A DNA stretch of 64,000 bases from assembly GCA_015063125.1 (NCBI GenBank), contig SUTB01000001.1, forward strand, positions 248,001-312,000, written 5' to 3'. Positions within the stretch are counted from its first letter, which is position 1. The number at the start of each line of letters is the position of its first letter. Source of the stretch: Thermoplasmata archaeon. Lineage in GTDB: Archaea > Thermoplasmatota > Thermoplasmata > Methanomassiliicoccales > Methanomethylophilaceae. The translations under genes were made by a program, and so were the position numbers. Below the pieces are notes generated by a model. That model was not told the origin of the DNA, searched no databases, and was given only the letters and a program-made list of their open reading frames with translations. Shown here piece after piece: positions 1-64,000 of the stretch.

Positions 1-641
1 TCGATGTCTGCGAAACTTCCGAACATCCACCCGGTTATGCTGTGGATTTTATCGGCTGTCAAAGACATTATGATCGTTGTGGCAGAGCTTAGGCCCGCTG
101 CGATAATCACCCCGCCTAGGACATAGCTCATAGCTTTTCCGCCTGCTGCTTCTGCCACGACCATAGTGGCGAAAAAAGCACCCACCGCTCCTGCGATGGC
201 CCCGATCGGTGCAAGCATGAATGAGAATGCCCATCCTGTAAGCGATCCACCCAAGGTAAATAGGACGACCCCGAACGATGCACCCGATGACACACCGGTC
301 ACGTACGGATCTACCAAAGGGTTGTGGATCATAGCCTGCATAACGGCTCCAGCGATGGCTAGGCCAGCACCAACAAGTATGACTGCAATGGCACGTGGAA
401 TCCTGAGGTTTAAGATGACCTTGCCGCTCATGTCTTCTGGATTGCCCCCTGTTATTATGATCTGCCAAATCTGATGAATCGCATCACCAATCTCGATAGG
501 ATACGCACCTACATTTAGGGAGATCAAGAAGAGAAAGAACAGTGAGATTATTCCTGAAATGACGATAAGTGTAGCTCTTCTGCGCGTCTTTTTGACGCCA
601 GTGAGCTCCTGCGGATTATTAGAAATCGCTGAATCATTCAT
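1..641 (-). CDS. FecCD-family ABC transporter permease, 3' part outside window
   Basis: Integral membrane permease of an iron-chelate or corrinoid importer. The frame starts at the ATG at 639-641 and stays open to base 1, so about 213 residues are seen and the C-terminal third is missing. A hydrophilic N terminus (MNDSAISNN) is followed by a first membrane span. The family signature follows: an arginine-proline start (NLRIPRAIAVIL), then NPLVDPYVTGVSSGAS, which matches the FecCD/BtuC consensus around transmembrane helices 2-3. It lies 41 bp downstream of the binding-protein gene on the same strand, so the two form an operon; the ATPase is presumably beyond the window. Substrate cannot be told from sequence. 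Confidence 0.9.
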   Translation of the reverse strand, partial: MNDSAISNNPQELTGVKKTRRRATLIVISGIISLFFLFLISLNVGAYPIEIGDAIHQIWQIIITGGNPEDMSGKVILNLRIPRAIAVILVGAGLAIAGAVMQAMIHNPLVDPYVTGVSSGASFGVVLFTLGGSLTGWAFSFMLAPIGAIAGAVGAFFATMVVAEAAGGKAMSYVLGGVIIAAGLSSATTIIMSLTADKIHSITGWMFGSFADI

Positions 642-658
642 ATTATCATCTAGAAAAG

Positions 659-676
659 GTCGGGCCGAGGCCCGAC
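659..676 (-). promoter_or_regulatory. intercistronic hairpin between binding protein and permease
   Basis: Perfect 8-bp inverted repeat GTCGGGCC-ga-GGCCCGAC in the 41-bp gap between the two transporter genes. No T-run follows on the minus strand. A hairpin here would suit partial termination or mRNA protection that keeps the binding protein in excess over the permease; that role is inferred. Confidence 0.5.
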
Positions 677-682
677 TTGGTT

Positions 683-1762
683 TCAGTATTCGTCGAGCCA
701 CTGGATGTAGTTTTCCCAGTCTTTGCTGGTGACGATGTTGGGGACTTCAACTCCGGTGTCCTCAGGGTTTATCATTGCAGCGATGAGTGCGGCACCGTTA
801 ATGAGGTGGACGGTATTGTATCCGCAAGCTTGGAAGGGCTTGTATTCGAGGCACCAGAACATATCGTTTTTGATGCAATCGACCTCTCCAAGGACGGGGT
901 CCGCTTTCCATCCTGCAACCACTGTTGCCCAATCAAGACCCATTGACATATCGTCGAGAATTATGAAGTCGGGGTTTGCTTTTGCCAATTCCTCCTGGAA
1001 TTGGATCTTGGTTGTGGCATTAACAGGCATGGAGTTGACAAATCCGACACTGTTTAGCAAGGTGATGATCATGTGGTTCTTGTAAATGTAGAATCCATAG
1101 CTTCCGCTGTCGCAGATGTATGCATACTTTTTACCTGCTAGATCAGACTTGGCAGCGACCTCTTTGATCTTTTCGAATGCACTGGTCATGGCATCTGTGA
1201 TTTTCTTGGTCATGCTCTGCTTTCCGAGGATCTTACCAAGAAGACTGTAGTTGTCAAGACTGTCCTGGAATCCGTACTCGTTATTGAGGACGATGACGGT
1301 GATTCCGAGGGTCTGAAGCTGTGTCATTTTAGAGGTGTCCGAAGAAATCTGTTCTTTGGAGATGATGACAATATCAGGTTCGCATGCCGCGACCGCATCT
1401 GCAGTCCAGTTGTAGTATGAACCCACGATCGCGACCTTTCCAGATTCGATATCTGCTACTAAGTTTCCAGGGTAGTCTAAGTCCAGATCAATTCCAACTA
1501 TATCGGACGAAACATCGAATACACTAGCGTAGGATGAAACTCCGACGATGGCCTTATTGTATCCAAGGTCAGAAACGATTTCTGCACCGACAACGTCTGT
1601 ACAGACAATTCTTGTGGGGTCCTTTGTCAGTTCAATGACGTTTCCTGCGTAATCTGTAACACCTTCCTTCTGATCATGGGGTACCATGAAAACGGCTATT
1701 GCAGCTACTGCGACAACCGCAATCACAAGGATTCCGATAATAGACATCGTCTTTTTGTCCAT
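683..1762 (-). CDS. ABC transporter substrate-binding protein (FecB/BtuF type)
   Basis: Membrane-anchored binding protein that would deliver an iron chelate or corrinoid to the permease encoded next. It is 359 residues. Residues about 6-27 form a hydrophobic signal anchor (SIIGILVIAVVAVAAIAVFM) with no lipobox cysteine. The rest fits the cluster A periplasmic binding fold: an early RIVCTDVVGAEIVSDLG segment, a middle DIVIISKEQ segment, the long helix before the second lobe, and PDFIILDDM late. The start is supported by a TATA box (1791-1800) about 30 bp upstream. An upstream element shared with the other uptake locus (see 1801-1816) suggests co-regulation. Substrate assignment is inference from family only. 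Confidence 0.85.
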   Translation of the reverse strand: MDKKTMSIIGILVIAVVAVAAIAVFMVPHDQKEGVTDYAGNVIELTKDPTRIVCTDVVGAEIVSDLGYNKAIVGVSSYASVFDVSSDIVGIDLDLDYPGNLVADIESGKVAIVGSYYNWTADAVAACEPDIVIISKEQISSDTSKMTQLQTLGITVIVLNNEYGFQDSLDNYSLLGKILGKQSMTKKITDAMTSAFEKIKEVAAKSDLAGKKYAYICDSGSYGFYIYKNHMIITLLNSVGFVNSMPVNATTKIQFQEELAKANPDFIILDDMSMGLDWATVVAGWKADPVLGEVDCIKNDMFWCLEYKPFQACGYNTVHLINGAALIAAMINPEDTGVEVPNIVTSKDWENYIQWLDEY

Positions 1763-1790
1763 GTTATCGGACTAATAATCCAACTCTCGG

Positions 1791-1816
1791 TATTTAAATA
1801 GGATATATCATCCAAC
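1791..1816 (-). promoter_or_regulatory. TATA box plus adjoining GTTGGATG element
   Basis: On the minus strand TATTTAAATA (1791-1800) lies about 30 bp before the start codon. Immediately upstream is GTTGGATGATATATCC (1816-1801), where a transcription factor B recognition element and operator would sit. A near copy occupies the same place relative to the TATA box at 10396-10411. Confidence 0.5.
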
Positions 1817-1849
1817 TAAACTATTTTTTCATGCTGGCAATGTATGTCG

Positions 1850-2854
1850 TCAATTATCGAACTGATAGGAGATACTTGCCTTATCTCCGTTTACATCAAA
1901 AGTTACTTTTGCACCGTTTATGAACGTCATTCTTGGTCCTTTATGGCCTACATCCGCACCGAACACCTTCGGTACGTTGAATTCTTCGAGGCAATCACAA
2001 ACGACCTTCTGATAGTCGCTCCCACAGTAGAACAGCGGTCTCCCGAATACGAATCCCTCGACTCCCTCGAACCAGCCGTCATTGATCATGTTCTTGAACA
2101 TCTTATTGATCCGGGGCTGGTCCATGTCGAAAGTCTCCATATACCAAATGATGCCGTCTTTAGAGTATTTCCTGTTGAATTCTTCCAACGAGACCAATCC
2201 CTTCTTATTATACCATTCGAGGACGTCCATGCATCCGCCGATAAGCCTGCCTGAGAACTTAGTGTCCCCGACGTTCGACACCCATTCGACCATTTTATCC
2301 TGTCCTATGGGTTCGAGTCCGGTCTCCTTGTCGAAGAAACCATCCTGATACATCTCGAAGGATTTCTGGGATGTCCTCTTTCCTTCCAGGAACTCCAGGT
2401 TCTCGGACACGCTGCGGTGCCAAGGTTCCATCCCATAGTCCCCGAAGTTACCGCAGTAGATCGTGGCGATATCGTGTTCCGCCGTGATCTTGAACAGAAG
2501 GACGGTGTTGTCGGAGTAGCCCTGAATCCACTTCGGATGCCTCTCTACGAAATCCCAGTCCATTCCCATGAGCATCTCGCACTGGTAGTCCCCGCCGCTG
2601 GCAGAAATCACAGCACCGACGGAATCGTCCTCCAACAGGCTTCCCAGTTCCATGACGCGTTGCATCATGGGCGAGCTCCTTCCGCGCTCATCGGCCGTAT
2701 GCACGTTGGACGTCTTCCTCACAGGATGCCCCAGCTTCCCAAGTTTTTCCTCCGCGTGTTCGAAGCGGATGATGTCCAGGGGTTCGACCACTCCGAAAGA
2801 CGGTGCGGTGACTCCGATGGTCTGTCCTTCCTTGAGGAAAGCGGGGATTATCAT
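1850..2854 (-). CDS. S66 peptidase family protein (LD-carboxypeptidase/MccF-like)
   Basis: Cytoplasmic protein of the LD-carboxypeptidase/MccF family, whose members cleave tetrapeptides or peptide-nucleotide conjugates. Family marks: an N-terminal TIGVTAPSFGV strand, ISASGGDYQCEML, the typical PKWIQGYSDNT, WYMETF near the place of the catalytic Glu, and DVGHKGP with the catalytic His. Where the nucleophilic Ser is usual (after GG) the sequence reads DYQC, so either Cys acts or the enzyme is altered. The start MIIPAFLKEG at 2854 is preferred; an in-frame ATG at 2881 would add nine residues. It is transcribed divergently from the next gene. Archaea lack peptidoglycan, so the substrate is unknown; detoxification is one option. 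Confidence 0.8.
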   Translation of the reverse strand: MIIPAFLKEGQTIGVTAPSFGVVEPLDIIRFEHAEEKLGKLGHPVRKTSNVHTADERGRSSPMMQRVMELGSLLEDDSVGAVISASGGDYQCEMLMGMDWDFVERHPKWIQGYSDNTVLLFKITAEHDIATIYCGNFGDYGMEPWHRSVSENLEFLEGKRTSQKSFEMYQDGFFDKETGLEPIGQDKMVEWVSNVGDTKFSGRLIGGCMDVLEWYNKKGLVSLEEFNRKYSKDGIIWYMETFDMDQPRINKMFKNMINDGWFEGVEGFVFGRPLFYCGSDYQKVVCDCLEEFNVPKVFGADVGHKGPRMTFINGAKVTFDVNGDKASISYQFDN

Positions 2855-2913
2855 GGGTGACGCAACGCGTACCGATGACATAACCTTTATCGAATGGAGT
2901 GCATGCTCTACGC

Positions 2914-3405
2914 ATGGCGATACTATCTGACAAGGACATCGTGGAGAGCATGATGACCGGATACCTCGGAATCAGCGACTATCACGAGAGGGGACTTACT
3001 CCGAACGGATATGACCTCCGCATCAAGGAGATCATGGTCAGGGGAGATCCGGACCTGAAGACCGAAGGGAATGTCACCATACCTCCGAGGACGATGTTCT
3101 ATGTATCCACTATCGAGAGGGTCAGGATGCCCAAGGATGTCTGCGCCCAGCTCTGGCTGAGGACGACTTGGATAAGGAAGGGCATAATCGGATCATTCGG
3201 TAAGATAGATGCCGGATTCGAAGGCACCCTCACGCTCGGAGCATACAATGCCACTGATGACCCTATAGAGCTTCCCATAGGGGAGAGGTTCTGCCAGATG
3301 GTCTTCGAGACCCTGAACAGCGAGACGCTGAAGGACTACTCTGAGAGGAGCGGCCATTACCAGGGTCAGACAGGCGTAACGCTGGAGCAGATCAAGAAGG
3401 ATTGA
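2914..3405 (+). CDS. dcd: dCTP deaminase/dUTPase-fold protein
   Basis: Pyrimidine nucleotide enzyme of 163 residues in the trimeric dUTPase/dCTP deaminase superfamily. Matching segments are LTPNGYDLR, the nucleotide loop LRTTWIRKG (82-90) and KIDAGFEG (97-104). dCTP deaminases continue with a strand ending in the catalytic Glu (TLE); here the strand reads LTLGAYN with Gly109 in that place. The Asp of IDAGFEG, which serves dUTPases, is kept. So it may hydrolyse dUTP rather than deaminate dCTP; this is inference. The start at 2914 is chosen over GTG/ATG-like positions five codons upstream because the family begins MxILSDxDI. It converges on trm5, stops one base apart. Confidence 0.85.
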   Translation: MAILSDKDIVESMMTGYLGISDYHERGLTPNGYDLRIKEIMVRGDPDLKTEGNVTIPPRTMFYVSTIERVRMPKDVCAQLWLRTTWIRKGIIGSFGKIDAGFEGTLTLGAYNATDDPIELPIGERFCQMVFETLNSETLKDYSERSGHYQGQTGVTLEQIKKD

Positions 3406-3406
3406 T

Positions 3407-4405
3407 TCAAAGTTTAACGACATCCATCGAGTACACGCTCATGGTCGGAGAGTAAGTCTTCAATTCAGAGCTGTGTATCTCGATGCGGTGTCCTTTCTCT
3501 TTCATTTCTTTCGTAAGATCATCGCAGAATTGAGGGAATTCCGCCCTTTCGATGATCTTGTACATGTGTGCTGTCGCACCAGATTTCATCCGATCCATTG
3601 CGAATCCCAGGAATCTGTCGGCTATCTGGGGCAGGTTCATTATCACACGGTCGGCCATGGGCAGGTCATAGATGAGTTTCGAGGAATCGCCCGTCATCGG
3701 TCTGATGCATCCGATGTGATTTTTATCGGCATTCATCCTTGCGAAGCGTTCCGCTTCAGGATTGAGGTCGATTGAGTAGATGACATCGGGTTTTGCCAAT
3801 TTCCCTATGACGGTGCCGAACGGGGCGACGCCGGCGAACATGTCGATTATCGTCTCGCCATCCTTCACAAGGTTGGCGATCCTGGACCTCTCCGAGGATA
3901 GCCTTGGGTTGAAGTAGACCTTGGAAGGGTCGGTGTAGAGCTTCACACCGAATTCCTTGTGTACGGTTTCCGAGGAACCATCTCCTGCGATCTTCTCCAG
4001 ATCTCTGATCCTGAAGTCGCCTTTGACGCCGTAGTCATGGAAAACCACACGGATGTTCCTGTTGACCTTGATCAGTGCATCCCCTATCTGGTGTCTGTAA
4101 TCCCAAAGTTCGTCGGGGATCTTGATCATTGCGACATCGCCGACGACATCGAATGAACTGGGAAGGGCATCCTCCAGATCCTGGGGCACCTTGGCGATCT
4201 CCGTGTAGTCGGACACCTTGTGCTCCTGGACCCCGAGATCGCAGTCTAACACCTCGTATTCTTCGAAGGAATCGCATCTGATCGGTATTAGAAGGAAGTC
4301 GCCTTCAGCGCGTATTTTGGAATCAAGGTCCAGAAGGTCCTCTGATACCAGACGTGAACGGACGGATTCCCCGTCTTTCTTTGGTACGCGAAGGCATTTG
4401 ACCAT
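3407..4405 (-). CDS. trm5: tRNA (guanine37-N1)-methyltransferase Trm5
   Basis: Class I SAM-dependent enzyme making m1G37 in tRNA, which prevents frameshifting at CCN, CUN and CGG codons. It is 332 residues. The N-terminal region (1-75) with alternating charged and hydrophobic stretches matches the small D1 domain. The central part shows VYFNPRLSSERSRI, then the SAM motif DMFAGVAPFG, IDLNPEA for ribose binding and MNLPQIAD as the NPPY-like motif IV. It follows the transporter ATPase by 23 bp on the same strand and may share its transcript. Confidence 0.93.
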   Translation of the reverse strand: MVKCLRVPKKDGESVRSRLVSEDLLDLDSKIRAEGDFLLIPIRCDSFEEYEVLDCDLGVQEHKVSDYTEIAKVPQDLEDALPSSFDVVGDVAMIKIPDELWDYRHQIGDALIKVNRNIRVVFHDYGVKGDFRIRDLEKIAGDGSSETVHKEFGVKLYTDPSKVYFNPRLSSERSRIANLVKDGETIIDMFAGVAPFGTVIGKLAKPDVIYSIDLNPEAERFARMNADKNHIGCIRPMTGDSSKLIYDLPMADRVIMNLPQIADRFLGFAMDRMKSGATAHMYKIIERAEFPQFCDDLTKEMKEKGHRIEIHSSELKTYSPTMSVYSMDVVKL

Positions 4406-4428
4406 GTCCCTTGGATTGAATGCTCTGA

Positions 4429-5247
4429 TTAAAGGATGTCGTGATCCTTCCTAAACCTCTTCGGGAGGACGAATAGCTCTCCGTCCTTGTCAAGTCCGAC
4501 CGATGCGGATACCTCGTAGACATCCTCGATGAGCTCAGGGGTTATGACATCCTTGGGCTTACCTATGGCCACTATCTCCCCCTTCTTCATGATGATGCAC
4601 AGGTCGCAGTACCTTGCCATCAGAGAGATGTCGTGCTCCGCAACGAGGATGGTCATGTCCTTCTTGACCATGGCGCTCAGGTACTCCATGACCTCGAGCT
4701 TGTACTTCATGTCGAGGTGTGAAGTGGGTTCATCCACCAACATCAATCTGGGCTGCTGGACGTATGCCTTGGCTATGAGGACACGCTGCCTCTCTCCGGA
4801 TGAGAGCATGCTTAGCGGGCGGTCCTTGAGATGGGAGACTCCAAATTTCTTGAGAGCATCCTCTACGAATGACTCGTCCTCCGGGGATTCCCACCACATG
4901 TTCTTCAGATAGGGATATCTTCCGAGGATCACGGTCTCATACACCGTCAGTCCGAAGCTGGCCTTCAGCTCGGCAGGGACATTGGCAACGATCTTCGCAA
5001 TCTCGCTGGGGCTCTTGCCCTTGACGGATTCACCATCGATGAGGACGTCGCCTTCCGTGATGTCGTGCAGCCTGTTGATGCACTTCATCATAGTGGACTT
5101 CCCACATCCGTTGGGTCCAATCAATCCCACCAGCAGTCCGGGGCCGATCTTGTAAGATACTCCTCTCACTGCATGGTATCCGTCTTCGTAGATCTTGTGA
5201 AGGTCCCTGAGCTCCAGCAGAGGGGCCTCGTTGTAATCATCCGTCAT
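4429..5247 (-). CDS. ABC transporter ATP-binding protein (FecE/BtuD type)
   Basis: ATPase that drives the propeller-permease encoded just upstream. It has Walker A GPNGCGKST, the Q-loop region, the signature LSSGERQR, Walker B LMLVDEPTSHLD and the switch His in LVAEHDIS. The spacing between Walker A and the signature, and YPYLKNMWW before it, are typical of iron-siderophore/B12 importers. The start MTDDYNEAP at 5247 overlaps the permease stop by 11 bp, a sign of translational coupling; a longer reading from 5292 would lie inside the permease gene and adds a non-family Cys-rich leader. Confidence 0.92.
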   Translation of the reverse strand: MTDDYNEAPLLELRDLHKIYEDGYHAVRGVSYKIGPGLLVGLIGPNGCGKSTMMKCINRLHDITEGDVLIDGESVKGKSPSEIAKIVANVPAELKASFGLTVYETVILGRYPYLKNMWWESPEDESFVEDALKKFGVSHLKDRPLSMLSSGERQRVLIAKAYVQQPRLMLVDEPTSHLDMKYKLEVMEYLSAMVKKDMTILVAEHDISLMARYCDLCIIMKKGEIVAIGKPKDVITPELIEDVYEVSASVGLDKDGELFVLPKRFRKDHDIL

Positions 5248-8215
5248 ACATCTTCCCCCTCTTGATAAGGAGCCAAGCGAACACAGGCACACCTATGATC
5301 GTGGTGATGGCTCCGACAGGTAATTCGAATCCGATGATCAGCATCCTTGACAGCAGATCCGCTGCTATCATCAGGAATCCTCCGAACGCCATGGACGCAG
5401 GCAGCACAAGCCTGTGATCCCCTCCAAGCATCATACGGCATAGGTGGGGGATGACCAGTCCGACGAATCCGATGATTCCGCAGAACGCAACACAGATGGC
5501 GGTCAGGACCGACGCCAATGTCAGCATGATCAGGTTGAACTTCTTGACATTCAAACCCATCTGCTTGGCCTGATCCTCGCCCAGAAGCACGAGGTTGAAT
5601 TCTCTGGCCCAGAATAGGGATGCAAAGGAAATTGCGAACGCAGGCAAGAAGACAATCCAGACCTTAGACCAGGTTATTTCCGCGAAGGATCCGTAGAGCC
5701 ATGAGAGCGCACCGGACACCTGGTCTCCGGCGAATGTGAGCATCAGCGTCTGAGCTGCACCGAAGACCAGTCCGACTATGACTCCGGATAGGACATAGTT
5801 CACAGACGATCCTCCCGATCTGTTGGCTAGGATCATGGTGCATCCGAATGCGACGATTCCTCCCAGGGCTGCCGCGATAGCGGTCAGATAGATCGAGTGA
5901 GACGGGAACAGTCCGAAGAACGTGAAGTCGAACGCTATCACGGCTATGGCTGCGGTTCCTGCTCCTGAGCTGACTCCCATTATGTACGGGTCGACCAGCG
6001 GATTCCTGATGATGGCCTGATACATCGCACCGGCCACAGAGAGTCCGATACCTACTGCCAGGGCAACCAGGGTCCTGGGCAGCCTGGCGCTGTAGACCAT
6101 CAATTCATCGTATGTGAGGTTCTGTCCGCCCTTGCCTATGGCCGAGAACAGTGCGGAGAACATATCCCCGAGCCCCATAATGGAGGTAGGTCCCATGCAC
6201 ATCGATACGAGTGCGACAATGATTGTCAAAGTTATTCCTACACCCATTACAAGCCACAATCTGTGCCTGCGAAGGGTGTTGTGGGTGTAATCCTCTCCGT
6301 ACAGGAAGTGTCCGAAGGAATCCTTCAGCTGAGAGAACGGGTGCTCCCATCCCTTAACGAATCTGAGGAATGCATAGATCGCTACGAAAATGATTACGAC
6401 GGCAGCGACAACGCCTATCACCAGCCAGAGGTTGCTGTCGTCTACCGGATCAACAGGATCGATGTTCTTCGGTTCATCGAATCCTCCTTTCACCATGCAT
6501 ACGGACACATCGTTGCCGACAAGGTAATACCCGTCGATGAAGATCGCATTGGTCATGCAATAATCTGTATAATCCTCTGGAACCCAGAATTCTCCGATCC
6601 TCTTTCCGGAGAGATCGAATTGCATAACCGGCTGTGCCTTATTGTAGCTGGTGGCGACCAGATATTCGCCGTTGACGAGCATGAGTGCCGAGTGGGTGAC
6701 ATAATTGTTGGTGCTGAGGATCTCTAATTCCCCTTCCAGGCTTATACGGCCGACGGTGGGGGTTGCGTCCTTGTTGCATGAGAAGTATATGCCTGCGAAA
6801 TCATCTGTGAATACCGGTGTGACATAACCGCTGACGGAACCCAGTTCCGATTCGGAGTAGTACACTTCCTCCAGTCCCAATCCTCCGTTGTCGATTATCT
6901 TGTAAATCGCTATTCCGTAGATCTGGGAGCTCATGACGAGTCCGTCGTTGAACGCCATGCCCAGGTACTTGTCCCCGTTCCATTCCATGACGGCCACGGG
7001 GCAGACTGAACCGGTTACGGTTTCTCCTTTCTTCTTCTCATAGACCTTTTGGTCATACAGCAGGGTTCCGTCCTTCTTGTCGATGATGTATAGGTGGCCG
7101 TCGAACTGTCCAGCGTACACATAGGCATCATCGATGGATGCCGCATATGTGTAGCTTACTCCTCCTGTCTGACATGACCAGATCGGGTTCAGATCGAGAT
7201 CGAAAGCATAGATCAGTCCGGTCACACCTTTGGATACTATAACTCCAGAATTGTAGCTGATAGATGTGAAACCGTCCGAGTTTTTCTTCCCTTGGACTCC
7301 TTCAGGAACCTCGTTAGGGATCACCACGTCAGAATGTACCGCAGGTACACTATAGAAAGTCGTGACCTCTTCCGATTCGCTCATGTTACCTGCTGCGGTC
7401 CTCCAGTTGATCTTGTAGAGCTTACCGAACGAAGACTGGATGTAGATGTTATCTCCGACGATCGCTGCGCTCATGACCTCGTAATAGGTCGTGGGGTATC
7501 TGAAATACCATTTCACATCGCCCGTATAGAAGTCCATGCATACCATGGTGGAATTTCCGGAGCTCTTGCCCATTCCATATCCGAACTTGACGAACACATA
7601 GCCCCCAGCAGTCATAGGCTGAGAGTATGAACCGAAGTTGCCCTCGAAACCGTTGCTTCCCCAGACGAATTGGGAGCTGTCATCGGACACTTCTGCGTTG
7701 ATGTTGTATGTCATGGTGGACTCTATTCCCATACAGGTGATCGATTGATGGTCGGGTGTTTCCGCGGGCACGGTTCCTGTCGGATAGAAACCGACCGCGT
7801 AAGTTCCCGAATAATCTGACGACAGATCCTTCTCCACGGACCAGGCCCAATCATCCCATTTGTAGACGATCCATTGCGCCTTTACTGTGATCGAAGATGT
7901 TCCGGGTTTGTTGAGCACGTCATCCGTCGTCTCAACGCCGGTTCCAGTCACGTACGATGTCTTGCCGTCTATGGTCAGTGTGGAACCGGATATGCTACAT
8001 TGATGACCGTTGGCCTTCAGAGTCTCGGTTATGACGTCACGGACGGAACCTGCCGTCTTGATTTCATACCAATCGACTCCACCGTTCCCCCTATCCAGAA
8101 GGAGAGAGTTGCTGTGGTCTGTCGCATCAGAGTCCGACACTGAATCAGAAACGAAGACGGCTCCCAAGAAAGCTATGATTATAGCTATGATCAGAACACT
8201 TTTGCCGTATTTCAT
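5237..8215 (-). CDS. secreted beta-propeller fused to FecCD-type permease
   Basis: A 992-residue fusion. Residues 1-30 are a hydrophobic export segment. Residues about 33-135 resemble a transcobalamin-like/DUF4430-type domain (GGVDWYEIKTAG, SGSTLTIDGK, GTYAVGFYP). About 150-590 are repeated beta strands of a PQQ-like propeller (GDVKWYFRYP, GKLYKINWRT, GHLYIIDKKDGTLLYDQ). A membrane span at about 597-620 is followed from about 652 by a complete FecCD permease (RLPRTLVALAVG, RNPLVDPYIMGVSSGAG, LLGEDQAKQMGLNV, FCGIIGFVGLVIPH). The frame is continuous, with no stop or shift at the junction. The start has GAGGAATTGG just upstream. The gene lies 9 bp after the binding-protein gene. I infer that the propeller sits outside the cell and handles ligand before transport. 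Confidence 0.9.
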   Translation of the reverse strand: MKYGKSVLIIAIIIAFLGAVFVSDSVSDSDATDHSNSLLLDRGNGGVDWYEIKTAGSVRDVITETLKANGHQCSISGSTLTIDGKTSYVTGTGVETTDDVLNKPGTSSITVKAQWIVYKWDDWAWSVEKDLSSDYSGTYAVGFYPTGTVPAETPDHQSITCMGIESTMTYNINAEVSDDSSQFVWGSNGFEGNFGSYSQPMTAGGYVFVKFGYGMGKSSGNSTMVCMDFYTGDVKWYFRYPTTYYEVMSAAIVGDNIYIQSSFGKLYKINWRTAAGNMSESEEVTTFYSVPAVHSDVVIPNEVPEGVQGKKNSDGFTSISYNSGVIVSKGVTGLIYAFDLDLNPIWSCQTGGVSYTYAASIDDAYVYAGQFDGHLYIIDKKDGTLLYDQKVYEKKKGETVTGSVCPVAVMEWNGDKYLGMAFNDGLVMSSQIYGIAIYKIIDNGGLGLEEVYYSESELGSVSGYVTPVFTDDFAGIYFSCNKDATPTVGRISLEGELEILSTNNYVTHSALMLVNGEYLVATSYNKAQPVMQFDLSGKRIGEFWVPEDYTDYCMTNAIFIDGYYLVGNDVSVCMVKGGFDEPKNIDPVDPVDDSNLWLVIGVVAAVVIIFVAIYAFLRFVKGWEHPFSQLKDSFGHFLYGEDYTHNTLRRHRLWLVMGVGITLTIIVALVSMCMGPTSIMGLGDMFSALFSAIGKGGQNLTYDELMVYSARLPRTLVALAVGIGLSVAGAMYQAIIRNPLVDPYIMGVSSGAGTAAIAVIAFDFTFFGLFPSHSIYLTAIAAALGGIVAFGCTMILANRSGGSSVNYVLSGVIVGLVFGAAQTLMLTFAGDQVSGALSWLYGSFAEITWSKVWIVFLPAFAISFASLFWAREFNLVLLGEDQAKQMGLNVKKFNLIMLTLASVLTAICVAFCGIIGFVGLVIPHLCRMMLGGDHRLVLPASMAFGGFLMIAADLLSRMLIIGFELPVGAITTIIGVPVFAWLLIKRGKMYDG

Positions 8216-8224
8216 TCCAATTCC

Positions 8225-9628
8225 TCAGATGTATCCTAGATACTTTGAATATTCAAGATAGTCAAGATAATTGTCGCCGATGTACTTCGGCATGCTTTCT
8301 TTCTCGAAAGCTTCGGGATATAATATCTCCCCCAGAAGTTCCACCATCTGCGGGAATCTGGGAGATGAGCGTGATGCTAGATCGCTGCATTTACCCGTCA
8401 GAATGTACACTTCTCCGGTCTTGTAGGCGTTAGTCGCCTTCCAGGTCTCGTAGAGGCTGGAGTACATGAGGTCCCAATCCTCCTGAGTGCACTGATAGCT
8501 GTCATTCACGATGATTATCGTATCGGGGTTGTAGCGCGGGATCATCTCGGTGCTTATGTGGCTCCAACCGTCCACCGAGGAGAACGCGTTGGTGACGTAG
8601 ACGGTCCTCAGGATGTCATCGATGTATGTTTCTGCTCCTGCCACATACGGCGATACATCGGTCGAGAGGGCTATCATGATCTTTTTGTCGGAATGGGGCA
8701 CCTTTTGAAGCTGGTCATCTATCAGACCTAAGGCCTCTTGGCTGTTTTCCCATACCATGTCGAACGCCAGATCATAGCCTATGGCGCGGCTGGTGATGTA
8801 TGTGTTGTTGAATATCGTGCGGATGTCATTTCCGCTGTAGAGAACGACTGTGTTCACAGTCGATCTTGCAGTCTTGCATAGTTGAATCTGGTTGAATTGA
8901 GAACCATCACCGACAATTATGTCCGGTTTAAGGTTCATGATTATCTCATAATTGGGGTCGGTGTATGTTCCCGTTATGGCTATCTCGCCACGTTTCTTCC
9001 CCTCATTTACCTCTTCAGGGTAGTTACTGTAGTAGTCTGTACCTACGATGTTGTTCCCTGCACCCAGGGCGAATATCGTTTCAGTTGCCACAGGCGACAT
9101 CGTCACTACCCTGTATGATTGCGGGTATCCATAAATGCAGACGCCGGTATAATCCACGGCCACAGTCGGAGTCTGTCCTTCAGATCTGTAAGCCCATGCC
9201 ACAACCGCATAGTCCTTGGCATCGATGTTGTATGTGGTGGATCTTACCCATTCGGTGCTCCCTCCGTTCTCCACATACCAGAGTTCCCATGTGTGGGTGG
9301 AGTCATTCTCGACACCGTTGATTTCTAGGACCTTACCAGCGGAATCGATTGTCAAGGCATATTCGTTCTCGTCACAAGCATCCTCTAGTACTTCTATCGG
9401 ATCGCCGTTGATATTGAGGTCTGCTTCGAACCATGTCACATCATACTCATCGAAATCGATGAGTATTCCCATAGCGTGATTCTGTGTAGCTTCAGTGGTG
9501 AATACAGCTCCGACAACTCCAAGAATCACGCCGATAAGGACGATGCCTAGGGTGAGGACGGTCTTCAGATTGAAGATTTTCTCAGCGGTCATTGGAGGAT
9601 TACTCCTACGAGATTTATCACCACTCAT
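8225..9628 (-). CDS. substrate-binding protein with N-terminal transcobalamin-like domain
   Basis: A 467-residue exported, membrane-anchored protein. Residues about 24-46 are a signal anchor (TVLTLGIVLIGVILGVVGAV). About 50-165 form a domain resembling DUF4430/transcobalamin beta-domains (VTWFEADLNING, GKVLEINGV, HTWELWYVENGG). From about 172 the BtuF/FecB fold begins (RVVTMSPVATETIFALGAGNNIVGTDYYSNYP) and runs to the end with PDIIVGDGS and the connecting long helix. Start 9628 is the first ATG; an ATG at 9592 with GGAGTAATCC ahead is also possible. It is the second gene of the uptake operon. The domain pair suggests a corrinoid ligand; iron chelate remains possible. Confidence 0.87.
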   Translation of the reverse strand: MSGDKSRRSNPPMTAEKIFNLKTVLTLGIVLIGVILGVVGAVFTTEATQNHAMGILIDFDEYDVTWFEADLNINGDPIEVLEDACDENEYALTIDSAGKVLEINGVENDSTHTWELWYVENGGSTEWVRSTTYNIDAKDYAVVAWAYRSEGQTPTVAVDYTGVCIYGYPQSYRVVTMSPVATETIFALGAGNNIVGTDYYSNYPEEVNEGKKRGEIAITGTYTDPNYEIIMNLKPDIIVGDGSQFNQIQLCKTARSTVNTVVLYSGNDIRTIFNNTYITSRAIGYDLAFDMVWENSQEALGLIDDQLQKVPHSDKKIMIALSTDVSPYVAGAETYIDDILRTVYVTNAFSSVDGWSHISTEMIPRYNPDTIIIVNDSYQCTQEDWDLMYSSLYETWKATNAYKTGEVYILTGKCSDLASRSSPRFPQMVELLGEILYPEAFEKESMPKYIGDNYLDYLEYSKYLGYI

Positions 9629-9687
9629 TCAGCAACACCAGACATAATGGAAGGGGTTTGGTAAAGGGTTTAGTTATCTTGATCCAA

Positions 9688-10338
9688 TCAAGCGTTCTTC
9701 TTCTTCATGTAGAAGACTGCTGCAACGATAATCACGATGATGACAACCGCGATGATGATGTAGAGCAGCATTCCGGAATCATAGCCGGTAACGGAGGTCT
9801 GGGGCAGAAGGTGGTACTGATCTCCTCCGAACAACTGGATGTGGAGGTATTTCGACGCGTCTGCTCCGACCGGAAGCTCTGAAATGTAGTAGCATTCAGA
9901 GAAGATCGTTGTAGGACAAAGGGTAATCGCAGTGGTGTCATTCTCCACGTACTGGGTAGAGATTTCATCGACAAGTGCCCATTTTCCATCCTTTCCGTAG
10001 AAGGTTGATGCCCACCATTTTGAGTCTTCGGGGTAGACAATCCACATTGTCGAGGGATTGATATAGTAATCCTTGACGCTGTTGACCTGGCCCTCGACGA
10101 TCTTTTGGAGTTCGACTGTAGCCTTAGCGGCCCATGCAGCGTTGTTCTCTTCGCATGTGAATGTGGACCACTGTTTAGCAGTCACCTTCATGTCTTCATC
10201 GATGATCTCGATGTAGAGATGATATGTCTTCTGCTCACCAGAAGCTGCATCATTGTCCTCTGTTGCGACAACAGCGAAAGCTGTAGCAACGAACATGGCG
10301 ACGACTGCAACTGCGAGAATCTTCGAATTCATCTTCAT
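9688..10338 (-). CDS. secreted protein with C-terminal membrane anchor, first gene of uptake operon
   Basis: A 216-residue protein with signal peptide (residues about 4-24, ILAVAVVAMFVATAFAVVA), an extracellular domain of about 160 residues with HLYIEIID, STMWIVYP, GKWALVDE, and a C-terminal span (LLYIIIAVVIIVIIVAAVF) ending in KKKNA. It would sit on the outer face as an accessory capture protein for the transporter behind it. Strand pattern and Trp-rich segments recall the N-terminal domains of the next two proteins, but homology is weak by eye. The ATG at 10338 is favoured because GGTGAT lies four bases upstream and a TATA box lies at 10383-10392. No known function is recognised. Confidence 0.75.
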   Translation of the reverse strand: MKMNSKILAVAVVAMFVATAFAVVATEDNDAASGEQKTYHLYIEIIDEDMKVTAKQWSTFTCEENNAAWAAKATVELQKIVEGQVNSVKDYYINPSTMWIVYPEDSKWWASTFYGKDGKWALVDEISTQYVENDTTAITLCPTTIFSECYYISELPVGADASKYLHIQLFGGDQYHLLPQTSVTGYDSGMLLYIIIAVVIIVIIVAAVFYMKKKNA

Positions 10339-10382
10339 TGTAATCACCTAGCTATGCTAGTTGATACCGAAACCGCATTATT

Positions 10383-10411
10383 TCTATATAAGGTGGTTGG
10401 ATGTAATGTCC
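10383..10411 (-). promoter_or_regulatory. promoter of uptake operon with GTTGGATG element
   Basis: CTATATAAGG read on the plus strand gives CCTTATATAG on the minus strand, a good TATA box about 47 bp before the ATG. Immediately upstream (10396-10411, plus-strand reading) is GTTGGATGTAATGTCC, 13 of 16 bases like the element at 1801-1816 but in opposite orientation. Both contain a GGAT...(A/G)TCC pseudo-palindrome. Probably an operator for a metal or corrinoid regulator. Confidence 0.5.
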
Positions 10412-10465
10412 CTTACCCATCCAGCATTTAATGGTTCATAAATTTTTTAGTTTGCTGGCTGGAGA

Positions 10466-11263
10466 TCATTCATCCTCTATGATTTCCTCAGGAGCCCCAG
10501 CAAATTTGACCAGTGCGTACTGTTCCATGAAGTGCAGGTTGCCTGGCAGGACGAGCGTGAAAAGAGGCTCTCCGAGATCCATCTTCAGCAGGTCCTGCGG
10601 ATATCCTGCGAAGATCTTCTCATTGGGCGATCCCACTTGTGATGCGACGCACAGGATGGTCTTGTCGTCGATCAGACCTTCCTGCCATTTCTCCTCTCCA
10701 AGCATCAGCCATTCGATGGCCTCATGGGCGGTCATGTACCTGAGCTCGTCAGCGTGTATGTCCAGGAGGATCATCGTGTGTAGCCCCATCTTCTTGTTGG
10801 CCATTATGTGGTCATAGGGGGACTTGGGGTGGTATCCCTGCTCGATGAACGGCAGCGTCACCGCCCTTCCGAACTTGTAATTCTGCAATCCGAACACGGT
10901 GGGGCATGCGGAGAATATGCTGATCCCGTTGAACAGCCTCACTGGGATCCCGGCCTCTGCGGCCTGTATCCTCAGGTCCACATGGGTGGTGGCGGACATG
11001 GGGTCGCCTGCAGTGACGAATCCGACCCTCATCTCGAGGGCATCCTTGATGATGTCGTCGTTCTCTTCGACCTGTGCCCTATAGAGTACCTTGATCTTCT
11101 TGCCGATGGCAGCTTCCAGGTCCTCGACCTTCGTACCAATGAGGAACGATGTGTAGAATTCTGCATAGATCTTGTCGCATTCCTTCAGTGCGTTGAACGC
11201 TTTGACGGTCATTCCATCAGTGCCGCTGAGGCCCAGTCCGACGAAGACGAGTTCGGATGTCAT
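10466..11263 (-). CDS. dphB: diphthine synthase
   Basis: SAM-dependent methylase that trimethylates the histidine-derived side chain on elongation factor 2 during diphthamide synthesis. It is 265 residues from MTSELVFVGLGLSG. Tetrapyrrole-methylase-fold marks are the N-terminal GLGLSG loop, FVTAGDPMSATTH (GDP motif) and NGISIFSA. FGRAVTLPF follows and VYLPGNLH-like VLPGNLHFMEQ is at the end. An in-frame ATG 27 codons upstream has no family match, so 11263 is chosen. It is separated from the uptake operon by 54 bp plus the promoter region and is an independent housekeeping gene. Confidence 0.92.
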   Translation of the reverse strand: MTSELVFVGLGLSGTDGMTVKAFNALKECDKIYAEFYTSFLIGTKVEDLEAAIGKKIKVLYRAQVEENDDIIKDALEMRVGFVTAGDPMSATTHVDLRIQAAEAGIPVRLFNGISIFSACPTVFGLQNYKFGRAVTLPFIEQGYHPKSPYDHIMANKKMGLHTMILLDIHADELRYMTAHEAIEWLMLGEEKWQEGLIDDKTILCVASQVGSPNEKIFAGYPQDLLKMDLGEPLFTLVLPGNLHFMEQYALVKFAGAPEEIIEDE

Positions 11264-11338
11264 CGGAGTCACAATGGGCTCATCCGATATATTGATGACC
11301 GTTCGGGATGGATGATTATGGTTCTGACTGACGTAAAT

Positions 11339-11355
11339 TAACATTATGAATGTTA
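11339..11355. promoter_or_regulatory. 17-bp palindrome upstream of dphB
   Basis: TAACATT-atg-AATGTTA, a perfect inverted repeat 76 bp upstream of dphB and at the left edge of the hairpin-rich gap. Its size suits a dimeric regulator. It may serve dphB, transcription to the right, or both. Confidence 0.35.
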
Positions 11356-11399
11356 GCTGTGACGGGTTGGGCGAAACATCATATACATCCAGAAGTGGT

Positions 11400-11552
11400 G
11401 TTCTCCCGCCGAAGTTCGGGCCTCTGTGGTCCGAAATGGCGGATCAAAGAGGTTCAATCAGGGTTGATCGACCCCGGCCTCGGCAGGAGGTGATATTGTG
11501 CCGATCGCACAGATCAATTTCTGTCGGAATCCGCAAGGAGGATTTCGGCTGA
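11400..11552 (+). ncRNA. hairpin-rich leader or structured RNA (candidate)
   Basis: Several exact stems follow one another: CCGAA-g-TTCGG (from 11409), CCTCT...AGAGG (11421-11452), GGGT-tgatcg-ACCC (11461-11474), CCTC-ggcag-GAGG (11478-11490). A three-way arrangement closes it, GCCGA...TCGGC enclosing ACAGA...TCTGT and AATCC...GGATT. Motifs of RNase P RNA or SRP RNA are absent. The last part overlaps the small frame at 11498, so it could be a structured mRNA leader rather than a free RNA. Direction is taken from that frame. Confidence 0.35.
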
Positions 11553-11596
11553 CCATTACGATTGGTGATATTACAATCGTAATTGATTGGATATAA
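11498..11596 (+). CDS. 32-residue small protein behind a full-length Shine-Dalgarno sequence (candidate)
   Basis: AGGAGGTGAT (11485-11494), fully complementary to the usual archaeal 16S rRNA 3' end, lies three bases before a GTG start. The frame reads MPIAQINFCRNPQGG, then FRLTITIGDITIVIDWI, and stops at TAA (11594-11596). The second half alternates hydrophobic and polar residues like a beta hairpin. This is the strongest ribosome binding site I saw in the window, which argues for real translation. No relative is recognised; it could be a leader peptide or a remnant of a larger gene. Confidence 0.45.
   Translation: MPIAQINFCRNPQGGFRLTITIGDITIVIDWI
11555..11583. repeat. perfect 10-bp inverted repeat
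   Basis: ATTACGATTG-gtgatatta-CAATCGTAAT, overlapping the end of the small frame. A TATA-like GGATATAATCC follows at 11589-11599, so it may be an operator for the RNA or hairpin further right, or simply a fold in the mRNA. Confidence 0.4.
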
Positions 11597-11639
11597 TCCT
11601 TTCGTGATGGAAGAAGTCTGAGCCGACTATAAGGCCTGG

Positions 11640-11714
11640 AGTCCGCCGGCGTCGATCCTTCTTTGAAGGCCGGCGGACTTCACACTCTGAATAGAGAAGG
11701 GGGAAGGTTCCCCC
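11640..11714. terminator. two strong hairpins downstream of the acyl-CoA synthetase gene
   Basis: AGTCCGCCGGC (11640-11650) pairs exactly with GCCGGCGGACT (11669-11679) around an inner CTTC-ttt-GAAG stem. GGGGGAA-gg-TTCCCCC (11699-11714) lies 14 bp after the synthetase stop. The second is placed as a terminator or 3'-end stabiliser for the minus-strand gene. The first, with a TATA-like box 50 bp to its left, could instead be a short plus-strand RNA. Confidence 0.5.
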
Positions 11715-11728
11715 GTAAATGTTTGGGA

Positions 11729-13831
11729 TCACTCTTTGACGAGTGTGACCAGGGCATCGACGGCGTAGGCACCCTTGCCCTCGACCTGCACGATGACCGG
11801 GTTGATCTCCAGTTCGTGGATCTCGGGGTTCTCCTCTGCGATGAGTGCGATCCTCTTGATGGTCTCCTTCATCGCGGGGATGTCGGACTTGGCGAGTCCC
11901 CTTGCACCGGACATGAGCTTGTACGCCTTGGTGGAGGTGATCATCTCGTCCAGCTGCTCCTCGGTCATGGGAACGTGTGCCTGGGAGATCTCCCTGAGGA
12001 TCTCGACGTAGATTCCACCGAGTCCGAAGGACACGACAGGTCCGAACTGGACGTCACGGATCATCGACAGGATGACCTCCTGTCCGGAGACCATCTGCTG
12101 GATGGAGACTCCGTCGATCTTGGCTCCGGGCACGTTCTTAGTGCAGTTGTCCATGATCTTCTGGTATGCAGCCTTGGCATCGGCAGCGTCCTTGACGCCT
12201 ACGACGACTCCTCCCACATCGGTCTTGTGCTTGATGTCGGGGGATACGATCTTCATGACGACGGGATAGCCGATCCTGTCACACTCCTTTGCCGCCTCGT
12301 CTGCGGATGTGACCGTGGCCTCGCCGGGAGTGGGTACACCGTAAGCCTTGAGGATTTCCTTTCCTTCGGATTCGGAGAGGGAGTCCCTTCCCTCGGATCT
12401 GACCTGGTCGATGATCTTCTTGACTGCAGCCCTTCCTCCGCCGTTGACGGCAGGGTAGGACATCTTGGTGTGCTTCTTCTCCTTGTTGATCGTGTATGAT
12501 CTGAGGATGTCCAATGCATGGATGGCCCTGTCAGGTGTGGGGTAGGTGGGGATTCCGGCCTCCTTGAGGTAGTTGTTGGCCTTGTCGCACTTGTGACCGC
12601 CTGCGAAGCAGACGACGAAGGGAACAGGGATCTGGTCCTTGATCTCGACGATGGACTGTGCGACCGCCTCGAGGTCCGCTGTGTCGAGCGGTGAACCCAT
12701 GATGACCAGTGCTCCGACCTCGGGATCGTGTGAAAGGATGTCGATGACCTCTTTGAAGTACTCGGGTTTCGCATCACCGCGGATATCGATGGGGTTAGTG
12801 ACACCGGCGACGGTGGGTACTCTCTGCCTGATCTCCTTGATGGTTTCTTCCGAGAACTTGACTGCGTAGACCTCCTTCGCATCGAAGGCGGCATCCGCGG
12901 ACATGACTCCAAGTCCTCCAGCGTTGGTGATGATTCCCAATCCGCTCTTCTTCATCTCGGTGCAGCCGCTGAACACGTTCAGAACATCGAACATGTCGTC
13001 CAGGCTGCTCGCCCTGTAGACGTTGAGCTTCTTGAATATGACATTGTTGACGGCATCGGCGCCTGCCAGGGATCCCGTGTGAGAGGATGCGGCGGCGGCT
13101 CCGGCCTGAGTCCTTCCGGACTTGTAGACGACGATTGGCTTATCGACGGGCATGTTCTCGATAGCCGAGACGAACCTGTGTCCGTTGGAGATTCCCTCGC
13201 AGTACATTCCGATTACCTTCGTGTTGGGGTCCTCGGATATCTCGGGGATGATGTCAGCTTCGTCCAGGTCGGCCTTGTTTCCGAAGGTGACGAAGTTGGC
13301 GATACCGATCTTGTTGAAATATGCCCAGTCGATGATCGATGATCCGACCGCTCCGGACTGGGAGAATATGGAGATGTGTCCCTTCCTGGGGAGGAGGTGT
13401 GCGAAAGTGGCGTTCACTCCGGCCCAGGGGTTCATGTTACCGAAACAGTTGGGTCCGAAGAACTTGACATCAGCCTCCTTCGCGGCGGCTACGAGCTTCT
13501 GCTCCAGGATCTTTCCTTCGGGGCTGTCCTCCTTGAATCCTGCTGTGAGGATGGTTGCGCAGTGGCAGCCGTTCTTCTTCAGGTTGGCCATCTCGTCGGG
13601 AACGAATGCGGCCTTGATGGAGATCACGGCGAGGTCCACGGGCTCGGGGATCTCGGTGATGGATGTGTATGCCTTGAGTCCCTGAATCTCCCCTCCCTTG
13701 GGGTTGACGGGGTACAGCTTGCCGGCGAATCCGGCGTTGATCATGTTCTTGAGAAGCATTCCACCTAGCTTCGTTTCATCGTTGGATGCACCAATGATGG
13801 CGACAGAGTTGGGTGTCAGTAGTCCTTTCAT
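11729..13831 (-). CDS. acd: acetate-CoA ligase (ADP-forming), fused alpha and beta subunits
   Basis: Converts an acyl-CoA plus ADP and phosphate to the acid, ATP and CoA, giving substrate-level ATP, or the reverse. It is 700 residues: CoA-binding domain first (SVAIIGASNDETKLGG), then succinyl-CoA-ligase-like domains with the phosphohistidine loop SSHTGSLAGAD at about 250-260. From about 465 follows an ATP-grasp beta domain (PVVMKIVSPDIKHKTDVGGV, FGLGGIYVEIL, LEINPVIV). The alpha-beta fused order is common in archaea. It has its own AT-rich upstream region with inverted repeats. Acetate versus other acyl groups cannot be decided from sequence. Confidence 0.9.
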   Translation of the reverse strand: MKGLLTPNSVAIIGASNDETKLGGMLLKNMINAGFAGKLYPVNPKGGEIQGLKAYTSITEIPEPVDLAVISIKAAFVPDEMANLKKNGCHCATILTAGFKEDSPEGKILEQKLVAAAKEADVKFFGPNCFGNMNPWAGVNATFAHLLPRKGHISIFSQSGAVGSSIIDWAYFNKIGIANFVTFGNKADLDEADIIPEISEDPNTKVIGMYCEGISNGHRFVSAIENMPVDKPIVVYKSGRTQAGAAAASSHTGSLAGADAVNNVIFKKLNVYRASSLDDMFDVLNVFSGCTEMKKSGLGIITNAGGLGVMSADAAFDAKEVYAVKFSEETIKEIRQRVPTVAGVTNPIDIRGDAKPEYFKEVIDILSHDPEVGALVIMGSPLDTADLEAVAQSIVEIKDQIPVPFVVCFAGGHKCDKANNYLKEAGIPTYPTPDRAIHALDILRSYTINKEKKHTKMSYPAVNGGGRAAVKKIIDQVRSEGRDSLSESEGKEILKAYGVPTPGEATVTSADEAAKECDRIGYPVVMKIVSPDIKHKTDVGGVVVGVKDAADAKAAYQKIMDNCTKNVPGAKIDGVSIQQMVSGQEVILSMIRDVQFGPVVSFGLGGIYVEILREISQAHVPMTEEQLDEMITSTKAYKLMSGARGLAKSDIPAMKETIKRIALIAEENPEIHELEINPVIVQVEGKGAYAVDALVTLVKE

Positions 13832-13914
13832 GAGTGGTTATCTTAGACCTTTATTATAATACTTGGGTATTCATTTTTGATATTCTGTTGAATATCGTAA
13901 ATCCGTTTTGAAAT

Positions 13915-13942
13915 TCGTAGAAAAACTAGTCAAATTCTACGA
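13915..13942. promoter_or_regulatory. inverted repeat and TATA box upstream of acd
   Basis: TCGTAGAA (13915-13922) and TTCTACGA (13935-13942) are exact inverted copies separated by 12 bp, about 85-110 bp before the acd start, in an AT-rich stretch. A similar TTCGTAG core occurs twice upstream of the chaperone operon (about 59119 and 59190). A possible operator; the regulator is unknown. Confidence 0.35.
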
Positions 13943-14015
13943 TTTTTATAGAATTCGTCAGATGTCTAACAAAAATGGTATGTTTCGTTGCTTTTATCGA
14001 AAAATATTCGACGAA

Positions 14016-14036
14016 TGACGTTATCTAATAACGTCA
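14016..14036 (-). terminator. hairpin after ferredoxin-nitroreductase gene
   Basis: TGACGTTAT-cta-ATAACGTCA, a 9-bp perfect stem starting three bases after the stop codon of the minus-strand gene and followed by AT-rich DNA. It fits a transcription terminator. Confidence 0.55.
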
Positions 14037-14038
14037 AT

Positions 14039-14776
14039 TTAGATTCTGTCGAACAATCCCTTCAACTTGGACATGGGTTTGAACACAGGCTCCACCAGAC
14101 GTCTGGCATGGCCGATGACGTATGCCATCTGAAGTTCCTTGGTGGCATGTGGGAAGAAGGCGATGATTCTAGCCTTGTCGGCCTTGTATGCTGCCATCGT
14201 GACGTTGGAGTGGAAACCGCGGATGCCAAGCTCCAGGCCCTTGGCAATCATCCTCCTGGAGGCGTTGAGGGCATTTTCCGGTCCATCCGCGCAGATGAAC
14301 AGCATCTGCTGCCCTTCCCACAGTGAGCGGTTAGGCTGCAGGACGTTGTTTTCCGCTCTCCATTGCGACCATTCTCTGACGATTGGGAAATCCCCCTCCC
14401 TGTCTTTGACCACGTCGCATACAGTGTCCATGAACCTGTTGAGGTTGTCTCCCTGCAGAACGAAGATTTGGTACTTGTCCTTCTTGCCGTGATCCATGGC
14501 GGAAATGAGCTCATCGAGGTCTCTGTCATTGATCATAGAACCGTCGAACATCTTGTCCTGCTTGATGCTGGCGAAGAAACCTCCCTCTCCGTTCTCGTGA
14601 GGGATGAGCTCAATCGCCCCCTTGGGGCAGCTCGATACGCAGTGCGAGCATTCGAGACATTTGGTACCCACCTCTTTGGCCTTGCGGTCCTCGATCACGA
14701 TATTGTGCTCTAGACACATCTTGGCGCACTTGCCGCAGCCGACGCATTTGTCCAGATCGATCCTGAGGTGGTTCAT
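14039..14776 (-). CDS. ferredoxin-nitroreductase fusion protein
   Basis: A 245-residue redox protein. Residues 1-60 hold two 4Fe-4S motifs (CVGCGKCAKMC and CLECSHCVSSCPKGAI). The remainder fits the FMN-binding nitroreductase fold: LDELISAMDHGKKDKYQIFVL early, GIRGFHSNVTMAAYKADKAR, and the late HATKELQMAYVIGHA segment where the family has a substrate-channel strand. Such fusions in methanogens pass electrons from the clusters to flavin; the acceptor is unknown. It has its own promoter region on the right and a terminator hairpin on the left. Confidence 0.8.
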   Translation of the reverse strand: MNHLRIDLDKCVGCGKCAKMCLEHNIVIEDRKAKEVGTKCLECSHCVSSCPKGAIELIPHENGEGGFFASIKQDKMFDGSMINDRDLDELISAMDHGKKDKYQIFVLQGDNLNRFMDTVCDVVKDREGDFPIVREWSQWRAENNVLQPNRSLWEGQQMLFICADGPENALNASRRMIAKGLELGIRGFHSNVTMAAYKADKARIIAFFPHATKELQMAYVIGHARRLVEPVFKPMSKLKGLFDRI

Positions 14777-14876
14777 CGTCGAAGCAACGATGGTTCTAGG
14801 ATAAAGAAGTATGGAAAACCTCTTCAGACAGACCTCCTTGAGCGGGTCGGGTTTGACCGCCGTTTTTCCTCGTTAG

Positions 14877-15080
14877 TTTAAATACCACTCAGTCGTGTCA
14901 TCCTTGTCGTACCGGCAAAGGGGCGTGATTCATGATCGCCATGTGCACGGGACGGCGTACAGTGGCCTCATCCCAACTTTGTTGGGCTCCCGCGGGAGTT
15001 GGTGACGTGTCGTCACAGCGATGACCGGGGGTCAACGTGGGGTCCGACACATACCCCCGGTGTAAGTCAGTGCTCCGAGA
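14877..15080 (+). ncRNA. structured RNA candidate with its own promoter
   Basis: A 354-bp gap without a convincing gene. TTTAAATA (14877-14884) is a good TATA box, predicting a start near 14907. Downstream come CCCAAC-ttt-GTTGGG (14972-14986), CTCCC-gc-GGGAG (14987-14998), GTGAC-gtgtc-GTCAC (15002-15016) and CCGGGGGT...ACCCCCGG (15025-15060), the last enclosing a GTG...CAC stem. All are exact. The sequence lacks RNase P and SRP RNA signatures and resembles no tRNA. Function unknown; the right boundary is a guess at the last stem. Confidence 0.4.
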
Positions 15081-15131
15081 TCGGCGTCATCGTCGTAACC
15101 ATGAAAGAGTGTGTTAGCATCCGGGGGACAC

Positions 15132-15818
15132 TTAACACGGTATGCTGAGGCCAGCGTCCTCCAGAACGTTTCTGATCCTGTTGAAACCAGGGAATTCCTG
15201 CAGTCTTCTCTGGTACTCGGCGATCTTCTCGTTGAAGTCCTCGGCGAACCCCAATTGCACGAAAAGCACCTGTGTGAACAGGCAGAGGTCGAGGACCTCT
15301 TCGGGGATGAATGCGGTATCCAGCCTGCGGTTCATGCAGATGGTCCTCATGAATATGCTCGAATGCCCCACGTCCGAAGAGGACCCCATGGGGATCCATC
15401 TCAGCTCAAGCACGTCATCCGGCTCGACCAGCCCCATCCTGACGAGTCTCTCCATCGATCTGCTGAGGTTGACATTGCGGCCTTCAGGCCCGATGCTGAC
15501 GTTCGGTATCCTGCTGAGGTAGACGGGTACCTTCTTGGCCCTGAACTTCTCCGAATACAGGTACTCTAACAGTTCCGCCGGGAAGCCCACGTCCCTCTGG
15601 TTCACCATCCTCGATAGCAACATGTCCGCCAGTTTCCCCATGCATCTTTCTGAGATCTCGTCCAGGTAATCGCTCACCTGGAGCTTGATCATCCTGTCCG
15701 TGCGGGTCCAGTTCACCTTCATCTCGCGTTCGGGGCTGAATTCAGCCACAATAGTGTCGAAGCCCAGTTCCTTTCCTTTCTCTTTGAATATCCTGTCGAT
15801 GTCGCATTTCCTTGTCAT
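15132..15818 (-). CDS. uncharacterised protein resembling an inactive SprT/DUF45-type metalloprotease
   Basis: A 228-residue cytoplasmic protein I cannot name. The C-terminal 110 residues run parallel to the SprT/YgjP pattern. That pattern has a WGSCS-like segment (SSSDVGHSSIFMRT), a strand with Asn (ICMNRRL), a Pro-rich turn and helix (IPEEVLDLCLF), then a downstream Phe and aromatic helix ending in a Pro (FNEKIAEYQRRLQEFP). The zinc-binding HExxH of true proteases is replaced by TQVLF, and the third ligand His is absent. If the likeness is real, it is a non-catalytic relative. The N-terminal half (1-100) has no recognised motif. It is flanked by the RNA candidate and a divergent gene. Confidence 0.6.
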   Translation of the reverse strand: MTRKCDIDRIFKEKGKELGFDTIVAEFSPEREMKVNWTRTDRMIKLQVSDYLDEISERCMGKLADMLLSRMVNQRDVGFPAELLEYLYSEKFRAKKVPVYLSRIPNVSIGPEGRNVNLSRSMERLVRMGLVEPDDVLELRWIPMGSSSDVGHSSIFMRTICMNRRLDTAFIPEEVLDLCLFTQVLFVQLGFAEDFNEKIAEYQRRLQEFPGFNRIRNVLEDAGLSIPC

Positions 15819-15937
15819 CGATTTCTTCCTGCGTAACCATACGCAGATACGTACGGGTCATGATCAGATTATAAAGATGAATGTAGAAGTCATGCTGACC
15901 ATTCTAACTTATTTAGTCACTAGCCCTTCATCGTAGC

Positions 15938-16324
15938 ATGCAAGAAGATCCGGCACAGCGCGAGAAGACGGACAAGATATTGAATGCCATCAAAGAGAGC
16001 TATGGGTTCATCCCTGTCGTCAACCAGGTCATGAGCGAGCGTCCCGACATGTTCCTCCCCAGTGCGGAATTCAGCCAAGCCATCCTTGACAGGAAGGACG
16101 GGGCAATCCCCAGGAAGGAGAGGTTCCTCATCGCCATATCCGCTGCGGCAGCTGTCTGCGGAGAGTACTGCCTCAAGGTGCAGATTAAGCACGCCATCGA
16201 GGCCGGTGCGACAAGGGACGAGATACTCGAGAGCATCATGATCGGTTCCTACATGTCCATGACCCGTTCGCAGTCCTATGCACTGAGGGCCTATGCTGAC
16301 GCGTTCGGAATCAAATATGACTGA
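15938..16324 (+). CDS. carboxymuconolactone decarboxylase/AhpD family protein
   Basis: A 128-residue all-helical protein of the AhpD fold. Family marks: YGFIPVVNQVMSERPDMF near the start, RFLIAISAAAAVCGEYC and KHAIEAGATRDEILESI. Active AhpD has CxxC with a nearby His; here the first Cys sits three residues before Gly-Glu-Tyr and the second Cys follows (CGEYC), with His at KHAIEAG. The spacing CxxxC is unusual. Members act as peroxidase adaptors or unknown oxidoreductases; a redox role is likely but unproven. It is monocistronic. Confidence 0.8.
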   Translation: MQEDPAQREKTDKILNAIKESYGFIPVVNQVMSERPDMFLPSAEFSQAILDRKDGAIPRKERFLIAISAAAAVCGEYCLKVQIKHAIEAGATRDEILESIMIGSYMSMTRSQSYALRAYADAFGIKYD

Positions 16325-16391
16325 AGGGGTTGGCAGAGGTAACTGCGTTAAGTCAGCTTAACAGCGGTAGTACGAAGTACCCTGGGCCATG

Positions 16392-16400
16392 TTTTATAAA
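16392..16400 (+). promoter_or_regulatory. TATA box of the IscA-like gene
   Basis: TTTTATAAA, 30 bp before the ATG at 16430, which predicts an almost leaderless transcript and supports that start. Upstream is GTTAAG-tcag-CTTAAC (about 16347-16362), a perfect inverted repeat that could be an operator. Confidence 0.5.
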
Positions 16401-16429
16401 CTGGTCCCTGTTAGGAGTGGTTGATAACA

Positions 16430-16756
16430 ATGGTAACAATCGAGCCTGAGGCAGTAACTTTCATCACCGATCTTCTCGAGAAGAACCAGAAGACCGGCTA
16501 CGGCATCAAGATCTACATCTCGGGATCCTCATGTTCTGGACCCCAGTTCGGAATGACTTTCCAGGAGAAGGAGATGGAGGGAGACATAGTCGACGACACC
16601 GCCAAGAACTTCAACATGTTCTACGACGAGGAGACGAAGGTGGAGCTCGACAAGTGCGTCATCGAGTTCGTCGACGACCCCAACTTCGGAACCGGCCTCA
16701 TGATCCGCGACCCCAACTTCCAGGGCTGCGCTTCCTGCGGCGGCGGATGCCACTAA
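16430..16756 (+). CDS. HesB/IscA-family iron-sulfur carrier
   Basis: Small iron-sulfur scaffold or carrier of 108 residues. IscA-type pattern: AVTFITDLLEKN at the start, GIKIYISGSSCSGPQFGMTF with the first conserved Cys, FNMFYDEET, and a C-terminal CASCGGGCH. The family usually ends with CGCG; here the tail has four Cys in CASCGGGC, so cluster ligation may differ. The ATG at 16430 is preferred over a TTG three codons upstream because of the TATA distance. A terminator hairpin follows. Confidence 0.83.
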   Translation: MVTIEPEAVTFITDLLEKNQKTGYGIKIYISGSSCSGPQFGMTFQEKEMEGDIVDDTAKNFNMFYDEETKVELDKCVIEFVDDPNFGTGLMIRDPNFQGCASCGGGCH

Positions 16757-16765
16757 ACATAAAAA

Positions 16766-16779
16766 GGGCCTGACGGCCC
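16766..16779 (+). terminator. terminator of the IscA-like gene
   Basis: GGGCC-tgac-GGCCC nine bases after the stop codon, between AT-rich stretches. Confidence 0.5.
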
Positions 16780-16833
16780 ATTCAAACCCATTTTCTCACA
16801 ATATTTTTGATATCCTTACGACATGTACCGGCG

Positions 16834-18384
16834 ATGAGCTACGTAGTCCATCCCTTCATAGCACCGAACAAGGTGGAGGAGCGCAGCTACCAGATCAACA
16901 TGGTCCGGGGCTGTATCGATACCAACACCCTGCTCATCCTACCGACGGGACTCGGGAAGACCATCGTAGCGCTGTACGTAGCCGTAGAGTTCCTCCCGAA
17001 AGGGAAGGTTCTGATTTTGGCTCCGACGAAGCCCCTGCTCGATCAGCATCAGAAGACGTTCACAGAGCTCATGGTCGGGCATTCCCTGTGCATCATAAGC
17101 GGAGAGACGGCCCCGGAGAAGAGGGCAGAGATGATGGCTCAGAACGACGTCATAATCGCCACCCCCCAGACAGTAGCCAACGATCTGAAGGAGGGGAGGT
17201 ACAGCATGGACCCGTTCTCCCTGGTCATCTACGACGAGGCTCACAGAGGAGTGGGGGATTACGCTTACGTCACCGTCGCCGAGTACTGTTCTAATAGCAT
17301 CCGCTCGATAGGCATGACCGCATCTCCCGGAGCGAACATCAACAAGATCAAGGAGGTCTGCGGCAACCTGAATCTCAGGAGGATCGATGCCAAGACCGAG
17401 GACGACCCCGATGTGTCGCCTTATGTTCATGATACATACATCACCGAGGTTAGATTGAAGCTCCCGGAGGACCTTCTCAAGATCGATTATCTTCTGAAGA
17501 AGCAGCTAGGAGTCTATGTCAACAATCTAGTAGCCTTGAAGCTCATGAATCCGGCCAGACCTCCCACCAGAGGGCATTTCCTGGATGTGCAGAGGATGCT
17601 GCAGGCGAGGCTGAACTCCGGAGAGAAGACATCCACGGTATACAGAGGTCTGTCCCTGACCGCCAAGGGGATCAAGATCCTGCACGCCATGAAGCTGGCA
17701 GAGACGCAGGGCATCACACCTTTGAGGATCTATCTGGAGAAGATCGAGGCGGAATCCGAGCAGGAGCGCGGCGGCAGGAGCGCCAAGGAGATCATCGGTA
17801 CTCCAGAGTACCAAGAGATGAGGAAGATCGTGGACACCACGAACGTGGAGCATCCGAAGGTGTCCAAGACCATGTCCATCGTAAGCAGGACCATCAACGA
17901 CGATCCCGGTTCCAAGGTGATGGTCTTCACAGAGCTCAGGGACACCTGCGAGATGATGGTCGCCAAACTATCGACCATCCCCGGAGCGAAGGTCGCCAAG
18001 CTCATAGGCCAGTCCAAGGAGGGGATGTCGCAGAAGGAACAGGTTGCCCTTCTAGACAAGCTCCGCAGCGGAGAGGTCAACGTCATCGTGGCCACATCTG
18101 TCGGAGAGGAGGGACTCGACATTTCCAGCACCAATGCCGTCATCTTCTATGAGCCGGTGCCTTCAGAGATAAGGACCATCCAGAGAAGAGGGCGTACCGG
18201 CAGGAAGAACGACGGTGACGTTTACGTGCTGATAGTCGAGGATACCATGGACGAGGGTACCGAGGCTGCAAGCAAGCGCAAGGAGCAGACCATGCGCGAT
18301 AACATCGAGAGGCTCAACGAGGAGCTGAAGAGGGGCAGGCCCATAAACCCCCACGGGACTCAGCGCGGTCTCGACGATTTCTGA
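16834..18384 (+). CDS. hef: Hef-type superfamily 2 helicase without nuclease domain
   Basis: DNA helicase of the Hef/FANCM family that remodels stalled replication forks. From MSYVVHPF it is 516 residues. Motifs: Q-motif area ERSYQINMV, motif I LPTGLGKT, motif II DEAHRGVGDY (DEAH), motif III TASPG, the helical insert at about 230-330, motif V ATSVGEEGLDI, motif VI QRRGRTGR. Archaeal Hef proteins of about 750 residues carry a C-terminal XPF-type nuclease; this one ends soon after motif VI, as in Thermoplasmata. A start at 16807 (ATA-region GTG-like extension) is less likely. It is followed 35 bp later by DNA ligase, a sensible repair pair. Confidence 0.9.
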   Translation: MSYVVHPFIAPNKVEERSYQINMVRGCIDTNTLLILPTGLGKTIVALYVAVEFLPKGKVLILAPTKPLLDQHQKTFTELMVGHSLCIISGETAPEKRAEMMAQNDVIIATPQTVANDLKEGRYSMDPFSLVIYDEAHRGVGDYAYVTVAEYCSNSIRSIGMTASPGANINKIKEVCGNLNLRRIDAKTEDDPDVSPYVHDTYITEVRLKLPEDLLKIDYLLKKQLGVYVNNLVALKLMNPARPPTRGHFLDVQRMLQARLNSGEKTSTVYRGLSLTAKGIKILHAMKLAETQGITPLRIYLEKIEAESEQERGGRSAKEIIGTPEYQEMRKIVDTTNVEHPKVSKTMSIVSRTINDDPGSKVMVFTELRDTCEMMVAKLSTIPGAKVAKLIGQSKEGMSQKEQVALLDKLRSGEVNVIVATSVGEEGLDISSTNAVIFYEPVPSEIRTIQRRGRTGRKNDGDVYVLIVEDTMDEGTEAASKRKEQTMRDNIERLNEELKRGRPINPHGTQRGLDDF

Positions 18385-18403
18385 AAAGTCTTATTACGTT
18401 ACC

Positions 18404-18419
18404 GCCCGATTAGGCGGGC
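18404..18419 (+). promoter_or_regulatory. hairpin abutting the ligase start codon
   Basis: GCCCG-attagg-CGGGC ends on the base before the ligase ATG. An AT-rich TCTTATTA at about 18388 could be the TATA box, placing transcription start within or at the end of this repeat, so it may be an operator at the start site. Confidence 0.35.
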
Positions 18420-20186
18420 ATGTTGTATTCCGAGCTAGCGGACACCTTCGACAGACTGGAAGCTACAGGCAGCCGTCTGGAGATGACCACGATCCTTGCG
18501 GATTTCATCCGTACGGTGGACAAGTCCGAGCTCAGGAACATCATCTATCTCTCCCAGGGAAAGCTCCATCCGGACTTCATCGCGAAGGAGCTCGGGATGG
18601 CAGATAGGCTGGTTCTGAAGGCGATATCCTTCACATCCGGGACACCCGAATCCGTGGCAGAGGAGCTGTGGATCAAGACCGGTGATCCCGGGGAGGTGGC
18701 TGAGAAGCTGATCTCCAAGAAGAAGCAGATGACGCTGTTCGCCGAGGAGCTCACCGTCGATAGGGTCTACAAGGGGCTCACAGCGATCCAGGATGCCGAA
18801 GGTAAAGATTCCCAAGACAAGAAGATGAAGCTCTTGGCCAACATGCTACACGACTCCGGACCGGTAGAGGCAAGGTACCTTTGCAGGATCGTCACAGGAA
18901 GGATGAGGGTCGGTGCAGGAGACATGACGATACTCGACGCTCTGGCGGAGGCCTTCGCCACGAAGGAGGACAGGCCTGCCATAGAGAGAGCGTTCAACAT
19001 CACATGCGACATAGGATTCGTAGCGGAAACCATCGCCGAAGGCGGAATGGACGCGGTCAACCAGATCAAGGTGACAATCGACAATCCGATCAAGGTCATG
19101 CTCGCGGAGCGTCTCCCCTCGGTATCCGAAGTCGTGGCAAAGATGGGCGGTAAGTGCGCCATCGAATACAAGTACGACGGTATCAGGGTCCAGGCACACA
19201 TCGGGAAGGATTCCGTCAGGCTGTATTCCAGAAGACTGGAGAACCTCACCACCAATTTCCCTGATATCGCAGAAGCCCTCAGGGAGAGGTGCAAGGCAGG
19301 GGAAGCGATCATCGAGGGCGAATGCGTGGCCATCGATCCCGAGACAGGATACATGCTGCCCTTCCAAGCTGTCACCCACCGCAGGAAGAAGCACGGAATG
19401 GACGAGGCGGTCAAGGAGGTCAGCGTCAGGATATTCATGTTCGATATCCTCTATCGCGACGGTCAGGACATGACCAACATCCCCTATCTGGAGAGGAGAT
19501 CCGAACTGGAATCGACTTTCGATATCGGGGACAAGATTCAGATGACCACCATGAGGCTGGTCAACAGTCCCGAGGAGGGAGAGGAGTTCTTCGCCCAGGC
19601 CGTGGCGGCAAGGTGCGAGGGAATTATGGCCAAATCCGTGGCTCCAGAATCCATATACAGAGCAGGATCGAGAGGATTCCTGTGGATCAAGTACAAGAAG
19701 GACTATCAGCAGGCACTCACGGATTCATTCGACCTTTCCGTCGTGGGAGCGTTCTACGGAATGGGAAAGAGGGCCGGGAAGTACGGCGCTCTCCTGATGG
19801 CCGCGTTCAACGAGGACACGGGAAGGTTCGAGACCGTATGCAAGCTCGGTACCGGATTCGACGATGCCTTCCTGGACTCCATGCCAGAACTCCTCAACTC
19901 AGGACTGTCTGAGAAGAAACCCTCCATGGTCGATGCAGAGATGATACCTGATGTTTGGTTCAATCCCACCACAGTTCTGGAGGTCGTGGCCGCAGAGATA
20001 ACCCTCAGTCCGATCCACACCGCTGCCAAAGGCATCCTCAAAGAGGATTCAGGTCTCGGGATAAGGTTCCCCAGGTTCACCGGAAGGGTAAGGGACGACA
20101 AGTCCCCGGAGCAGTGCACAACAGTCGGCGAGATCATCGAGATGTTCGAGATGCAGGCTCACGATTCTGACGGCCTAGCGGAGTGA
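18420..20186 (+). CDS. lig: ATP-dependent DNA ligase
   Basis: Seals nicks in replication and repair. It is 588 residues, the usual archaeal length. The N-terminal DNA-binding domain (1-210) ends before the adenylation motif EYKYDGIRVQAH with Lys251. Further nucleotidyltransferase motifs are YSRRLENLT (III), IIEGECVA (IIIa), EGIMAKSV (IV) and WIKYKKDY (V). The OB-fold domain closes with RFPRFTGRVRDDK. It starts with the ATG right after a hairpin and lies 35 bp after hef. Confidence 0.96.
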   Translation: MLYSELADTFDRLEATGSRLEMTTILADFIRTVDKSELRNIIYLSQGKLHPDFIAKELGMADRLVLKAISFTSGTPESVAEELWIKTGDPGEVAEKLISKKKQMTLFAEELTVDRVYKGLTAIQDAEGKDSQDKKMKLLANMLHDSGPVEARYLCRIVTGRMRVGAGDMTILDALAEAFATKEDRPAIERAFNITCDIGFVAETIAEGGMDAVNQIKVTIDNPIKVMLAERLPSVSEVVAKMGGKCAIEYKYDGIRVQAHIGKDSVRLYSRRLENLTTNFPDIAEALRERCKAGEAIIEGECVAIDPETGYMLPFQAVTHRRKKHGMDEAVKEVSVRIFMFDILYRDGQDMTNIPYLERRSELESTFDIGDKIQMTTMRLVNSPEEGEEFFAQAVAARCEGIMAKSVAPESIYRAGSRGFLWIKYKKDYQQALTDSFDLSVVGAFYGMGKRAGKYGALLMAAFNEDTGRFETVCKLGTGFDDAFLDSMPELLNSGLSEKKPSMVDAEMIPDVWFNPTTVLEVVAAEITLSPIHTAAKGILKEDSGLGIRFPRFTGRVRDDKSPEQCTTVGEIIEMFEMQAHDSDGLAE

Positions 20187-20299
20187 TGTGTCTCCACACT
20201 TTCGGTTTGTTTCCCTAGGGACATGGATGAGCTCTAAGAAACAAATAGTAACACATTCCAAAGGTCACATTTAAGAACAGAACATGATACGAGTTTTTT

Positions 20300-23119
20300 G
20301 TGGCAACGGATATGCTCTCACCAGAGCAGAGAATGAAGGATGCAGCGTCCAAGGATGTGGATGCTGTCATCGAGCAGTACAACACCAGGATCGAAGGTCA
20401 CTACAACGAGGAACTGACAACATCCCGTATCAAGTACGGGGAGAATTTGGTCTCTAACCACAACACCCATGTGGTCCTCAAAAGGCTGTATCATTCATTC
20501 TGCAACGTATTCATAATCGCACTGGCAGTCATAGATGTCCTGTGGATGATTTTGGATCCCGATATCATCTACTGCATCATCCTGACCACTCTGATCATGA
20601 TCAGCGGAACCATGACCTTCATCCAGGAGACCCGCAGTGGTAAAGCTGCGGCGAAGCTGGTGAACATGGTCACGACCATTATCACAGTCCGCCGTGAGGG
20701 CGTCGAGACAGAAGTCGATTCTTCAGATCTAGTGGCAGGAGACATACTTATCCTCGATATGGGGGACGTCATCCCTGCGGATGTCAGGATCATCAAATCC
20801 CATCATATGAAGGTGGACCAGTCGGCTCTCACTGGGGAGTCCGAGGCTGCCACCAAATTCTCGGAGCCCGTGAAGTGTGACGGGAGCATCCTGGAATGCA
20901 ACAATCTCGCATTCATGGGCACCAACGTGATGGCTGGATCCGCCGAGGCCGTCGTCATCGCAGTCGGTGACGACACTGTCATAGGATCCATGGCCGAAAA
21001 GCTCTCGATAAAGGCCACCAAGACGACATACGACAGGGGCAGCAAGGACATCGTCAACGTTCTGCTCAAGCTGATGATCTACACGGTTCCCCCTGTGTTC
21101 ATCATAATGGTCCTGAAGGCCTATTTCAACGCAGGGGCGTTCCTGATGGAGGATGTGCTCGAGGCCCTGATCTTCGCCATCACCTTGGCCATCGGCCTTA
21201 TGCCAGAGATGCTGGCCACAATAGTCTCGACCAATCTGGCCAAGGGTTCCATCGACATGTCCAAGAAGAAGGTCATCGTCAAGGACGTCAACGCCATTCA
21301 GAACTTCGGAGCTATGGACATCCTCTGTTCCGATAAGACCGGTACCCTCACGGAGAACAGGATTTCCGTCGAGGAGAGCTGCGACATCTACGGGGTGCAC
21401 AGCTCATTGGTCGAGAAGCTCGTGTGCCTGAACAGCACCAAACTCAGTTCCGCCACCAATCAGATAGATTGGGCCATCCAGGAGCATGCGGAGAAAGAGT
21501 ACCTCATGGAGGAGCTCGACGAGTATGAGCTCATAGGAGACGTCCCCTTCGATTTCATCAGGAGAAGGGCCACCGTCGTGGTCAGAAGGAAGAACGATGT
21601 GAACCTTATGATTACGAAGGGGGCAGTCCCCGAGATACTGTCCATCTCCACAAGGTATCTGGATGAGGCAGGGGAGATGAGGGATCTCGACGAGGAGACA
21701 ATCCACAAGACCCTCGGTCTCGTAGAGTGGTACAGCAAGAAGGGAATGCGCGTTCTCGGAGTGACTCACAAGTACTTCCCCGTAGGGAAGACAGACTACT
21801 CTCCGTCCGACGAGATGGATCAGATCTTCGCAGGATTCGTGGTGTTCACCGATCCGGTCAAGAAGACCGCCAAGAAGGCGATCGAGGACCTGGCCGAGTA
21901 CGGCATAAAAGTCAAGGTGCTGACCGGTGACAACGAATACGTATCGCGTTTCGTCTGCGATCAGATCGGTATCAACTGCAAGGTGTGCGAGAAGGATGTG
22001 TCATCCGTCGAGGATTTTGAGCCGGAGACAGGCAAATCGCTGATCTTCACCGGACCACAGATCGATGAGATGGACGATGAGACCCTCCGCAGCGTGGTCG
22101 AGGACAACGATGTGTTCGTGAGGCTCACCCCTGACAACAAGTCCCGTATCGTAATGGCGCTCCGTGACAATGGGCACTGCGTCGGATTGATGGGAGATGG
22201 AATCAATGACGTATTGGCGATGAAGAACGCCGACGTCAGCATCTCTGTCGACACCGGAACCGACATTGCGAAGGAGACCGCCAGCATGATCCTCCTCGAG
22301 AAGGACCTAGGCATCCTGAAGGATGGGGCAATCGAGGGAAGGAAAGTATATGCGAATTCGATCAAGTACGTCAAGATGATCGGTTCCATCAACCTCGGTT
22401 ACATGTTCTCGATCATAATAGCGACCATGCTGTTCAATTTGGAACCGCTGGGGGCGATCATGGTCCTGATATTCAACCTGATCAACGACTTCGCATGCAT
22501 GATCATCCCATGGGATACGGTCGAGGATGAGTTCGTGAGAGAACCCAGGAATTGGGACGCGAACAATCTGAAGAACGTCATGTTGCATTACGGTATGATG
22601 TGCCCCCTGACGGATCTGTGCACATGGGCATTCATGGTGTTCGTGGTGTTCGCATCCCTTTCGCTATCGGATATCACTGTGTTCAACGTAAATGGAGAAG
22701 CGCTCACGTTCGCCGGTTACTCCACCGTATCTGATCTGATACTGGACAGGGAGAATCTCAGGGGAACGAACGTGGAGGCCTGGTTCCAGGCGATCTGGGT
22801 GATAGAGCAGTATTGGATGCAGGTATGGGCCATCCACATCGTGCGTACCAATAAGCTACCATTCTTCCAGACATGGTCCTGCAAGGCACTGGTCGTCTCG
22901 GCAATAGTGGCGCTCATAGTCGGAACCATTCTGCCGTTCAGCGGAGGGCTCTGGGAGGTCATATCGACATTCCCGACGGAACTCTTCCAGGGCGTGTTCA
23001 TCAACAACATCGCAGGAATCGCAATGATCTGGATGCCGTTCATCGCTGTCGTGTACTTCTTCGGTAGCCATCTGGTGAAGAAGCGCATGCTGAGGAAGTA
23101 CGGATACTTCGCCTGTTGA
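20300..23119 (+). CDS. Mg2+-type P-type ATPase (MgtA-like)
   Basis: Membrane pump of the P3B class, which imports Mg2+ with the help of ATP. It is 939 residues. Motifs: LTGESEAAT in the actuator domain, CSDKTGTLTENR with the phosphorylated Asp, VRLTPDNKSRIV and MGDGINDVLAMKNADVSISV. No CPC metal motif is present. The late stretch IPWDTVEDEFVREPRNWDAN matches the MgtA pattern (PFDxVDxExLxxPRxWD). A TATA-like CATTTAAG (about 20268) predicts a start near 20299, so the GTG at 20300 may be a leaderless start; ATG at 20312 is the alternative. A CCCTAGGG palindrome lies at about 20211. A terminator follows. Confidence 0.88.
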   Translation: MATDMLSPEQRMKDAASKDVDAVIEQYNTRIEGHYNEELTTSRIKYGENLVSNHNTHVVLKRLYHSFCNVFIIALAVIDVLWMILDPDIIYCIILTTLIMISGTMTFIQETRSGKAAAKLVNMVTTIITVRREGVETEVDSSDLVAGDILILDMGDVIPADVRIIKSHHMKVDQSALTGESEAATKFSEPVKCDGSILECNNLAFMGTNVMAGSAEAVVIAVGDDTVIGSMAEKLSIKATKTTYDRGSKDIVNVLLKLMIYTVPPVFIIMVLKAYFNAGAFLMEDVLEALIFAITLAIGLMPEMLATIVSTNLAKGSIDMSKKKVIVKDVNAIQNFGAMDILCSDKTGTLTENRISVEESCDIYGVHSSLVEKLVCLNSTKLSSATNQIDWAIQEHAEKEYLMEELDEYELIGDVPFDFIRRRATVVVRRKNDVNLMITKGAVPEILSISTRYLDEAGEMRDLDEETIHKTLGLVEWYSKKGMRVLGVTHKYFPVGKTDYSPSDEMDQIFAGFVVFTDPVKKTAKKAIEDLAEYGIKVKVLTGDNEYVSRFVCDQIGINCKVCEKDVSSVEDFEPETGKSLIFTGPQIDEMDDETLRSVVEDNDVFVRLTPDNKSRIVMALRDNGHCVGLMGDGINDVLAMKNADVSISVDTGTDIAKETASMILLEKDLGILKDGAIEGRKVYANSIKYVKMIGSINLGYMFSIIIATMLFNLEPLGAIMVLIFNLINDFACMIIPWDTVEDEFVREPRNWDANNLKNVMLHYGMMCPLTDLCTWAFMVFVVFASLSLSDITVFNVNGEALTFAGYSTVSDLILDRENLRGTNVEAWFQAIWVIEQYWMQVWAIHIVRTNKLPFFQTWSCKALVVSAIVALIVGTILPFSGGLWEVISTFPTELFQGVFINNIAGIAMIWMPFIAVVYFFGSHLVKKRMLRKYGYFAC

Positions 23120-23128
23120 AACCTTTCA

Positions 23129-23146
23129 GCCGGGGACATCCCCGGC
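23129..23146 (+). terminator. terminator of the MgtA-like gene
   Basis: GCCGGGG-acat-CCCCGGC followed by ATTATTTTA, nine bases after the stop. Confidence 0.65.
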
Positions 23147-23183
23147 ATCATTATTTTATGGTCTTTCCCGATACTCAGGAATC

Positions 23184-23411
23184 ATGCTCTCATTGGAACT
23201 GAGGTTCGAATATCCCGATGCGGAGACTGCCAAGACAGTCATGGATGCCTTGGGGCCGGACAACGACGGATATGTTGATTCCAGGATCGAGGGCAGCAAG
23301 CTTATCTTCTCTATGGAAGCGGAGAACGCAGGTACCCTGAGGAACACCGCCGATGATCTTCTGGCCTGCATCAAGACCGCTGAAGAGGCCATCGGTATCG
23401 GCAAGCATTAA
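23184..23411 (+). CDS. pcc1: KEOPS complex subunit Pcc1
   Basis: Small dimerising subunit of the KEOPS complex, which makes N6-threonylcarbamoyladenosine at tRNA position 37. It is 75 residues with the CTAG/Pcc1 pattern: an opening beta strand (LSLELRFEYPD), helix AETAKTVMDALGPDN, two strands (GYVDSRIEG, KLIFSMEAEN) and the long helix TLRNTADDLLACIKTAEEA. The size is normal. It lies just upstream of tRNA-Pro on the same strand but with a separate tRNA promoter between. Confidence 0.87.
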   Translation: MLSLELRFEYPDAETAKTVMDALGPDNDGYVDSRIEGSKLIFSMEAENAGTLRNTADDLLACIKTAEEAIGIGKH

Positions 23412-23445
23412 GGTTTATATCCGACGATTATTTGTCAGACCCTGT

Positions 23446-23518
23446 GGGCCTGTGGGGTAGCTTGGTATCCTTGTGGCTTCGGGAGCCATTGACTCCGGTT
23501 CAAATCCGGGCAGGCCCA
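23446..23518 (+). tRNA. tRNA-Pro (anticodon CGG)
   Basis: Acceptor GGGCCTG pairs with CAGGCCC. The anticodon stem is GTGGC/GCCAT with loop TTCGGGA, anticodon CGG at 23480-23482. The T arm is TCCGG-TTCAAAT-CCGGG and the discriminator is A. No CCA is encoded. A TATA box TTTATAT at 23414-23420 is correctly placed. Confidence 0.93.
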
Positions 23519-23570
23519 CTCATCATTCTAGAACGGATGCAGATTCAGCTCATGCAGAATATCTCGGCTC

Positions 23571-24077
23571 TCATTCTAAGATCGGGAATCTTTTCACTAT
23601 CGACAGTCCCTTCCACTTCTCATACAACGAGAAGTGCTCGAATCCTCCCAGGTAGTAGCATGCTATCAGACCCGTTACCAAGACAATACGGTGATCGATG
23701 ATCGGATTGTCTGCAGGCGGGACGCATAACAAATACATCACTATCAGGAACACGGATGTTCCGATGGTGGAGATCTTGGAGGCAATCCCCAGAATAAGGG
23801 CCACTCCTCCCAAAAGTAGCGCAGCCAACAGAATTATGTCGATGACAAAGTTACCAGCAAGGCTGTTGAATAGGTCCGCGAAGATTCCTGTGGTCACATA
23901 GCTGACGAACGATGAGGGCGAACCGCCATCAATGAATCCGCTCCCGGCAGGTGTTTGGAATCCGAGTCCGAACATCTTGTCCAGGAAAGGCCAGAATAAT
24001 AGCCACCCCAAGAGTATACGGAAGATGGCCAGCATCTTCTCCCCCACGATCCTCTTCTCTGCTTCCATGGATGTCAC
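23571..24077 (-). CDS. DoxX-family membrane protein
   Basis: A 168-residue membrane protein with four predicted helices. Marks: an N-terminal helix with FRILLGWLLFWPFLDKMFGLGF, typical of DoxX/DoxD, then LAGNFVIDIILLAALLLGGVAL and ISTIGTSVFLIVMYLL. A final helix with DHRIVLVTGLIACYYLG follows and a cytoplasmic KWKGL tail. DoxX proteins are linked to quinone or thiosulfate redox chemistry in some organisms, but the role in methanogens is unknown. It is monocistronic; the start ATG at 24077 could also be four codons later. Confidence 0.82.
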   Translation of the reverse strand: MTSMEAEKRIVGEKMLAIFRILLGWLLFWPFLDKMFGLGFQTPAGSGFIDGGSPSSFVSYVTTGIFADLFNSLAGNFVIDIILLAALLLGGVALILGIASKISTIGTSVFLIVMYLLCVPPADNPIIDHRIVLVTGLIACYYLGGFEHFSLYEKWKGLSIVKRFPILE

Positions 24078-24127
24078 CAGATAACTGTCCTGAATACCTT
24101 TTTGATGGATATAGTCATTACCAATCG

Positions 24128-24472
24128 ATGACAGCGAATCCAGCGGACATCATGAGGTCTTACATCATCGATGCGGAGACATACAGCCTGGCCGAACAGG
24201 CAGGGAAGTTCTGTGAGGTCCTTCGGGAACAGTTGTCCGATCTATCGCTCTTCGAGGATTTCGAGTTCACATTCTATTCGGATGAGCCTTACGAGCTATC
24301 ATTCATTTGGGATCGCGGCGATATCAGGTCCAAGCTGACATTCCTCGGGGACAAGGATGATTCCACTTGGTCGGTAACGTCTTCGAGAAAGAGGTTCAGA
24401 GGGGCCATCGGAAACGACATGGCTTCATCGTGTAGAACCTTCCTTTCGTCAATGAACGAAATCATGCAGTAA
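24128..24472 (+). CDS. hypothetical protein, 114 residues
   Basis: I do not recognise it. From ATG 24128 it reads MTANPADIMRSYIIDAET and continues with an amphipathic helix (SLAEQAGKFCEVLREQL), four short beta strands rich in Phe, Asp and Tyr (FEFTFYSDEPYELSFIW, RSKLTFLGDKD, TWSVTSSRKR) and a final helix. It is soluble, with no signal or metal motif. The frame is open further upstream, but that part lies opposite the DoxX gene and lacks sensible composition. The last codon is TAA, just before the operators of the next gene. Confidence 0.6.
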   Translation: MTANPADIMRSYIIDAETYSLAEQAGKFCEVLREQLSDLSLFEDFEFTFYSDEPYELSFIWDRGDIRSKLTFLGDKDDSTWSVTSSRKRFRGAIGNDMASSCRTFLSSMNEIMQ

Positions 24473-24475
24473 CGT

Positions 24476-24606
24476 ATGGATAGGTGTATCCATGCATCCA
24501 GATGTATTAAATTGGATGGATTATCTGTCATCCATCAATATTTAAATATTCTTCTATTATTTATTAAGTTTAACAATACTTTTTTATACCTAACAGGGTG
24601 CTGTTA
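24476..24606 (+). promoter_or_regulatory. promoter with three inverted repeats upstream of CARF-type regulator
   Basis: ATGGATA-ggtg-TATCCAT (24476-24493); GATGGAT-tatctgtc-ATCCATC (24515-24536) directly before a TATA box TATTTAAATA (24539-24548); and TAACAG-ggtg-CTGTTA (24591-24606) after a second TATA-like TTTTATAC. The repeated GGAT/ATCC half-sites bracket the promoter as expected for autoregulation. GGTGAT, four bases before the ATG at 24622, is the ribosome binding site. Confidence 0.55.
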
Positions 24607-24621
24607 TTAACGGTGATATCA

Positions 24622-25467
24622 ATGAATCAGACCGGTAAGAAGGAAAGGGTCTTGATATGCTGCCTTACAACGGAGGTCGTGAAGGTTGTCAAATCGATCG
24701 ATTTCTATGAGGCCACTCGCGTGCATATCATAGCTTATCCGAACACCAACGAGTCGGATTCCACGGCCAGGTTCTATAACACCTTCCTGAAGGAAGCGAG
24801 GACCAGGATCGAGGCGAGCGGAAAGGTCGAAGTGATCGTGCATTACGCCAACATCCTCGATTATCAGGAGATGCTGCGCACAATCGTCCGTACGGTGGCC
24901 GAGGAGAAGTCCAAGTCCGGCGACTTTGTGGACATCTACATCAACATCTCCTCAGGTACGCCCGAGTACATCGCCGGTGCGATGCTGGCCTCGATGCAGG
25001 ACGAATCTCTGATAGCATTCAGCGTCAGGACCAAGACCAGAAGCATGAACCTCGAGCAGGCTATGGAGGCCTACACCGTTGACGGGAGACCCGTCGGAAG
25101 GACTTCTGAAGTCTACGATCCTGCGATGATTATGACCTTCGGAGCCGAAGCTCCCGATGACAGGCTGGTCGCCTGCTTGGGAATCCTGAAGGGGATGAAC
25201 GAGAACAAGCGCTACCCCTCGTTCAACGATATCATCGTTGCGTTGAAGAACGACAACGAATGGGATTACGTTCCCGAGTCCAAGAAGACACGCACGGACG
25301 ACGCCCAGAAGGAGCGCATGTACTTCAGGAGGAACTACATCGACCCGATGCTGAACAAGGGCTGGATCGTGGAGGACCACATCAAGAGAAACCGTTACAT
25401 ACTTACGAGGAAAGGGGAAGCCGTCGTTTCGGTATACTCGAAGGAGGGATCGGTCGTTCTCGACTGA
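24622..25467 (+). CDS. CARF-domain transcriptional regulator (DUF6293/HFX_2341-like)
   Basis: A 281-residue putative ligand-sensing regulator. The N-terminal half is a Rossmann-like CARF domain: RVLICCLTTEVVKVV, HIIAYPNTNES, DIYINISSGTPEYIAGAML (the NxSxGT loop that in CARF proteins faces cyclic oligoadenylate or another nucleotide). The C-terminal part (about 195-275) looks like a winged helix: DDRLVACLGILKG, YPSFNDIIVAL, YIDPMLNKGWIVEDHIKRNRYILTRKGEAVV. No CRISPR array or cas gene is in the window. The start MNQTGKKE is set by GGTGAT upstream. Ligand and targets are unknown; self-regulation is suggested by the operators before it. Confidence 0.75.
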   Translation: MNQTGKKERVLICCLTTEVVKVVKSIDFYEATRVHIIAYPNTNESDSTARFYNTFLKEARTRIEASGKVEVIVHYANILDYQEMLRTIVRTVAEEKSKSGDFVDIYINISSGTPEYIAGAMLASMQDESLIAFSVRTKTRSMNLEQAMEAYTVDGRPVGRTSEVYDPAMIMTFGAEAPDDRLVACLGILKGMNENKRYPSFNDIIVALKNDNEWDYVPESKKTRTDDAQKERMYFRRNYIDPMLNKGWIVEDHIKRNRYILTRKGEAVVSVYSKEGSVVLD

Positions 25468-25532
25468 CCCTCCAATCTCCACTTTTCTTTCACTCGGGGA
25501 GTCGCCCAGAGTTTCTCGTAAATATTCCATTT

Positions 25533-27044
25533 TCATGAAATAGGGACGATTCTGCCTCCTTCGATGGTCGATTCGGTGATGTTCCCGATCTCCGTGATGT
25601 ATTGGATGAGCGCCTCGATATCGGCACAGACCATCTGCGTTGGATAATCCGCGAAGTAAATGTTCCCGTCTCCACCCTGAGCGATGAAGTTGATGGTGGC
25701 TAAGGTGTATGTCCCGTTCTTGTCAAGTTCGGAGCCGTTGATCATTATCGAAACGACCCTCGAACCAGCTTCCTTAGAGGGGTCGTAGGTGACCGTTATT
25801 CCCGAGACCTGCACGAATCCTCCGAAAGGAGTGGGTTTTCCAAGGGAGAATTCTATCGAGTCATAGATCGAGGCTCCCGAGACCGTCATCACAACCACAT
25901 CATTCAGGAACGGAAGGAGATCGAAAGCGTCCTTCAGAGTGATGTCTCCCTCCTCTATCGATGTGCGGACACCGCCTCCGTTGATGAAAGCGATGTCTGT
26001 TTTGGCGCACCATCTGAAGCTGTCGGTTATCAGGTCAGCGAGATTGGTCTCTTGAGAGCGAACCTTCGAACGCTCCCCTTCCAGATAGATGTCTGTATGG
26101 CCGATGACCTCCATTAGTTTGGTATTCACGTCCTCTTCCACAGATTCGATCAGATCTTCTACGGTTCCGTTATAGAGCTTATCGCGGTGCAATTTGGCGG
26201 TTATGTCCCCATCTGCGGTAACTGTGATGACCCCCACAGTATTCAGGTTGCTGCCTGTGCTGGCGATGATCGCATCGCTTGGGATCAGGTCTATCGAACC
26301 ATCACACAACTTGCCGTCTTCCATCTCAACGTGGCTGTGTCCGTCGATGAATATGTCTATTCCCGGTATTTTGCTGCATATGTAGTCTGATGTTACCGGC
26401 AGGGACCTGGCGACCCCTATGTGGCCGATGGCGACGATGTAATCCACATCCATGGTGCTGAGCAGAGATACCATGCGTTCGGCCGCCTCCACGGCATCCG
26501 TTACGGTCGTGTTCTCCATTTTTCCCTGCGAAGTGGCCACCGGAGTTTCCGGAGTCAGGATGCCGAAGCATCCCAATCTGATGTTGCCTTTCTCAAGTAT
26601 CATGTACTGGGGGAACACGCTCCCGCCCTGGTCAGTGTAGTAGAGGTTTGCGCATATCAAAGGGAAGTTGAGTTGGGATACCCTGTCCATCATCACCGTG
26701 AATGTGTAATCGAATTCGTGGTTGCCGGGCACACCCACATCGTATCCGATGCTGTTCATGATCCCAATGGAGGATTCCCCTTCAGTCATGGTTCCGTAGG
26801 CATTGCCCTGCAGGAAATCCCCGGCATCTATGGTGAAGACAATCTTTCCGTCAGCCTCCATCTGATCCTTGAGCGATTTCAAGGTGGCGAATCCGAGTTG
26901 GTCATCATAATGGCAGTGGGTGTCGTTCGTATGGAGTATCACGAATTCCTGAGGCTCATCCGAGCTGTTCGATAATACAAAGGAGCACCCCAGTATCAGA
27001 ACGATCGACAGTGCCGCAATGACGAGGACCTTTGATGTGCGCAT
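25533..27044 (-). CDS. secreted 5'-nucleotidase/2',3'-cyclic phosphodiesterase family protein
   Basis: Exported metallophosphatase of the UshA/CD73 family, hydrolysing nucleotides outside the cell to supply nucleosides and phosphate. It is 503 residues. Signal anchor at about 6-26 (VLVIAALSIVLILGCSFVL). Two-metal motifs: ILHTNDTHCH (DxH), DAGDFLQGN (GD), VPGNHEFDY (GNHE), VAIGHIG (GH) and DGHSHVEME (GHxH). The C-terminal 5'-nucleotidase domain has NGGGVRTSIEEGDIT and NGTYTLATINFIAQGG. Both domains look complete. It faces the CARF gene tail to tail and has its own promoter. Confidence 0.92.
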   Translation of the reverse strand: MRTSKVLVIAALSIVLILGCSFVLSNSSDEPQEFVILHTNDTHCHYDDQLGFATLKSLKDQMEADGKIVFTIDAGDFLQGNAYGTMTEGESSIGIMNSIGYDVGVPGNHEFDYTFTVMMDRVSQLNFPLICANLYYTDQGGSVFPQYMILEKGNIRLGCFGILTPETPVATSQGKMENTTVTDAVEAAERMVSLLSTMDVDYIVAIGHIGVARSLPVTSDYICSKIPGIDIFIDGHSHVEMEDGKLCDGSIDLIPSDAIIASTGSNLNTVGVITVTADGDITAKLHRDKLYNGTVEDLIESVEEDVNTKLMEVIGHTDIYLEGERSKVRSQETNLADLITDSFRWCAKTDIAFINGGGVRTSIEEGDITLKDAFDLLPFLNDVVVMTVSGASIYDSIEFSLGKPTPFGGFVQVSGITVTYDPSKEAGSRVVSIMINGSELDKNGTYTLATINFIAQGGDGNIYFADYPTQMVCADIEALIQYITEIGNITESTIEGGRIVPIS

Positions 27045-27126
27045 GCAGAGGTATCGGCGGAATCGGATTTAATGCTGAGTCCAGACGACACGAGAGCCTT
27101 CGCTGAAGAGAAATCAATGGAATAAA

Positions 27127-27213
27127 TGGTGCAAGGGACGAGATTTGAACTCGCGGACCACTAAGGACTAGCCCCTCAAGCTAGCGTCGTTGGCCATGCT
27201 TGACTACCCTTGC
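27127..27213 (-). tRNA. tRNA-Leu (anticodon GAG)
   Basis: On the minus strand acceptor GCAAGGG pairs with CCCTTGC. The anticodon stem CTAGC/GCTAG has loop TTGAGGG, anticodon GAG. A long variable arm (TCCTTAGTGGTCC) marks a class II tRNA. The T loop is TTCAAAT and the discriminator is A. The next three bases are CCA, so the 3' end appears encoded here, unlike the other two tRNAs of the window. Confidence 0.92.
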
Positions 27214-27258
27214 ACTCAGTACCCCAGAGATATAGATGATGTTAATAAAGGTTGTCCT

Positions 27259-28317
27259 TCAGCGGGTCCAGTAGGTCCTAGCAGCTTCTCCCATCGCCAG
27301 CACGTTCTCGTCCTTGGTGGATATGGGGGTCTCGCATCCGGGGGCCAGGATGAATCCTCCGCTGTCGTTGCCCGCGGCATCGATGACTCTGTAGCATTCG
27401 TCCCTTATCGTATCGGGGTTGCCCATCATCATGGTCTGCACGGGATCCACGTTTCCCATGATCGAGATGTTCCTTCCAGCGGTCTCTTTGGCCTTGGCTG
27501 GATCCACCGCATGGTCGAAGCTGAGGCAGTCAGCTCCGGTACCGGGCATCTGCTGGAGTATGTTCAGGGTATTGCCGCATATGTGAACGAAGGTCGGGAC
27601 TTCAGAATCCATCGCGTTGACGTCGCTCACCACCCTCTTGATGTAAGGTGCCGAGAACTCGGCGAACATATCAGGGGATATCAGGTCCTCGGACGATGTG
27701 GGGTCTGCCATCCACATGACTGTAGCTCCCGCCTCGATCATGCGCTTTTGCATGCCGGATACGAGTCCGGTGATCTTAGTGATAAGTTTCTTTACGGTAT
27801 CGGGCTCGACGAGAGTTCCCATGACCATGTTCTCTACGCCCATCACGTGTCCCGCGGATGTGACCGGTCCCCAGGACAGACCGCAGATGTGCAGGTCCTC
27901 AGGAAGGATCCTTGCTGTCTCTTCAAGAGCATCCACGAAAACTTTCTGGAAGTTAGGGCATTCCGAGGCTACGCTTGGGTCGAATATGGCGAGATCATCA
28001 ATCTGCTGTGCATCGGTAGCGATGGGCTTCATGATCTGTCCGTAATCATCCTCGGGGAAACGGACCTCCATGCCCAGGTCGATGAAGGGGACCTGGGAGT
28101 CGAGTACGGGTTTGACGAAATCCGATTTCGTCTTCACCGCATGGTCTACCGACACCTTGGCCGAGATCTCAGGGTTCCATCTGGCCGTCTCTACGCTGAC
28201 GCCAGCGCTGCGTGCGGCCGTTGCCAGAACGAAATTGTTGACGGGTGTCCTGTCAGTCTTCTCATGGTTGAGCGCTGCTTCGACGCAGCTCCTGTGCCCG
28301 GCATCGATCATGAGCAC
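27259..28317 (-). CDS. uroporphyrinogen-decarboxylase-family methyltransferase (MtbA/MtaA-like)
   Basis: Likely methylcobamide:coenzyme M methyltransferase, which moves the methyl group from a corrinoid protein to CoM in methylotrophic methanogenesis. It is 352 residues in a TIM-barrel fold. The zinc site HxC...C of MtaA/MtbA is visible as FVHICGNTLN and LAPGCETPIST. It lacks the Arg pair of true UroD. Neighbours upstream on the same strand are the IDH-like gene and deoxyhypusine synthase. No methylamine or methanol corrinoid partner is nearby, so which methyl donor it serves is open; O-methyl or methylthiol pathways are alternatives. Starts at 28317 or 28311. Confidence 0.85.
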   Translation of the reverse strand: MLMIDAGHRSCVEAALNHEKTDRTPVNNFVLATAARSAGVSVETARWNPEISAKVSVDHAVKTKSDFVKPVLDSQVPFIDLGMEVRFPEDDYGQIMKPIATDAQQIDDLAIFDPSVASECPNFQKVFVDALEETARILPEDLHICGLSWGPVTSAGHVMGVENMVMGTLVEPDTVKKLITKITGLVSGMQKRMIEAGATVMWMADPTSSEDLISPDMFAEFSAPYIKRVVSDVNAMDSEVPTFVHICGNTLNILQQMPGTGADCLSFDHAVDPAKAKETAGRNISIMGNVDPVQTMMMGNPDTIRDECYRVIDAAGNDSGGFILAPGCETPISTKDENVLAMGEAARTYWTR

Positions 28318-28358
28318 TGAAATCCGATAAAGGGATAAAAGGTCTATCTAGGAAAAGC

Positions 28359-29339
28359 TCAGACACGGCTGATGATCTTCTCCACGAATTCATCGGTGGT
28401 CAGGTTCCCGCCTACGTCTGGGCATCTCTCCCCGGCCACATAGGTTTCCTTGACTGCGTTGACGATAGATTCCGCCTCATCCTTCAGTCCGAGGTCCCTG
28501 AGGATAGTGGCCGAGGAAAGTATGGATGCTGTGGGGTTGATGTATTTGTCCTCAAGACCTTCGATTGTGGCCTTGTGACGGGGCTGGTAGAGTCTGTACT
28601 CGTCACCGATGTAGCAAGTGGGGCAGAGGTGGTCGTAGCCTGTGAGTCCGCCCAGTATGCCCGATACCACGTGGCTGTACATGTCCACGCAGATTATGCA
28701 CTGGTCCAGTGAAGGGGTCTTGAGAAGATGGGATGCCCAGTCCTTGACGTTCAGAATCCTTGTTTCGTATACGTCCGCCGGGAACATGGTCTGGAATGTG
28801 TCCGCGAACATCCCGCTGCTGATGGGGAAGAAGTCGGGCCTTGTCAGGCAGGTCACCCTTTCGAGCTTGCGGATCTCCACGTCTGACAGCGCGAGGCTCA
28901 TCATCCTGCTGTAAGAGGTGCTCTTGATGTATTTCGATATGGTGACCCCATCGAGTTCGGTGACCTCGGTTATCTCCGAGGAGACGTTGTTGTTGCTTCC
29001 CCAGAGTACCATCTCAAGGCCGTCCACGCCCAGGTCGGGTGCGAGTGTCCTGAAGTACCTGGCCCTTGCGTAAAGGTCCAGCTGGACCTTGAGGGTCTTC
29101 AATGGGTCGACGCCGGATTCAGGAGTGAAGACGGGACCGCTTAGGATTATCTTGCATTCATCCAGGAGGTCCATGGTCTCGTGCGGAAGGTACTGTCCCG
29201 TCTCCTCGAATGCGGATTTGCCGATCATGCCGTGAACTATCTCAACGGAGTCGGTTGCCATGCTGAGCACCTTCTCCGCAGCCGCAGTCACAATCGGGCC
29301 GATCCCGTCACCGGGCAGGAGCAGTACCTTCTCGCTCAT
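28359..29339 (-). CDS. isocitrate/isopropylmalate dehydrogenase-family protein with altered active site
   Basis: A 326-residue protein clearly of the beta-decarboxylating dehydrogenase fold: VLLLPGDGIGPIVTAAAEKVL at the start, GPVFTPESG, KVQLDLYARARYF (where the family has LDLYANxRP) and NPTASILSSATILRDLG near the end. Active-site positions differ. The RENTEG-like loop reads WGSNNNVSSE. The catalytic-Lys segment reads CLTRPDFFPIS. The metal-binding NLFGDILSD segment reads VDMYSHVVSG. The adenine loop EPVHGSAPDI reads QPRHKATIEG. So metal-dependent oxidative decarboxylation as known seems unlikely. It starts four bases after the deoxyhypusine synthase stop, a tight couple. Function unknown. 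Confidence 0.8.
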   Translation of the reverse strand: MSEKVLLLPGDGIGPIVTAAAEKVLSMATDSVEIVHGMIGKSAFEETGQYLPHETMDLLDECKIILSGPVFTPESGVDPLKTLKVQLDLYARARYFRTLAPDLGVDGLEMVLWGSNNNVSSEITEVTELDGVTISKYIKSTSYSRMMSLALSDVEIRKLERVTCLTRPDFFPISSGMFADTFQTMFPADVYETRILNVKDWASHLLKTPSLDQCIICVDMYSHVVSGILGGLTGYDHLCPTCYIGDEYRLYQPRHKATIEGLEDKYINPTASILSSATILRDLGLKDEAESIVNAVKETYVAGERCPDVGGNLTTDEFVEKIISRV

Positions 29340-29343
29340 TCAC

Positions 29344-30297
29344 TCACTCTAGCCTGTCGACCAAGGATGCGTAGATCATTGGGAGGGTGATGGTGGCATC
29401 TCCCTCGACCGTCATCTTCTTCGCTTCGGGCTTGACCTTTCCCCAGGAGATTGCTTCTCTGAGCCTAGCTCCCGAGAGGGATCCGTCATATTCCTCGGCG
29501 GTCGTCAGATAGACTGCGTAGTCCAGTCCTCCGCGGAACTGGTTCCACCAGATGACGTGGTGCTTGGAGATTCCTCCGCCGATCATCAGCGCGCCGGTGT
29601 TGGTGGCGTGGTTCGTCATCTCGGACAGCATCTGCTCATCGCCGAACAGGTCGATCCTGAATTTCCTGTGCGTCTGGTAGTACATCCAGAGCTGGCATCC
29701 GAACGAACCATCCGTGATACCGGGGACGACGATGGGGATCTGGTTCTTCCAGGCCCAATACATGAGCGAGTTCTCATCGTTCATCCTCTTACCGACCTCC
29801 CAGATGATCTCATGGGTGGTCATGGAATCTGTATTCTCGAAGATCTCGTCGAACATCGGAAGGATCTCTCCCTCGAGGACCTCTCCGTAGCAGTCGTCGG
29901 GGACCAGGACGTTACCGAGCCTGGAGATCTCGTACTCCTCCCTCAGTTTCGCATCGTCCATCATGAAGTCGCCGTGGTAGTAGTGCTCGTAGGTCCTGGA
30001 GATATCATGGTCCAGGCATCCGCAGGTGGTGATGATCAGGTCGACTCTCTTGTTCTTGACCATATCGACCAGCACACCGCGGGTTCCGGTGGCCATGATG
30101 CATGCGGGGAACGAGAGGATCTTGAGACAGTCCTTGTCCTTCTCCATCCTCTCGAGGATGTCAGTGGCATCGGCCAGCTTCTGTGCTGTGAATCCGCCGG
30201 CTCCGCTCATGTATCTCATGAGTTCGTCCACTGTCATGCCTTTCTTGACCTTTATGTCCTCAACTTCGATGAGTTCGAGTTCTGCTTCCTTCGACAT
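29344..30297 (-). CDS. dys: deoxyhypusine synthase
   Basis: Transfers the aminobutyl group of spermidine to a lysine of archaeal initiation factor 5A, using NAD. It is 317 residues. Family segments: FLSFPACIMATGTRG-like LSFPACIMATGTRG, IITTCGCLDHDISR, YEHYYHGDF, VVPGITDGSFG, LMIGGGISKHH for NAD binding, and the active-site Lys in SGARLREAISWGKVK. It heads a minus-strand group with the IDH-like protein and the methyltransferase. Confidence 0.95.
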   Translation of the reverse strand: MSKEAELELIEVEDIKVKKGMTVDELMRYMSGAGGFTAQKLADATDILERMEKDKDCLKILSFPACIMATGTRGVLVDMVKNKRVDLIITTCGCLDHDISRTYEHYYHGDFMMDDAKLREEYEISRLGNVLVPDDCYGEVLEGEILPMFDEIFENTDSMTTHEIIWEVGKRMNDENSLMYWAWKNQIPIVVPGITDGSFGCQLWMYYQTHRKFRIDLFGDEQMLSEMTNHATNTGALMIGGGISKHHVIWWNQFRGGLDYAVYLTTAEEYDGSLSGARLREAISWGKVKPEAKKMTVEGDATITLPMIYASLVDRLE

Positions 30298-30449
30298 TGT
30301 ATCGTCTCTAAGCCCCGGCTAGAGGGGACGGGGATTAAAAGGGTATTGCTGATCGGGACTAAGCTGACCCTTATTTTCTAGTACTCTTTTTACGCACGTC
30401 ATTATATAGGACTTCGAGCATGGGTCGGTCAACAAATGGAGTTATGATC

Positions 30450-32660
30450 ATGATTGACATGTTCAATTTCGACAATCTGCTGTTCATGATTCCGATTGCA
30501 GCAATTGTAGCGCTGATCTTCGCAGCATACTTCTACAAGAGCGTCTGGTCTGTTGACAAGGGCACTCCTGAGATGCAGAAGATCTCCAACGCCATCGAGA
30601 CAGGTGCAATGGCCTATCTCAGGCGCCAGTACAAGACAATCGGTATTGTGATCATCGTATTGGCGATCATTATTGCAATTGTTGGATTCGCGGTGGAGGA
30701 TTTCGCCGAGTATCTCAATTGGAAGGTCTCGATCGCCTTTATCATCGGAGCAGCATTCTCGATCCTCTCTGGATACATCGGAATGAAAGTCTCCGTCAAC
30801 TCGAACATCAGGACAGCTTCCGCTGCAAGGAACAACCTCAACGACGCCTTCAAGACCTCGTTCAGGGGAGGAGCCTTGTCCGGAATCGCAGTGTCCACAC
30901 TGAGCCTTGTTGGACTCTTCATCGTCGTCTTCGTCTACAACATCTGTTTCGGAGCTGACGATGAGTCACTGAAGTCCACACTCCGTCTCGTTGTCGGATA
31001 CGCATTCGGAGCTTCGTTCGCAGCCCTCTTCGCCCAGCTGGGTGGAGGAATCTACACAAAGGCCGCGGATGTCGGAGCTGACCTCGTAGGAAAAGTCGAA
31101 GCAGGAATCCCTGAGGACGACCCCAGGAACCCTGCAGTAATCGCCGACCTTGTCGGAGACAACGTCGGAGACTGCGCTGGACGTGGAGCAGATATCTTCG
31201 AGTCCACCGCCGCCGAGATCATCGGATCGATGGTCATCGGTACAGCCGTCGTCGCGACCGGAATGAGCACGAACTGGGTTTTCCTCCCTCTCGTCCTCAT
31301 GGCATTCGGACTCATCGCGTCACTCGTCGGAATCCTCATCGTGAGGCTCAAGGACGATAACGCTGACGTCTGCGGATCGCTCAACGTCGGATACTACCTT
31401 ACAATCGCACTCAACCTCGTGTTCCTCGGAATTACAACATACATGCTTCTCAGTCCCGAGACTGACAGCTGGTTGAACTTCTTCGGAGCAGGAGTAGTCG
31501 GAATCGCACTCGGTCTCGCGATCGTTTACATCACACAGTACTACACTGGCGACCACAAGCCTGTCAAGGGAATCGCAGCAGCATCCCAGACCGGAGCCGC
31601 CACCAACGTCATCGAGGGAATCTCCATCGGTATGGAGTCCACGGTTCTGCCCGTCGTCTGTATCGTCATCGCAATCATCTCGACATACCTGCTCGGATTC
31701 TCCGCAGCACCCACTGTCGATGACCAGATGATCTACGGATTCTACGGAACCGCTATTGGAACCATCGCCATGCTCGCTTCCTCAGCCTTCATCCTCGCAG
31801 AGGACACATTCGGACCCATCACCGACAACGGTGGAGGAATCGCTGAGATGTCCAACCAGCCCGAGGAGGTCAGGAACAGGACCGACAAGCTCGATTCCGC
31901 CGGTAACACCACCAAGGCCCTTACCAAGGGATACGCAATGGCATCTGCAGCTCTCGCAGCATTCCTGCTCTTCGCAAGTATCGCGGAGGTTATCGCTGAC
32001 GTCAAGAACGTCAACGAGGGACTCTTCCCCGGAGACGCTGGATACCACACCATCACCGAGATCTTCAACATCAACATCGGTGACCCCCTCATCTTCGTCG
32101 GAGCGCTCGTCGGAGCGGTCCTTGTGTTCTTCTTCGCATCTCTCGCAATCCGTGCCGTCTCCAAGGCTGCCGGTGAGATGATCGAGGAGGTCCGCAGGCA
32201 GTTCCGTGAGAAGAAGGGAATCATGGAGGGAACAGAGGAGCCCGACTACGCAAGCTGTGTCGACATCGCAACCCGCGGTGCACTGCGCGCAATGGTCGTT
32301 CCTGCACTCTTGCCTATCCTTGTCCCCATCGCGTTCGGTCTCATCTACAAGTTCGCACTGTCCGGAATGGACGGCTTCGAGAACATCGCATACACCGGTG
32401 TTCTGGCACTTGTGATCGGTGGTACCATTGTCGGTATCCTGATGGCTAACTTCCTCAACAACGGAGGAGGAGCTTGGGACAACGCCAAGAAGTACATCGA
32501 AGAGGGTAACTACGGCGGAAAGAAGTCGCCTGCACACGCAGCGGCAGTCGTCGGAGACACCATCGGAGATCCCTTCAAGGACACCGCAGGACCTTCAATC
32601 CACGTTCTGGTCAAGCTGCTTTCGACCATCTGTTTGGTCATGGCAGTCCTGTTCGTGTGA
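30450..32660 (+). CDS. hppA: membrane-bound proton-translocating pyrophosphatase, K+-independent type
   Basis: Couples hydrolysis of pyrophosphate to ion pumping across the membrane. About 736 residues with 16 expected helices. Signature loops: GGGIYTKAADVGADLVGKVE, DDPRNPAVIADLVGDNVGDCAGRGAD, EDTFGPITDNGGGIAEM and GDTIGDPFKDTAGPS. The position that separates subclasses reads GNTTKAL; Lys here marks K+-independent H+-pumping enzymes, whereas Ala marks K+-dependent ones. The start at 30450 is chosen because GGAG lies eight bases upstream; ATGs at 30420 and 30444 are in frame. A TATA box CATTATATAG lies near 30405. A terminator follows. Confidence 0.95.
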   Translation: MIDMFNFDNLLFMIPIAAIVALIFAAYFYKSVWSVDKGTPEMQKISNAIETGAMAYLRRQYKTIGIVIIVLAIIIAIVGFAVEDFAEYLNWKVSIAFIIGAAFSILSGYIGMKVSVNSNIRTASAARNNLNDAFKTSFRGGALSGIAVSTLSLVGLFIVVFVYNICFGADDESLKSTLRLVVGYAFGASFAALFAQLGGGIYTKAADVGADLVGKVEAGIPEDDPRNPAVIADLVGDNVGDCAGRGADIFESTAAEIIGSMVIGTAVVATGMSTNWVFLPLVLMAFGLIASLVGILIVRLKDDNADVCGSLNVGYYLTIALNLVFLGITTYMLLSPETDSWLNFFGAGVVGIALGLAIVYITQYYTGDHKPVKGIAAASQTGAATNVIEGISIGMESTVLPVVCIVIAIISTYLLGFSAAPTVDDQMIYGFYGTAIGTIAMLASSAFILAEDTFGPITDNGGGIAEMSNQPEEVRNRTDKLDSAGNTTKALTKGYAMASAALAAFLLFASIAEVIADVKNVNEGLFPGDAGYHTITEIFNINIGDPLIFVGALVGAVLVFFFASLAIRAVSKAAGEMIEEVRRQFREKKGIMEGTEEPDYASCVDIATRGALRAMVVPALLPILVPIAFGLIYKFALSGMDGFENIAYTGVLALVIGGTIVGILMANFLNNGGGAWDNAKKYIEEGNYGGKKSPAHAAAVVGDTIGDPFKDTAGPSIHVLVKLLSTICLVMAVLFV

Positions 32661-32674
32661 AAACAAGTTAATCA

Positions 32675-32694
32675 GGGAGGGGGAGACCCCTCCC
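32675..32694 (+). terminator. terminator of hppA
   Basis: GGGAGGGG-gaga-CCCCTCCC then ATCCAGTATTTTA, 14 bases after the stop. Confidence 0.7.
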
Positions 32695-32731
32695 ATCCAG
32701 TATTTTATCCTTATATTACGCGTGGATATAA

Positions 32732-32740
32732 TTTATATAA
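32732..32740 (+). promoter_or_regulatory. TATA box of the rpoE-S27ae operon
   Basis: TTTATATAA, about 40 bp before the first start codon of the five-gene operon. Confidence 0.6.
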
Positions 32741-32776
32741 GAGTCCTCACTAACGTGGGTTATCAGAGGGCACGCT

Positions 32777-33349
32777 ATGTACATGCTTACAGAAGTCGAA
32801 AAGGTCGTCCGCATCCCGCCGGTTGAACTCAAAGAGGACATCGATGACGTCATCGACAGACTCACATGGGACGCATACGAGGGCAGATTCGGAGAAGACA
32901 AGACCTTCACGGTGCTGATTAGGAACGTCAGGACGGAAGGCCCGGGACGCATCGTCCACGGTGACGGAGCAGTCTACCAGACAGTCAAGTTCGATCAGAT
33001 CGTCTTCAAGCCCAGAGAGAACGAGGTCGTCGAGGGAGTGGTCGTGGAGATCCTCAAGTTCGGCGCATTCGTCAGGTTCGGACCCCTTGACGGACTCCTG
33101 CACATCAGTCAGGTAATGGATGATCGTGTGGATATCGATGAGTCCAACCAGAGGCTCGTAGGCAAGGACAGCGGAAGGTTCCTGGCAGTCGGAGACATCG
33201 TCAGGGCCAGGGTCGTCAGCATCGATCTCAACGAGAAGAACCCCCAGGACAGTAAGATCGGACTCACCATGAGGCAGCCCGGACTGGGAAAACTCCAGTG
33301 GATCGAGGAGGACGCCAAGAAGCACAAGGATTCGGATGGTGATGAGTGA
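32777..33349 (+). CDS. rpoE1: DNA-directed RNA polymerase subunit E' (Rpo7)
   Basis: Stalk subunit of archaeal RNA polymerase, which with Rpo4 helps open promoters and binds exiting RNA. It is 190 residues. The N-terminal RNP-like domain (YMLTEVEKVVRIPPVEL, GPGRIVHGDGAVYQTVKFDQIVF) is followed by an S1 domain (EVVEGVVVEILKFGAFVRFGPLDGLLHISQ). The charged C-terminal tail (KKHKDSDGDE) is lineage-specific. Its stop overlaps the start of the next gene by one base (TGATG), the first link of a translationally coupled operon. Confidence 0.95.
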   Translation: MYMLTEVEKVVRIPPVELKEDIDDVIDRLTWDAYEGRFGEDKTFTVLIRNVRTEGPGRIVHGDGAVYQTVKFDQIVFKPRENEVVEGVVVEILKFGAFVRFGPLDGLLHISQVMDDRVDIDESNQRLVGKDSGRFLAVGDIVRARVVSIDLNEKNPQDSKIGLTMRQPGLGKLQWIEEDAKKHKDSDGDE

Positions 33350-33540
33350 TGACAGTTATCGTGCAGAAAGCATGCAAACAGTGCAGTTTCATCTCCGAGG
33401 AGGATGTGTGCCCCCGCTGCGGCGGTCAGACCTCTAAGGAGTGGCAGGGATACCTCGCGGTTCTGGACTTCGAGAAGTCCGAGATCGCAAAGAAGATGGG
33501 AATCTCCGCCAACGGAAAGTACGCTCTCAAGGTACGCTGA
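33349..33540 (+). CDS. spt4: transcription elongation factor Spt4 (RpoE2)
   Basis: Zinc-ribbon partner of Spt5 that promotes processive transcription. It is 63 residues. Two CxxC pairs are visible (ACKQCSFI and CPRCGGQ), followed by SKEWQGYLAVLDFEKSEIAKKMG and YALKVR, which form the Spt5-binding part. Starts and stops overlap both neighbours by one base. Confidence 0.95.
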   Translation: MTVIVQKACKQCSFISEEDVCPRCGGQTSKEWQGYLAVLDFEKSEIAKKMGISANGKYALKVR

Positions 33541-34043
33541 TGTTCGAGAGGGACCTTGTGCTGCCCGAGAAAGACAGGCAGCTGTTCAAGGAACCGATAG
33601 GAATCGAACTGTACGACAGTGACCTCGAAACGTTTCACGCTCAAACAACCTTAATCACCGTCGGGGACGTGGTATCCCTGACGTTCAGGAAACGCGGAAT
33701 GACACCGTTCCTGTCTATCTACGACGGAATGACGGAGCGCCGCGAGATGACCGAATTCGCCAAACTCGTGGAGAACGAGGAGAAGAAAGAGGTCGTCAAC
33801 CCCGCAGGCAGGATAACCAGGGAACTGGTGGAATGCATCCGCGGGTGCATGGAAGGGTCCGGTGGACTGATAAAGGTCGACGGAGAAGAGGATCTGGCGT
33901 TGTTGCCGGCAATCCTCCTGGCTCCGATCGGTGCCGATATCATCTACGGGTGGCCAGGGAAGTGCATGATGCGCGTCACCACGGACGAAGGCATCAGAAC
34001 CAAAATCGAACAGCTACTGTTCAAGATGGAGGAAGAAGAATGA
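33540..34043 (+). CDS. GTP-dependent dephospho-CoA kinase
   Basis: Last step of CoA synthesis in archaea (DUF359 family): phosphorylates the 3'-hydroxyl of dephospho-CoA using GTP. From MFERDLVLPEKD it is 167 residues. Family segments are LITVGDVVSLTF, PFLSIYDGMTERR (GD and DxxxxR of the nucleotide site), VNPAGRITRELVECI, IKVDGEEDLALLPAIL and IIYGWPGKCMM. The ATG overlaps the spt4 stop. This gene order with spt4 and S24e is common in Euryarchaeota. Confidence 0.93.
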   Translation: MFERDLVLPEKDRQLFKEPIGIELYDSDLETFHAQTTLITVGDVVSLTFRKRGMTPFLSIYDGMTERREMTEFAKLVENEEKKEVVNPAGRITRELVECIRGCMEGSGGLIKVDGEEDLALLPAILLAPIGADIIYGWPGKCMMRVTTDEGIRTKIEQLLFKMEEEE

Positions 34044-34369
34044 AGATGGAAATCACAAAGAAGAAAGAGAACCCTCTCTCCAAGAGGGTCGAGGTGTACT
34101 TCACACTCAACCACGAGGGCGAGAGCACACCCGGAAGGAACGCAGTCGCAGAGGCTATCGCAAAGGAATGCAAGTCCAAGAGGGAGTGTGTCGTCGTCGA
34201 CAACATCGAGTCCGTCTACGGAAAGGGCATGTCCAAGGGATACGCAAAGGTCTACGACAGCAAGGAAGCAGCACTCGAGTTCGACAGGGAGTACCTCCTG
34301 AAGAGGAACGGAATCGAGGCAAAGGCCCCTGAAGCACCTGCAGACGCAGAGGCACCCGCAGCGGAGTGA
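34040..34369 (+). CDS. rps24e: 30S ribosomal protein S24e
   Basis: Small-subunit ribosomal protein, 109 residues. [19 protein letters not shown] is the conserved opening, then [44 protein letters not shown]. The C-terminal 15 residues are Ala/Pro/Glu-rich ([14 protein letters not shown]), an extension beyond the globular core. It overlaps the kinase stop by four bases. Confidence 0.96.
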
Positions 34370-34371
34370 TT

Positions 34372-34560
34372 ATGATGGCAAAAGCAGCAGCACCCAAGGC
34401 GGCAATCAAGAAATCTAACGCTTATCAGGTCGACGGAGACAAGATCTCCAGGACCAAACAGTTCTGTCCCAAGTGCGGACCCGGAACATTCATGGCAGTC
34501 CACAAGGACCGTGTGTCCTGCGGTTGCTGCGGATACACCGAGTTCACCAAGAAGGACTGA
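34372..34560 (+). CDS. rps27ae: 30S ribosomal protein S27ae
   Basis: Zinc-ribbon ribosomal protein, 62 residues, last gene of the operon. [23 protein letters not shown] gives two Cys pairs for zinc; the basic Ala/Lys-rich N terminus ([14 protein letters not shown]) binds rRNA. ATG at 34372 or 34375; GGAG at 34363 favours the second. Two hairpins follow. Confidence 0.93.
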
Positions 34561-34579
34561 GAAAGGTAACTCTTCATTC

Positions 34580-34634
34580 GCCTCCTCCCTCTCAAAAGGA
34601 GGCACAGGATCGCCGGGGAGTATCTAACCCCGGC
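34580..34634 (+). terminator. tandem hairpins between S27ae and tRNA-Arg
   Basis: GCCTCC...GGAGGC (34580-34603) and GCCGGGG...CCCCGGC (34612-34634). The first ends the ribosomal operon; the second lies just before the AAATACC that may serve as the tRNA promoter. Confidence 0.55.
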
Positions 34635-34656
34635 AAATACCTTCCTTTCCCATCCT

Positions 34657-34730
34657 GGGCCCGTAGTATAGCTTGGATAGCATAGGGGCCTCCGGAGCTC
34701 CGGACTCGGGTTCGAATCCCGACGGGCCCG
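34657..34730 (+). tRNA. tRNA-Arg (anticodon CCG)
   Basis: Acceptor GGGCCCG pairs with CGGGCCC. The anticodon stem GGGGC/GCTCC has loop CTCCGGA, anticodon CCG. The T arm is CTCGGG-TTCGAAT-CCCGA and the discriminator is G. No CCA is encoded. Its last 14 bases plus the next C are repeated exactly at 35430-35444, which marks this gene as an integration site. Confidence 0.93.
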
Positions 34731-34731
34731 C
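34717..34731 (+). repeat. attachment-site copy at the tRNA-Arg 3' end
   Basis: TCCCGACGGGCCCGC, the T stem and acceptor end of tRNA-Arg plus one base. It is one of a pair of 15-bp direct repeats enclosing the toxin-antitoxin islet. Confidence 0.7.
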
Positions 34732-34748
34732 ATAGTTTTATATATTAT

Positions 34749-34764
34749 AATAATTGGAATTATT
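34749..34764. repeat. 16-bp AT palindrome inside the islet
   Basis: AATAATT-GG-AATTATT, 18 bp inside the left attachment repeat. It could be a recombinase or regulator site; no partner is seen. Confidence 0.35.
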
Positions 34765-34819
34765 GTTGTGAACAAGCCCTTTTTTAAATATACTATTTAA
34801 ATAAGAAGCAAACGCTAGA

Positions 34820-34844
34820 TTTATATGTAATACAGTTGTATTAC
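34820..34844 (+). promoter_or_regulatory. promoter and operator of the toxin-antitoxin pair
   Basis: TATA box TTTATAT (34820-34826) runs straight into the perfect palindrome GTAATACA-gt-TGTATTAC (34827-34844), five bases before the antitoxin ATG. This is where a ribbon-helix-helix antitoxin would bind to repress its own operon. Confidence 0.65.
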
Positions 34845-34849
34845 CAAAT

Positions 34850-35074
34850 ATGGCCGTTTCAGTTAGATTCAATGATTCTGAGCTCGGATTGCTCAAGGAG
34901 TATGCATCCCTGTATAATTTGAGCATTTCAGATGTCATCCGCAAAGCCACCATAGAGATGATTGAGGATTCAATGGATGTGACGATATTGGAGGCTGCGA
35001 TGGATCATATCTCCAAGGATAAAACCAAGATGTATACCTTCGAAGAGGCCGGAAAGGAACTTGGATTCCTATGA
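34850..35074 (+). CDS. RelB-like ribbon-helix-helix antitoxin
   Basis: A 74-residue antitoxin. The N-terminal beta strand and helices (MAVSVRFNDSELGLLKEYASLYNLSISDVIRKATIE) fit the CopG/DUF6290 ribbon-helix-helix fold that dimerises on a palindromic operator, and such an operator lies immediately upstream. The C-terminal 30 residues (DHISKDKTKMYTFEEAGKELGF) would wrap the toxin. It overlaps the toxin start by four bases. Confidence 0.87.
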   Translation: MAVSVRFNDSELGLLKEYASLYNLSISDVIRKATIEMIEDSMDVTILEAAMDHISKDKTKMYTFEEAGKELGFL

Positions 35075-35337
35075 CATACTATGTTATCTTCTCTCAGGAT
35101 GCCATAGATACTTTGAAGAAGATGGATAGGCCGATGGCCGCTCGCGTATATTCGTGGATAGGCAAAAACCTTGAAGGATGTACCAATCCCAGGAGAACAG
35201 GGAAGGCACTTCAGGGAAACCATGCAGGTGAATGGAGATATCGTATCGGCGATTACAGAATCTTGGCCAAAATAGAGGATGAGATCGTTACCATATTCAT
35301 AATCGAAATTGGTCATAGATCCAATGTCTATGATTGA
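35071..35337 (+). CDS. RelE/ParE-family toxin
   Basis: An 88-residue toxin of the RelE superfamily. Pattern: YYVIFSQDAIDTLKKMDRPMAARVYSWIGKNL, RRTGKALQGNHAGEWRYRIGDYRILAKIEDE, VTIFIIEIGHRSNVYD. The Arg of WRYRIGDYR, the Lys/Arg cluster and the final HR..VY match RelE enzymes that cut mRNA on the ribosome. It looks intact. A terminator hairpin follows within 30 bp, and the pair fills most of a 0.7-kb islet. Confidence 0.9.
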   Translation: MTYYVIFSQDAIDTLKKMDRPMAARVYSWIGKNLEGCTNPRRTGKALQGNHAGEWRYRIGDYRILAKIEDEIVTIFIIEIGHRSNVYD

Positions 35338-35361
35338 ACTGATTTTATGAAATGATGTACT

Positions 35362-35392
35362 GACATTATCCTCAATAACAGGGTATAATGTC
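35362..35392 (+). terminator. terminator of the toxin-antitoxin operon
   Basis: GACATTAT...ATAATGTC around CCTCAATAACAGGG-type inner pairing, then TATTTTT. It sits inside the islet, upstream of the right repeat. Confidence 0.6.
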
Positions 35393-35429
35393 CTATTTTT
35401 CAAAACGTTTGGCTGGCATCTAAAGCGGG

Positions 35430-35444
35430 TCCCGACGGGCCCGC
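35430..35444 (+). repeat. second attachment-site copy
   Basis: Exact copy of the tRNA-Arg 3' end TCCCGACGGGCCCGC with no tRNA body before it. It marks the right boundary of the islet. Confidence 0.7.
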
Positions 35445-35504
35445 TCGTACAACAATTGATTTTTTGGGCTTTGTCCTTATAGTATAGAGTAACAAGGAGG
35501 GCCG

Positions 35505-36008
35505 ATGTCGAACATAGCTCTTGAGAAGTTGAAAGATTCCGACCGTGATCAGTTTGTTAGAGACAATCAGGAAGCTTTCAGATATGGGGCCACTGAAGAG
35601 TTCGGTCTTCGCGATGACCATTTCGAGGAGCCGGGCGAGATAATCTCCAGGGATACGATAGAGAAATCAATAGACAGCGGTGAGGCCTACAGGATCGTTT
35701 CAGACGGGAGATACGTGGGCGGCGTCATCGTATCTATCTCAGACGACCGCGGCGATTTGGAGATTCTTTTCGTATCGCCGAAGGAATATAGCAAAGGGAT
35801 TGGCTACGAAGCTTGGTGTTCTGTTGAGAAGATGTTCCCACAGGTCAGAGTGTGGAGCACGTGTACTCCTTATTTCGAGAAGAGAAACATCCATTTCTAT
35901 GTGAACAAGTGCGGTTTCCATATCACCGAGTTCTTCAACGAACATCACCGTGACCCGAATGACCCTGAAGATAGCGAGATGTTCCATTTCGAGAAGGTCA
36001 TGTTCTGA
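35505..36008 (+). CDS. GNAT-family N-acetyltransferase
   Basis: A 167-residue acetyltransferase transferring acetyl from acetyl-CoA to an amine. ALEKLKDSDRDQFVRDNQEAF opens the fold. YRIVSDGRYVGGVIVSISDDRGDLEILFVSPKEYSKGIGYEAW contains beta4 and the CoA-binding loop (KGIGYEA in place of RGxGxA). NIHFYVNKCGFHITEFF is the typical end. The substrate is unknown. GGAGG lies seven bases before the ATG. It lies just outside the islet; an AATAC-gatt-GTATT hairpin follows the stop. Confidence 0.88.
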   Translation: MSNIALEKLKDSDRDQFVRDNQEAFRYGATEEFGLRDDHFEEPGEIISRDTIEKSIDSGEAYRIVSDGRYVGGVIVSISDDRGDLEILFVSPKEYSKGIGYEAWCSVEKMFPQVRVWSTCTPYFEKRNIHFYVNKCGFHITEFFNEHHRDPNDPEDSEMFHFEKVMF

Positions 36009-36012
36009 TTCA

Positions 36013-36092
36013 ATACGATTGTATTATTGAAGATATGGTCATTAGATGGGTAGTTCGATGCCAGCTACATGTTTAATCAAATCAGCTTGTAG
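36013..36092 (+). terminator. inverted repeats between GNAT and AlbA_2-like genes
   Basis: AATAC-gatt-GTATT within TTCAATAC...TATTGAA, just after the GNAT stop. Then AGCTACA...TGTAGCT (about 36063-36092) lies nearer the next promoter. The first is probably a terminator, the second possibly an operator. A TATA-like ACTATATAG lies near 36127. Confidence 0.4.
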
Positions 36093-36156
36093 CTTCCATA
36101 ATCGATCCATTGTCTTCTGTAATTCAAACTATATAGAGTCGAAATGATAGCGATTC

Positions 36157-36618
36157 ATGGACTTCGGCAGTGAGAATGAGACAAGGGGTTTTGTCAGCGG
36201 CATGGACGAGCTAGACGCTGCCGTGAAGATGATGACCGCCATGCTCAACCGTTTCAACAAGGCCGAGATCTACATTGGCGTTGGAAAGGACGGCAAGATC
36301 CTGGATAGGGAATTCTCAGAGGAAGACGTGTCCAAAGTTTCCGAGAGGATGGGTGAGCTGATCAATCACATGCCGCAGACCGCCGTATCATTGGAAAGGA
36401 CGGAGGACGGGAAGGGATACATACGCATATCCGCCACGGGGTTCGAGACGCCCTATTCCTTCGGCAGTTGGTTCTACGTCAGGAGGTACCGCTACGTTGA
36501 CCGGGGTGGCTCCAAGTCTGTGGAATGGGTAGAGAACCTCACCTGCGGTATGAAGAGGCACCGATCGTTCTCGCCCGTTAAACGTATTATACTGTATAGC
36601 GATACTGGAACATTATGA
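36157..36618 (+). CDS. stand-alone AlbA_2/Schlafen-like domain protein
   Basis: A 153-residue protein with the pattern of AlbA_2 (divergent AAA-associated, Schlafen core) domains: a helix AVKMMTAMLNRFNKAEIYIGVGKDGKIL, then the helix DVSKVSERMGELINHM. Next come VSLERTEDGKGYIRISATG and PYSFGSWFYVRR, the usual closing strand where kin read xPYxxxGxYYxR. Relatives are fused to helix-turn-helix domains or act as RNA nucleases; here the domain stands alone. Its stop overlaps the CobD-like start by four bases, so it is co-translated with corrinoid genes, perhaps by chance of insertion. Assignment is by pattern only. Confidence 0.6.
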   Translation: MDFGSENETRGFVSGMDELDAAVKMMTAMLNRFNKAEIYIGVGKDGKILDREFSEEDVSKVSERMGELINHMPQTAVSLERTEDGKGYIRISATGFETPYSFGSWFYVRRYRYVDRGGSKSVEWVENLTCGMKRHRSFSPVKRIILYSDTGTL

Positions 36619-37727
36619 AAGGTCGCATACTGCCCCGCAAGGAACTGTCCGAATTGCCGAAGACCGTCCATGGCGGTCAGGCCTGGAGGATGGAGGGTAT
36701 CGAGGACTACAGCCATAACCTCAACCCGTTCGGACCTCCGGAGAACCTCGCGGAGATCGTCGCGACCGCTATCGCCGAAATAGGCCATTATCCCGACGAC
36801 ACCTGTGCCGAGCTTAAGGACACGGTGTCGAAGACATTCAACATCGATCCCGAATGCATCACGATAGGGGCGGGGTCGTCCGATATCATCAGGAACGTCC
36901 CCAACACCTTCTTCTCACCGGGGGACAAAGTCATAATCAACAGACCGAGCTTTGCCGAATACGCCCAGCAGTGCAGGCTCGTCGGAGCTAACATAGTTTG
37001 GAATGAATTGCTTCCGGAGAATGATTTCCGCATCGATCTGGATTCGCTGATGTACAACGTCGGTGACGACACCAAGGCGCTGTACATCTGCAACCCGAAC
37101 AATCCTACGGGAAGAGTGGAGCCCAGAGACAAGATCGTCAGCATAGTAAGGGAATGCGAGGACCGCGGAGTCCTTGTGTTCCTAGACGAGACCTTATTGG
37201 AGCTCGTTCCCGGATACGCTGACATAACCTTGACCGGAATGGTCGACAAGTTCACCAACCTGATCATCGCCAATTCCCTGACGAAATCCTTTGCCATACC
37301 CGGCATCAGGATCGGTTTCGGTCTCTCGAATCCCGACATCATCTCCGAGATGGAGAAGGTCAGGATGACATGGAACGTCGGCCAGATCGAACAGACGGTG
37401 GCCAACATCCTCATCAGAGACTATCTGGACTATGTAGACCAGGCAGCAGCAGTGATGGGCGAGGAATCGGAGATAATGAACTCGTCGCTCAACAACGTGG
37501 GATTCCCCGCTGGACCGGTATCGGATTCGTTCTTCTACTTCAACGACCTGAGCCCGCTGGGGATGGACTGTGCGCTCTTCCAGAAGAAGATGCTCTCCCA
37601 TGGTATAATGGTCCGCGACTGCTCGTCTTTCGGGCCCGAGTTCAAAACGTATGTGAGGTACAGTGTGAAGGACAGGGAGCGCAACTGCAGGTTCCTGGCC
37701 GCTGTGGATTCGGTTATCAATGGGTGA
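36615..37727 (+). CDS. cobD: threonine-phosphate decarboxylase-like PLP enzyme (CobD/HisC family)
   Basis: Likely makes aminopropanol phosphate from L-threonine phosphate for the corrinoid nucleotide loop. It is a 370-residue fold type I PLP enzyme: HGGQAWRMEGIEDYSHNLNPFGPP opens as in CobD, GAGSSDIIRNV, NPNNPTGRVE, FLDETLLEL and the PLP lysine in NSLTKSFAIPGIRIGF. The HGG...D(Y/F)S.N.NP start is typical of CobD, not histidinol-phosphate aminotransferase, and the following genes are cbiB, cobS and cobY. It begins inside the stop of the AlbA_2-like gene. Confidence 0.87.
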   Translation: MKGRILPRKELSELPKTVHGGQAWRMEGIEDYSHNLNPFGPPENLAEIVATAIAEIGHYPDDTCAELKDTVSKTFNIDPECITIGAGSSDIIRNVPNTFFSPGDKVIINRPSFAEYAQQCRLVGANIVWNELLPENDFRIDLDSLMYNVGDDTKALYICNPNNPTGRVEPRDKIVSIVRECEDRGVLVFLDETLLELVPGYADITLTGMVDKFTNLIIANSLTKSFAIPGIRIGFGLSNPDIISEMEKVRMTWNVGQIEQTVANILIRDYLDYVDQAAAVMGEESEIMNSSLNNVGFPAGPVSDSFFYFNDLSPLGMDCALFQKKMLSHGIMVRDCSSFGPEFKTYVRYSVKDRERNCRFLAAVDSVING

Positions 37728-37731
37728 TCCG

Positions 37732-38739
37732 ATGGAGCTCTGGATGGATGCGCTGTCGATAATCGTTCTGGCCATCCTGATAGACCGTTTCATAGGCGAT
37801 GTCCCCAATTCAATACACCCTCTGAGGTGGATGGGAAATTTACTGGATGCCATAGATCGCAGGATCAAGAACAGGTCCACTGCATGGACATCCGTGCTAG
37901 GATTCCTTTCATATCTTCTGGTCTTCCTGCTGTTCGGAGGCATCGCGATCGTCATCATCACTGCCGTCCACTACTTCGTATCGCAATATGACGAGATATG
38001 GGGAGAGATCGCATGGATCGTCGTCACTGCATTCATCTTCAAGGTGCAGTTCGCGATATTCTCGTTCAGACACCACTGCGATCCGATATGCGAGGATCTA
38101 GACGCAGGTAGGATCGAGGATGCCGCTTCCAAGGTCCAGATGATCGTCAGCAGGAACACGAAGGGGATGGATGCGGAGCATATAGCATCATCATGCTGCG
38201 AGACCGTCTCCGAGAATCTGGTGGACAGCATAGTGTCCCCTACATTCTACTTCGGACTGCTGGGCATAGCAGGATCGATCATGTTCAGGTGTTCCAATCT
38301 CATGGATGCCATGTGGGGATACATCAACGACATGTACGGGAGGCTCGGATTCTTCCCTGCCAAGTTCGACGATGTTCTCGGGTGGCTCACATCCAGGGCA
38401 TCCCCGTACTTCGTAGCATTGGCCGCTTTGATCCTACGTATGGATTGGAGGGCAGCCGTTCCTGCTGCCAAGGAGGAGCACACGAAGACTCCTAGCCCTA
38501 ACAGCGGTTGGCCCATGACGGCGGTTTCCGCGGCACTCGGGATATCGATGGAGAAAAAAGGAGTCTATGTTATGGGCAAGGGGCCGATGCCGACGACCAA
38601 GGATGTTCAGCGCTGCATGAGGCTCGTAGAGCTCACCTCGATACTGTTCATGCTGCTGATATGCTTCCCATTGTTCGCATTCCTGGGGATTCACGTTCAG
38701 CTCTGGCTGGAGGGGTTCCTCCTTACTCTGTTTTTATAA
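37732..38739 (+). CDS. cbiB: adenosylcobinamide-phosphate synthase CbiB
   Basis: Membrane enzyme joining aminopropanol phosphate to adenosylcobyric acid. About 335 residues with four or five spans. Family marks: DRFIGDVPNSIHPLRWMGNLL, IVSRNTKGMDAEHIASSCCETVSENLVDSIVSPTFYFGLLG, RCSNLMDAMWGY, RLGFFPAKFDDVLGWLTSR, PNSGWPMTAVSAALG. The ATG at 37732 is chosen since GGTGAT lies three bases upstream; that site overlaps the end of the preceding gene. A TTTTTATAA stretch at the end of the gene may be a promoter for cobS. Confidence 0.94.
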   Translation: MELWMDALSIIVLAILIDRFIGDVPNSIHPLRWMGNLLDAIDRRIKNRSTAWTSVLGFLSYLLVFLLFGGIAIVIITAVHYFVSQYDEIWGEIAWIVVTAFIFKVQFAIFSFRHHCDPICEDLDAGRIEDAASKVQMIVSRNTKGMDAEHIASSCCETVSENLVDSIVSPTFYFGLLGIAGSIMFRCSNLMDAMWGYINDMYGRLGFFPAKFDDVLGWLTSRASPYFVALAALILRMDWRAAVPAAKEEHTKTPSPNSGWPMTAVSAALGISMEKKGVYVMGKGPMPTTKDVQRCMRLVELTSILFMLLICFPLFAFLGIHVQLWLEGFLLTLFL

Positions 38740-38755
38740 CTGAATACGACATATT

Positions 38756-38776
38756 GCTCAAGTGGTTAGAGCATCC
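38756..38776 (+). other. tRNA D-arm-like fragment between cbiB and cobS
   Basis: GCTCAAGTGGTTAGAGC has the exact look of a tRNA D arm (GCTC stem, AAGTGGTTA loop, GAGC). No acceptor, anticodon or T arm surrounds it. It could be a remnant of a tRNA gene or a coincidence in a 57-bp gap. Confidence 0.25.
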
Positions 38777-38796
38777 ATCCACGGGAGAGGACAGAT

Positions 38797-39633
38797 TTGG
38801 GAGCATTGAAGGCTTTGGTTTCATTCTACACCATATTCCATATGAACATCACGCAGGATGACATGGACAGCATGGAGAAGAAATTCTACCTCACTCCTCT
38901 TGTTGGCCTCGTGTTCGGATTCATGGCTCTTTTGGCCATATCCATCTTGGATTTCCTGGAAATCCGTTTCGGGTTCGGGAATGTTCTGGTGATGGCAGTG
39001 ATCCTGCTGCTCATCCCATATGTCGGGAGCAAATTCCTCCATTTCGACGGACTCACCGATTTCGGGGACGGAATGATAGTGTCTGGAGAGCAGAGCGACC
39101 ACATTCGTGCCCTCAAGGACACCCTCGTCGGTGCTGGAGGAATCGGGGTGGCGTTGATCACGGTCCTGTGCTCTTTCGCATGCTACACCATGTATGATGC
39201 CAGGGCAAGTGCGATCCTTCTTCTCCCTGCGGTGGAGATCCTTGTGAAGAACGCGATGGTCGTGGCCGCATCCTTTGGAAAACCCGGTAACGGTATGGCT
39301 GCCAGACAGGTGGAGAAGACCACCGGTAAATCAGCCGTTCTAGGATGCATCGTTACCATAGCGGCGGTCCTTTTGCTGTTCGTAGTCACCGGATCGATTC
39401 TCATGTTGGTGCCTGCGTCTTTCTCGTGGGAAGGGATGCTGATGCTCTGGGCACCGCCGATAGTAGCAGGATTCATCGTATCCATCATCGTCGGTTTCAT
39501 CATGGCAAGGACTGCCAACAGAGTATTCGGAATGGTGAACGGGGATATCCTGGGCGCTACCAACGAGGTCGCCAGACCGTTCCTGCTGTTCTTCATGATC
39601 CTAGCGTTCGCAATGGTAACGGAGATGCTCTGA
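38797..39633 (+). CDS. cobS: adenosylcobinamide-GDP ribazoletransferase CobS
   Basis: Membrane enzyme that joins the lower ligand ribazole to adenosylcobinamide-GDP, the last coupling step of corrinoid assembly. It is 278 residues and polytopic. Signatures: KFYLTPLVGLVFG, FLHFDGLTDFGDGMIVSG (acidic metal motif), KNAMVVAASFGKPGNGMA and VNGDILGATNEVARP. The start is TTG at 38797, supported by GGAGAGG seven bases upstream and by the family N terminus (LKALVSFYT), which an internal ATG at 38842 would lose. It is directly followed by cobY with overlapping stop and start. Confidence 0.93.
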   Translation: MGALKALVSFYTIFHMNITQDDMDSMEKKFYLTPLVGLVFGFMALLAISILDFLEIRFGFGNVLVMAVILLLIPYVGSKFLHFDGLTDFGDGMIVSGEQSDHIRALKDTLVGAGGIGVALITVLCSFACYTMYDARASAILLLPAVEILVKNAMVVAASFGKPGNGMAARQVEKTTGKSAVLGCIVTIAAVLLLFVVTGSILMLVPASFSWEGMLMLWAPPIVAGFIVSIIVGFIMARTANRVFGMVNGDILGATNEVARPFLLFFMILAFAMVTEML

Positions 39634-40238
39634 TGGAAGCCTTGGTCCATGCCGGAGGGAAAGGAACCCGCATGGGCCGCTGCGGTATCGAGAAGCCGAT
39701 GATGAAGGTCGGCGACAAGTGCACCGTGGAAAGGGTCATAGATGCTCTGAAGGGCACGAAGGAGATCGATCGCATATTGGTGTCCGTGAGCGATAACACC
39801 CCTCAGACAGAGGAGTACCTCAAGAGCATCGGTATCGAGACGGTGAGGACGTCCGGGGACGATTTCATGGGCGATCTGCACCAGGCACTCGAATGCCTCA
39901 ATGGAGATTATGTTCTGACAACTCCCTCGGATCTCCCGCTGATAACATCCGAGGTCTTCAACCAGATCATCGATTATTTCAATCCGGGCGTCATGGATTC
40001 CCTCTTGGCGGTCATCGATGAGGAGACTGTCCGTAGCATAGGGATCACACCATCCTATGTCCGCGAGGAGAGAGGTCACAGGTGGGTGCTTTCAGGCGTT
40101 TCAATAATCGACCGCAAGAAGACCCTAGCCGGAGAGTACCTGGGGGAAGCGATCTTCGAGACGAACTGGCCCGAGCTGTCTGTGAATGTTAACACGCAGC
40201 TGGAGCTGGGCCTCGCCCGTTCATTCTACAAGGAATGA
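39633..40238 (+). CDS. cobY: GTP:adenosylcobinamide-phosphate guanylyltransferase CobY
   Basis: Archaeal enzyme, unrelated to bacterial CobU, that activates adenosylcobinamide phosphate with GTP. It is 201 residues in a nucleotidyltransferase Rossmann fold: MEALVHAGGKGTRMG for GTP binding, EKPMMKVGDKCTVERVIDAL, then DYVLTTPSDLPLI with the metal Asp and LSGVSIID. The ATG shares bases with the cobS stop (TGATG). It converges with cobT, stops adjacent. Confidence 0.93.
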   Translation: MEALVHAGGKGTRMGRCGIEKPMMKVGDKCTVERVIDALKGTKEIDRILVSVSDNTPQTEEYLKSIGIETVRTSGDDFMGDLHQALECLNGDYVLTTPSDLPLITSEVFNQIIDYFNPGVMDSLLAVIDEETVRSIGITPSYVREERGHRWVLSGVSIIDRKKTLAGEYLGEAIFETNWPELSVNVNTQLELGLARSFYKE

Positions 40239-41351
40239 TCAGTCCAGATTCATTATCCCTTTGTAGATCTCGTGGACCTTGTCGACCAGGTCTTTGGCAG
40301 TGATCATTCCGCCGGTGGTGATTATCGCACCGACGCAGGACCCTCCGCATCCGGCACCTTCCTTGATGTATCCCCACTCGTAGGCCTGCAGTCCCTCATA
40401 GGGGCTGTCCGAGTAGTCCACATTGACGTAGACGATCGGGATCCTATCTGAGATGTTATCCATGATCTTCTTCATGTTGGAATTGGGGTCGTTCATCAGC
40501 CATCTGGTGGTCCCTTGGATGAAGTTACCTACGATCTCAGGATGAAGTTTCACTGCCGCGGCCATGACGGCTGCGAGCTGGGTTCCACCGCCGACTATGA
40601 CAGGGACATGCTTGGCAGCACCGCAGAGGATACCGACGTTAGCGGGCATCATCGGGTCCCCGAAGCACTCGATGGCCTTCAGCGGATCGTTGGCGTAGTC
40701 ACCAGGCTGGATGCCGGCCTTGTCTAGTGCTTCCTTGACCAGTTTGCTCTTAAGTTCCTTGGGGTTCTTGGGGGAACTGCTGCTGACGAGGTTCTCTTTC
40801 AGAACGCCCATGGCCGTCATAACGGCCAGAGCGGTGGTCGTACCTCCGGCGCAGCTCTCGCTGATGATCACGAAATCATTGTCCTTGGCGAGCTGTTCTC
40901 CGAGGGCGTAACCCTTCTCATAGATGGATTTGACGTGTTCGACCGCATGAGCTGTGGTGATCTTCTCACCGCACTTGCCGCCGAGATAGAAGTAGGGGAT
41001 GTTGGGCTCTACATAGCATCCGCCGTTGACGATGAATGTCTGCATATTGGATAGCTCCAGCGCAGCCTTGGTGAGGGTGGCGGGTGTCGGGATTCCTCCA
41101 GGATTGATCGGGACTCCCTTGATGCAGGTCGTCTTACCGTTGACCAGGAGCTCCGCATCCGCAGCACCGGTGTAAAGGGTCAGTTCGGGAGTGTCTCCGG
41201 CATCGGAAACCCCGGGAATGCTGGACGTCATGGTGCTGGCCACCGTGCAGGTGAACACGCCCCTTCTGCCCCAGATGCGGGACAGTATGTCTTTGGCGGT
41301 CTTCTCGTCCCCATACAGTCCTAGGGACGGGGGTATGTTGAAATCAGTCAT
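40239..41351 (-). CDS. cobT: nicotinate-nucleotide phosphoribosyltransferase family protein CobT
   Basis: Activates the lower-ligand base (dimethylbenzimidazole or another) to its alpha-ribotide. It is 370 residues and of the archaeal TIGR00303 type. Marks: FTCTVASTMTSSIPGVSDAGDTPELTLYT-type opening in pieces FTCTVAST and ISDAGDTPELT-like VSDAGDTPEL, NPGGIPTPATLTKAAL, IISESCAGGTTTALAVMTAMG, FGDPMMPANVGI, VPVIVGGGTQLAAV, and a Gly/Cys-rich end (GCGGSCVGAII). The start MTDFNIPPSLGL lies five bases after the upstream gene, so the two are co-expressed. It faces cobY. Confidence 0.9.
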   Translation of the reverse strand: MTDFNIPPSLGLYGDEKTAKDILSRIWGRRGVFTCTVASTMTSSIPGVSDAGDTPELTLYTGAADAELLVNGKTTCIKGVPINPGGIPTPATLTKAALELSNMQTFIVNGGCYVEPNIPYFYLGGKCGEKITTAHAVEHVKSIYEKGYALGEQLAKDNDFVIISESCAGGTTTALAVMTAMGVLKENLVSSSSPKNPKELKSKLVKEALDKAGIQPGDYANDPLKAIECFGDPMMPANVGILCGAAKHVPVIVGGGTQLAAVMAAAVKLHPEIVGNFIQGTTRWLMNDPNSNMKKIMDNISDRIPIVYVNVDYSDSPYEGLQAYEWGYIKEGAGCGGSCVGAIITTGGMITAKDLVDKVHEIYKGIMNLD

Positions 41352-41356
41352 CTTGT

Positions 41357-42367
41357 TCACCTCTTCTTGGCCAGCAGCGAGCTGACGATCGTATTTAATG
41401 GAAGTACCTCGTCCGGGCCCTTGCCCAGATCGATGGTGGACCACAGGGGAACGTTCATCAGGATATGCTCCCCGGTTACACATGAAGTGCCGTGGTCGAC
41501 GAAATAGATTATGTTGTCCGCATCGGAGAAATACTTCTCCATCAGCCTGTCGGTCTCTTCCAGGATGGCCTTTTTCTTGAAGGGATCCTTCTGGTGGCTG
41601 TACTCATCCACCTCGTCGATGTGCAGGAAGACGTTTCCTTTGTCCAGCATATCTCTGGCGACCGGGAATCTGTCCTCGACCTCCTCTATCAGTTTGAAAT
41701 CGAATCCCATTGATGCACATATGCCCAGTGCAGTGGGGCTGTTGGAAACAGCGAACAGGTTGTTAAGTCCCTCGACGGGCTCGTACTGCCTTCCGAACTT
41801 CCCGCATCCCCAAGGATAATCAGTGATCCCGTTCATGTCCTTGCGTACGCCCTCGATGAACTCGCCGAACTTACCTGGCAGCTGGACGAACGGAGCATCC
41901 ACCGGAGGTCCGGGGAGCTCGGGGACATAATCGGAGTCCATGGTCAGGATGGCCCTTCCTCCGATGAAGTACTCGATCCTAGGGTTGTACTCTTCCAGGA
42001 TGTGCAGGTTCTTGTTCACAGCCGCGATGAGCTCCTGTTTGAACTCATCGGCATGATAGGACCAGTGAACGGTGTCACCGTCGATCACAGCTGGGCTGAG
42101 CCTGTAGGCGGTCCTTTTGGGATCCTTGACATCCAGCAATCCGAGCCCCATCGCTTCTATCGCGGCGCGGGCCATCTCCGGAGGATGTCCGGTGAAGAAC
42201 TCGTTGAGGAAGAGATGCGTGTATCCCCTTCCGGTCGTGGTGTACCTATGGCAGGCCTTCTTTTTCAGGAACGGCATCTCAGCCACCTCGTAGGGCTTCT
42301 TCCCTCCTAGGTCTGGATGCGGATCGTCTTCCGCCCCGTCGAGGAGAACGAAAAGTGTGTTGCTCAT
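41357..42367 (-). CDS. alkaline-phosphatase-superfamily protein (ApgM-like) coupled to cobT
   Basis: A 336-residue metallo-phosphotransferase of the archaeal phosphoglycerate mutase (ApgM) branch. Seen: FVLLDGAEDDPHPDLGG with the first metal Asp, GHPPEMARAAIEAMGLG (family: GYDPxxYYTGRGPxEAxGxG), HIDEVDEYSHQKDP and YFVDHGTSCVTGEH with the other metal ligands. At the nucleophile the family has PGSD; here it reads RGYTH, so Thr may replace Ser, as in nucleotide pyrophosphatases. Its stop is six bases from the cobT start. I infer a phosphatase in lower-ligand assembly (alpha-ribazole phosphate); mutase or homoserine-kinase-like roles are alternatives. Confidence 0.75.
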   Translation of the reverse strand: MSNTLFVLLDGAEDDPHPDLGGKKPYEVAEMPFLKKKACHRYTTTGRGYTHLFLNEFFTGHPPEMARAAIEAMGLGLLDVKDPKRTAYRLSPAVIDGDTVHWSYHADEFKQELIAAVNKNLHILEEYNPRIEYFIGGRAILTMDSDYVPELPGPPVDAPFVQLPGKFGEFIEGVRKDMNGITDYPWGCGKFGRQYEPVEGLNNLFAVSNSPTALGICASMGFDFKLIEEVEDRFPVARDMLDKGNVFLHIDEVDEYSHQKDPFKKKAILEETDRLMEKYFSDADNIIYFVDHGTSCVTGEHILMNVPLWSTIDLGKGPDEVLPLNTIVSSLLAKKR

Positions 42368-42480
42368 TCCTATCGGCATTGGACATGTCGTCCAGGGATA
42401 AAGGTATATGGATGGATGTAGCCACCAACGATATTTCAATGCTATTCCGTTCTGATATCAGCGGAATATTTGCTGGCTGA

Positions 42481-44643
42481 TCAGGATTGCAGTCTCTTAG
42501 TCGCAATCGCAACCTGTCCTATGGACACGCCACCGTCCCCATTGGGGACGTCCTTGTGCAGAGCTATTGGATGTTCCGATTCCTTAGCTAGGTCGATGAA
42601 CATGCGGGAGATCGTGTAGTTGTATGATACGCCTCCAGTGAGGCCCAGGGTACCGATGCCCATGGAATCCGCTGCTTCGGATGCAGAACGGACCAGTTCT
42701 TTCATGATGTTGTAAACAACCGAATAAGCGACATCCTCCCTTTTCTCGTTGGAAGGATGGAAAAGATGAGTTGTCTTCACGATCCCGTTGACTGTTTCCG
42801 TCTCGAATCCTTCGACGAGCTTCCCTCTTGCCAGAAGCGGTTCTAGCTTCATAGCGGGCTCTCCATCATAGGTCCTCTGCGTGCACACGCCCAGTGAATA
42901 CGACAGGGCATCCAGGATCCTTCCGAACGATGATGTCATCACGCTCTTGCCCATGAGCTTGTTCATGACAGCGGCTTCAGATTCAGTGAAGTCGTTATTC
43001 TCCTGGCCGTTGATCGCATCTATCGCGAACCTCAGCCTCCTCAGGTCGTACAGAGCCCTTTCTGATCCAAGCAACGGGATGTTCTCAAGATGCGCTACCC
43101 TCTTGTACGAATCGAAATCCGATGCCAGGACCTCTCCTCCCCAAGCCGTTTCATCGTCCCCGTGGCCTGTTCCGTCAAGGGTCAGCGCGACACATGAATC
43201 AATGTGGTTATCGACCATCAGAGATGCGGCATGCGCCCAATGGTGCTGTACCTCTATCAGCTTGGCACCGTATTCGGATGCAAGGGTTTTGGCCAGAGGC
43301 CTATTGGAGTATCCCGGGTGGAGATCCATGGCGATCATCTCCGGTCTGCAGTTCAGGAATCCGATCTGAGTCCTGACCGCTTCTTCAAGGTATTCGGGGA
43401 CGCCGATCTTCTCCCCGTTACCGATGTACTGTGTGGGCCAGATGTTCCCGTTGTATGCTACGGAGGCTGTAAGATTCTCCTGAGGGCCCATTCCGACCGC
43501 GCAGCCTTTGAAAGGTATCGAGATGTGGAATGGAACGTTGCCCCTGGAGCGGCGGATGAACTGAGTCCTGTCATCCAGCAGCCTAACCACGGTATCGTCG
43601 GCACGGTTCAGGATCGGCTGGTCGTGCAGCAGATACAGGTCCGCACCCAGTTCCTTGATCCTCTGATCGTCCACGATCATCGGTTCTCCCGGGACGTTGG
43701 CGGATGTCATCACCAGTGCATCATGCTTCAGCTCGGAGAACAGCAGATGGTGCATCCCGGTGTAAGGGAGGAACGATCCGATATTGTCGAGGCCAGGGGA
43801 AGCTAGCTCGGTGAACTCGTTCTGCTTCTTCTTCACGAGGACTATGGGCCTGTTAGGCGATTGGAGGAGTTCCTCCTCGTAAGGTGTGGGCTCCGCATAC
43901 CTCTTGAGCGACTCCATGTCTCCGAACATTATGGCGAACGGTTTCTCCTTCCTGCCATACCATTCTCTCATCTCCTTCAGGCGGTCGAGGGTGCAGCATA
44001 TATGCATGCCACCCCAGCCTTTCACCACCGCGATGCATCCCTTGTCCAATTCCTTGGCCAGTTCGCCTATGGGATCGCTGGTGTTCATCGGAGCCTTATC
44101 GTTCTCCAGCCTGTACCTCGGTCCGCATACGGGACAGCATATGGTCTGGTGATGGAATCTCCTGAAGGTGGGATCGCTGAATTCCTTCTCACATTCCGGG
44201 CATAGTGGGAAGCCCTTCATGGATGTCAGTGGACGGTCGTACGGCATGCCGCTCAGCAGGGTGAAACGCGGTCCGCAGTTGGTGCACGTCGTGAAAGGAT
44301 ACTTGAAGCGCCTGCCCGGGGATATCATCTCCTTCAGGCAGTCGTCGCATACCGCGCTATCCGCAGGTATGGATGCACCGTCACCGTTCTGTTTCGACAG
44401 GGCGATGCTGAACCCCTCTCCTCCCTTGTATTCCTCTTCGATGAATTCGACAGAATCTATCCTTGCGAGCGGAGGGAGATCCCTCTTAATGGTCTCCAGA
44501 AGCTCTTCTCCCTTGTCGGTGTCGATGACGACGTCGGAACCGTTGTTCCATACCATGCCGTTGGCACCGATCTTGACTGCAGACCGGTAGACCGTGGGCC
44601 TGAATCCGACCCCTTGCACCGTTCCGCGGATGAGGAGCTTCAT
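42481..44643 (-). CDS. hypF: carbamoyltransferase HypF
   Basis: Makes the cyanide ligand precursor of [NiFe] hydrogenase by activating carbamoyl phosphate and loading it on HypE. It is 720 residues with all parts. The acylphosphatase domain is LIRGTVQGVGFRPTVYR. Zinc fingers are CDDCLKEM, CTNCGPRF, CPECEKEF and CPVCGPRY. The YrdC-like domain is RPIVLVKKKQ, VMTSANVPGEPM. The Kae1-like domain has VQHHWAHAASLMVDN and LTLDGTGHGDD, ending in GGVSYNYTISRM. No other hyp gene is in the window. It faces away from the YbaK-like gene. Confidence 0.97.
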   Translation of the reverse strand: MKLLIRGTVQGVGFRPTVYRSAVKIGANGMVWNNGSDVVIDTDKGEELLETIKRDLPPLARIDSVEFIEEEYKGGEGFSIALSKQNGDGASIPADSAVCDDCLKEMISPGRRFKYPFTTCTNCGPRFTLLSGMPYDRPLTSMKGFPLCPECEKEFSDPTFRRFHHQTICCPVCGPRYRLENDKAPMNTSDPIGELAKELDKGCIAVVKGWGGMHICCTLDRLKEMREWYGRKEKPFAIMFGDMESLKRYAEPTPYEEELLQSPNRPIVLVKKKQNEFTELASPGLDNIGSFLPYTGMHHLLFSELKHDALVMTSANVPGEPMIVDDQRIKELGADLYLLHDQPILNRADDTVVRLLDDRTQFIRRSRGNVPFHISIPFKGCAVGMGPQENLTASVAYNGNIWPTQYIGNGEKIGVPEYLEEAVRTQIGFLNCRPEMIAMDLHPGYSNRPLAKTLASEYGAKLIEVQHHWAHAASLMVDNHIDSCVALTLDGTGHGDDETAWGGEVLASDFDSYKRVAHLENIPLLGSERALYDLRRLRFAIDAINGQENNDFTESEAAVMNKLMGKSVMTSSFGRILDALSYSLGVCTQRTYDGEPAMKLEPLLARGKLVEGFETETVNGIVKTTHLFHPSNEKREDVAYSVVYNIMKELVRSASEAADSMGIGTLGLTGGVSYNYTISRMFIDLAKESEHPIALHKDVPNGDGGVSIGQVAIATKRLQS

Positions 44644-44735
44644 GCCACTGTATCAATCTCCTTTGAAATAAGTGTGGCGGGTTGACGGTGAGGCGCAGTT
44701 ATTTGTATCTGACCGCCGAATCTGAGGACGATAGC

Positions 44736-45218
44736 ATGGAAAAGACCAACCCCATGAGGCACCTCGACAGGCTGAAGATCCCTTATGAAGCCATCTTCTA
44801 CGAGGGACAGGGCCTCAACGGTCTGGAGATCGCCCAGGCGAACGGACAGGATCCGGCGAGGGTGTTCAAGACCCTCATGACCATGGGGAAGGAGAAGTGC
44901 TACTACTGTTTCATGGTGCCCGTCACTGGCGAGCTGGACCTCAAGAAGGCAGCAGCCTCTGTCGGCGAGAAATCCGTATCAATGCTGAAGTCCGACCAGT
45001 TGCTTCCCCTTATGGGATATGTTCATGGCGGATGTTCACCGTTATGCACGAAACGTCCTGTCAGGATTACCGTCGACGAGTCCGCCAAGGATGCGGATTA
45101 CATGTACTTCAGCGGTGGGAAGGTAGGTTGTCAGCTGAAGGTCAGCGTGTCCGATCTTCCGAAGATGATGGACTTCCAGTTTGCCGATATCAGGAAGAGT
45201 ATTCAGCAGTTCGATTGA
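44736..45218 (+). CDS. ybaK: YbaK/EbsC-family Cys-tRNA(Pro) deacylase
   Basis: Editing enzyme that hydrolyses mischarged Cys-tRNA-Pro. It is 160 residues from MEKTNPMRHLDRL. Family marks: IPYEAIFYEG, GLEIAQANGQDPARVFKTLMTMG (with the conserved Lys of VFKTL), CFMVPVTGELDLKKAAAS, VHGGCSPLCTKRPVRITVDESA and YFSGGKVGCQLKVSV. An upstream in-frame GTG/ATG region of 18 codons lacks family match. It is monocistronic; the downstream gap holds the promoter of the next transporter. Confidence 0.92.
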   Translation: MEKTNPMRHLDRLKIPYEAIFYEGQGLNGLEIAQANGQDPARVFKTLMTMGKEKCYYCFMVPVTGELDLKKAAASVGEKSVSMLKSDQLLPLMGYVHGGCSPLCTKRPVRITVDESAKDADYMYFSGGKVGCQLKVSVSDLPKMMDFQFADIRKSIQQFD

Positions 45219-45223
45219 TCGGT

Positions 45224-45303
45224 TCATCCAACCATTCCACAATTGCTGTACTCTGTTGATAATTATCCTATTTGTACAATTATTTCCCATCAAGGTTATA
45301 TAT
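45224..45303 (+). promoter_or_regulatory. promoter of the SsuABC-like transporter with distal GTTGGATG element
   Basis: TTATATAT (45296-45303) is the TATA box, about 30 bp before the ATG. CATCCAACC at 45225-45233 is the reverse complement of GGTTGGATG, matching the element next to both iron/corrinoid transporter promoters, but here about 65 bp away from the TATA box. Confidence 0.4.
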
Positions 45304-45332
45304 CTACCTGGATGCTCACATCTCCAGATACT

Positions 45333-46571
45333 ATGGATAAGAAAATCATCGCAATAGTTATCGTTGCCATTATAGCGATTGCAGGAATCGCTGTAGTGGT
45401 CATGTCGATGAACAACAGCGACGGACAGGCTAAGATGAGTGTTGTCGGTCGTGTCAACTCCGAGGGTTCAGGAATCATCCTCGCCCAGGACCAGGTTGCT
45501 GAGGACTACATCACAGTTCAGTCAACTGTGCCTGGATTCGGAGCCACATACATCTACAACACTGAAGAAGAATTGTACTACGTGTTCAACGTCGAGACAT
45601 GGGGAGGAAAGGTATTCGCTACTCCGGGATTGGCTACCATCCAGCATGTTCAGCTGATGCAGCTGGCAACCATGATGGGCCTCAAATTCGTGTCATACAC
45701 CGACGGAATGACCACTCAGTCAGATACCCTCTATCATGTTGCGGGAGTGCCCAGCTTTGCTGAGTTCCAGAACAAGCAGGCTTCCGCACCCCTTGTCGGA
45801 TACATCATTTGGGAGGCCCAGTTCTCAGTCGGACTCCAGGCTGACTATGTACCTCTCGCTCTGACTAACGATCTCTTTGAAGGTCACACCTGCTGTATTA
45901 TTGGTGCATCCAACAAGTACCTGTTCAACGAGGCCAACACTCTGGAAGTGTTCCTGAACGTTTACTCCAAAGCAGTCGATAGGATCAACGCGGCCCTTCT
46001 GGACCCTGAATCCGACGATTATGCCGAACTGATCAGGATTGCGAAGAACAGGGTATCTATGCCCGATTCGTTGACGGATGAGCAGAAGGAGAATGCCATC
46101 ATCAGTGCGCTCTACAATGTGACATATCTCTATGCTGACAACGCAGCTGGAAGCCTTTCCAGCCTCGAGGGAGATATTGCAGATCTCGCAGAGTCACTGT
46201 ACAATGCCGGACAGATCGAGAATTCAGCAAAGGATCTCGGATTCAGCTCCTACGATGCAATGGCGAAGGCTTTCGTCGATGAAAGGTACATGAAGGAAGC
46301 ATTGACCGACATGTTCGAGCCTCTCACCTCGAAGAAGACCATAAACGTGGCAGCCATCAGCGGAGATATCCACCAGATTGCACTCTGGTTCGCCAAGGAT
46401 ACGAGTATGTTTGAGGATGCTAACCTGAACATCAACGTCTATCCTCAGGGTAACGGACCTTCAGTCTGGGGTCTCCTCAGCAACGGAGAAGCAGACATAG
46501 CATTCCTCGGTGCGCCTCCGATGACAATCAAGAGCATGAATGCTCAGGCCATCGGGGTCCCGAACGCGTAA
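45333..46571 (+). CDS. NMT1/SsuA-type substrate-binding protein with permuted domain order
   Basis: A 412-residue membrane-anchored binding protein for a nitrate/sulfonate/taurine/thiamine-precursor-type importer. Signal anchor at 4-25 (IIAIVIVAIIAIAGIAVVVM). The order of parts is unusual. After the anchor comes VVGRVNSEGSGI and WGGKVFATPGLATIQHVQLMQL, which in relatives is the middle of the protein. The usual beginning (INVAAISGDIHQIALWFAK, GLFE-like SMFEDANLNINVYPQG, GEADIAFLGAPPMTIKSMNA) stands at the very end, just before the stop. So the sequence reads as a circular permutation. The frame is continuous and expression signals are normal. Permease and ATPase follow. Confidence 0.83.
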   Translation: MDKKIIAIVIVAIIAIAGIAVVVMSMNNSDGQAKMSVVGRVNSEGSGIILAQDQVAEDYITVQSTVPGFGATYIYNTEEELYYVFNVETWGGKVFATPGLATIQHVQLMQLATMMGLKFVSYTDGMTTQSDTLYHVAGVPSFAEFQNKQASAPLVGYIIWEAQFSVGLQADYVPLALTNDLFEGHTCCIIGASNKYLFNEANTLEVFLNVYSKAVDRINAALLDPESDDYAELIRIAKNRVSMPDSLTDEQKENAIISALYNVTYLYADNAAGSLSSLEGDIADLAESLYNAGQIENSAKDLGFSSYDAMAKAFVDERYMKEALTDMFEPLTSKKTINVAAISGDIHQIALWFAKDTSMFEDANLNINVYPQGNGPSVWGLLSNGEADIAFLGAPPMTIKSMNAQAIGVPNA

Positions 46572-46611
46572 ACTATAACAGGTAACAAACAATCCGGAAT
46601 CCGTTGATTGA

Positions 46612-47415
46612 ATGCTCATAGAATATGACGAGAACAACCGTAAGCATCGTTTGATCCGTTCCACGGTCATCACGATACTGTCATTGGCAACCTTCCTGGT
46701 GCTATGGTGGATTGCAACGATAGTGATGAACGACAGGAATTTCCCAACTCCGGACAAGGTGTTCGGAGCGCTGTGGAATCTCCTGCTATATGGTGACCCG
46801 ATAGGCGGTCATAGCATATGGGAGTACATCGCCGTCAGTTTGAACACATTCCTCAACGGATTCGGATTGGCCCTTGTATTAGCGGTGCCGTTGGGACTCT
46901 TGCTAGGATACGTAAAATTCCTGAGGGAGTTCACGGCACCTTGGATCGAGGTCGTGCGCCCGATCGCACCAATCGCTTGGGCGCCCATATTCGTACTTTC
47001 TTTCGGATCTCAGCTGGGACCCGCGCTGGTCGTGTTCATCGGAATTTTCTTCCCGTTGCTCACGAACATAATATTCGGAGTCCAGCGTATCGATAAGAAT
47101 TGGCTGGATGCATCCAAGACTCTAGGAGCTTCCCAGGGTCAGTTGTTCACAAAAGTCGTTCTTCCTGCAACAGTCCCGTACATCTTGAACGGAATCAAGG
47201 TTGGACTGGGAGTCGGGTGGATGTGTATCGTTGCTGCTGAGATCTACAACAAGTTCGGCGGTATCGGTCAGTACCTCGTGGACATGGTCAACGGCGGACT
47301 GATGTCGAACGCATTCGCTGCAATCATAATAATCGCAGTATTAGGATTGATGACAACTGGAGTGGCCGAGTACATTAGCAAGGTCGTTTCACGCAGAATG
47401 GGGATGGATGCATGA
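46612..47415 (+). CDS. ABC transporter permease (SsuC/TauC type)
   Basis: Inner membrane permease, 267 residues, six spans. NFPTPDKVFGALWNLL precedes the core, SIWEYIAVSLNTFLNGFGLALVLAVPLGLLLG matches the family, and the EAA loop reads DASKTLGASQGQLFTKVVLPATVPYILNGIKVGLG. It lies 40 bp after the binding protein and overlaps the ATPase start by four bases. Confidence 0.93.
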   Translation: MLIEYDENNRKHRLIRSTVITILSLATFLVLWWIATIVMNDRNFPTPDKVFGALWNLLLYGDPIGGHSIWEYIAVSLNTFLNGFGLALVLAVPLGLLLGYVKFLREFTAPWIEVVRPIAPIAWAPIFVLSFGSQLGPALVVFIGIFFPLLTNIIFGVQRIDKNWLDASKTLGASQGQLFTKVVLPATVPYILNGIKVGLGVGWMCIVAAEIYNKFGGIGQYLVDMVNGGLMSNAFAAIIIIAVLGLMTTGVAEYISKVVSRRMGMDA

Positions 47416-48275
47416 GCAAGCAAGAGATGGTAATAGAGGGAGAGAAGTACAACTCCAAGGACAGAATCCGTGCTGACCATACCGATCTTCTTTATGCGGA
47501 CATTCCTGAAGGGGAGCCTCTTCTGAAGATTGAGAATCTCAATGTGATATACCGTACCGACGACAAGGAGACGGTTGCCGTGGATAATCTCAACTTTGAA
47601 ATCAACAAAGGTGAGCTTGTCTCAATAGTCGGTCCTTCAGGATGCGGTAAGTCCACCATCCTAAGGTGTATCTCAGGACTTCTCCAACCTACATCAGGAA
47701 CCATAATGATTGGCGACAACAAGTGCACAACTGCAGGATCCGATAGAGGTATGGTTTTCCAGGATTTCGCATTGTTCCCCTGGAGGACTGTGAGGAAGAA
47801 CATAGAGTTCGGACTCGAGATCGCAGGAGTTCCTAAGGAGGAGAGAAAGGAGCGTAGCGAAAGGTATCTGAAGGCCATGGGCTTGTCGGAGTTTGCCGAT
47901 TCGCGCATCCACGAGCTTTCCGGAGGAATGAAGCAACGTGTCGGTATTGCAAGGGCAATGATCATGCATCCGGCAGTGATCTTAATGGATGAGCCCTTCG
48001 GAGCATTAGATGCACAGACACGTAATATTCTCCAGGAAAGCCTGGTGGATGTCCTCCAGAAGTCTCCACGTACGATCATCTTTGTCACGCACTCCGTGGA
48101 TGAGGCCCTGGTCCTTTCGGACCGCATTATAGTTCTTTCTAAGAGGCCGGCGACGATCCATAAGATCTTCAAGGTTCCCGGAGAACATCCCCGCGATAGG
48201 GCATCTCCAGAATTGGCTGCTTTGAGGAAAGAGATACTTACATATCTCCAGTCTCAGAACACCATGAATAGCTGA
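47412..48275 (+). CDS. ABC transporter ATP-binding protein (SsuB/TauB type)
   Basis: ATPase of the importer, 287 residues. Walker A GPSGCGKST, Q-loop VFQDFALFPW, signature LSGGMKQRVGIARA, Walker B VILMDEPFGALD, H-loop FVTHSVDEAL. A 35-residue hydrophilic extension precedes the core. The start overlaps the permease stop (ATGA). A strong terminator follows. Confidence 0.95.
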   Translation: MSKQEMVIEGEKYNSKDRIRADHTDLLYADIPEGEPLLKIENLNVIYRTDDKETVAVDNLNFEINKGELVSIVGPSGCGKSTILRCISGLLQPTSGTIMIGDNKCTTAGSDRGMVFQDFALFPWRTVRKNIEFGLEIAGVPKEERKERSERYLKAMGLSEFADSRIHELSGGMKQRVGIARAMIMHPAVILMDEPFGALDAQTRNILQESLVDVLQKSPRTIIFVTHSVDEALVLSDRIIVLSKRPATIHKIFKVPGEHPRDRASPELAALRKEILTYLQSQNTMNS

Positions 48276-48289
48276 AGAAAAACCGATTT

Positions 48290-48322
48290 GCCGACGCCAG
48301 AATATCGGCGTCGGCATTTTAT
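48290..48322 (+). terminator. terminator of the SsuABC-like operon
   Basis: GCCGACGCC-agaatatc-GGCGTCGGC then ATTTTATTTT. It lies 14 bp after the stop and 20 bp before the convergent His/Cys-rich gene. Confidence 0.75.
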
Positions 48323-48342
48323 TTTAATGAGAGTACGCGCAC

Positions 48343-49092
48343 TCAGTGGTGATGCTCATGACAGCAGCACCCTTCCTCATGCTCATGGTGGTGCTCGTGC
48401 CCATGGTGCTCGTGACCACAGCAGCACTCTTCCTCATGCTCATGGCAGTGGCATTCGTCTGAGCAACAGCAGTAGTAGTGAACGTCCTCGTAGTAGTTGT
48501 TCACAACGCATTTTCCGTGGTGCTCATGGCTGCAGCAGCACCCTTCCTGATGCTCATGGTGGTGCTCGTGTCCGCATTCGCACTCGCCGTGCTCACAGCA
48601 GCAGTGGTAGTACACTTTGCCGTAGTAGTTGTTCACAACGCATTCCTCTTCCTCATGCTCATGGCAGCAGCATTCTCCGTGCTCATGATCATGGTGGTGA
48701 TGGTGATGGTGGTGATGCTCATCAATCTCGCACATGAGTCCGCTGTCATCGATCGCATGGTGCATAACGTGGTGGAGTTCCTCCTCATCAACATCGAGCA
48801 CTGCGGACATGAATGTGAAACTGACCTTCTCCTGAGGCCCGAGTGTTCCGTGCTTCTCAACACCGTTGCTCATGTCGGTCAGGTTGAATGTGATGCCGGA
48901 TCCGTCCTCGAGAGTGACCGCGGCCTTGATGTGTCCAAGGAGCACACCTGCCTCGGAGACGACCCAATTTCCAACGGAAGTCATGGCCTTAACGAGTCTG
49001 GCCTCCGCATCCGCGTTCCAGCAGTCTATGCTTCCAGTGAGTCCGGTGGCAACTCCGCCGGCCTGTTCCAATGATGTCTTCTCTCCGCTCAT
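48343..49092 (-). CDS. extremely His/Cys-rich putative metal-binding protein
   Basis: A 249-residue protein in two parts. Residues 1-120 are an ordinary soluble domain of unknown family (GVLLGHIKAAVTLEDGSG, FTFMSAVLDVDEEELHHVMHHAI). The remaining 125 residues hold by my count 39 His and 24 Cys: a run of nine His, then alternating CCC and HEH clusters around two copies of CVVNNYY plus a following CCC (ECVVNNYYGKVYYHCCC, KCVVNNYYEDVHYYCCC). This is a high-capacity site for Ni, Co, Zn or Cu. It overlaps the stop of the CobW-type GTPase by four bases, so it is most likely that GTPase's metal donor or store. The low-complexity DNA also gives long meaningless frames on the other strand. Confidence 0.85.
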   Translation of the reverse strand: MSGEKTSLEQAGGVATGLTGSIDCWNADAEARLVKAMTSVGNWVVSEAGVLLGHIKAAVTLEDGSGITFNLTDMSNGVEKHGTLGPQEKVSFTFMSAVLDVDEEELHHVMHHAIDDSGLMCEIDEHHHHHHHHHDHEHGECCCHEHEEEECVVNNYYGKVYYHCCCEHGECECGHEHHHEHQEGCCCSHEHHGKCVVNNYYEDVHYYCCCSDECHCHEHEEECCCGHEHHGHEHHHEHEEGCCCHEHHH

Positions 49093-49676
49093 TTCATCAT
49101 CTCATAAACTGAATCCATGTTCTCTCCGGTCTTGGCAGAGATGACCATGACCTTCTTGTCAGGGAATTCCTTCTTGAACCATGCCTCGATGGCATCGACC
49201 TGTCCTGGTTTGGCCAGGTCCTTCTTGTTGATCAGAACGAAATCGGCTCCGACCATCTGTCTCTTAATGAACTCTTCCTTCTTATCGATCAGGATTTGGA
49301 ATCTCTCGACATCGGATATGCCTATGATGAAGATTCCCTCGGCATCCACGCCTGAGCTCTCAACGAGTTCTTTCACCTTGTGGGGCAATGCCAATCCTGT
49401 CGGTTCGACGATGATGATGTCGGGATCGATGTCGTCCTCGATGTTCTTCATAGCTGTCTGCAGCGTTCCGGAAAGGGAGCAGCAGATGCATCCGTCAGGG
49501 AGTTCGATCGCATCATATCCCTCAGCTTTGAGGGTGGCGCCATCCACACCGATCTCACCGGATTCGTTGACCAGGAGAGCGGTTTTCAGTCCACGCTTGG
49601 TGTACATGGATGCTAGTTTCATCAGAAGGGTGGTCTTTCCACTTCCAAGGAATCCGCCCAATATGTATACGAACAT
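49089..49676 (-). CDS. short CobW/COG0523-family GTPase
   Basis: Metal-chaperone GTPase, 195 residues. Motifs: Walker A GGFLGSGKTT, GEIGVDGATL in the switch region, the metal motif GCICCSLSG (CxCC), Walker B EPTGLA and base recognition INKKDLA. Typical family members add a CobW C-terminal domain of about 100 residues; here the protein stops after the G domain (SAKTGENMDSVYEMMK). The ATG at 49676 is favoured over one seven codons earlier because a TATA box at 49699-49706 predicts transcription start there. The adjoining His/Cys-rich protein may supply the metal-binding part in trans. Confidence 0.87.
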   Translation of the reverse strand: MFVYILGGFLGSGKTTLLMKLASMYTKRGLKTALLVNESGEIGVDGATLKAEGYDAIELPDGCICCSLSGTLQTAMKNIEDDIDPDIIIVEPTGLALPHKVKELVESSGVDAEGIFIIGISDVERFQILIDKKEEFIKRQMVGADFVLINKKDLAKPGQVDAIEAWFKKEFPDKKVMVISAKTGENMDSVYEMMK

Positions 49677-49698
49677 AACCCTCTGTATCATCATCATA

Positions 49699-49833
49699 TA
49701 TAAGGAATATTCGATTAGTACTTCTATATAAAAGATAAAGGATTGTTTAATGGTTGATTGAACAAAGGATCGTTTTTCACCATCCAGTGTTGTAATGAGG
49801 GTAGGATGGTTTGTCCGAGGTCAACTTTTATAC
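49699..49833. promoter_or_regulatory. divergent promoters between CobW-type GTPase and UspA
   Basis: Minus-strand TATA TTATATAT (49706-49699) lies 26 bp before the GTPase ATG. Plus-strand TATA TTTTATAC (49826-49833) lies 26 bp before the Usp ATG; both genes look leaderless. Between them ACCATCC (49779-49785) and GGATGGT (49804-49810) form an inverted repeat. Confidence 0.55.
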
Positions 49834-49858
49834 TCTCTAGGTACGATATCTCATTGCA

Positions 49859-50269
49859 ATGACCATACTTATTGCGTACGATGGGAAACCGCACACGGAA
49901 GCCGCATTGAATTACGCCACCAAGCTGTCGGTGGGCCTCAACGAGCCCCTGTACATACTAACAGTGGTCTCGAAGGATCAGATGGATCCCGAGGACATAG
50001 ACACATCCGTGCAGGCGTACATGCAGGCCGCACAGGAGAGAGCTATGCTCAACGGTGCAACCGATGTACACATAATCATCGAGGTCGGTAAACCCGATGA
50101 CACGATCCTGGAGGTAACCGACAGGTTCCAATGCGATGCAGTAGTGGTCGGCAGGCCGGACAGGTCCCGCTTCGACAGGATGGTCATGGGAAGCGTTTCT
50201 CAGAACCTCGTCGAGAACTCTTCCTCCCCCGTCATCATTGTCCCCACGCCCGAAGAGAGCAAGGACTGA
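49859..50269 (+). CDS. universal stress protein UspA family
   Basis: A 136-residue nucleotide-binding stress protein. TILIAYDGKPHTEAALNYATKLS opens the fold, then YMQAAQERAMLNG, DAVVVGRPDRSRFDRMVMGSVSQNLVENSSSPVIIVP contains the ATP-binding G-2x-G-9x-G(S) pattern in slightly altered form (GRPDRSRFDRMVMGSVS). Function is generic stress survival. It faces the chaperone operon tail to tail with a shared terminator. Confidence 0.92.
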   Translation: MTILIAYDGKPHTEAALNYATKLSVGLNEPLYILTVVSKDQMDPEDIDTSVQAYMQAAQERAMLNGATDVHIIIEVGKPDDTILEVTDRFQCDAVVVGRPDRSRFDRMVMGSVSQNLVENSSSPVIIVPTPEESKD

Positions 50270-50292
50270 TTTCTGAATTATTGAAAAAAAAT

Positions 50293-50308
50293 GGGGGCCG
50301 ATGCCCCC
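50293..50308. terminator. bidirectional terminator between uspA and the chaperone operon
   Basis: GGGGGC-cgat-GCCCCC with A-rich DNA on the left (GAAAAAAAATG) and TTTTA on the right, so it can serve both convergent transcripts. Confidence 0.7.
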
Positions 50309-50320
50309 GTTGTGGTTTTA

Positions 50321-51892
50321 TCAGTTCGCATTGGTGACCTTGTCCATCAGGCCCTGAGACTTGGAGATCTCATCGGCGGACATGGTCATCTCGTTCTCGA
50401 TCTGGTAGTCGGAGTGCTGCTCCATGCAGTCCACCGAAGCGATGAGGATACCCTCGTTGGTAGCAGTGAACTTCACGGTGATCGGGGTGCTCTTGGTGAC
50501 ATCCACAGGCAGCTCCATCATGAAGTTTCCGACAGGTGCTCCCTCGATGACAGGGGTCTTCTTTCCTCTGTCGTCGTTGAATGCCGCATCCTCGTAGATC
50601 TCCACCATGATGGTGTTCTGACCGTCGTCGACGGGGTAGTACGTCTTGACGTTCTCGATGGGCAGAGCCTCGTTCCTGAAGATGATGTTGGAGATCATCT
50701 CGGATCCGTCCTCGTAGACCGCTTTGATTCCGAAGGTCTTGGACAGGACGTTGTGAACGTTGATAGCTCCCTCGACCGTGGATGCTGCTCCGGCAGCGGT
50801 GGTGGCGGCCATATCAGGCGCGACCATGTTGGACTTGGCGAAGATGGCTGCTCCCTTGGCGACGGATTGGTCGGGGTCGTAGAGGTTGATCTTCGCGTCG
50901 GGGTACTTGGCGGCGATGCTGTTCTTGACCTGAGGCATCCTGGAGGATCCTCCGACAAGGACGACCTCGTCGATATCTGCCATGGTGAAGTCCTTGGAGG
51001 CGAGCACACGGTCGATGATCTCGATGGTGGTCTGGATGAGTCCGCTGGAAGCGTTCTCGAAGTCCTCCCTGGTGACGGTGAAGACGACCTTCTGGCCGTC
51101 GACGGTCATGGTTCCCTTGGTGGACTCAGCTGTGGACAGCCTCTTCTTGATGGTCTCCGAGTCGTTGACGAGGGTCTGCTTGACCTCCTCGTTCTCGTCC
51201 AGGGATTCCTTGTCGATTCCGGTCTCCTCTGAGATCTTCTGCTTGACGATGTTGGAGATAATGGCATCCCAGTCCTTTCCTCCGAGGAACCTCTCTCCGT
51301 CGGTTGCGACGGCAGTGAATGATGTTCCGTCGATCTCGAGGATGGTGACATCGAAGGTTCCTCCTCCGAGGTCGTACACCAGGACTCTCTTCTTGCCGCC
51401 GTCTGCCTTTCCGAATCCGAAGGAGATGGCTGCTGCTGTGGGCTCGTTGATGACGGTGACGTCCTCCAGTCCGGCGATGGTTCCTGCCGTCTTGGTGGCG
51501 TCCCTCTCGTTCTGTCCGAAGTATGCGGGACATGTGATGACCGCCTTCTTGACCTCGCATCCGTGGTTCTCATTGAAGTCGTTGATGATCTTCCTGAGGA
51601 TGACCGCAGAGAGCATGATGGGGTTGTAGGTCTCGCCGTCGATGCTGACGGTGTAGTCTGTTCCCATCTGCCTCTTGATGGACGTGATGACCCTCTCGGG
51701 CTCGTACATCATGGACATGTCCTTTGCGGGAGATCCGACGATGATCTCCCCGTTCTCGTTGAAGAGGATGACTGACGGAGTTGTGTCCTCCTGCTCGAAG
51801 TTCTTCTCAACTACCGGGTCCCCATCCTCATCGATGTAGGCTAGGCACGAGTATGTCGTACCGAGGTCGATACCGATGCAATAATCTGTCAT
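50321..51892 (-). CDS. Hsp70-like chaperone without lid (last gene of chaperone-GTPase operon)
   Basis: A 523-residue DnaK relative. The ATPase domain (1-375) is complete: IGIDLGTTYSCLAY, VITCPAYFGQNERDATK, INEPTAAAISFGFG, VYDLGGGTFDVTIL, EVVLVGGSSRMPQV. A beta-type substrate domain follows (about 390-510: KTFGIKAVYEDGSEMISNIIFRN...), but the alpha-helical lid and the EEVD-like tail of ordinary DnaK (about 610 residues) are missing. Its ATG overlaps the stop of the GrpE-like gene (ATGA). It probably works with the exchange factor and J-like protein of the same operon rather than as the general chaperone. Confidence 0.93.
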   Translation of the reverse strand: MTDYCIGIDLGTTYSCLAYIDEDGDPVVEKNFEQEDTTPSVILFNENGEIIVGSPAKDMSMMYEPERVITSIKRQMGTDYTVSIDGETYNPIMLSAVILRKIINDFNENHGCEVKKAVITCPAYFGQNERDATKTAGTIAGLEDVTVINEPTAAAISFGFGKADGGKKRVLVYDLGGGTFDVTILEIDGTSFTAVATDGERFLGGKDWDAIISNIVKQKISEETGIDKESLDENEEVKQTLVNDSETIKKRLSTAESTKGTMTVDGQKVVFTVTREDFENASSGLIQTTIEIIDRVLASKDFTMADIDEVVLVGGSSRMPQVKNSIAAKYPDAKINLYDPDQSVAKGAAIFAKSNMVAPDMAATTAAGAASTVEGAINVHNVLSKTFGIKAVYEDGSEMISNIIFRNEALPIENVKTYYPVDDGQNTIMVEIYEDAAFNDDRGKKTPVIEGAPVGNFMMELPVDVTKSTPITVKFTATNEGILIASVDCMEQHSDYQIENEMTMSADEISKSQGLMDKVTNAN

Positions 51893-52749
51893 TCTTCTTC
51901 CTCCGTTTTCTTAGCTTTTGCTTTTGTGGTTCTCTTTTTCTTCGAAGTCGTTTTGGTAGCGGGTTTGGCAGGTGCCTCCTCGGCGGCCTTGGGCTGCTCT
52001 TCAGCGACCGGCTGGCTGACCTCAGGGATCTCATGGACGATCTCCTGCGGCATGTTCTCGGTGTACTTGTAGACGGTGACCTTCTCCTTGAGAAGGACCC
52101 TGTCTCCCAGTTTGTAACCGTCGGAGAGCCTCTCAGCTATCTGACCGTTCTTGGACTGGTCGTTCGTCGGTACAACCTCCACTATGCGCTGGTGGATCGT
52201 GTTGAGGGTATCGTACGGGAAGTGTCCGATCTCGACACCTCCGTCGTGCAGGATGTTCTCCATGTCCACTTCGTATGCCTTGAACGATGCAAGCACGTCC
52301 TTGGCGGACATGGTATCGATCTTCTTCTCCATGCCTGCGCACAGCTTGAAGAAATCCTCCCTCATGATGGCGATCTGCTCCATTGAGGATACGAGCGCCT
52401 TGTTCGTTATCTCTATGTTCTGTCTCTCGATCGTAGCCTGGAGAGCCTTGATCTGCTCTCTGGATGTCATGTACTCCGACATGTCCTGCGAAGGGCCGGC
52501 CGATACCCTGAGGGACTCGACTGTGCTCTGCAGACCTGCGATCTGTCTCTTCAGTTCGTTCAATGTATCCTCGACCGATGTCTCGGGGGCATTCTGGGCC
52601 GGCGGTGCATCGTTGACTTGGATCCCCTGATCGTGCAGCTCCTGATCCGTGGGAACCTTGATGCTGACCACATCGTGGGATTCGGGTTCGGGTGTGTTCT
52701 TGTTCTGGAAACTGCCTGACAGGAAGTTCTTGAAATTATAGTCGCTCAT
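51889..52749 (-). CDS. GrpE-like nucleotide exchange factor
   Basis: A 286-residue protein from MSDYNFKNFLSG. Residues about 55-150 are helical with heptads (VEDTLNELKRQIAGLQSTVESL, REQIKALQATIERQNIEI). About 165-230 matches the GrpE beta domain: ILHDGGVEIGHFPYDTLNTIHQRIVEVV, then SDGYKLGDRVLLKEKVTVYK, where GrpE has FDPNxHEAV, GYxLxDRVLRPAxVxV. The Ala/Lys/Thr-rich tail (TKTTSKKKRTTKAKAKK) is non-family. It joins the genes on both sides by ATGA overlaps. Likely releases ADP from the operon's Hsp70s. Recognition is by pattern but the context agrees. Confidence 0.8.
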   Translation of the reverse strand: MSDYNFKNFLSGSFQNKNTPEPESHDVVSIKVPTDQELHDQGIQVNDAPPAQNAPETSVEDTLNELKRQIAGLQSTVESLRVSAGPSQDMSEYMTSREQIKALQATIERQNIEITNKALVSSMEQIAIMREDFFKLCAGMEKKIDTMSAKDVLASFKAYEVDMENILHDGGVEIGHFPYDTLNTIHQRIVEVVPTNDQSKNGQIAERLSDGYKLGDRVLLKEKVTVYKYTENMPQEIVHEIPEVSQPVAEEQPKAAEEAPAKPATKTTSKKKRTTKAKAKKTEEEE

Positions 52750-54008
52750 CTTAGTCCCTCCTTGTTCAGCAGCCAAATGAACGGATCCTCGACCCTCATG
52801 GGGGAGACTCCCCTAGGCAGCGAGTTGCCCGTGGGGTTGCATCCCAGGGCGGACACTGCGAAGAACGAGTGGTCTTTGAAGCTGCGAACCAGCTGTAGGA
52901 ATTCGATACCGATCGTCCTCCTGATGTACTCCTCCAGCTCAGCGTTGATCTGGTCGAAGTTCTCTGCGTCGTACTTCCCGTGCTCGCGCGGGATGTGCAG
53001 CGAGGAGTTCAGTCCGAACAGTACTTTCTTCTCCTCCTCGTTCTCCGAGGATTTGTAGAGCACATCGGACTTTGTCAGGCTGACGGCGATAGGAATGTCG
53101 ATCTTCTCCTTTGATTTGATCTTCTTGTTTGTGCGGATGATCTGACAGATGTTGTTCAGGATATCCGTGGCGTTGGGGCCGACCTCCGGCTTGTTGTCCA
53201 CCTGTATCCTCTGGTTGATGTACTTCACCTGCAGGGGATCCACCAGGTACACTATTCCGGATGCCAGAGATATGAATGCGTTGAGGTTCACCTGCATCAT
53301 CCTGTTGGTGGTAACCAGATCCTCTCCGGCTGTGTCGAAGAAGGCGAAGGTGAACACCTGGGGCTTGTCGCTGTTCAGGATCCTCAGGTAGAAGATCAGC
53401 GGCTCGCGGGAGTCCTCGGAACTTCCGAAGGACAATGTAGGCTGCAGCTTCCTCTTCTCCTCGAAGAGCCTGCGGTAGTAGACGTCCCTGTACTTGATCG
53501 TGGTGCTGTCGTTGGCAGCGTTCAGTACGCCGTTGAACTCGCTGGAGATGGCATTCTTCAGCTGGTTGATCAGCACGGCGATGTAGTGACTCTTACCCAC
53601 TCCCTTGGGTCCGAGGATGACGAAGATCTTGTTGCCTTCCTCCTCCGCTCCCGGCGGGATCATGTTGTGGCAGGTGGGGCACACCCTGAGGTAGACGGGC
53701 CTCTTGCATATGTCGCAGAATCCCGACGAGTTCCTGATGATGTGCTGCTTGGCGACTATCGCGTCCGGTCCGAAGGGGTCCTTTCCGTACACCAGGCTCT
53801 TCTCGCGGTCGATCTCCTTCTGTCCGTCCTTCGAGACGTACATGAGGTCCTTCTCGTTCCTCGTGGCGACCGCATTGGCCGCGAATGTCCTGGAACAGCT
53901 GGGGCTTGTGCAGACGAAGTGGATCTTCGCCATGTCCACCTTGGTGAAGCAGTAGGGACAGACGTAGTCCTTCCTGGCGACGCTGTTGGATTTCTCTTTC
54001 TTGGCCAT
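52746..54008 (-). CDS. zinc-ribbon Ras-like GTPase
   Basis: A 420-residue protein. Two zinc ribbons open it: Cys17, 20, 33, 38 (CPYCF, VCTSPSC) and Cys98, 101, 110, 113 (CDICK, VCPTC). The G domain follows: P-loop GPKGVGKS (133-140), DTAGED (225-230) as the G3 DxxG, and LTKSD (311-315) as the NKxD-type base motif. The long insert between G1 and G3 and the zinc ribbons recall GTPases from multi-gene conflict or surveillance systems, not translation factors. The start directly abuts the stop of the J-like gene (TGA-ATG). Partners are inferred from the operon. Confidence 0.88.
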   Translation of the reverse strand: MAKKEKSNSVARKDYVCPYCFTKVDMAKIHFVCTSPSCSRTFAANAVATRNEKDLMYVSKDGQKEIDREKSLVYGKDPFGPDAIVAKQHIIRNSSGFCDICKRPVYLRVCPTCHNMIPPGAEEEGNKIFVILGPKGVGKSHYIAVLINQLKNAISSEFNGVLNAANDSTTIKYRDVYYRRLFEEKRKLQPTLSFGSSEDSREPLIFYLRILNSDKPQVFTFAFFDTAGEDLVTTNRMMQVNLNAFISLASGIVYLVDPLQVKYINQRIQVDNKPEVGPNATDILNNICQIIRTNKKIKSKEKIDIPIAVSLTKSDVLYKSSENEEEKKVLFGLNSSLHIPREHGKYDAENFDQINAELEEYIRRTIGIEFLQLVRSFKDHSFFAVSALGCNPTGNSLPRGVSPMRVEDPFIWLLNKEGLR

Positions 54009-57000
54009 TCAATCTTGCCTCCTGTTGTACAGCGGGTGTATGAACCTGTAGAGGTTGTAGTCCTCCTCGTTCACGAAGAACACCCTCATGTGCTCCGCAT
54101 CGGTGTGACCGGCTAGGATCACATCTAGCGAGCATTTGCCGTTGGTGAAAGTCACGGGCTTGCCCGAGGACCAGAGCACTTCTCCGTCCTCCTTGCGGAG
54201 AGGAATCCCCACATCTACGCGTACTATGGCGATCTCCGGGATGCTTGTAACCTCGGGACCGGCAGTCAGCTCCAGCATGGGTCTCCTCTTGGCCGGATCC
54301 AGTGTGTAGTAGACCTTCTTGCATTCAGAGGAGTAGACATCGATGACTATCCCTCTGGAGTACATTGTGTCGTTATTGATCTTGTATACCGCGAATATAT
54401 TGATGCACTTCTTGGGAGAGCGTCCCATGGGTATCCTGATGAGCTTCTCCTCGTTGTACTCCTCACGGCTGACCGTTATGATCTCAGCAGTGGGGTCGTT
54501 GATGTTCTTGGCATCGGACGTGGAAACGACCAGCTTGGCCGATATGGCATCCTCTGGCCAGGTCATGGTCAGGATACAGTCCTTGTTGCTGATGATCTTC
54601 TCGACGTCGCGGAAGGGCTTCAGGTTGGCGATGAGGACCTCGGTACCTTTGATACCGACCTTGCCCATCGGGATTATGGGGTAGATGTACTCCACCGCTC
54701 CGTCGGGCAGGAAGAACCTGCATCCGTTATCGTATTCGACAACGGGCTGGATCTCGTTCATCCAGGCCTTGATGTCCTCCATCTTGACCATGTTGCCCTG
54801 AATGGTGTACTTCTTCTCGGAGGAGAACAGCATCACCTGGCTTTTGGTGGACCATGTGGCCTGATACGTTCCGTCGGTCTTCATCCACTGTATGTCGAGG
54901 TCGCGGACGGGCTTGGGTGCGTCCACAGGAGTTCCGGAGAACACGTTGCCCTCCGACCTCTCGATCTTGTTCCTGGTCTGGTATTCGGCCACGAATAGGT
55001 AGTAGTACGTTTGTCCGCCCTTCAGACCTAGGTCGTCGTATACGGATTCGCCGTTGATCGGAAGCTCCACGTTGGTACCGCTGACGTTGTCGGCTCTCCA
55101 TACGCGGACCTGGGTGGCTCCGCGGGGCTTGTCGTACATCAGGCGGAGACCGCCGTCGATCTGCTCGATCGTGACATTATCGACCTCGGCCAGGATGATG
55201 ACCGGTCCGAAGTGGGCCGCTTCCCTGGAGAGTATTCCCCAGCGTCTGGAGTACACAGAGTAGTGGTACTCGACTCCGGGTTCCAGGGACTTGTCTATGA
55301 ACGCGGTTCCCGATATCTCGGTCAGCGGACGGGTCTCGTCAGTAACGTTGGGCAGGGAGTTCTTCTCCCTGTAGATCATGTAGGTTACGCCCTTGCTGTC
55401 CATCGGCGGTTCGAACTTCAGCAGGAAGTGACCCTTATCCCTCAGGACCTTTCCGTTGGGATCGACGGGGCCCGCGGGCGGGTACTGCTTGAGCACTCCT
55501 TTGGCTACCGGGTGGTCGGGGCATTCCTGTGCCGCACCGACATACAGCGAGAGCATCTCGTTCCTGTCCTCTGCGGACTTGGCCTTCTCGCAGTAGACAT
55601 TGGCATGTTCGACGCGCTGCAGGGACTCCTCGTACTTCTGTTTGATATCCGGGTAGGTCTGCAGTTCGTAGGGGTACTTCGCGACGATGGTGTCTCCGGC
55701 GCTCTTCGCGGAGTAGAACTTGTTCGTCTTGTATCCGTCGGAGACCATGCCCCTCAGGGTGTTGAGGGTTCCCTGCTCCTTGCGGAGCTGAATCTCCATG
55801 GCTGCGATGCCGGGGAATGTCGAATACGTATCCTTCAGGAGGGTGAGCTCCTTCTCCGCCTTCGAGAGGTTTCCTCTCTGGAGGTCCATCTGGAAGCTGA
55901 GGGATAGGTTCTGAGCCTTGGTCTCCCCTTCCTTGAAGTTGAATCCGCACTTGATACAGATGTTGTTGCTGGCCATCTGTGCAGTGCTGCACTGGGGACA
56001 GACTATCTTGAAGTTCTTACCGCAGTAGGGACAGTAGATGGTGTTCTTCCCGCCGGGAACCATGTTGTTACACGTTGGGCACCTGATCATCGTGCTGTCC
56101 ATCTTCGAGAAGTTGGCAGCTATCCTCTTCTTGTGGCAGAACATCTCCAGTATGAACACGCACATGTTCTGGTCCAGTCCCCTGACATAGATGTTCATCA
56201 GATCGTCTATGTAGGTCCTGGAGATCTGCTGGCCATTGTATTCGCCCTCGATCCTGTCCATGACGGGCTCCAGGGCCTTGTAGCATCTTCCGTAGTTGAT
56301 GAGGTCCTTGAAGTCCTTGTCCGAATCGATGATGAGCTTCATGCTCCTCAGGACCGAGATGTAGGAGTCCTGGTCCAGCAGGAGCTCCTGCCTGACGCTG
56401 TTGACCCTCTTCTCGCACAGATCGAACGCGTTCCTTATCTGGGCGAGGGAGCTGGTCTCCGTGAGGGGATCGCACCTAATCTCCAGATCAGGATTGTTGA
56501 TCAGTGTGTTGAGAACCTCCACCGGCGTGTATGAATCCACGGTGGTGAGGTTCGTGAACGCGTTCAAGACCTTCTCGCTGACGATCTTCGGTATACCGCC
56601 GTCCGTCACTCCAGCCAGCTTCAGTACCTGAGCCTTGTTCACGCCATCCCAGTGCAGCCTCTTGACGAAGTTGTCCGCTATGCCGGGAAGGATGAAGTAT
56701 CTGCCGTCTGAGAGTATGACGCAGTCCATCTTGAGCTTCTGACATTTGCCCTCGAGGCTCTTCTTACCGTCGGCGAAGACCTTTCTCCTGAGCACGGGGT
56801 CCGCCATGCAGCGCCTCATGTTGGGGATCTGGTCTAGCAGCTTATGGTACTTGAACCTCTGACCTGTGTCGTTCTGCTTGTTCCTGAACTCGTTAGCCCA
56901 CTTGACCTCCATCTTGTCGATCTTCTCGTTGATCTTATCGAGGGAGTACTTGTTCTCGCCGAATGGGTCGAGTCCAAGGAGCTGACAGTAGTTCTCTGTC

Positions 57001-57011
57001 TGATTGTCCAT
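54009..57011 (-). CDS. 1000-residue J-like, zinc-ribbon and FN3-like repeat protein
   Basis: Residues 1-90 look like a modified J domain (YCQLLGLDPFGENKYSLDKINEKIDKMEVKW, then DPVLRRKVFADG) but the HPD tripeptide that activates Hsp70 is missing. About 90-305 is helical, of unknown family. Zinc ribbons: Cys311, 314, 327, 330 and Cys338, 341, 352, 355. About 365-500 is helical and TPR-like. From about 515, FN3-like beta domains follow (FLLKFEPPMDSKGVTYMIYRE, LEPGVEYHYSVYSR; LRLMYDKPRGATQVRVWRA, LKGGQTYYYLFVAEYQ). More beta domains run to the C terminus. No signal peptide, so FN3-like domains are intracellular. It probably scaffolds substrates between the Hsp70s and the GTPase; this is inference. 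Confidence 0.85.
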   Translation of the reverse strand: MDNQTENYCQLLGLDPFGENKYSLDKINEKIDKMEVKWANEFRNKQNDTGQRFKYHKLLDQIPNMRRCMADPVLRRKVFADGKKSLEGKCQKLKMDCVILSDGRYFILPGIADNFVKRLHWDGVNKAQVLKLAGVTDGGIPKIVSEKVLNAFTNLTTVDSYTPVEVLNTLINNPDLEIRCDPLTETSSLAQIRNAFDLCEKRVNSVRQELLLDQDSYISVLRSMKLIIDSDKDFKDLINYGRCYKALEPVMDRIEGEYNGQQISRTYIDDLMNIYVRGLDQNMCVFILEMFCHKKRIAANFSKMDSTMIRCPTCNNMVPGGKNTIYCPYCGKNFKIVCPQCSTAQMASNNICIKCGFNFKEGETKAQNLSLSFQMDLQRGNLSKAEKELTLLKDTYSTFPGIAAMEIQLRKEQGTLNTLRGMVSDGYKTNKFYSAKSAGDTIVAKYPYELQTYPDIKQKYEESLQRVEHANVYCEKAKSAEDRNEMLSLYVGAAQECPDHPVAKGVLKQYPPAGPVDPNGKVLRDKGHFLLKFEPPMDSKGVTYMIYREKNSLPNVTDETRPLTEISGTAFIDKSLEPGVEYHYSVYSRRWGILSREAAHFGPVIILAEVDNVTIEQIDGGLRLMYDKPRGATQVRVWRADNVSGTNVELPINGESVYDDLGLKGGQTYYYLFVAEYQTRNKIERSEGNVFSGTPVDAPKPVRDLDIQWMKTDGTYQATWSTKSQVMLFSSEKKYTIQGNMVKMEDIKAWMNEIQPVVEYDNGCRFFLPDGAVEYIYPIIPMGKVGIKGTEVLIANLKPFRDVEKIISNKDCILTMTWPEDAISAKLVVSTSDAKNINDPTAEIITVSREEYNEEKLIRIPMGRSPKKCINIFAVYKINNDTMYSRGIVIDVYSSECKKVYYTLDPAKRRPMLELTAGPEVTSIPEIAIVRVDVGIPLRKEDGEVLWSSGKPVTFTNGKCSLDVILAGHTDAEHMRVFFVNEEDYNLYRFIHPLYNRRQD

Positions 57012-57024
57012 GTTAACGACCTGT

Positions 57025-59055
57025 TCAGCGCACAGCTAGACCCATGTTACCAGATGAAATCGCGGTTGCGATCGTACCGAAGGTGTCTCCTAGCTTGTCG
57101 ATGGTGGTGAACAGAGCACCGTCGTCGACAGTGGCGATCTGCCTGAGGAACGATGTGTCGGCCTCTCCGAGACCGACTGCGATGATCGTGATGTTCTCGG
57201 ACCTGCAGGCGAGGGCCTGCTCTACGGCATTCTCCCTCTTTCCCCAGATTCCGTCCGTGAGCACGACGATGATGCCGACTCCGGGCTGTCCGCCCACGAC
57301 CGCACTCGCAGTGGCGAGCGGGCTGGCGTCCGTACCTCTTCCGAGCATCTTGACCTTGAGCTCCTCAATGGAGTTCATTATGACATCCGTATCGTTGGTG
57401 AGTTCCTGGACAACCTTGATCTTGTCACCGAATCCGATGAGGGAGAACCTTGTCTCATCAGCGGAAAGCGTGCGGACGAAGTTGCGTATCGAGTCCTTTG
57501 CAGCCTCGATGGGTTCGCCGTCCATACTCCTGGAGAGATCGACGCAAATCGCGATGTTCTTTGCGATGACAGCATCGCTGGGCTTGTCGTGCGGGTCACC
57601 GCCCATCCACCTGATATCCTCAGGGACGGGCTCAGACTTTACCTCCAGTGGCTCCTCGCCCTGGAATGCCTTGATGTTGACGATTCCGTTCTCGTCGTAA
57701 TTGTACTCAATGTCGATGATCTCTCCCTTTCCGCTGTTGTAGAATCCGGAGATGACCACTTTGGCGAGGACGTTACAGTCCAGAGGTACCCTGGACTCTC
57801 CCTGGAGGGTATAGACCTCGATCTTGTCCGTGACGTTGCCGGGCTTTATCTCGAACTGCTTCCTGCAGTTGCTGGGGACCTTAGAGTTCCTCTTGATCAT
57901 GATCTCGTTGACGTACTTCTTGCCGTCCTTGCTGACGGACAGTGCTCCCAGACTGTGGGCGGTGACGTCCGTGACCTGCATGGCGGCCCTGATGCCTGTG
58001 GCGCTGCTGCTGTACAGCTCGGCTGTGATGGCAGCTCCCTTGGCGACCGCAAGATCGGTATCGCCGTGTGTGATGACCTCACGTCCAGTGAGGTCCTTCA
58101 GGAACTTGGCGACTCCAGGCATCCTTGTGGATCCTCCGACCAGGAGGATCTCGTCGATGTTGGTCCACTGCATCCCGACGGAATCCATGAGGTCCTCGCA
58201 GACCTCCTTGGTGGCGTTCATCAGGTGCTCTGTCATGGACTCGAACTCGTCCCTTGTGAGCGTGTATTTCTCGCTGCATCCGTCGTAATTAACGGGGATG
58301 GTGACGCTCTCTGCTATCGAGAGGGTCTTCTTGTAACCCTCTGCAGCTACGATGAGCTCGTTCTTGGTAGGCAGGTCGTCCCTCGGATCCACATCGAACT
58401 CGTTGTAGAACTTGTCGCATACGAATTTGACGATCGCAGCGTCCCAGTCCTTTCCTCCAAGGATGTGGTTTCCGTTGGTACCTACGACCTCTATGTTTCC
58501 TTTGCTGATCCTGACGATCGTGACATCGAAGGTTCCTCCTCCGAGGTCGTAGACCAAGAGCGTCTTGTCAGCAGAGTGCTTGTATCCGTATGAAATTGCA
58601 GCTGCGGTAGGCTCGTTGATGATCTTGGGCACCTTTATGCCGCATGATTCGCCCGCGCGCTTGGTAGCGGTCCTCTGTGCATCTTCGAAGTATGCGGGGA
58701 CCGTGATGACAGCTTCGTCGACCTTCTCGCCTGCCGCTTTCTCCGCATCATCTATGAGGTGCTTGAGCAGCATTGCGGAGAGGTCCTCGGCGGTGTAATC
58801 CTTTCCGTTGAAGCTCACCACTACGGAGCCGTCGCCCATGTTGCGCTTGAAAGCTGCGGCGTTGACTCCTGTACCGTTCGACTGCATGTCCTTGGCATCC
58901 TCACCGACCAGGATGTCGCCGTCATCTAGGAAACAGATGACTGACGGTGTGATCTCCTTTCCGAACGAGTTGTTCAGCATGATCGGCTTGTTGGTTGCCG
59001 TGTCATATCTTGCTACTGCAGAGTATGTTGTTCCGAGGTCTATACCTACCTTCAT
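57025..59055 (-). CDS. Hsp70-vWA fusion protein (first gene of chaperone-GTPase operon)
   Basis: A 676-residue fusion. Residues 1-375 are a full Hsp70 ATPase domain (VGIDLGTTYSAVARY, ITVPAYFEDAQRTATK, INEPTAAAISYGYK, VYDLGGGTFDVTIV, ILLVGGSTRMPG). About 385-480 is a substrate-binding beta domain. The lid is replaced by a von Willebrand A domain (500-672) with a complete metal-ion-dependent adhesion site: DLSRS (506-510), GRGTDASPL with Thr575 and VVLTDG with Asp601. So chaperone ATPase and Mg2+-dependent protein binding are joined in one chain. A TATA box and a palindrome precede it. The next gene follows after 13 bp. Confidence 0.95.
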   Translation of the reverse strand: MKVGIDLGTTYSAVARYDTATNKPIMLNNSFGKEITPSVICFLDDGDILVGEDAKDMQSNGTGVNAAAFKRNMGDGSVVVSFNGKDYTAEDLSAMLLKHLIDDAEKAAGEKVDEAVITVPAYFEDAQRTATKRAGESCGIKVPKIINEPTAAAISYGYKHSADKTLLVYDLGGGTFDVTIVRISKGNIEVVGTNGNHILGGKDWDAAIVKFVCDKFYNEFDVDPRDDLPTKNELIVAAEGYKKTLSIAESVTIPVNYDGCSEKYTLTRDEFESMTEHLMNATKEVCEDLMDSVGMQWTNIDEILLVGGSTRMPGVAKFLKDLTGREVITHGDTDLAVAKGAAITAELYSSSATGIRAAMQVTDVTAHSLGALSVSKDGKKYVNEIMIKRNSKVPSNCRKQFEIKPGNVTDKIEVYTLQGESRVPLDCNVLAKVVISGFYNSGKGEIIDIEYNYDENGIVNIKAFQGEEPLEVKSEPVPEDIRWMGGDPHDKPSDAVIAKNIAICVDLSRSMDGEPIEAAKDSIRNFVRTLSADETRFSLIGFGDKIKVVQELTNDTDVIMNSIEELKVKMLGRGTDASPLATASAVVGGQPGVGIIVVLTDGIWGKRENAVEQALACRSENITIIAVGLGEADTSFLRQIATVDDGALFTTIDKLGDTFGTIATAISSGNMGLAVR

Positions 59056-59059
59056 AATC

Positions 59060-59099
59060 CCATCGCGGAAGCGATGGTTCTCACTCTATATAATATAAA
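59060..59099 (-). promoter_or_regulatory. promoter and start-site palindrome of chaperone-GTPase operon
   Basis: On the minus strand TTTATATTATATAG (59099-59086) holds the TATA box. CCATCGC-ggaa-GCGATGG (59060-59077, plus-strand reading), a perfect 7-bp inverted repeat, lies four bases before the start codon, at the predicted transcription start. It could be a repressor site over the start point or a hairpin in a very short leader. Confidence 0.55.
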
Positions 59100-59211
59100 G
59101 GAAACGGTTTTACGATATTCGTAGCTTATAAAAGGTGACGGCTTAATTTTGAAAAGTAAAGTAGTTTTGATGACGGATTTCGTAGCTATTCTGGAAGACG
59201 TTTTTCCATCA

Positions 59212-59409
59212 TCATTCAGCACTTCTTCTGGTGCGTATGAGCATCATTATGAGCACCACGACGACCCCTAAAGCAATCAATCCGGAGGCAACCATGATGA
59301 TCATTTGGTTCTCGATGAAGAAGTCCCTTGCCAAAACCATGAGAGCCGACATCGCCATGAGGGCAGCGGCTAGGATGACCGCAGCATAAACCAATGGTCC
59401 CTTGATCAT
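59212..59409 (-). CDS. small two-span membrane protein
   Basis: A 65-residue hydrophobic protein with two membrane helices (VYAAVILAAALMAMSALMVLA and MIIMVASGLIALGVVVVLIMMLI) and a basic tail RTRRSAE. No family is recognised. It lies between the chaperone operon and the divergent Sel1-repeat gene with only 27 bp to the latter. A real gene is likely from its clean membrane pattern, but no ribosome binding site is obvious. Confidence 0.55.
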   Translation of the reverse strand: MIKGPLVYAAVILAAALMAMSALMVLARDFFIENQMIIMVASGLIALGVVVVLIMMLIRTRRSAE

Positions 59410-59436
59410 GGGCTTTGGATAGACCTACGGATAGAA

Positions 59437-60405
59437 ATGCATTGGGTTAAATCGTTGGGAGCAGTTAAGGGGAGCATGGAAGATCCTGCCGTCTACTGCA
59501 TGCAGGCAGTCAACTGTTATCAGACCAATCCCGAGAGGGCGGTAGCCCTGTTCGAACGTGCCGCCGAACTCGGGTCTCCCGAGGGTTATTTCGGTTTGGC
59601 GGAGATGAAGATCAACGGGATGGGCACACCCAAGGACGTCGAGGGCGCTGTAGAGCTGTACAAGAAGTCAGCAGAAGGAGGGAACACCCCTGCCATGTTC
59701 AGGCTAGGCGGAATATACACCGGCTCATACGGATACCCCGAGGACAAGGAGCAATGCAGGATCTGGTTCGAGAAGGCTGCAGAGGGGGGTGTGGAGCTCG
59801 CATATCCCGAGATCGCCGCCATCTACCTCTACGGGTACGGCACGGAGCCCGATTCCAGCAAGGCTCTCCATTACTACAAGCTCTCCGCCGACACAGGCAA
59901 CGCACAATCCATGTTCATGGTCGGATACATAGAATCTGAACTAGTCGCCACGGACGAGTCCAGAGAGGACTCCGTAAAGTGGTTCGTCAAGTCTGCCGAG
60001 GGAGGGATCCCGGAGGCACAGTTCAGGGTTGCTAGGCTGACGGAGGATGGGAAGATCCCCGGAGGATTCGATGAGGCCAAGAAATGGTACGAGAAGGCAG
60101 CCGACCAGGGATTCGACCCTGCCAAGTTCAATCTCGCCACCATGTATTATGAAGGAAGGGGCACCAAGCAGAATCTGGAGAAGGCATTCGTCCTTTACGA
60201 TGAGGTGGCCTCGTCCGGAGACGGTGATGCGCTGTTCATGACCGCCAGAATGCTGTATAGCGGCCTGGGCATAGCGCAGAACACTGAAGAAGCAATGGAA
60301 AGGTTCGGACGTTCCGCCGCAGCGGGAAATAAGCTGGCTGAGGAGTTCCTCACCGATATCCGCCGCAAGCAGAACGCCCAATTCGTGAAGATAGACGGAC
60401 TGTGA
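59437..60405 (+). CDS. Sel1-like repeat protein
   Basis: A 322-residue protein of seven or eight Sel1/TPR-like helical repeats with the usual (G)xxxAxxxLGxxYxxGxGxxxDxxxAxxWYxKAAxxG pattern: AEGGNTPAMFRLGGIYTGS, AADQGFDPAKFNLATMYYEGRG, ASSGDGDALFMTARMLYSGLG. It has no signal peptide, so it probably acts as a cytoplasmic protein-binding scaffold. Two starts are possible: ATG 59437 or ATG 59476 (MEDPAVYCMQ); the first 13 residues lie outside the repeats. It sits next to the chaperone operon but on the opposite strand; a functional tie is only a guess. Confidence 0.88.
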   Translation: MHWVKSLGAVKGSMEDPAVYCMQAVNCYQTNPERAVALFERAAELGSPEGYFGLAEMKINGMGTPKDVEGAVELYKKSAEGGNTPAMFRLGGIYTGSYGYPEDKEQCRIWFEKAAEGGVELAYPEIAAIYLYGYGTEPDSSKALHYYKLSADTGNAQSMFMVGYIESELVATDESREDSVKWFVKSAEGGIPEAQFRVARLTEDGKIPGGFDEAKKWYEKAADQGFDPAKFNLATMYYEGRGTKQNLEKAFVLYDEVASSGDGDALFMTARMLYSGLGIAQNTEEAMERFGRSAAAGNKLAEEFLTDIRRKQNAQFVKIDGL

Positions 60406-60543
60406 TCAGTCGTCCATTGGGACGAACTCGGATTTGGGCTCACCGCAGACGGGGCACTCCCAATCGTCGGGAAGGTCAGCGAACTTGACTCCCTGCTCAT
60501 CCTCATCATAGATGTATCCGCACATAGGGCATCTGTATTTCAT
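60406..60543 (-). CDS. rubredoxin
   Basis: A 45-residue one-iron electron carrier. It reads [18 protein letters not shown], then [20 protein letters not shown], with the two CPxCG knuckles (Cys5, 8 and Cys33, 36) of rubredoxins and the aromatic core Tyr, Trp and Phe. The GV between the halves and the short loop are normal. It converges with the Sel1 gene, stops adjacent. Rubredoxins in anaerobic archaea feed superoxide reductase, rubrerythrin or flavodiiron proteins; none is in the window. Confidence 0.93.
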
Positions 60544-60667
60544 GAGAGCGAATCGATGAGCACATATTTAGCCCGCACCCTCAATATTGATTTAATACAG
60601 GGTATTTTAGACTCTGGAAGTAAAATGCTGTGAACGATAAACCTTTATTTTCCAAGACAAGGATACA

Positions 60668-61840
60668 ATGGCTATGAAGACAGCCACTGTACTGGGAGCA
60701 GCCCTGGCGGTCGTCGTCCTCTGTCTCATCGGATCATATCTCGTGATGGAGAACAACAACAGCGATTCGCCGGACTTTCTCGGAGAATGGACCCTAGAGC
60801 ACATCGCCACGGGAAAATACGTGGACGATGAGTCATGTTACGAGGTCGTCGAGACATTCGATCTCGAGATGAAGATCACAGACCGTAAGGACGGATTCTA
60901 CAACATCCAGATCGGAGACGAGAAGGCTGTGTGTGCACTGGACGGTGACATCCTGACGTTCAGCATGTTCAATGCAGACGTCCTTAGGGGATTCGCCAAG
61001 GCGGACGGGGATTGGATCAAAGTGTCCACCGTGGACTACAGCACCAGAAGTGTTACCGTGCTCGACTTCGTCCGCAAGGGCGTGGATGCGGGCAACGGCG
61101 CTCCAACCGTGAAGAGCGATATGCCTGCAGACGGAACGATCCTCGACGCATTCCAGGCATATAGGATCGATTCGGACAGCACTACAGACATCATGTCCTA
61201 CGAATACTCCTTCGAGATGCTGGAAAACCACGGTGATGTGGCATTCTACAGATCTCATTGCGAGGACCCCTATATCGATTTCAGGTTCGTATCGATAAAG
61301 ATCGATGAAGGACAATGGTTCTCGATGGCGATCTTCAACGATGACATCCTGATGGACAACATATATCTGAGCAACGGCAACATCTACTCCTTCTCTCAGG
61401 AAGAGCTGGTTGATGAGAACCGTGTTTGGTACGTCGCATACGGGGACGCAGCGAAGCATCAGGCGATCCCTGCTAAATTGGCTGGACTGTCTTTCGAAGG
61501 AAAGGAGAAGGCGATGCTGTTCGACTGCGAACCGAATCTTATTAGGGAATTCAGCAACGACATCACCCTTACGATAGATGCGCAGAGCGATGACATCATC
61601 CTCATCTCCACCGATTACGGAGGAGAGAATTTCCACGGTACCGCCCAGTGGGCGTCTTTCGTAGCCAAGTCCGACGGCGGATACATGTTCTACATCCAGT
61701 CGCAGTTCTTCTACGAGGGGAAGCACTACTTCGGTTATTACAGCGGAACCATCGACAGCAATCTGAAGAAAGTGTCGTTCAACGGTGTCGCTGACAGCGA
61801 TTATGGTAAGTACTACATCGTGGTCAGCCAGAGCTACTGA
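60668..61840 (+). CDS. secreted membrane-anchored beta-rich protein, unknown
   Basis: A 390-residue exported protein. Residues 5-26 form a signal anchor (ATVLGAALAVVVLCLIGSYLV). The rest is predicted outside the cell and consists of about three stretches of beta strands with similar rhythm: LGEWTLEHIATGKY with DGDILTFSMFNADVLRG, then WFSMAIFNDDILMDNIYLSNG, then ITLTIDAQSDDIILISTDYGG with GYYSGTIDSNLKKVSF. The pattern recalls lipocalin-like repeats, but I cannot assign a family. No cell-wall motif or metal site. It is monocistronic with a terminator after the stop. Confidence 0.72.
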   Translation: MAMKTATVLGAALAVVVLCLIGSYLVMENNNSDSPDFLGEWTLEHIATGKYVDDESCYEVVETFDLEMKITDRKDGFYNIQIGDEKAVCALDGDILTFSMFNADVLRGFAKADGDWIKVSTVDYSTRSVTVLDFVRKGVDAGNGAPTVKSDMPADGTILDAFQAYRIDSDSTTDIMSYEYSFEMLENHGDVAFYRSHCEDPYIDFRFVSIKIDEGQWFSMAIFNDDILMDNIYLSNGNIYSFSQEELVDENRVWYVAYGDAAKHQAIPAKLAGLSFEGKEKAMLFDCEPNLIREFSNDITLTIDAQSDDIILISTDYGGENFHGTAQWASFVAKSDGGYMFYIQSQFFYEGKHYFGYYSGTIDSNLKKVSFNGVADSDYGKYYIVVSQSY

Positions 61841-61856
61841 TCGTCAAACCATACCG

Positions 61857-61876
61857 GCCCCTGCATGTGCAGGGGC
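61857..61876 (+). terminator. terminator of the secreted-protein gene
   Basis: GCCCCTGCA-tg-TGCAGGGGC followed by TGAGTTATTTT. Further right (61919-61951) ATTGCCGAT...ATCGGTAAT encloses a TCCGCGGA palindrome, an extra unexplained inverted repeat in the same 164-bp gap. Confidence 0.7.
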
Positions 61877-61980
61877 TGAGTTATTTTCAATTCCGATTTC
61901 TCCCGATAGTCGGGGATCATTGCCGATATTTTCCGCGGATCTATCGGTAATATTGAGTATGATAATAACAAAGAAAGTAA

Positions 61981-61994
61981 GGGGCTTGCGCCCC
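61981..61994 (-). terminator. terminator of the feoB operon
   Basis: GGGGC-ttgc-GCCCC, ten bases after the stop of the small Cys-rich protein, with AT-rich DNA beyond on the minus strand. Confidence 0.6.
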
Positions 61995-62004
61995 GTTTCT
62001 GGTT

Positions 62005-62196
62005 TCAGTTCTTCTTGCAGCAATCGCAGTCTTCGATCTCCACGTTCGGAGATTTGCACGTAGTGGAGCGAGGGCATCCAGAACAGTTACAGCCGCAGCT
62101 GTTTCTGCCCTTGCGATAGTTGTTCCAAAGCACCAGTATGGCACCGATCACCATGAGTGATATTACTGCAATCACTATGAGGTCGCCAGAGCTCAT
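62005..62196 (-). CDS. FeoB-associated Cys-rich membrane protein
   Basis: A 63-residue protein: one membrane span (LIVIAVISLMVIGAILVLW), then a basic stretch and a tail with eight Cys (CGCNCSGCP, CDCCKK). Such proteins occur directly after feoB in many anaerobes, and may bind Fe2+ leaving the transporter or an iron-sulfur cluster. The ATG overlaps the feoB stop by four bases. Confidence 0.85.
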   Translation of the reverse strand: MSSGDLIVIAVISLMVIGAILVLWNNYRKGRNSCGCNCSGCPRSTTCKSPNVEIEDCDCCKKN

Positions 62197-64000
62197 GCTG
62201 TCGTTTTCTCCGTGTCTTTGCAGAATGGTTTCAACGGATCTTTAGCCACCAGGAAGTAGGCGATGATCATGAAACTTAAGACTGCGAACAGATATGAATA
62301 CCAGGCCACGTCGCTCAGACCGCCAATCATGGCCGCATAGATCACATAGACTATGGTCGACACGAAGTACGCCAGTATGCACTGGTAGGCGAATGCGAAG
62401 CCGGTCGCCTTCCATGTTCCCAATTCCCTGTGGATCGCACCTACAGCTGCGAAGCAGGGTGCACAGAACATGTTGAATGTGAAGAACGACAGGATCATCG
62501 CCCCAGCGGCGGTTCCGGCTGTGCTCTGGGCCATCGAAACCAATGCATCAGATATGTCTGGCATGGAATCGGTAGTTATGAGCTGCTCCAAGGTTCCTAT
62601 GAGGTCCTCCTTGGCGATGAGTCCGGTGATGGACGCTGCGGGAAGCTCCCAGTTGTCGCCCCATCCGAGTGGGATGAAGATGTAGCTCAATATGCCGCCA
62701 ATGGTTGCCAATATGGATTCGTCCATATCCTCGACCATCTGAAGGCTCCAGTCGAAAGTTCTGAGGAACCAGACAAGGACCATCGCAAGAAGGATGATCG
62801 TCGCCGCCTTCTTGACGAAGGCCCAGGACCTGTCGAAGACCGTCTTGGCGCTGCTGTATAGTCCAGGTGCGTGGTATGGCGGCAGCTCCATGATGAACGG
62901 GGATGGTTTTCCAGCCATTCCTTTGAACTTCTTGATTATTATTCCAGAGATGATCACGAGGATGATTCCCATGACGTATGCGAACACAGCGACCCAGACG
63001 CTTCCTGCCAATGCTCCAGCGATAGCCGAAATGACCGGCAGTTTCGCACCGCAGGGCATGAATGTACAGGTCATCGCAGTGATACGGCGGTCGGACTCGC
63101 TCTCTATGGTCCTTGTGGACATGACTCCGGGCACTCCGCATCCTGTGCTGACGAGCAGGGGTATGAACGACTTTCCGGAGAGGTTGAAGTATCTGAATAC
63201 ACGGTCCATGACGAATGCGACACGGGCCATGTAACCTACCTCCTCGAGAATGACCAGACCGATGAACAGGACGACCAACTGGGGAAGGAATCCGATTACG
63301 GCGCCCACACCAGATAGGATACCCTCACACAATAGGCCGGTGAGGGCCTCGTTGACACCGTTTTCGATGCACCATTGTTCAACACCGGGAATGATCTCCT
63401 CGCCGATGAAGTCATTGAGCCACCCTGTGGCCCATGCTCCCGGGGATGTTCCCAGAGACCCGTCGTACATCGCGAGGAAGTAAACGAGTGCTATGATGCC
63501 CACGAATATAGGCAGACCGAGGATCCTGTTGGTAACTATCCTGTCGATACGGTCTGACAGTGTTCCCTTCTCATCCCTGGGGGCCTTGGTGCATGCTTCT
63601 CCTACGATCTCTCCGATCTTCTCGTACCTGCTGTCGGCTATGATGGAGTCGGCATCGTCGTCGAACTCCTTCTCCAGCGCCTCGATGGCATCCGATATGG
63701 ATTCTCTCGCACCGGGAACGTCTTCCATGACGGCGTTGTCGCCCTCGATCAGTTTGAAAGCATAGAATCTGATGCTCTGATCGGGGACTTTTCCCTTCAG
63801 TGCCGATTCTGCAGCGACTTCAACCTTCTCTATGGAATCGCTGTACTTCACGAAGGAGACTTTATCCTTCTTCTCCGCTGCTTCCTCGATCTTGCTGACC
63901 AGCGTGTCGATGTTCCTCTTCTCCTTTGCGGAGATGGGGACCACGGGGACGCCCAATCCAGCGGAAAGCTTCTCGATATCTATCTTGTCCCCGAGCTTCT
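62193..64000 (-). CDS. feoB: ferrous iron transporter FeoB, 5' part outside window
   Basis: GTP-driven Fe2+ importer. About 602 residues of the C-terminal side are visible. The frame enters the window as KLGDKIDIEKLSAGLG and the G5 motif ISAKEK of the G domain follows. Then the GDI-like helical domain (about 100 residues), and the Nramp-like membrane part with two Gate motifs: VISGVGAVIG-type LSGVGAVIGFLPQLVVLF, FIPLLVSTGCGVPGVM with the conserved Cys, MTCTFMPCGAKLPVISA and NMFCAPCFAAVGAI. The N-terminal P-loop is outside the window. It is followed by its usual small Cys-rich partner. Confidence 0.95.
   Translation of the reverse strand, partial: KLGDKIDIEKLSAGLGVPVVPISAKEKRNIDTLVSKIEEAAEKKDKVSFVKYSDSIEKVEVAAESALKGKVPDQSIRFYAFKLIEGDNAVMEDVPGARESISDAIEALEKEFDDDADSIIADSRYEKIGEIVGEACTKAPRDEKGTLSDRIDRIVTNRILGLPIFVGIIALVYFLAMYDGSLGTSPGAWATGWLNDFIGEEIIPGVEQWCIENGVNEALTGLLCEGILSGVGAVIGFLPQLVVLFIGLVILEEVGYMARVAFVMDRVFRYFNLSGKSFIPLLVSTGCGVPGVMSTRTIESESDRRITAMTCTFMPCGAKLPVISAIAGALAGSVWVAVFAYVMGIILVIISGIIIKKFKGMAGKPSPFIMELPPYHAPGLYSSAKTVFDRSWAFVKKAATIILLAMVLVWFLRTFDWSLQMVEDMDESILATIGGILSYIFIPLGWGDNWELPAASITGLIAKEDLIGTLEQLITTDSMPDISDALVSMAQSTAGTAAGAMILSFFTFNMFCAPCFAAVGAIHRELGTWKATGFAFAYQCILAYFVSTIVYVIYAAMIGGLSDVAWYSYLFAVLSFMIIAYFLVAKDPLKPFCKDTEKTTA

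Follow-up and report, generated by a model that had tools for sequence, protein, structure and literature searches.

Among the closest described systems to the operon reported here is BtuFCD, a type II importer of the FecCD family, which is composed of a substrate-binding protein (SBP), a FecCD permease and an ATPase. FecCD permeases work as dimers. In the Methanomassiliicoccales, BtuC was found to be abundant and to form five clades, with a BtuFCD set next to adhesin-like proteins, and the text of that study makes no mention of a propeller (Xie et al. 2024, PMC10804542). The beta-propeller of Bacteroides BtuG binds B12 (PMC10404256, PMC6143338). BtuG is a separate seven-bladed surface lipoprotein next to btuB that lids an outer-membrane barrel; its binding face is acidic, and BtuG1 has a second B12-binding domain. 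CbrT, a proven cobalamin/cobinamide S component (PMC5997447), belongs to the ECF importers, the mechanism of which is unrelated. Transcobalamin and haptocorrin, the animal carriers of B12, have a beta domain (Pfam DUF4430) besides an alpha-barrel domain. No published report of a propeller fused to FecCD or BtuC, of DUF4430 together with cobalamin, or of a propeller in Methanomassiliicoccales was found in the open-access literature, a search in which subscription papers may be missed.

The window, the whole stretch of 64,000 nucleotides that was analysed, contains an operon of four minus-strand genes in the order surface protein (216 aa), SBP (467 aa), fusion protein (992 aa) and ATPase (272 aa). 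As in BtuFCD, an SBP, a FecCD permease and an ATPase are encoded together. The operon probably specifies a corrinoid importer of the BtuFCD type, taking up cobalamin, other cobamides and/or cobinamide, with capture domains welded onto the permease channel. Its features are as follows.

10385..10390, minus strand: TATATA, 47 nt ahead of the first gene's ATG and possibly an archaeal TATA box (read directly from the sequence)
9688..10338, minus strand: surface protein P0003, 216 aa, with a signal sequence, one divergent transcobalamin/DUF4430-like domain, a C-terminal TM anchor and a KKKNA tail (ORF, hydropathy, profile comparison)
8225..9628, minus strand: SBP P0002, 467 aa, with an N-terminal membrane anchor, a transcobalamin-like domain and a Peripla_BP_2 domain (profile search, hydropathy)
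9119..9493, minus strand: the SBP's transcobalamin beta-like (DUF4430-like) domain, residues 46-170 (AlphaFold2 pLDDT 87.5; Foldseek)
5237..8215, minus strand: fusion protein P0001, 992 aa, a presumed capture ectodomain joined to a FecCD permease (ORF, profile search, AlphaFold2, homologues)
7766..8125, minus strand: the fusion's transcobalamin-like domain, residues 31-150 (aligned with its SBP counterpart by hhalign; order of secondary structure)
6449..7765, minus strand: PQQ/BamB-type beta-propeller, residues 151-589, probably eight blades (AlphaFold2 strand pattern, Foldseek, hmmsearch)
6344..6448, minus strand: TM helix TM0, residues 590-624, bringing the chain back into the cytoplasm ahead of the permease (hydropathy 3.06; AlphaFold2 helix at about 594-620)
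5240..6265, minus strand: FecCD permease domain of the fusion, residues 651-992 (PF01032 at full length, 276 bits)
4429..5247, minus strand: importer ATPase P0004, 272 aa, its start overlapping the fusion gene by 11 nt (ORF, profile search)

A preliminary description of this DNA had placed the operon at 5237-10338. The three genes it named are present with intact reading frames (10338-9688, 9628-8225 and 8215-5237), and the ATPase gene (5247-4429), which it omitted, must be added. The surface-protein gene lies 59 nt upstream of the SBP gene, from which the fusion gene is separated by 9 nt. The first product is an anchored surface protein, as had been proposed, with a signal and a C-terminal TM anchor in its hydropathy profile. 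In the SBP, Peripla_BP_2 matches residues 174-411 with 85.7 bits, and a hydrophobic segment occupies residues 17-49. The operon is flanked by genes which, from reading their proteins by eye, we take to be dphB (10466-11344) and trm5 (3407-4405). An Rfam scan of the window found no cobalamin riboswitch, tRNAs being its sole matches, and scans for sigma-70-type promoters and terminators, with models ill-suited to archaea, gave results at chance level.

The 992-residue frame holds, in order, a signal, a small beta/alpha domain, a PQQ/BamB-type propeller, a TM helix, a cytoplasmic linker and a complete FecCD permease, so that the presumed capture part and the transport part are one chain, as first described. 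FecCD (PF01032) covers residues 663-985 over profile positions 1-311 of 311, with 276 bits, above the curated cut-off. The PQQ_2 match is marginal (29.5 bits against a cut-off of 27.6). The AlphaFold2 model of residues 30-640 is confident (pLDDT 91.5, pTM 0.88) and displays the small domain, a propeller of about 33 strands, probably best read as eight blades, and then a helix at about 594-620. By hydropathy, a short charged stretch separates TM0 from the helices of the permease that follow it; the extra helix TM0 indicates that the propeller lies outside the cell and that the permease keeps its usual orientation. The fused ectodomains are acidic, like the binding face of BtuG, with a mean of -6.7 net charges per 100 residues in 61 proteins. 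Acidity is frequent among surface proteins.

Compared to BtuFCD, therefore, the window's permease differs in its external domain, propeller and additional TM helix, and both the SBP and the extra surface protein carry transcobalamin-like domains. Compared to BtuG, the propeller has about eight blades by strand count and is a covalent part of a cytoplasmic-membrane permease, in an operon without BtuB; the likeness is in the layout of a surface propeller joined to a B12 importer, and no relation in sequence is claimed.

Membership of the PQQ_2/BamB-type propellers is indicated by both profile and fold: in Foldseek the propeller groups with BamB and similar PQQ/quinoprotein folds (E 5e-14), and hmmsearch matches it to BamB and to designed 'Cake' propellers. 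The family name and weak matches to PQQ dehydrogenases could suggest a quinoprotein-type enzyme domain that alters a substrate outside the cell. We consider this very improbable, as the matches reflect the repeat fold, the best Foldseek match, BamB, carries no PQQ, and pqqE is reported to be absent from Methanomassiliicoccales (PMC10804542).

The SBP was said at the outset to carry an N-terminal domain similar to that of the fusion, and the two domains are indeed homologous (hhalign probability 96%, E 2e-9), with a similar order of secondary structure elements in their models. The surface-protein domain is more distant, with a probability of 89% (E 2e-6) against the SBP domain and 71% against the fusion domain; in relatives, the surface protein contains one or several repeats of it. 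When the model of the SBP domain was compared with the PDB by Foldseek, the best nine matches were all transcobalamin, the isolated beta domain among them in both its free and its cyanocobalamin-bound form, and haptocorrin ranked 16th. The nine E values are weak (7e-3 to 6e-2, TM about 0.5), and a best value of only 7e-3 makes the predicted fold consistent with the transcobalamin beta type, short of proof. The original label 'transcobalamin/DUF4430-like' is thus upheld by the comparison between the N-terminal domains and by Foldseek of the SBP domain, and not by Pfam, as the DUF4430 cut-off was reached by no protein scanned. The window's domains gave no match to DUF4430, 2 of 39 relatives of the SBP domain matched it below the cut-off (E about 0.05), and a search of the window's own genome returned nothing at 1e-3. 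In a profile search of PDB sequences, the SBP domain had no match and the fusion domain no meaningful one. Unlike transcobalamin and haptocorrin, the window's domain has no alpha-barrel domain beside it and is part of an importer.

The same fusion protein was found when 147 genomes of the order Methanomassiliicoccales were searched, and the regions retrieved afterwards yielded a set of 61 fused loci. The design is widespread in its archaeal family, as 60 of the 61 loci belong to one family; the exception is genome G016 of family f5. The transcobalamin-like domain accompanies the propeller in nearly all loci. Sixteen named relatives came from a scan with the single protein. Every title is archaeal (Methanomethylophilaceae, 'Candidatus Methanoplasma' and MAGs of that sort), and several stem from the guts of horse, sheep and deer. 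Outside the order, in 390 genomes of the phylum, the matches listed include no full-length relative of the fusion ectodomain. That the long frame is an artefact of assembly or gene calling is hardly credible: the fusion recurs at 61 loci in independent genomes, single-contig ones included, which excludes chance or misassembly, and no support for reading the 992-codon frame in this way was found. The assembly error at the junction that the preliminary description had considered is thereby ruled out. Nor are propeller and permease always separate genes in relatives, since they are fused at these loci; separate forms exist in a paralogous operon type.

Some variation within the fused set can also be observed. 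The fusions at L054, L098 and L117 are longer, at about 1200 aa, and two extra transcobalamin-like repeats were read by eye between propeller and permease in L054. A relative at L012 (G042:C20) has one in-frame TAG, which may not end translation, since TAG can stand for pyrrolysine in these archaea.

A tree of 124 FecCD domains was constructed by a quick method with SH-aLRT support only. A single clade of 106 (support 100) unites the fused permeases, those with a separate propeller and the plain cob-linked ones, and all 15 other FecCDs of the window's own genome included in the tree, out of 17 FecCDs in that genome in total, fall outside it. In other families, plain operons of SBP, FecCD (about 347 aa) and ATPase continue directly into cobD-cbiB-cbiS-cobS, cobD mostly lying -52 to +115 nt from the ATPase gene. 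These plain loci were picked by permease similarity, with their neighbours ignored. Defined as at least two of cobD, cbiB, cbiS and cobS within 8 kb, linkage to the corrinoid genes was observed at 18 of the 61 fused loci (6 genera), at 14 plain loci and at none of the 16 other FecCDs of the own genome. NCBIfam identifies CbiB, the bifunctional salvage enzyme CbiS and CobS among the linked genes; for cobD the best model is threonine-phosphate decarboxylase, with a score below its cut-off. The dphB/trm5 setting of the window operon is shared by many of these loci: it recurs at cob-linked fused loci (e.g. L042, L043, L047) and at the plain loci L118, L133 and L139. In the window's genus, the cob genes have moved away from the importer, and in the window itself they are found as follows.

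36615..39633, plus strand: cobD-cbiB-cobS corrinoid-assembly genes of the same genome, about 26 kb from the importer (they adjoin the importer in other genera)

The domain and the propeller also occur in other arrangements. In a sister lineage (L120:484-3618), a propeller with PKD repeats is fused to the SBP instead, in a protein of 1044 aa, and the operon ends in cobD-cbiB-cbiS-cobS. The paralogous operon type encodes an SBP, a separate protein with domain and propeller (625-700 aa), a permease and an ATPase. One locus inside the paralogous clade, L112, is fused, so fusion or fission has occurred more than once. Upstream propeller proteins of about 890 aa are seen in the paralogous operon at L055:395-3046 and L057:1584-4259; judged by eye, they seem to contain Flg_new (Listeria-Bacteroides-type) repeats.

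In other families and orders, secreted proteins with such a domain and a PQQ-type propeller adjoin EcfT, a double ATPase and an S component, as a complete operon or as parts of one at contig ends (L202, L203, L204, L205, L208, L210, L213 and L214). A profile of five of the S components matched 6FNP (ECF-CbrT) in the PDB with E 1.6e-16, the next match being 0.006, and the N-terminal domains of the ECF-linked proteins match the profiles of the transcobalamin-like domain weakly (16-39 bits). These CbrT-like operons differ from the window's importer, which is not of the ECF type.

The window was also compared with G077, a genome listed as the same species, over 14.6 kb of aligned sequence from these two genomes only. 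In the flanks, identity is mostly 98-100%. It falls to 52-76% between about 10.3 and about 6.2 kb; from there to 5.65 kb, inside the permease, it is 78-82%, and beyond that point 96%. Per gene, nucleotide identity is 99% in an acyl-CoA ligase and 98% in dphB, compared to 66% in the SBP and 73% in the fusion. At synonymous sites, the SBP and the propeller have reached saturation, compared to a dS of 0.06-0.10 for acyl-CoA ligase, dphB and trm5. The neighbouring FecCD operon (window 1-1762), taken as a control, is mostly 98-100% identical. In this same-species comparison, the sharp island of divergence (52-82% identity against L039) thus covers window 5650-10300, over the extracellular parts of the operon. 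The sequences suggest that the extracellular part was replaced by a divergent allele through recombination (allelic exchange); alternatively, one of the two assemblies may be chimeric. Taken more broadly, we give about even chances to a portable archaeal corrinoid-capture module of transcobalamin-like domain and propeller, which would have been recruited by BtuFCD-like and ECF-CbrT-like importers, welded to an ABC permease (in one lineage, a propeller joined the SBP) and subject to allelic exchange within a species.

Uptake of corrinoids by the window operon, which the preliminary description raised as a possibility, is well supported, if indirectly, by sequence comparison and models. It is supported by the clade that its permease forms with cob-linked plain permeases, by salvage-gene synteny, including the dphB-trm5 setting, by the match of the SBP domain model to the beta domains of transcobalamin and haptocorrin, by the SBP-propeller fusion in a cob operon at L120, by the similar module in CbrT-like ECF operons, and by 10 matches to B12-binding domains in the genome. 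Several findings count against it. In the PDB sequence search, FhuB and HmuU outrank BtuC as matches of the permease, and the best PDB match of the SBP is a chain deposited as 'iron-binding protein'. The equivalog cut-offs are not reached (BtuC 209/461 and 204/334 bits, BtuF 43/234 bits). The cob genes are non-adjacent in the window's genus, the Foldseek E values are weak, and there is no riboswitch. Finally, another SBP-FecCD-ATPase set of the same genome (L105, G000:C8:28275-38604) lies beside cbiK and a run of corrin-ring genes, so the window operon may not be the sole corrinoid-related importer. As the genome seems able to build the corrin ring on its own, salvage would be a supplement and no necessity.

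Import of another chelate, such as an iron-siderophore, heme or another tetrapyrrole, or a cobalt or nickel complex, would agree with FhuB and HmuU as the best permease matches. FecCD permeases serve all such substrates, and 17 FecCDs in one genome imply several of them. This alternative is unlikely in view of the nesting with cob-linked permeases, the salvage-gene synteny, the transcobalamin-like fold and the CbrT link. A somewhat stronger, though still doubtful, alternative keeps the corrinoid importer and assigns the propeller a structural part only, docking the SBP or surface protein or spanning the S-layer without a ligand. The closest fold is BamB-type, known from protein-protein scaffolds; the ectodomain is far more variable than the permease among close relatives (67% compared to 93-94% identity); and some plain permeases inside the fused clade are without a propeller (tandem copies, L136, L137). 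Opposed to this are the transcobalamin-like domain alongside the propeller in nearly all loci, the occurrence of a similar module alongside ABC as well as ECF importers, and the proven binding of B12 by the propeller of BtuG.

In the favoured reading of a propeller that captures corrinoids, the transcobalamin-like domain and the propeller would hold or funnel the ligand outside the cell, TM0 would cross the membrane and the FecCD domain would form the channel. The likely route would lead from the surface protein or the ectodomain to the SBP and on to the permease, powered by the ATPase. An ABC permease with its own tethered, probably ligand-capturing ectodomain is probably a variant of the BtuFCD-type importer; we found no earlier report of one in the open-access literature, and it offers a natural test bed for the hand-over of a ligand from catcher to channel. 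Methylotrophic gut methanogens depend on corrinoid proteins for their energy metabolism, and corrinoids are strongly contested in the gut; the operon provides a defined target for studies of B12 competition in rumen methanogens. Additionally, with a transcobalamin-like fold linked to microbial B12 importers, it becomes possible to test where the animal B12-carrier domain came from.

As FecCD permeases are dimers, each transporter would carry two propellers. A second plain permease adjoins the fusion at L040, L044, L060, L066, L068, L070, L073, L076 and L093. At these tandem loci, the fused and plain copies fall into different clades, which suggests a single old duplication, and a heterodimer of the two is possible; it would have one propeller per transporter.

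Follow-up and report, generated by a model that had tools for sequence, protein, structure and literature searches.

A RelBE insert behind tRNA-Arg(CCG) as a probable cassette of a tRNA-anchored system in one family of methanogens

In a 64-kb stretch of archaeal DNA (the window), an insert carrying a RelB/RelE-type toxin-antitoxin pair lies directly behind tRNA-Arg(CCG). Our analysis indicates that this insert is probably a cassette belonging to a site-specific system that is anchored at a tRNA gene and occurs in a single methanogen family. A cassette of this system would consist of a short head, one gene or toxin-antitoxin pair, a tail of about 85 bp and a core derived from tRNA-Arg(CCG). The RelBE pair itself is ordinary, and the novelty lies in its carrier. 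The original prediction had described a minimal integrated islet without an integrase of its own. That an integrated unit is present is well supported by an empty site for sister cassettes and by an allele swap between strains at the repeats, but the description is incomplete, because the unit belongs to a multi-cassette family with a conserved tail resembling a recombination site.

The 15-bp sequence TCCCGACGGGCCCGC forms the 3′ end of tRNA-Arg(CCG) (R1) and recurs exactly at the end of the insert (R2), as originally proposed (Table 1). When up to one mismatch was allowed, no third copy was found elsewhere in the 64-kb window, and with 0.01 matches expected at this tolerance in 64 kb, a chance repeat can be ruled out. 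The insert is about 0.7 kb long and AT-rich, as had been noted, with GC content falling from approximately 0.55 upstream to 0.36 to 0.45 within it. Its two small genes are adjacent and overlapping, as in type II RelBE systems, and their products match the RelB and RelE/ParE families that had been assigned to them; the solved chains nearest to the toxin are 2khe_A and 3g5o_B. Neither the list of open reading frames nor domain searches revealed an integrase gene in the insert, in agreement with the first reading. The regulatory signals proposed for the insert fared less uniformly: a TATA-like box and a palindrome can be recognized directly upstream of the antitoxin start codon, and this region is similar in a strain of the window's species (G005) and in another species (G008), but a terminator belonging to the insert did not emerge from the terminator scan, in which the tRNA itself was the sole terminator-like site. 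The tRNA was likewise the only Rfam match above the gathering score.

Table 1. Features of the tRNA-Arg(CCG) locus in the window
Feature	Position	Strand	Basis or remark
tRNA-Arg(CCG), anchor (attachment) gene	34657..34731	+	ARAGORN; Rfam RF00005
R1, 15-bp core at tRNA 3′ end	34717..34731	+	Exact repeat search
Cassette head ATAGTTTTATATATTA	34732..34747	+	Common to G009 and G015
TATA-like TTTATATG	34820-34827	+	By eye; presumed promoter
18-bp palindrome GTAATAC-AGTT-GTATTAC	34827-34844	+	By eye; presumed antitoxin operator
RelB-family (DUF6290) antitoxin, 74 aa	34850..35074	+	NF046040 8.7e-20; Pfam DUF6290 2.3e-21
RelE/ParE-family toxin, 88 aa	35071..35337	+	TIGR02385 9e-7; ParE_toxin 1.4e-13
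Conserved cassette tail	35349..35429	+	Covariance model and covariation
Tail inverted repeat GACATTAT / ATAATGTC	35362-35369 / 35386-35393	+	
Tail motifs TGGC / AAGC	35410 / 35423	+	
R2, second 15-bp core, cassette end	35430..35444	+	Exact repeat search
Interval R2-cobD	35445..36614	+	GNAT-like gene and AlbA_2-like fragment
GNAT-like gene	35505-36008	+	Within R2-cobD interval
AlbA_2-like fragment	36157-36618	+	Within R2-cobD interval
cobD-like aminotransferase	36615..37727	+	First conserved right-flank gene

In eight unoccupied genomes of the same genus, the cobD-like gene begins about 110 to 190 bp behind the tRNA, whereas a gap of 1.9 to 7 kb, filled with differing genes, separates the two in the window's species and in its closest relatives; this marks the interval as a variable integration spot. 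The window's right flank lacks the arm present in other species, a point against the cassette explanation. Among the loci compared, the genes between R2 and cobD occur at this locus in the window's species only, and the interval is possibly an older, decayed insertion. Its AlbA_2-like fragment is 29% identical to a protein that another genome encodes beside a cassette site (L135) and is perhaps a decayed older cassette.

The original prediction had overlooked that approximately 85 bp before R2 are kept between loci of differing cargo. At these sites a covarying inverted repeat is followed by the TGGC motif, AAGC and the tRNA 3′ end. Compensating changes in the inverted repeat leave 94% of cells paired, a value reached by none of 500 shuffles, and versions of the repeat slid out of register were 22 to 45% paired. 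The R2 region is able to fold. Some G-U pairs in the inverted repeat, however, would also be compatible with a hairpin in RNA, for instance a terminator, which counts against a recombination site. A covariance model trained on 12 sites matched the window at 35349-35446 with 93.7 bits (E = 7.7e-18), the window being one of the training sites, and found about 40 copies of the site in one archaeal family, which is Methanomethylophilaceae by several record labels. Matches came from 12 of the 31 genomes in the genus and 17 of the 147 in the order, counts that lean on the training sites; all fell within this family, in genera g1, g5, g7 and g12, and among 389 genomes of the phylum the model had no match outside it. 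A search of 257 billion bases of prokaryote genomes with the exact 22-base core pattern returned 13 stretches. Eleven were from archaeal records (by title Methanomethylophilaceae, Thermoplasmata or Methanomassiliicoccaceae, some labelled goat rumen or sheep colon), and the other two were single bacterial matches.

In the same four genera, up to four cassettes stand in tandem behind tRNA-Arg(CCG), each closed by tail and core. G112 holds four, G057 has four on one contig and three on another, and G070, G067 and G006 have two each; many of the genomes are drafts, with contigs that often end within arrays. The cassettes are compact, mostly 0.7 to 1.9 kb, and carry one gene or gene pair. AAA/DUF4143 ATPases made up 18 to 19 of 53 proteins scanned, a set that included some array-flanking proteins, and the remaining cargo comprised DUF6290/ParE pairs, nucleotidyltransferase/HEPN (MNT/HEPN) pairs, AlbA_2 proteins and one Fic protein. 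Searches of open-access literature returned no description of such arrays. Some cassette heads (L123 13878, L127 9342, L124 479 and the second cassette of the G006 array, L046) begin with the T-arm-like sequence TTCAGATTCAGGTTCGAATCC, as though the end of a different tRNA had been taken up. A near-identical two-gene element resembling an insertion sequence lies inside a G015 cassette (L036 1466-2601) and next to the G001 array (L085 15080-16214). In G019, an HEPN_LA2681 protein is encoded behind tRNA-Arg(CCG) (L192 2094-3599), possibly another defence-type gene at this spot.

Cassettes recur across genera at 93 to 98% identity and at differing array positions, whereas the flanks are mostly 72 to 83% identical. 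One cassette occupies position 1 in G001x and G112, position 2 in G115 and position 4 in G057; another is found at position 1 in G006, position 3 in G009x and position 4 in G112. The majority of homology blocks extend from one core to the next. The head of the window's cassette is also present in G009 and G015, two other species, where it precedes different cassette genes. Conservation of the arrangement in distant species, named by the original prediction as an argument against a mobile islet, was encountered in form only: the frame recurs with different cargo and in a different order, a pattern that favours mobility.

The comparison of empty and filled loci that had been suggested at the outset yielded an exact empty site in the related species G013, where the sequence following the core corresponds to the sequence following R2 in G009 (119 of 128 positions) and G015 (104 of 120). 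This pair of states concerns sister cassettes, and the case for the window's own cassette is based on a swap between two strains of its species rather than on an empty site: G000 and G005 are 99.6% and 98.9% identical in the flanks and 78% identical in the insert, carry different RelBE alleles, and differ between borders that fall at the two repeats. Between G005 and another species, G008, the inserts are 95% identical.

In most tRNA-anchored arrays, the core variant is the variant of the host's tRNA (..CCCGACGGGCCCGC, ..CCCGGCGGGTCCGC), and the rare core variant ..CCCGACAGGCCCGC of G019 also equals that of its host tRNA. Exceptions that speak against our preferred explanation are G115, where the tRNA and the core of the main site are mismatched at one base, and G008, whose core is degenerate. 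So do two arrays, in G001 (L085 9488-14928) and G009 (L087 1513-6599), that lie away from tRNA-Arg and have a core unlike the host tRNA-Arg(CCG). In both, the first core is without a tail.

Tyrosine recombinases, the class of enzyme proposed to move the cassettes, were present in 16 of 18 genomes examined; PF00589 had no match in G115 and G012, both of them drafts. The best candidate, presumably acting in trans, is a 341-aa tyrosine recombinase in G019, encoded roughly 0.9 kb away from a cassette-type site whose core is that host's tRNA variant. Since this site and tRNA-Arg are on separate contigs, the link between them rests on the shared core variant. The preceding gene contains a Walker-A-like motif by eye and matched neither Pfam nor PHROG. 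A relative of the recombinase (55 to 56% identical) lies 450 bp from tRNA-Arg(CCG) in G018, and a split relative in G074 lies 8.5 kb from tRNA-Arg(CCG), downstream of a degenerate site; more distant relatives (36 to 43%) included none beside tRNA-Arg(CCG). In G074, repeats resembling a CRISPR array (L169 10959-14481) lie near the split recombinase as well as a RelBE-like pair behind tRNA-Arg. The G019-type subfamily is absent from most array genomes, which weighs against the proposal and is why we infer action in trans; a search for a linked recombinase did not find one in every array genome. A viral source received no support in the collections searched: the viral contigs contained neither a tblastn-confirmed relative of the G019 recombinase nor the exact core pattern, and phage records gave no match to the recombinase.

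We consider mobilization in trans, as the original prediction had proposed for the insert, the likeliest mechanism. A G019-like tyrosine recombinase supplied in trans would act on a circular cassette, joining its core to the 3′ end of tRNA-Arg, which would function in the manner of attI. Insertion would restore the tRNA gene and leave the incoming cassette beside it, so that repeated insertion would build an array. The tail may serve this enzyme as an accessory or structural region for recognition, and judging from family names, the cargo (RelBE, MNT/HEPN and DUF4143-type ATPases) may help to keep the array or act in defence.

The arrays might instead represent tandem accretion of decayed tRNA-Arg elements, similar to CIMEs, that have lost their integrase and move rarely, with the help of a related complete element. 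CIMEs and the ssrA islands of Dehalococcoides have the same topology, the G019 recombinase adjoins the same type of site and has the Walker-A-like gene upstream, recombinase pieces lie downstream of the degenerate site in G074, and in G007 the tRNA and a site are about 25 kb apart. We nevertheless regard this explanation as unlikely: the cassettes are compact, 93 to 98% identical in several genera and cleanly bordered, and such compactness and intact recurrence give them the appearance of stable mobile units and not of random leftovers. Spread mainly by homologous recombination between arrays, through tails, cores and tRNA flanks and with no dedicated recombinase, could yield the G000/G005 allele swap and exchange between similar arrays, and no tyrosine recombinase was found in two array genomes. 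It is very improbable, however, given that G013 is empty at exactly the position where G009 and G015 carry cassettes that have little beyond the core in common with G013, and that borders at short cores and changes of order across genera are hard to obtain by long-homology exchange alone. In a casposon-like or transposon insertion, a Cas1-type or DDE transposase would have produced the repeat by duplicating its target site. The repeat, 15 bp long and placed at the 3′ end of a tRNA, is reminiscent of the target duplications of casposons, and some right arms partly mirror the tail over 12 to 13 bp (GGTACATTATAC). This reading is nevertheless scarcely credible: of 18 genomes examined only 5 contained Cas1, and the window's genome was not among them; the tail mirror is missing from most cassette heads; and the repeat varies with the host tRNA and recurs as the boundary of each cassette.

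A tRNA-anchored cassette system with its own site invites comparison with several known elements. As in other tRNA-integrated elements, a repeat marks the far border; an own integrase, characteristic of autonomous elements only, is lacking. The window pair falls into the RelB and RelE/ParE families and other cassettes carry MNT/HEPN, so the cargo resembles RelBE and MNT/HEPN systems. The ssrA islands of Dehalococcoides stand in tandem behind a tRNA-like gene, each with a 20-bp copy of its 3′ end and additional conserved sequence beside the repeat, and 15 of them have no integration module and may be mobilized by their neighbours (PMC3146451). Those islands are bacterial, many have a serine-recombinase module, and they carry reductive dehalogenases, whereas the cassettes described here are archaeal, contain no integration gene and in most cases just one gene or one gene pair, end in an inverted-repeat tail and are shuffled across genera. 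CIMEs lack an integrase, keep both att sites and stack at a gene 3′ end (PMC5704250). All three features, including tandem accretion at one gene, are seen here, but CIMEs are decayed ICEs or IMEs, while these compact cassettes recur intact across genera; a candidate helper element for CIME-type mobilization was found in G019 only.

Integron cassettes and CALINs likewise combine small mobile cassettes, a structured 3′ site, shuffled order and frequent toxin-antitoxin cargo, and CALINs form ordered arrays without an adjacent integrase (PMC11389934); integrons are also found in archaea (PMC9668308). The present arrays share the tandem cassettes, the conserved structured terminal site and the shuffled order. 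Unlike in integrons, the anchor is a tRNA gene and not attI, and the core is tRNA sequence. An integron of the IntI/attC kind can be rejected: the attC boxes RYYYAAC and GTTRRRY were absent from all 12 sites tested, and IntI (TIGR02249), which CALINs do not require, did not exceed the cut-off in any of 17 array genomes. We are evenly divided on whether this is an archaeal integron-like system of independent origin, in which the tRNA-Arg(CCG) 3′ end is the platform, tail and core form the site, and a non-IntI tyrosine recombinase moves single-gene defence and toxin-antitoxin cassettes in trans between gut methanogen genera. If so, some gut methanogens would own a gene-capture platform that parallels integrons yet is based on a tRNA and an unrelated site. 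The site provides a ready search model for mobile defence and toxin-antitoxin genes in these archaea, and makes it testable whether small elements without an integrase spread by means of another element's recombinase. Together, these comparisons place the arrays as a system that combines features of ssrA islands, CIMEs and integrase-less integron arrays with a site of its own.

Follow-up and report, generated by a model that had tools for sequence, protein, structure and literature searches.

An archaeal DO-GTPase and Hsp70-vWA operon lacking a detected GAP1 and related to predicted bacterial GAP1-N2 systems

GTPase-centric systems of the 'GAP1-N2' class with an Hsp70/GrpE theme have been predicted from bacterial genomes (Kaur et al. 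2020, PMC7159879). As described in the passages of that paper on the theme, the bacterial set comprises a DO-GTPase, an FNIII-DnaJ/TPR protein, an HSP70, a GrpE and a second HSP70. GAP1 is the presumed partner of the DO-GTPase and helps to define the class, and DO-GTPase systems are proposed there to be conflict systems. Our search of the open-licence literature found no experimental study of the bacterial class.

Two other kinds of system share parts with the locus described here. vWA domains are known to work with ATPases in complex assembly, as in RavA-ViaA and Midasin (PMC7159879); in MoxR-vWA and RavA-ViaA a vWA domain and a chaperone ATPase are likewise at work together, but our operon has an Hsp70 in the place of the AAA+ protein, with the vWA joined to it in cis. 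CoCoNuT systems (PMC11090510; TerY-P vWA) also have Hsp70 homologues near vWA genes, and GTPases. As that source presents them, however, they carry McrB-type GTPases, nucleases and kinases, families to which the five operon proteins have no Pfam match.

We analysed a 64,000-nucleotide stretch of DNA (the window) from an archaeon of the Methanomethylophilaceae. An initial annotation of its five-gene operon could name no published system made up of just these components. Almost the same set had been predicted for bacteria by Kaur et al. 2020, so the operon is not undescribed; set against the relevant passages of PMC7159879, it is an archaeal variant in which no GAP1 was found. We are highly confident of the identity of the operon.

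Gene layout and protein families

The five minus-strand ORFs are all present as first annotated, with gaps of 13 bp and 0 bp and two ATGA overlaps (successive spacings 13/0/-4/-4 bp). The overlaps lie at 52746-52749, between the GTPase and GrpE-like genes, and at 51889-51892, between the GrpE-like and second Hsp70 genes. The operon and its surroundings are:

49859..50269, plus strand: universal stress protein (Usp) gene, Pfam Usp 4.6e-26; convergent neighbour, not claimed as a component
50321..51892, minus strand: second Hsp70, 523 aa; ATPase domain and beta substrate-binding domain, without the helical lid bundle
51889..52749, minus strand: GrpE-like protein, its N-terminal part long and its tail basic
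52746..54008, minus strand: DO-GTPase (PF19993), 420 aa; two N-terminal zinc-ribbon-like cysteine sets
54009..57011, minus strand: scaffold, 1000 aa; opens with a J-like fold that lacks HPD, and also has a helical region, a double zinc ribbon, helical hairpins and fibronectin-III-like beta domains
57025..59055, minus strand: Hsp70-vWA, 676 aa; nucleotide-binding and beta substrate-binding domains, with a vWA at the position of the helical lid
59056..59436, no strand: divergent intergenic region of 381 bp, presumed from its position to be the promoter region of the operon and the Sel1 gene
59437..60405, plus strand: Sel1-repeat protein, Pfam Sel1 1.3e-47; probable associated component

For the GrpE-like gene we prefer the ATG at 52749 to the listed TTG at 52776, which is merely the first start past a stop. 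In each of the 24 genus loci with at least 1 kb of upstream sequence, a Sel1 gene lies about 1 kb or less from the operon. Sel1 genes are also seen near lidless Hsp70s in genomes of the family that do not have the operon. The Usp gene is found on the 3' side in 20 genus loci, at distances of up to 3.5 kb, and was not seen in the available 3' flanks of G005 (2.2 kb) and G024 (1.5 kb). An ORF of 390 aa at 60668-61840 has no Pfam match.

Neither operon Hsp70 is a full Hsp70 with a lid. Hsp70-vWA matches Pfam HSP70 (5.1e-110) as far as position 488 of the 599-position profile and VWA (3.7e-19) at residues 500-651. K70, E148, D170, T175 and D177, which we take to be the Hsp70 catalytic positions, are invariant across the 26 aligned rows, as are D506, S508, S510 and D601 of the MIDAS. 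The window protein has the full MIDAS pattern (DxSxS..T..D), but the middle T varies in bacterial rows, where it is often N. The second Hsp70 matches HSP70 at 4.8e-92 and its match ends at 511 of 599, past the beta part of the substrate-binding domain; alignment with the DnaK of the same genome supports the missing lid bundle, and 'lidless' was the right description of this smaller protein. The two proteins score 359 and 311 bits, against a DnaK equivalog cut-off of 648.

The GTPase matches Pfam DO-GTPase2 (PF19993) at 2.7e-8 (34.2 bits, cut-off 27), which gives a family to what had been annotated as a zinc-ribbon GTPase with intact G1, G3 and G4. Its G133, G138, K139, D225, G228, E229, K313 and D315 are invariant in 16 rows, E229 being the Walker-B glutamate. 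C98, C101, C110 and C113 are invariant in the same rows, and a further N-terminal cysteine set is present in the window protein and in most rows. A search of solved structures with the GTPase profile gave weak matches alone (E of 0.0076 or more). The initial assignment of a GrpE-like protein is backed by a Pfam GrpE match above the cut-off (PF01025, 1.3e-8, 35.1 bits against 25.8, profile 10-164 of 165), and we accept GrpE homology of this putative nucleotide exchange factor by Pfam; against the NCBIfam GrpE equivalog it scores 15.9 bits (cut-off 172). At least one operon (L226) has no GrpE.

In the scaffold, Pfam matches to DZR (1.6e-5) and fn3 (0.084) are both under the cut-off. The AF2 model (pLDDT 87.7) is covered by FN3 matches over residues 511-897 in a fold search, and eight zinc-ribbon cysteines are invariant in 52 scaffold rows, bearing out the annotated 1000-residue protein with zinc-ribbon and FN3-like parts. 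Because FN3 matches filled the search with the whole model, the N-terminal 120 residues were folded alone. Their best matches are J domains over residues 1-90, with VIA-align Z values from 8.0 down, a level that VIA-align calls unsafe alone for helical folds and on which the J assignment rests; of the 30 best rows, 21 bear the name of a J domain or of a J-type co-chaperone. Foldseek gave no match for this part at E of 0.001 or less (best 0.16, a DnaJ fusion) and Pfam DnaJ none in the scaffold at E of 1 or less. HPD is absent from every scaffold row that holds the region (all of the 52 but L121 and L148, which lack the N-terminus), and stimulation of an Hsp70 ATPase by the J fold is therefore doubtful. 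Of the 'J-like' scaffold first annotated, the resemblance in predicted fold survives; a Pfam DnaJ match and the HPD motif do not accompany it.

The operon shares with the GAP1-N2 Hsp70 theme, as set out in PMC7159879, a DO-GTPase that has zinc ribbons at its N-terminus and the Walker-B glutamate, an FNIII-repeat protein with a J or TPR part (here J, by predicted fold only), an HSP70, GrpE and second HSP70 in one neighbourhood, and a membrane-type second DO-GTPase. It differs from the theme in its Hsp70-vWA fusion, which does not appear in the HSP70 passages of that paper, in a J-like fold without HPD, and in a small Hsp70 that retains its beta substrate-binding domain. It also differs in lacking a detected GAP1, in having the second DO-GTPase away from the operon in the window genome, and in showing neither a sign of mobility nor a recognised effector.

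GAP1 and the second DO-GTPase

GAP1 was not found in the window genome (G000), where PF20014 gave no match even at E 10 and PF20013 none at E 0.001, nor with our analysis HMM beside the operon or the second DO-GTPase. Among 60 genomes searched, GAP1 was found in seven, all of this genus and each time at a second, paralogous operon; these sites in seven genomes carried GAP1-N2 and GAP1-M in all three tested by Pfam. Two further GAP1-N2 matches, both weak and scoring 23-24 bits alone, come from genomes of a different family within the class.

Bacterial loci were retrieved with the GTPase profile, from the best 80 of at least 167 confirmed loci. Of 49 such loci, 46 have GAP1 by the analysis HMM, with L156 added by Pfam, and 10 have all five gene kinds, counts that leave out any gene lying past a contig end or outside flanks of 10 kb. 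The Metabacillus litoralis locus (L159), for example, combines the five kinds with GAP1 and a second DO-GTPase. The Hsp70-vWA fusion is present in 13 of the 49. In a tree rooted at the midpoint only, and including the divergent first-operon GTPase of G006 as an 'orphan', the archaea form one clade (100/99), within which the GAP1-less rows form one clade (99/93) and the GAP1-containing rows another (97/78, not fully supported). The tree, and the presence of GAP1 in most of the bacterial loci, point to a loss of GAP1 by descent in the archaeal operon; GAP1 may instead be present in a form beyond the reach of the HMM.

The window genome encodes a membrane-type second DO-GTPase, in which a hydropathy scan shows three hydrophobic segments (8-33, 87-105 and 169-187), the C-terminus having none; its PF19993 score of 23.6 bits is under the cut-off of 27. 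Strong matches to it are found in 28 of 31 operon-positive genomes and in none of 29 others (raw tally 30/60), with G002 and G006, whose matches (best E 1.7e-21 and 4.1e-26) fall at sites of the second operon or elsewhere, counted as misses. A phylum sample gave 20 of 29 operon-positive genomes against 0 of 360 others, after three weak GTPase matches (E 1.6e-4 to 7.1e-4) and a G194 match inside the first GTPase gene were dropped. These co-occurrence counts are not phylogenetically independent. As it is missing from nine of the 29, the second DO-GTPase is not indispensable.

Conservation, role and rival explanations

Each of the 30 genus genomes sampled has the GTPase gene, and its neighbours stay largely the same, unlike the mobile neighbourhood with variable effectors of the GAP1-N2 class; in the phylum sample the gene set is confined to one family. 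The neighbourhood comparison called for at the outset shows five genes in one order and on one strand in 25 of 25 relative loci that hold all five, a count that includes four loci cut inside a gene by a contig end and leaves out the second-operon loci and the first operon of G002. A separate record, L128, keeps this order from the end of the scaffold gene through GTPase and GrpE to the Hsp70. The annotated self-contained chaperone-GTPase set is thereby upheld as a gene set that is kept together. Distances of the operon proteins follow those of DnaK (r 0.61-0.75, Mantel p<=0.007, 18 genomes; G006 (L261) left out, some rows partial through contig ends or a scaffold split by TAG), and those of the scaffold and GrpE-like protein are 6-7 times DnaK's.

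With DnaK-DnaJ-GrpE the operon has in common an Hsp70 ATPase with catalytic residues, a GrpE family match and a J-like fold, but its lids are lost or replaced by a vWA, HPD is missing and a GTPase is added. The ordinary set of the same genome lies elsewhere, at G000:C3. Scores under the DnaK cut-off and the missing HPD and lids rule out that the operon consists of copies of that set. Kept together and distinct, the genes are neither scattered nor ordinary copies, the two outcomes that the initial annotation had named as fatal to its reading.

We put at about even the chance that the operon is related, most likely by descent, to the bacterial GAP1-N2 Hsp70/GrpE-theme systems and, without GAP1, has been kept as a stable cellular machine in the Methanomethylophilaceae, which are gut archaea. 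Its role is most likely cellular, as an Hsp70 machine gated by GTP that would remodel a putative target. From the computed gene content, order, families and predicted folds, the missing GAP1 and the co-occurring second GTPase, we infer that the five products may form a complex, be recruited to the membrane and handle a target. The FN3/zinc-ribbon scaffold with its HPD-less J fold would hold the two lidless Hsp70s. In Hsp70-vWA the MIDAS-bearing vWA would replace the lid and grip one particular protein, where a lid would close over hydrophobic peptides of any kind, and the GrpE-like protein would reset the Hsp70s. The zinc-ribbon DO-GTPase would be the switch: its GTP-dependent pairing with the membrane-type second DO-GTPase could bring the complex to the membrane, where it would assemble or remodel its target. 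We advance this mechanism as a whole tentatively, at somewhat less than even likelihood.

A virus-defence or conflict system, with the scaffold's FN3 repeats as sensors of an invader, a threshold imposed by the GTPase and Hsp70 assembly as the response, has homology to systems classed as conflict systems in PMC7159879 on its side, together with the 6-7-fold distances of scaffold and GrpE-like protein and a second paralogous operon in some genomes only. Yet a PADLOC scan gave only partial matches in the five proteins (E of 0.0026 or more), none satisfying a curated defence model. Of nine window neighbours scanned a single one matched, an ATPase (47412-48275) that hit 13 families, with mad3 the best at 1.6e-33; by eye, from its sequence and a permease-like neighbour, we read this as similarity to ABC transporters. 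No recognised effector gene was found in or beside the operon, a plasmid search with the scaffold and a phage search with the GTPase gave no match, and both the presence in all 30 genus genomes and the correlation with DnaK distances tell against it. We therefore consider a conflict role unlikely, and the defence complex initially suggested finds weak support; the operon looks more like a standard cell part.

A narrower housekeeping form of our preferred reading would have it serve the maturation of a single abundant complex of the cell surface or membrane in these archaea, with vWA and FN3 dedicated to that client. The restriction to one family, the assembly role of vWA domains in RavA-ViaA and Midasin (PMC7159879) and the hydrophobic N-terminal segments of the second GTPase fit this, but no client gene was recognised beside the operon, and its most frequently retained neighbours, Sel1 and Usp, do not readily suggest membrane clients; we think it improbable, to the same degree as a conflict role. 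Less probable still is a specialised DnaK/DnaJ/GrpE copy for heat or oxygen stress regulated by the GTPase: Hsp70, GrpE and J-like folds do occur together, with a Usp gene nearby in 20 loci, but this reading is opposed by the missing HPD and lids, the low DnaK scores and the ordinary set elsewhere in the genome.

Returning to the GAP1-less cellular machine, its occurrence in every sampled genus genome, with neither GAP1 nor a recognised effector, speaks for a cellular job of the archaeal branch at least. The operon is then a reduced, testable protein set of a class predicted as a conflict system, and the Hsp70-vWA fusion predicts a chaperone that holds its client by the MIDAS metal site, not by a lid. 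More speculatively, and in our view rather less likely than not, after GAP1 loss the DO-GTPase/Hsp70-vWA machine may have become an indispensable apparatus of the archaeal family, GTP-switched and membrane-recruited, with a metal-dependent vWA grip in place of the lid. If so, erosion across genera would reveal the working core: GAP1 would have gone first, followed in some by the membrane-type GTPase and in one by GrpE, and elsewhere just a lidless Hsp70 would be left near Sel1 genes.

Gene content and bacterial relatives

ORF positions and Pfam matches bear out the five tightly spaced minus-strand genes of the initial annotation, with spacings of 13 bp, 0 bp and then an ATGA overlap twice.

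50321-59055, minus strand: five-gene operon, in transcription order Hsp70-vWA, 1000-residue scaffold, zinc-ribbon GTPase, GrpE-like protein, second Hsp70

Pfam finds HSP70 and VWA in the first product, DO-GTPase2 and GrpE above cut-off in the third and fourth, and HSP70 in the last; DZR and fn3 are both sub-threshold in the scaffold. Elsewhere, the host genome (1.65 Mb, 99% complete) encodes an ordinary DnaK, adjoined by a DnaJ in which Pfam finds a DnaJ domain and by an ORF that, judged by eye, resembles GrpE. Its nearest named relatives by GTPase profile are Methanomassiliicoccales/Methanomethylophilaceae, many of them animal-gut by title.

The operon is real, conserved and unusual, and is a variant, itself new, of a class predicted in 2020 (Kaur et al., PMC7159879). 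In the relevant passages of that paper, DO-GTPase and GAP1 are the two conserved components of GTPase-centric systems; HSP70 and GrpE occur in about 14% of GAP1-N2 neighbourhoods, with a second HSP70 in a subset, and the FNIII protein there usually comes as a fusion to DnaJ or TPR. As so described, these HSP70/GrpE systems have our gene set plus GAP1, and the initial statement that no described system has exactly these parts is not supported. The HSP70 passages of the paper make no mention of an Hsp70-vWA fusion.

Scanning named genomes with the GTPase profile yielded 49 bacterial loci among the best 80 of at least 167, from Bacillota, Actinomycetota, Planctomycetota, Pseudomonadota and others. 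Scored with our own HMMs within the stretch fetched, these 49 loci contain GAP1 in 46 cases (L156, one of the three without, has it by Pfam), two or more GTPase matches in 33, GrpE in 20, the Hsp70-vWA fusion in 13 and all five kinds of gene in 10, while 19 have no Hsp70. For example, the Alkalihalobacterium locus (L153) reads GrpE, Hsp70, Hsp70-vWA, scaffold, DO-GTPase, GAP1, second DO-GTPase. Our search of open-licence literature found no experimental study of DO-GTPase systems; a passage of a PSP paper (PMC11237479) names DO-GTPase as predicted for membrane-related stresses.

Conservation of the operon and its proteins

All 30 genus genomes in the sample, the window's own among them, have the GTPase gene, against 1/6 other family genomes and 0/24 others of the order. 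In a phylum sample it occurs in 29 of 389 genomes, all of the same family, a count that leaves out three weak matches. The initial annotation had proposed to check whether the five genes stay together: they stand in the same order on one strand in 25/25 fetched loci with all five found (24 of the genus plus the family genome G032, with a contig end falling inside a gene in four of them), and six other operon stretches, cut by contig ends, do not contradict this order. All 24 genus loci that extend at least 1 kb upstream have a Sel1-repeat gene no further than about 1 kb from the operon; it is divergent in 18 of them and points the same way as the operon in the other 6. Across 18 genomes, the five proteins show distances that correlate with those of DnaK (r 0.61-0.75), at 1.8 to 7.0 times the DnaK values, which fits vertical inheritance of the operon; for Sel1, r is 0.85 (16 genomes). 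A very divergent copy stands beside Sel1 in G006 (L081; GTPase tree branch 2.64), and Methanomassiliicoccaceae archaeon COG_1 has two diverged operons within one genome (L131 and L132), with no GAP1 match in either stretch.

Residues K70, E148, D170, T175 and D177 of Hsp70-vWA, which we take to be the Hsp70 catalytic positions, are retained in 26/26 alignment rows, and the second Hsp70 retains the same motifs when aligned with DnaK. Neither has the helical lid, though the beta half of the substrate-binding domain is kept in each; in the first, the vWA domain sits where the lid would be. In the 26-row alignment the MIDAS aspartates and serines of this domain are invariant, but many bacterial rows have asparagine for its middle threonine. 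The interdomain linker, LLLDV in the genome's DnaK, differs in both operon Hsp70s. The GTPase motifs G1, G3 and G4, initially described as intact, are invariant in alignment, as is a Walker-B glutamate, given as a DO-GTPase feature by Kaur et al. 2020 (PMC7159879).

The predicted scaffold model, rated good (mean pLDDT 87.7, pTM 0.42), has an N-terminal helical part, a double zinc ribbon whose eight cysteines are invariant across 52 rows, helical hairpins, and fibronectin-III-like domains over 511-897. Residues 1-120, folded alone (pLDDT 87.6), match HscB best (Z 8.0, rmsd 3.3, 77 aligned), and 21 of the 30 best rows are named J domains or J-type co-chaperones; Foldseek alone ranks DnaJ entries first and second, non-significantly (E 0.16 and 0.22). 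HPD is found in 0/52 scaffold rows, two of which do not cover the region; by eye, 5/12 bacterial rows have HP without D after the second helix. Thus the earlier label "J-like" probably holds for the fold but is doubtful for the function.

A single in-frame TAG is found at the same scaffold-gene place in genomes G018 and G026 (L073:7490-7492, L098:6040-6042), and another at the same GAP1-gene place in G018 and G006 (L066:8043-8045, L071:8083-8085). Because pyrrolysine occurs in this archaeal order, these codons may be read through. In G001 (L074/L127) no stop ends the scaffold frame before it has passed the GTPase gene and entered the GrpE frame (1708-1723 codons), through either an assembly error or a real fusion.

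GAP1 and the membrane-type DO-GTPase

While the systems of Kaur et al. carry GAP1, a profile search found none in the window's genome. GAP1 is present in 7 of 60 genomes searched, all of the same genus, and every match in these adjoins a second, paralogous GTPase copy; GAP1-N2 and GAP1-M are above the Pfam cut-off in 3/3 tested second-operon loci. In the phylum sample, GAP1-N2 occurs in 4/389 genomes, two of the window's genus and two, with weak matches, of another family. In a midpoint-rooted tree of 58 GTPases, the archaeal rows form one clade (100/99), inside which the GAP1-less rows and the divergent G006 row form one clade (99/93) and the five GAP1-containing rows another, with incomplete support (97/78). 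Given this tree, rooted at midpoint only, and bacterial loci that mostly contain GAP1, the simplest reading is one GAP1 loss en route to the widespread archaeal operon.

Bacterial systems often have a second DO-GTPase, described with membrane helices by Kaur et al. (PMC7159879). Within the archaeal family, such a gene lies a few kb past the operon on the opposite strand in L122, L123, L125, L132, L133 and G032. The window's genome (G000) has one elsewhere:

G000:C4:423566-425092: second DO-GTPase, about 117 kb from the operon

This protein has hydrophobic segments in its N-terminal part; at 23.6 bits it falls short of the Pfam DO-GTPase2 cut-off, but it aligns with a relative in L125 that passes. 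By eye, its gene adjoins a homologue of the gene, presumably pirin-like, that flanks the L133 copy. Strong matches occur in 28/31 operon-positive genomes versus 0/29 others, the three misses being in genomes 61, 82 and 87% complete, and in 20/29 versus 0/360 of the phylum sample; the second DO-GTPase is never found without the operon in either sample, in counts less independent than they appear because the genomes are related.

Further weak matches to the membrane-type DO-GTPase (G018:C3, G026:C5/C23/C30, G029:C24, G001:C21/C68, G006:C144, G002:C20) sit away from second operons, in genomes with a GAP1-containing operon. Near the G000 gene, L218:1956-4646 and 7483-9087 hold, by eye, a reverse-transcriptase-like and a tyrosine-recombinase-like ORF.

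Apparent lasting core and possible role

Parts of the set are missing in some genomes of the family. The second DO-GTPase is absent from 9/29 operon-positive genomes of the phylum sample, of two other family genera. In the G127 operon (L226) only 88 bp separates GTPase from Hsp70, so no GrpE lies at that place. An extra Hsp70 occurs in three of five operon-less family genomes (G031, G033, G034); the copies in L238 and L239 are closest to the operon's small Hsp70 and near Sel1 genes, and L237 is less clear. From this pattern, Hsp70-vWA, scaffold, GTPase and small Hsp70 seem to make up the lasting core, and Sel1 is a likely helper.

We propose that the J-like fold and the zinc ribbons of the scaffold would hold both Hsp70s, with the client chosen by the vWA grip and FN3 arms and the Hsp70s reset by GrpE. 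The DO-GTPase would be the switch of the assembly, and its pairing with the membrane-type paralogue would bring the assembly to the membrane. GAP1, the presumed partner of the GTPase pair in bacteria, would be dispensable in the archaeal operon, possibly because a simpler or constitutive switch has arisen there. A defence role had been considered initially. With the operon in 30/30 sampled genus genomes, no recognised effector and apparently vertical inheritance, a cellular assembly or quality-control task would fit better than a conflict system.

Adjoining the Sel1 gene, a 390-aa ORF (window 60668-61840, plus strand) has a hydrophobic N-terminal stretch by eye and no match in Pfam or NCBIfam. 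At window 48343-49697 (minus strand), a CobW-type GTPase overlaps a protein with long C-terminal His/Cys/Glu-rich repeats, a pair probably involved in metal handling; CobW matches lie inside the fetched stretch of 11 relative loci.
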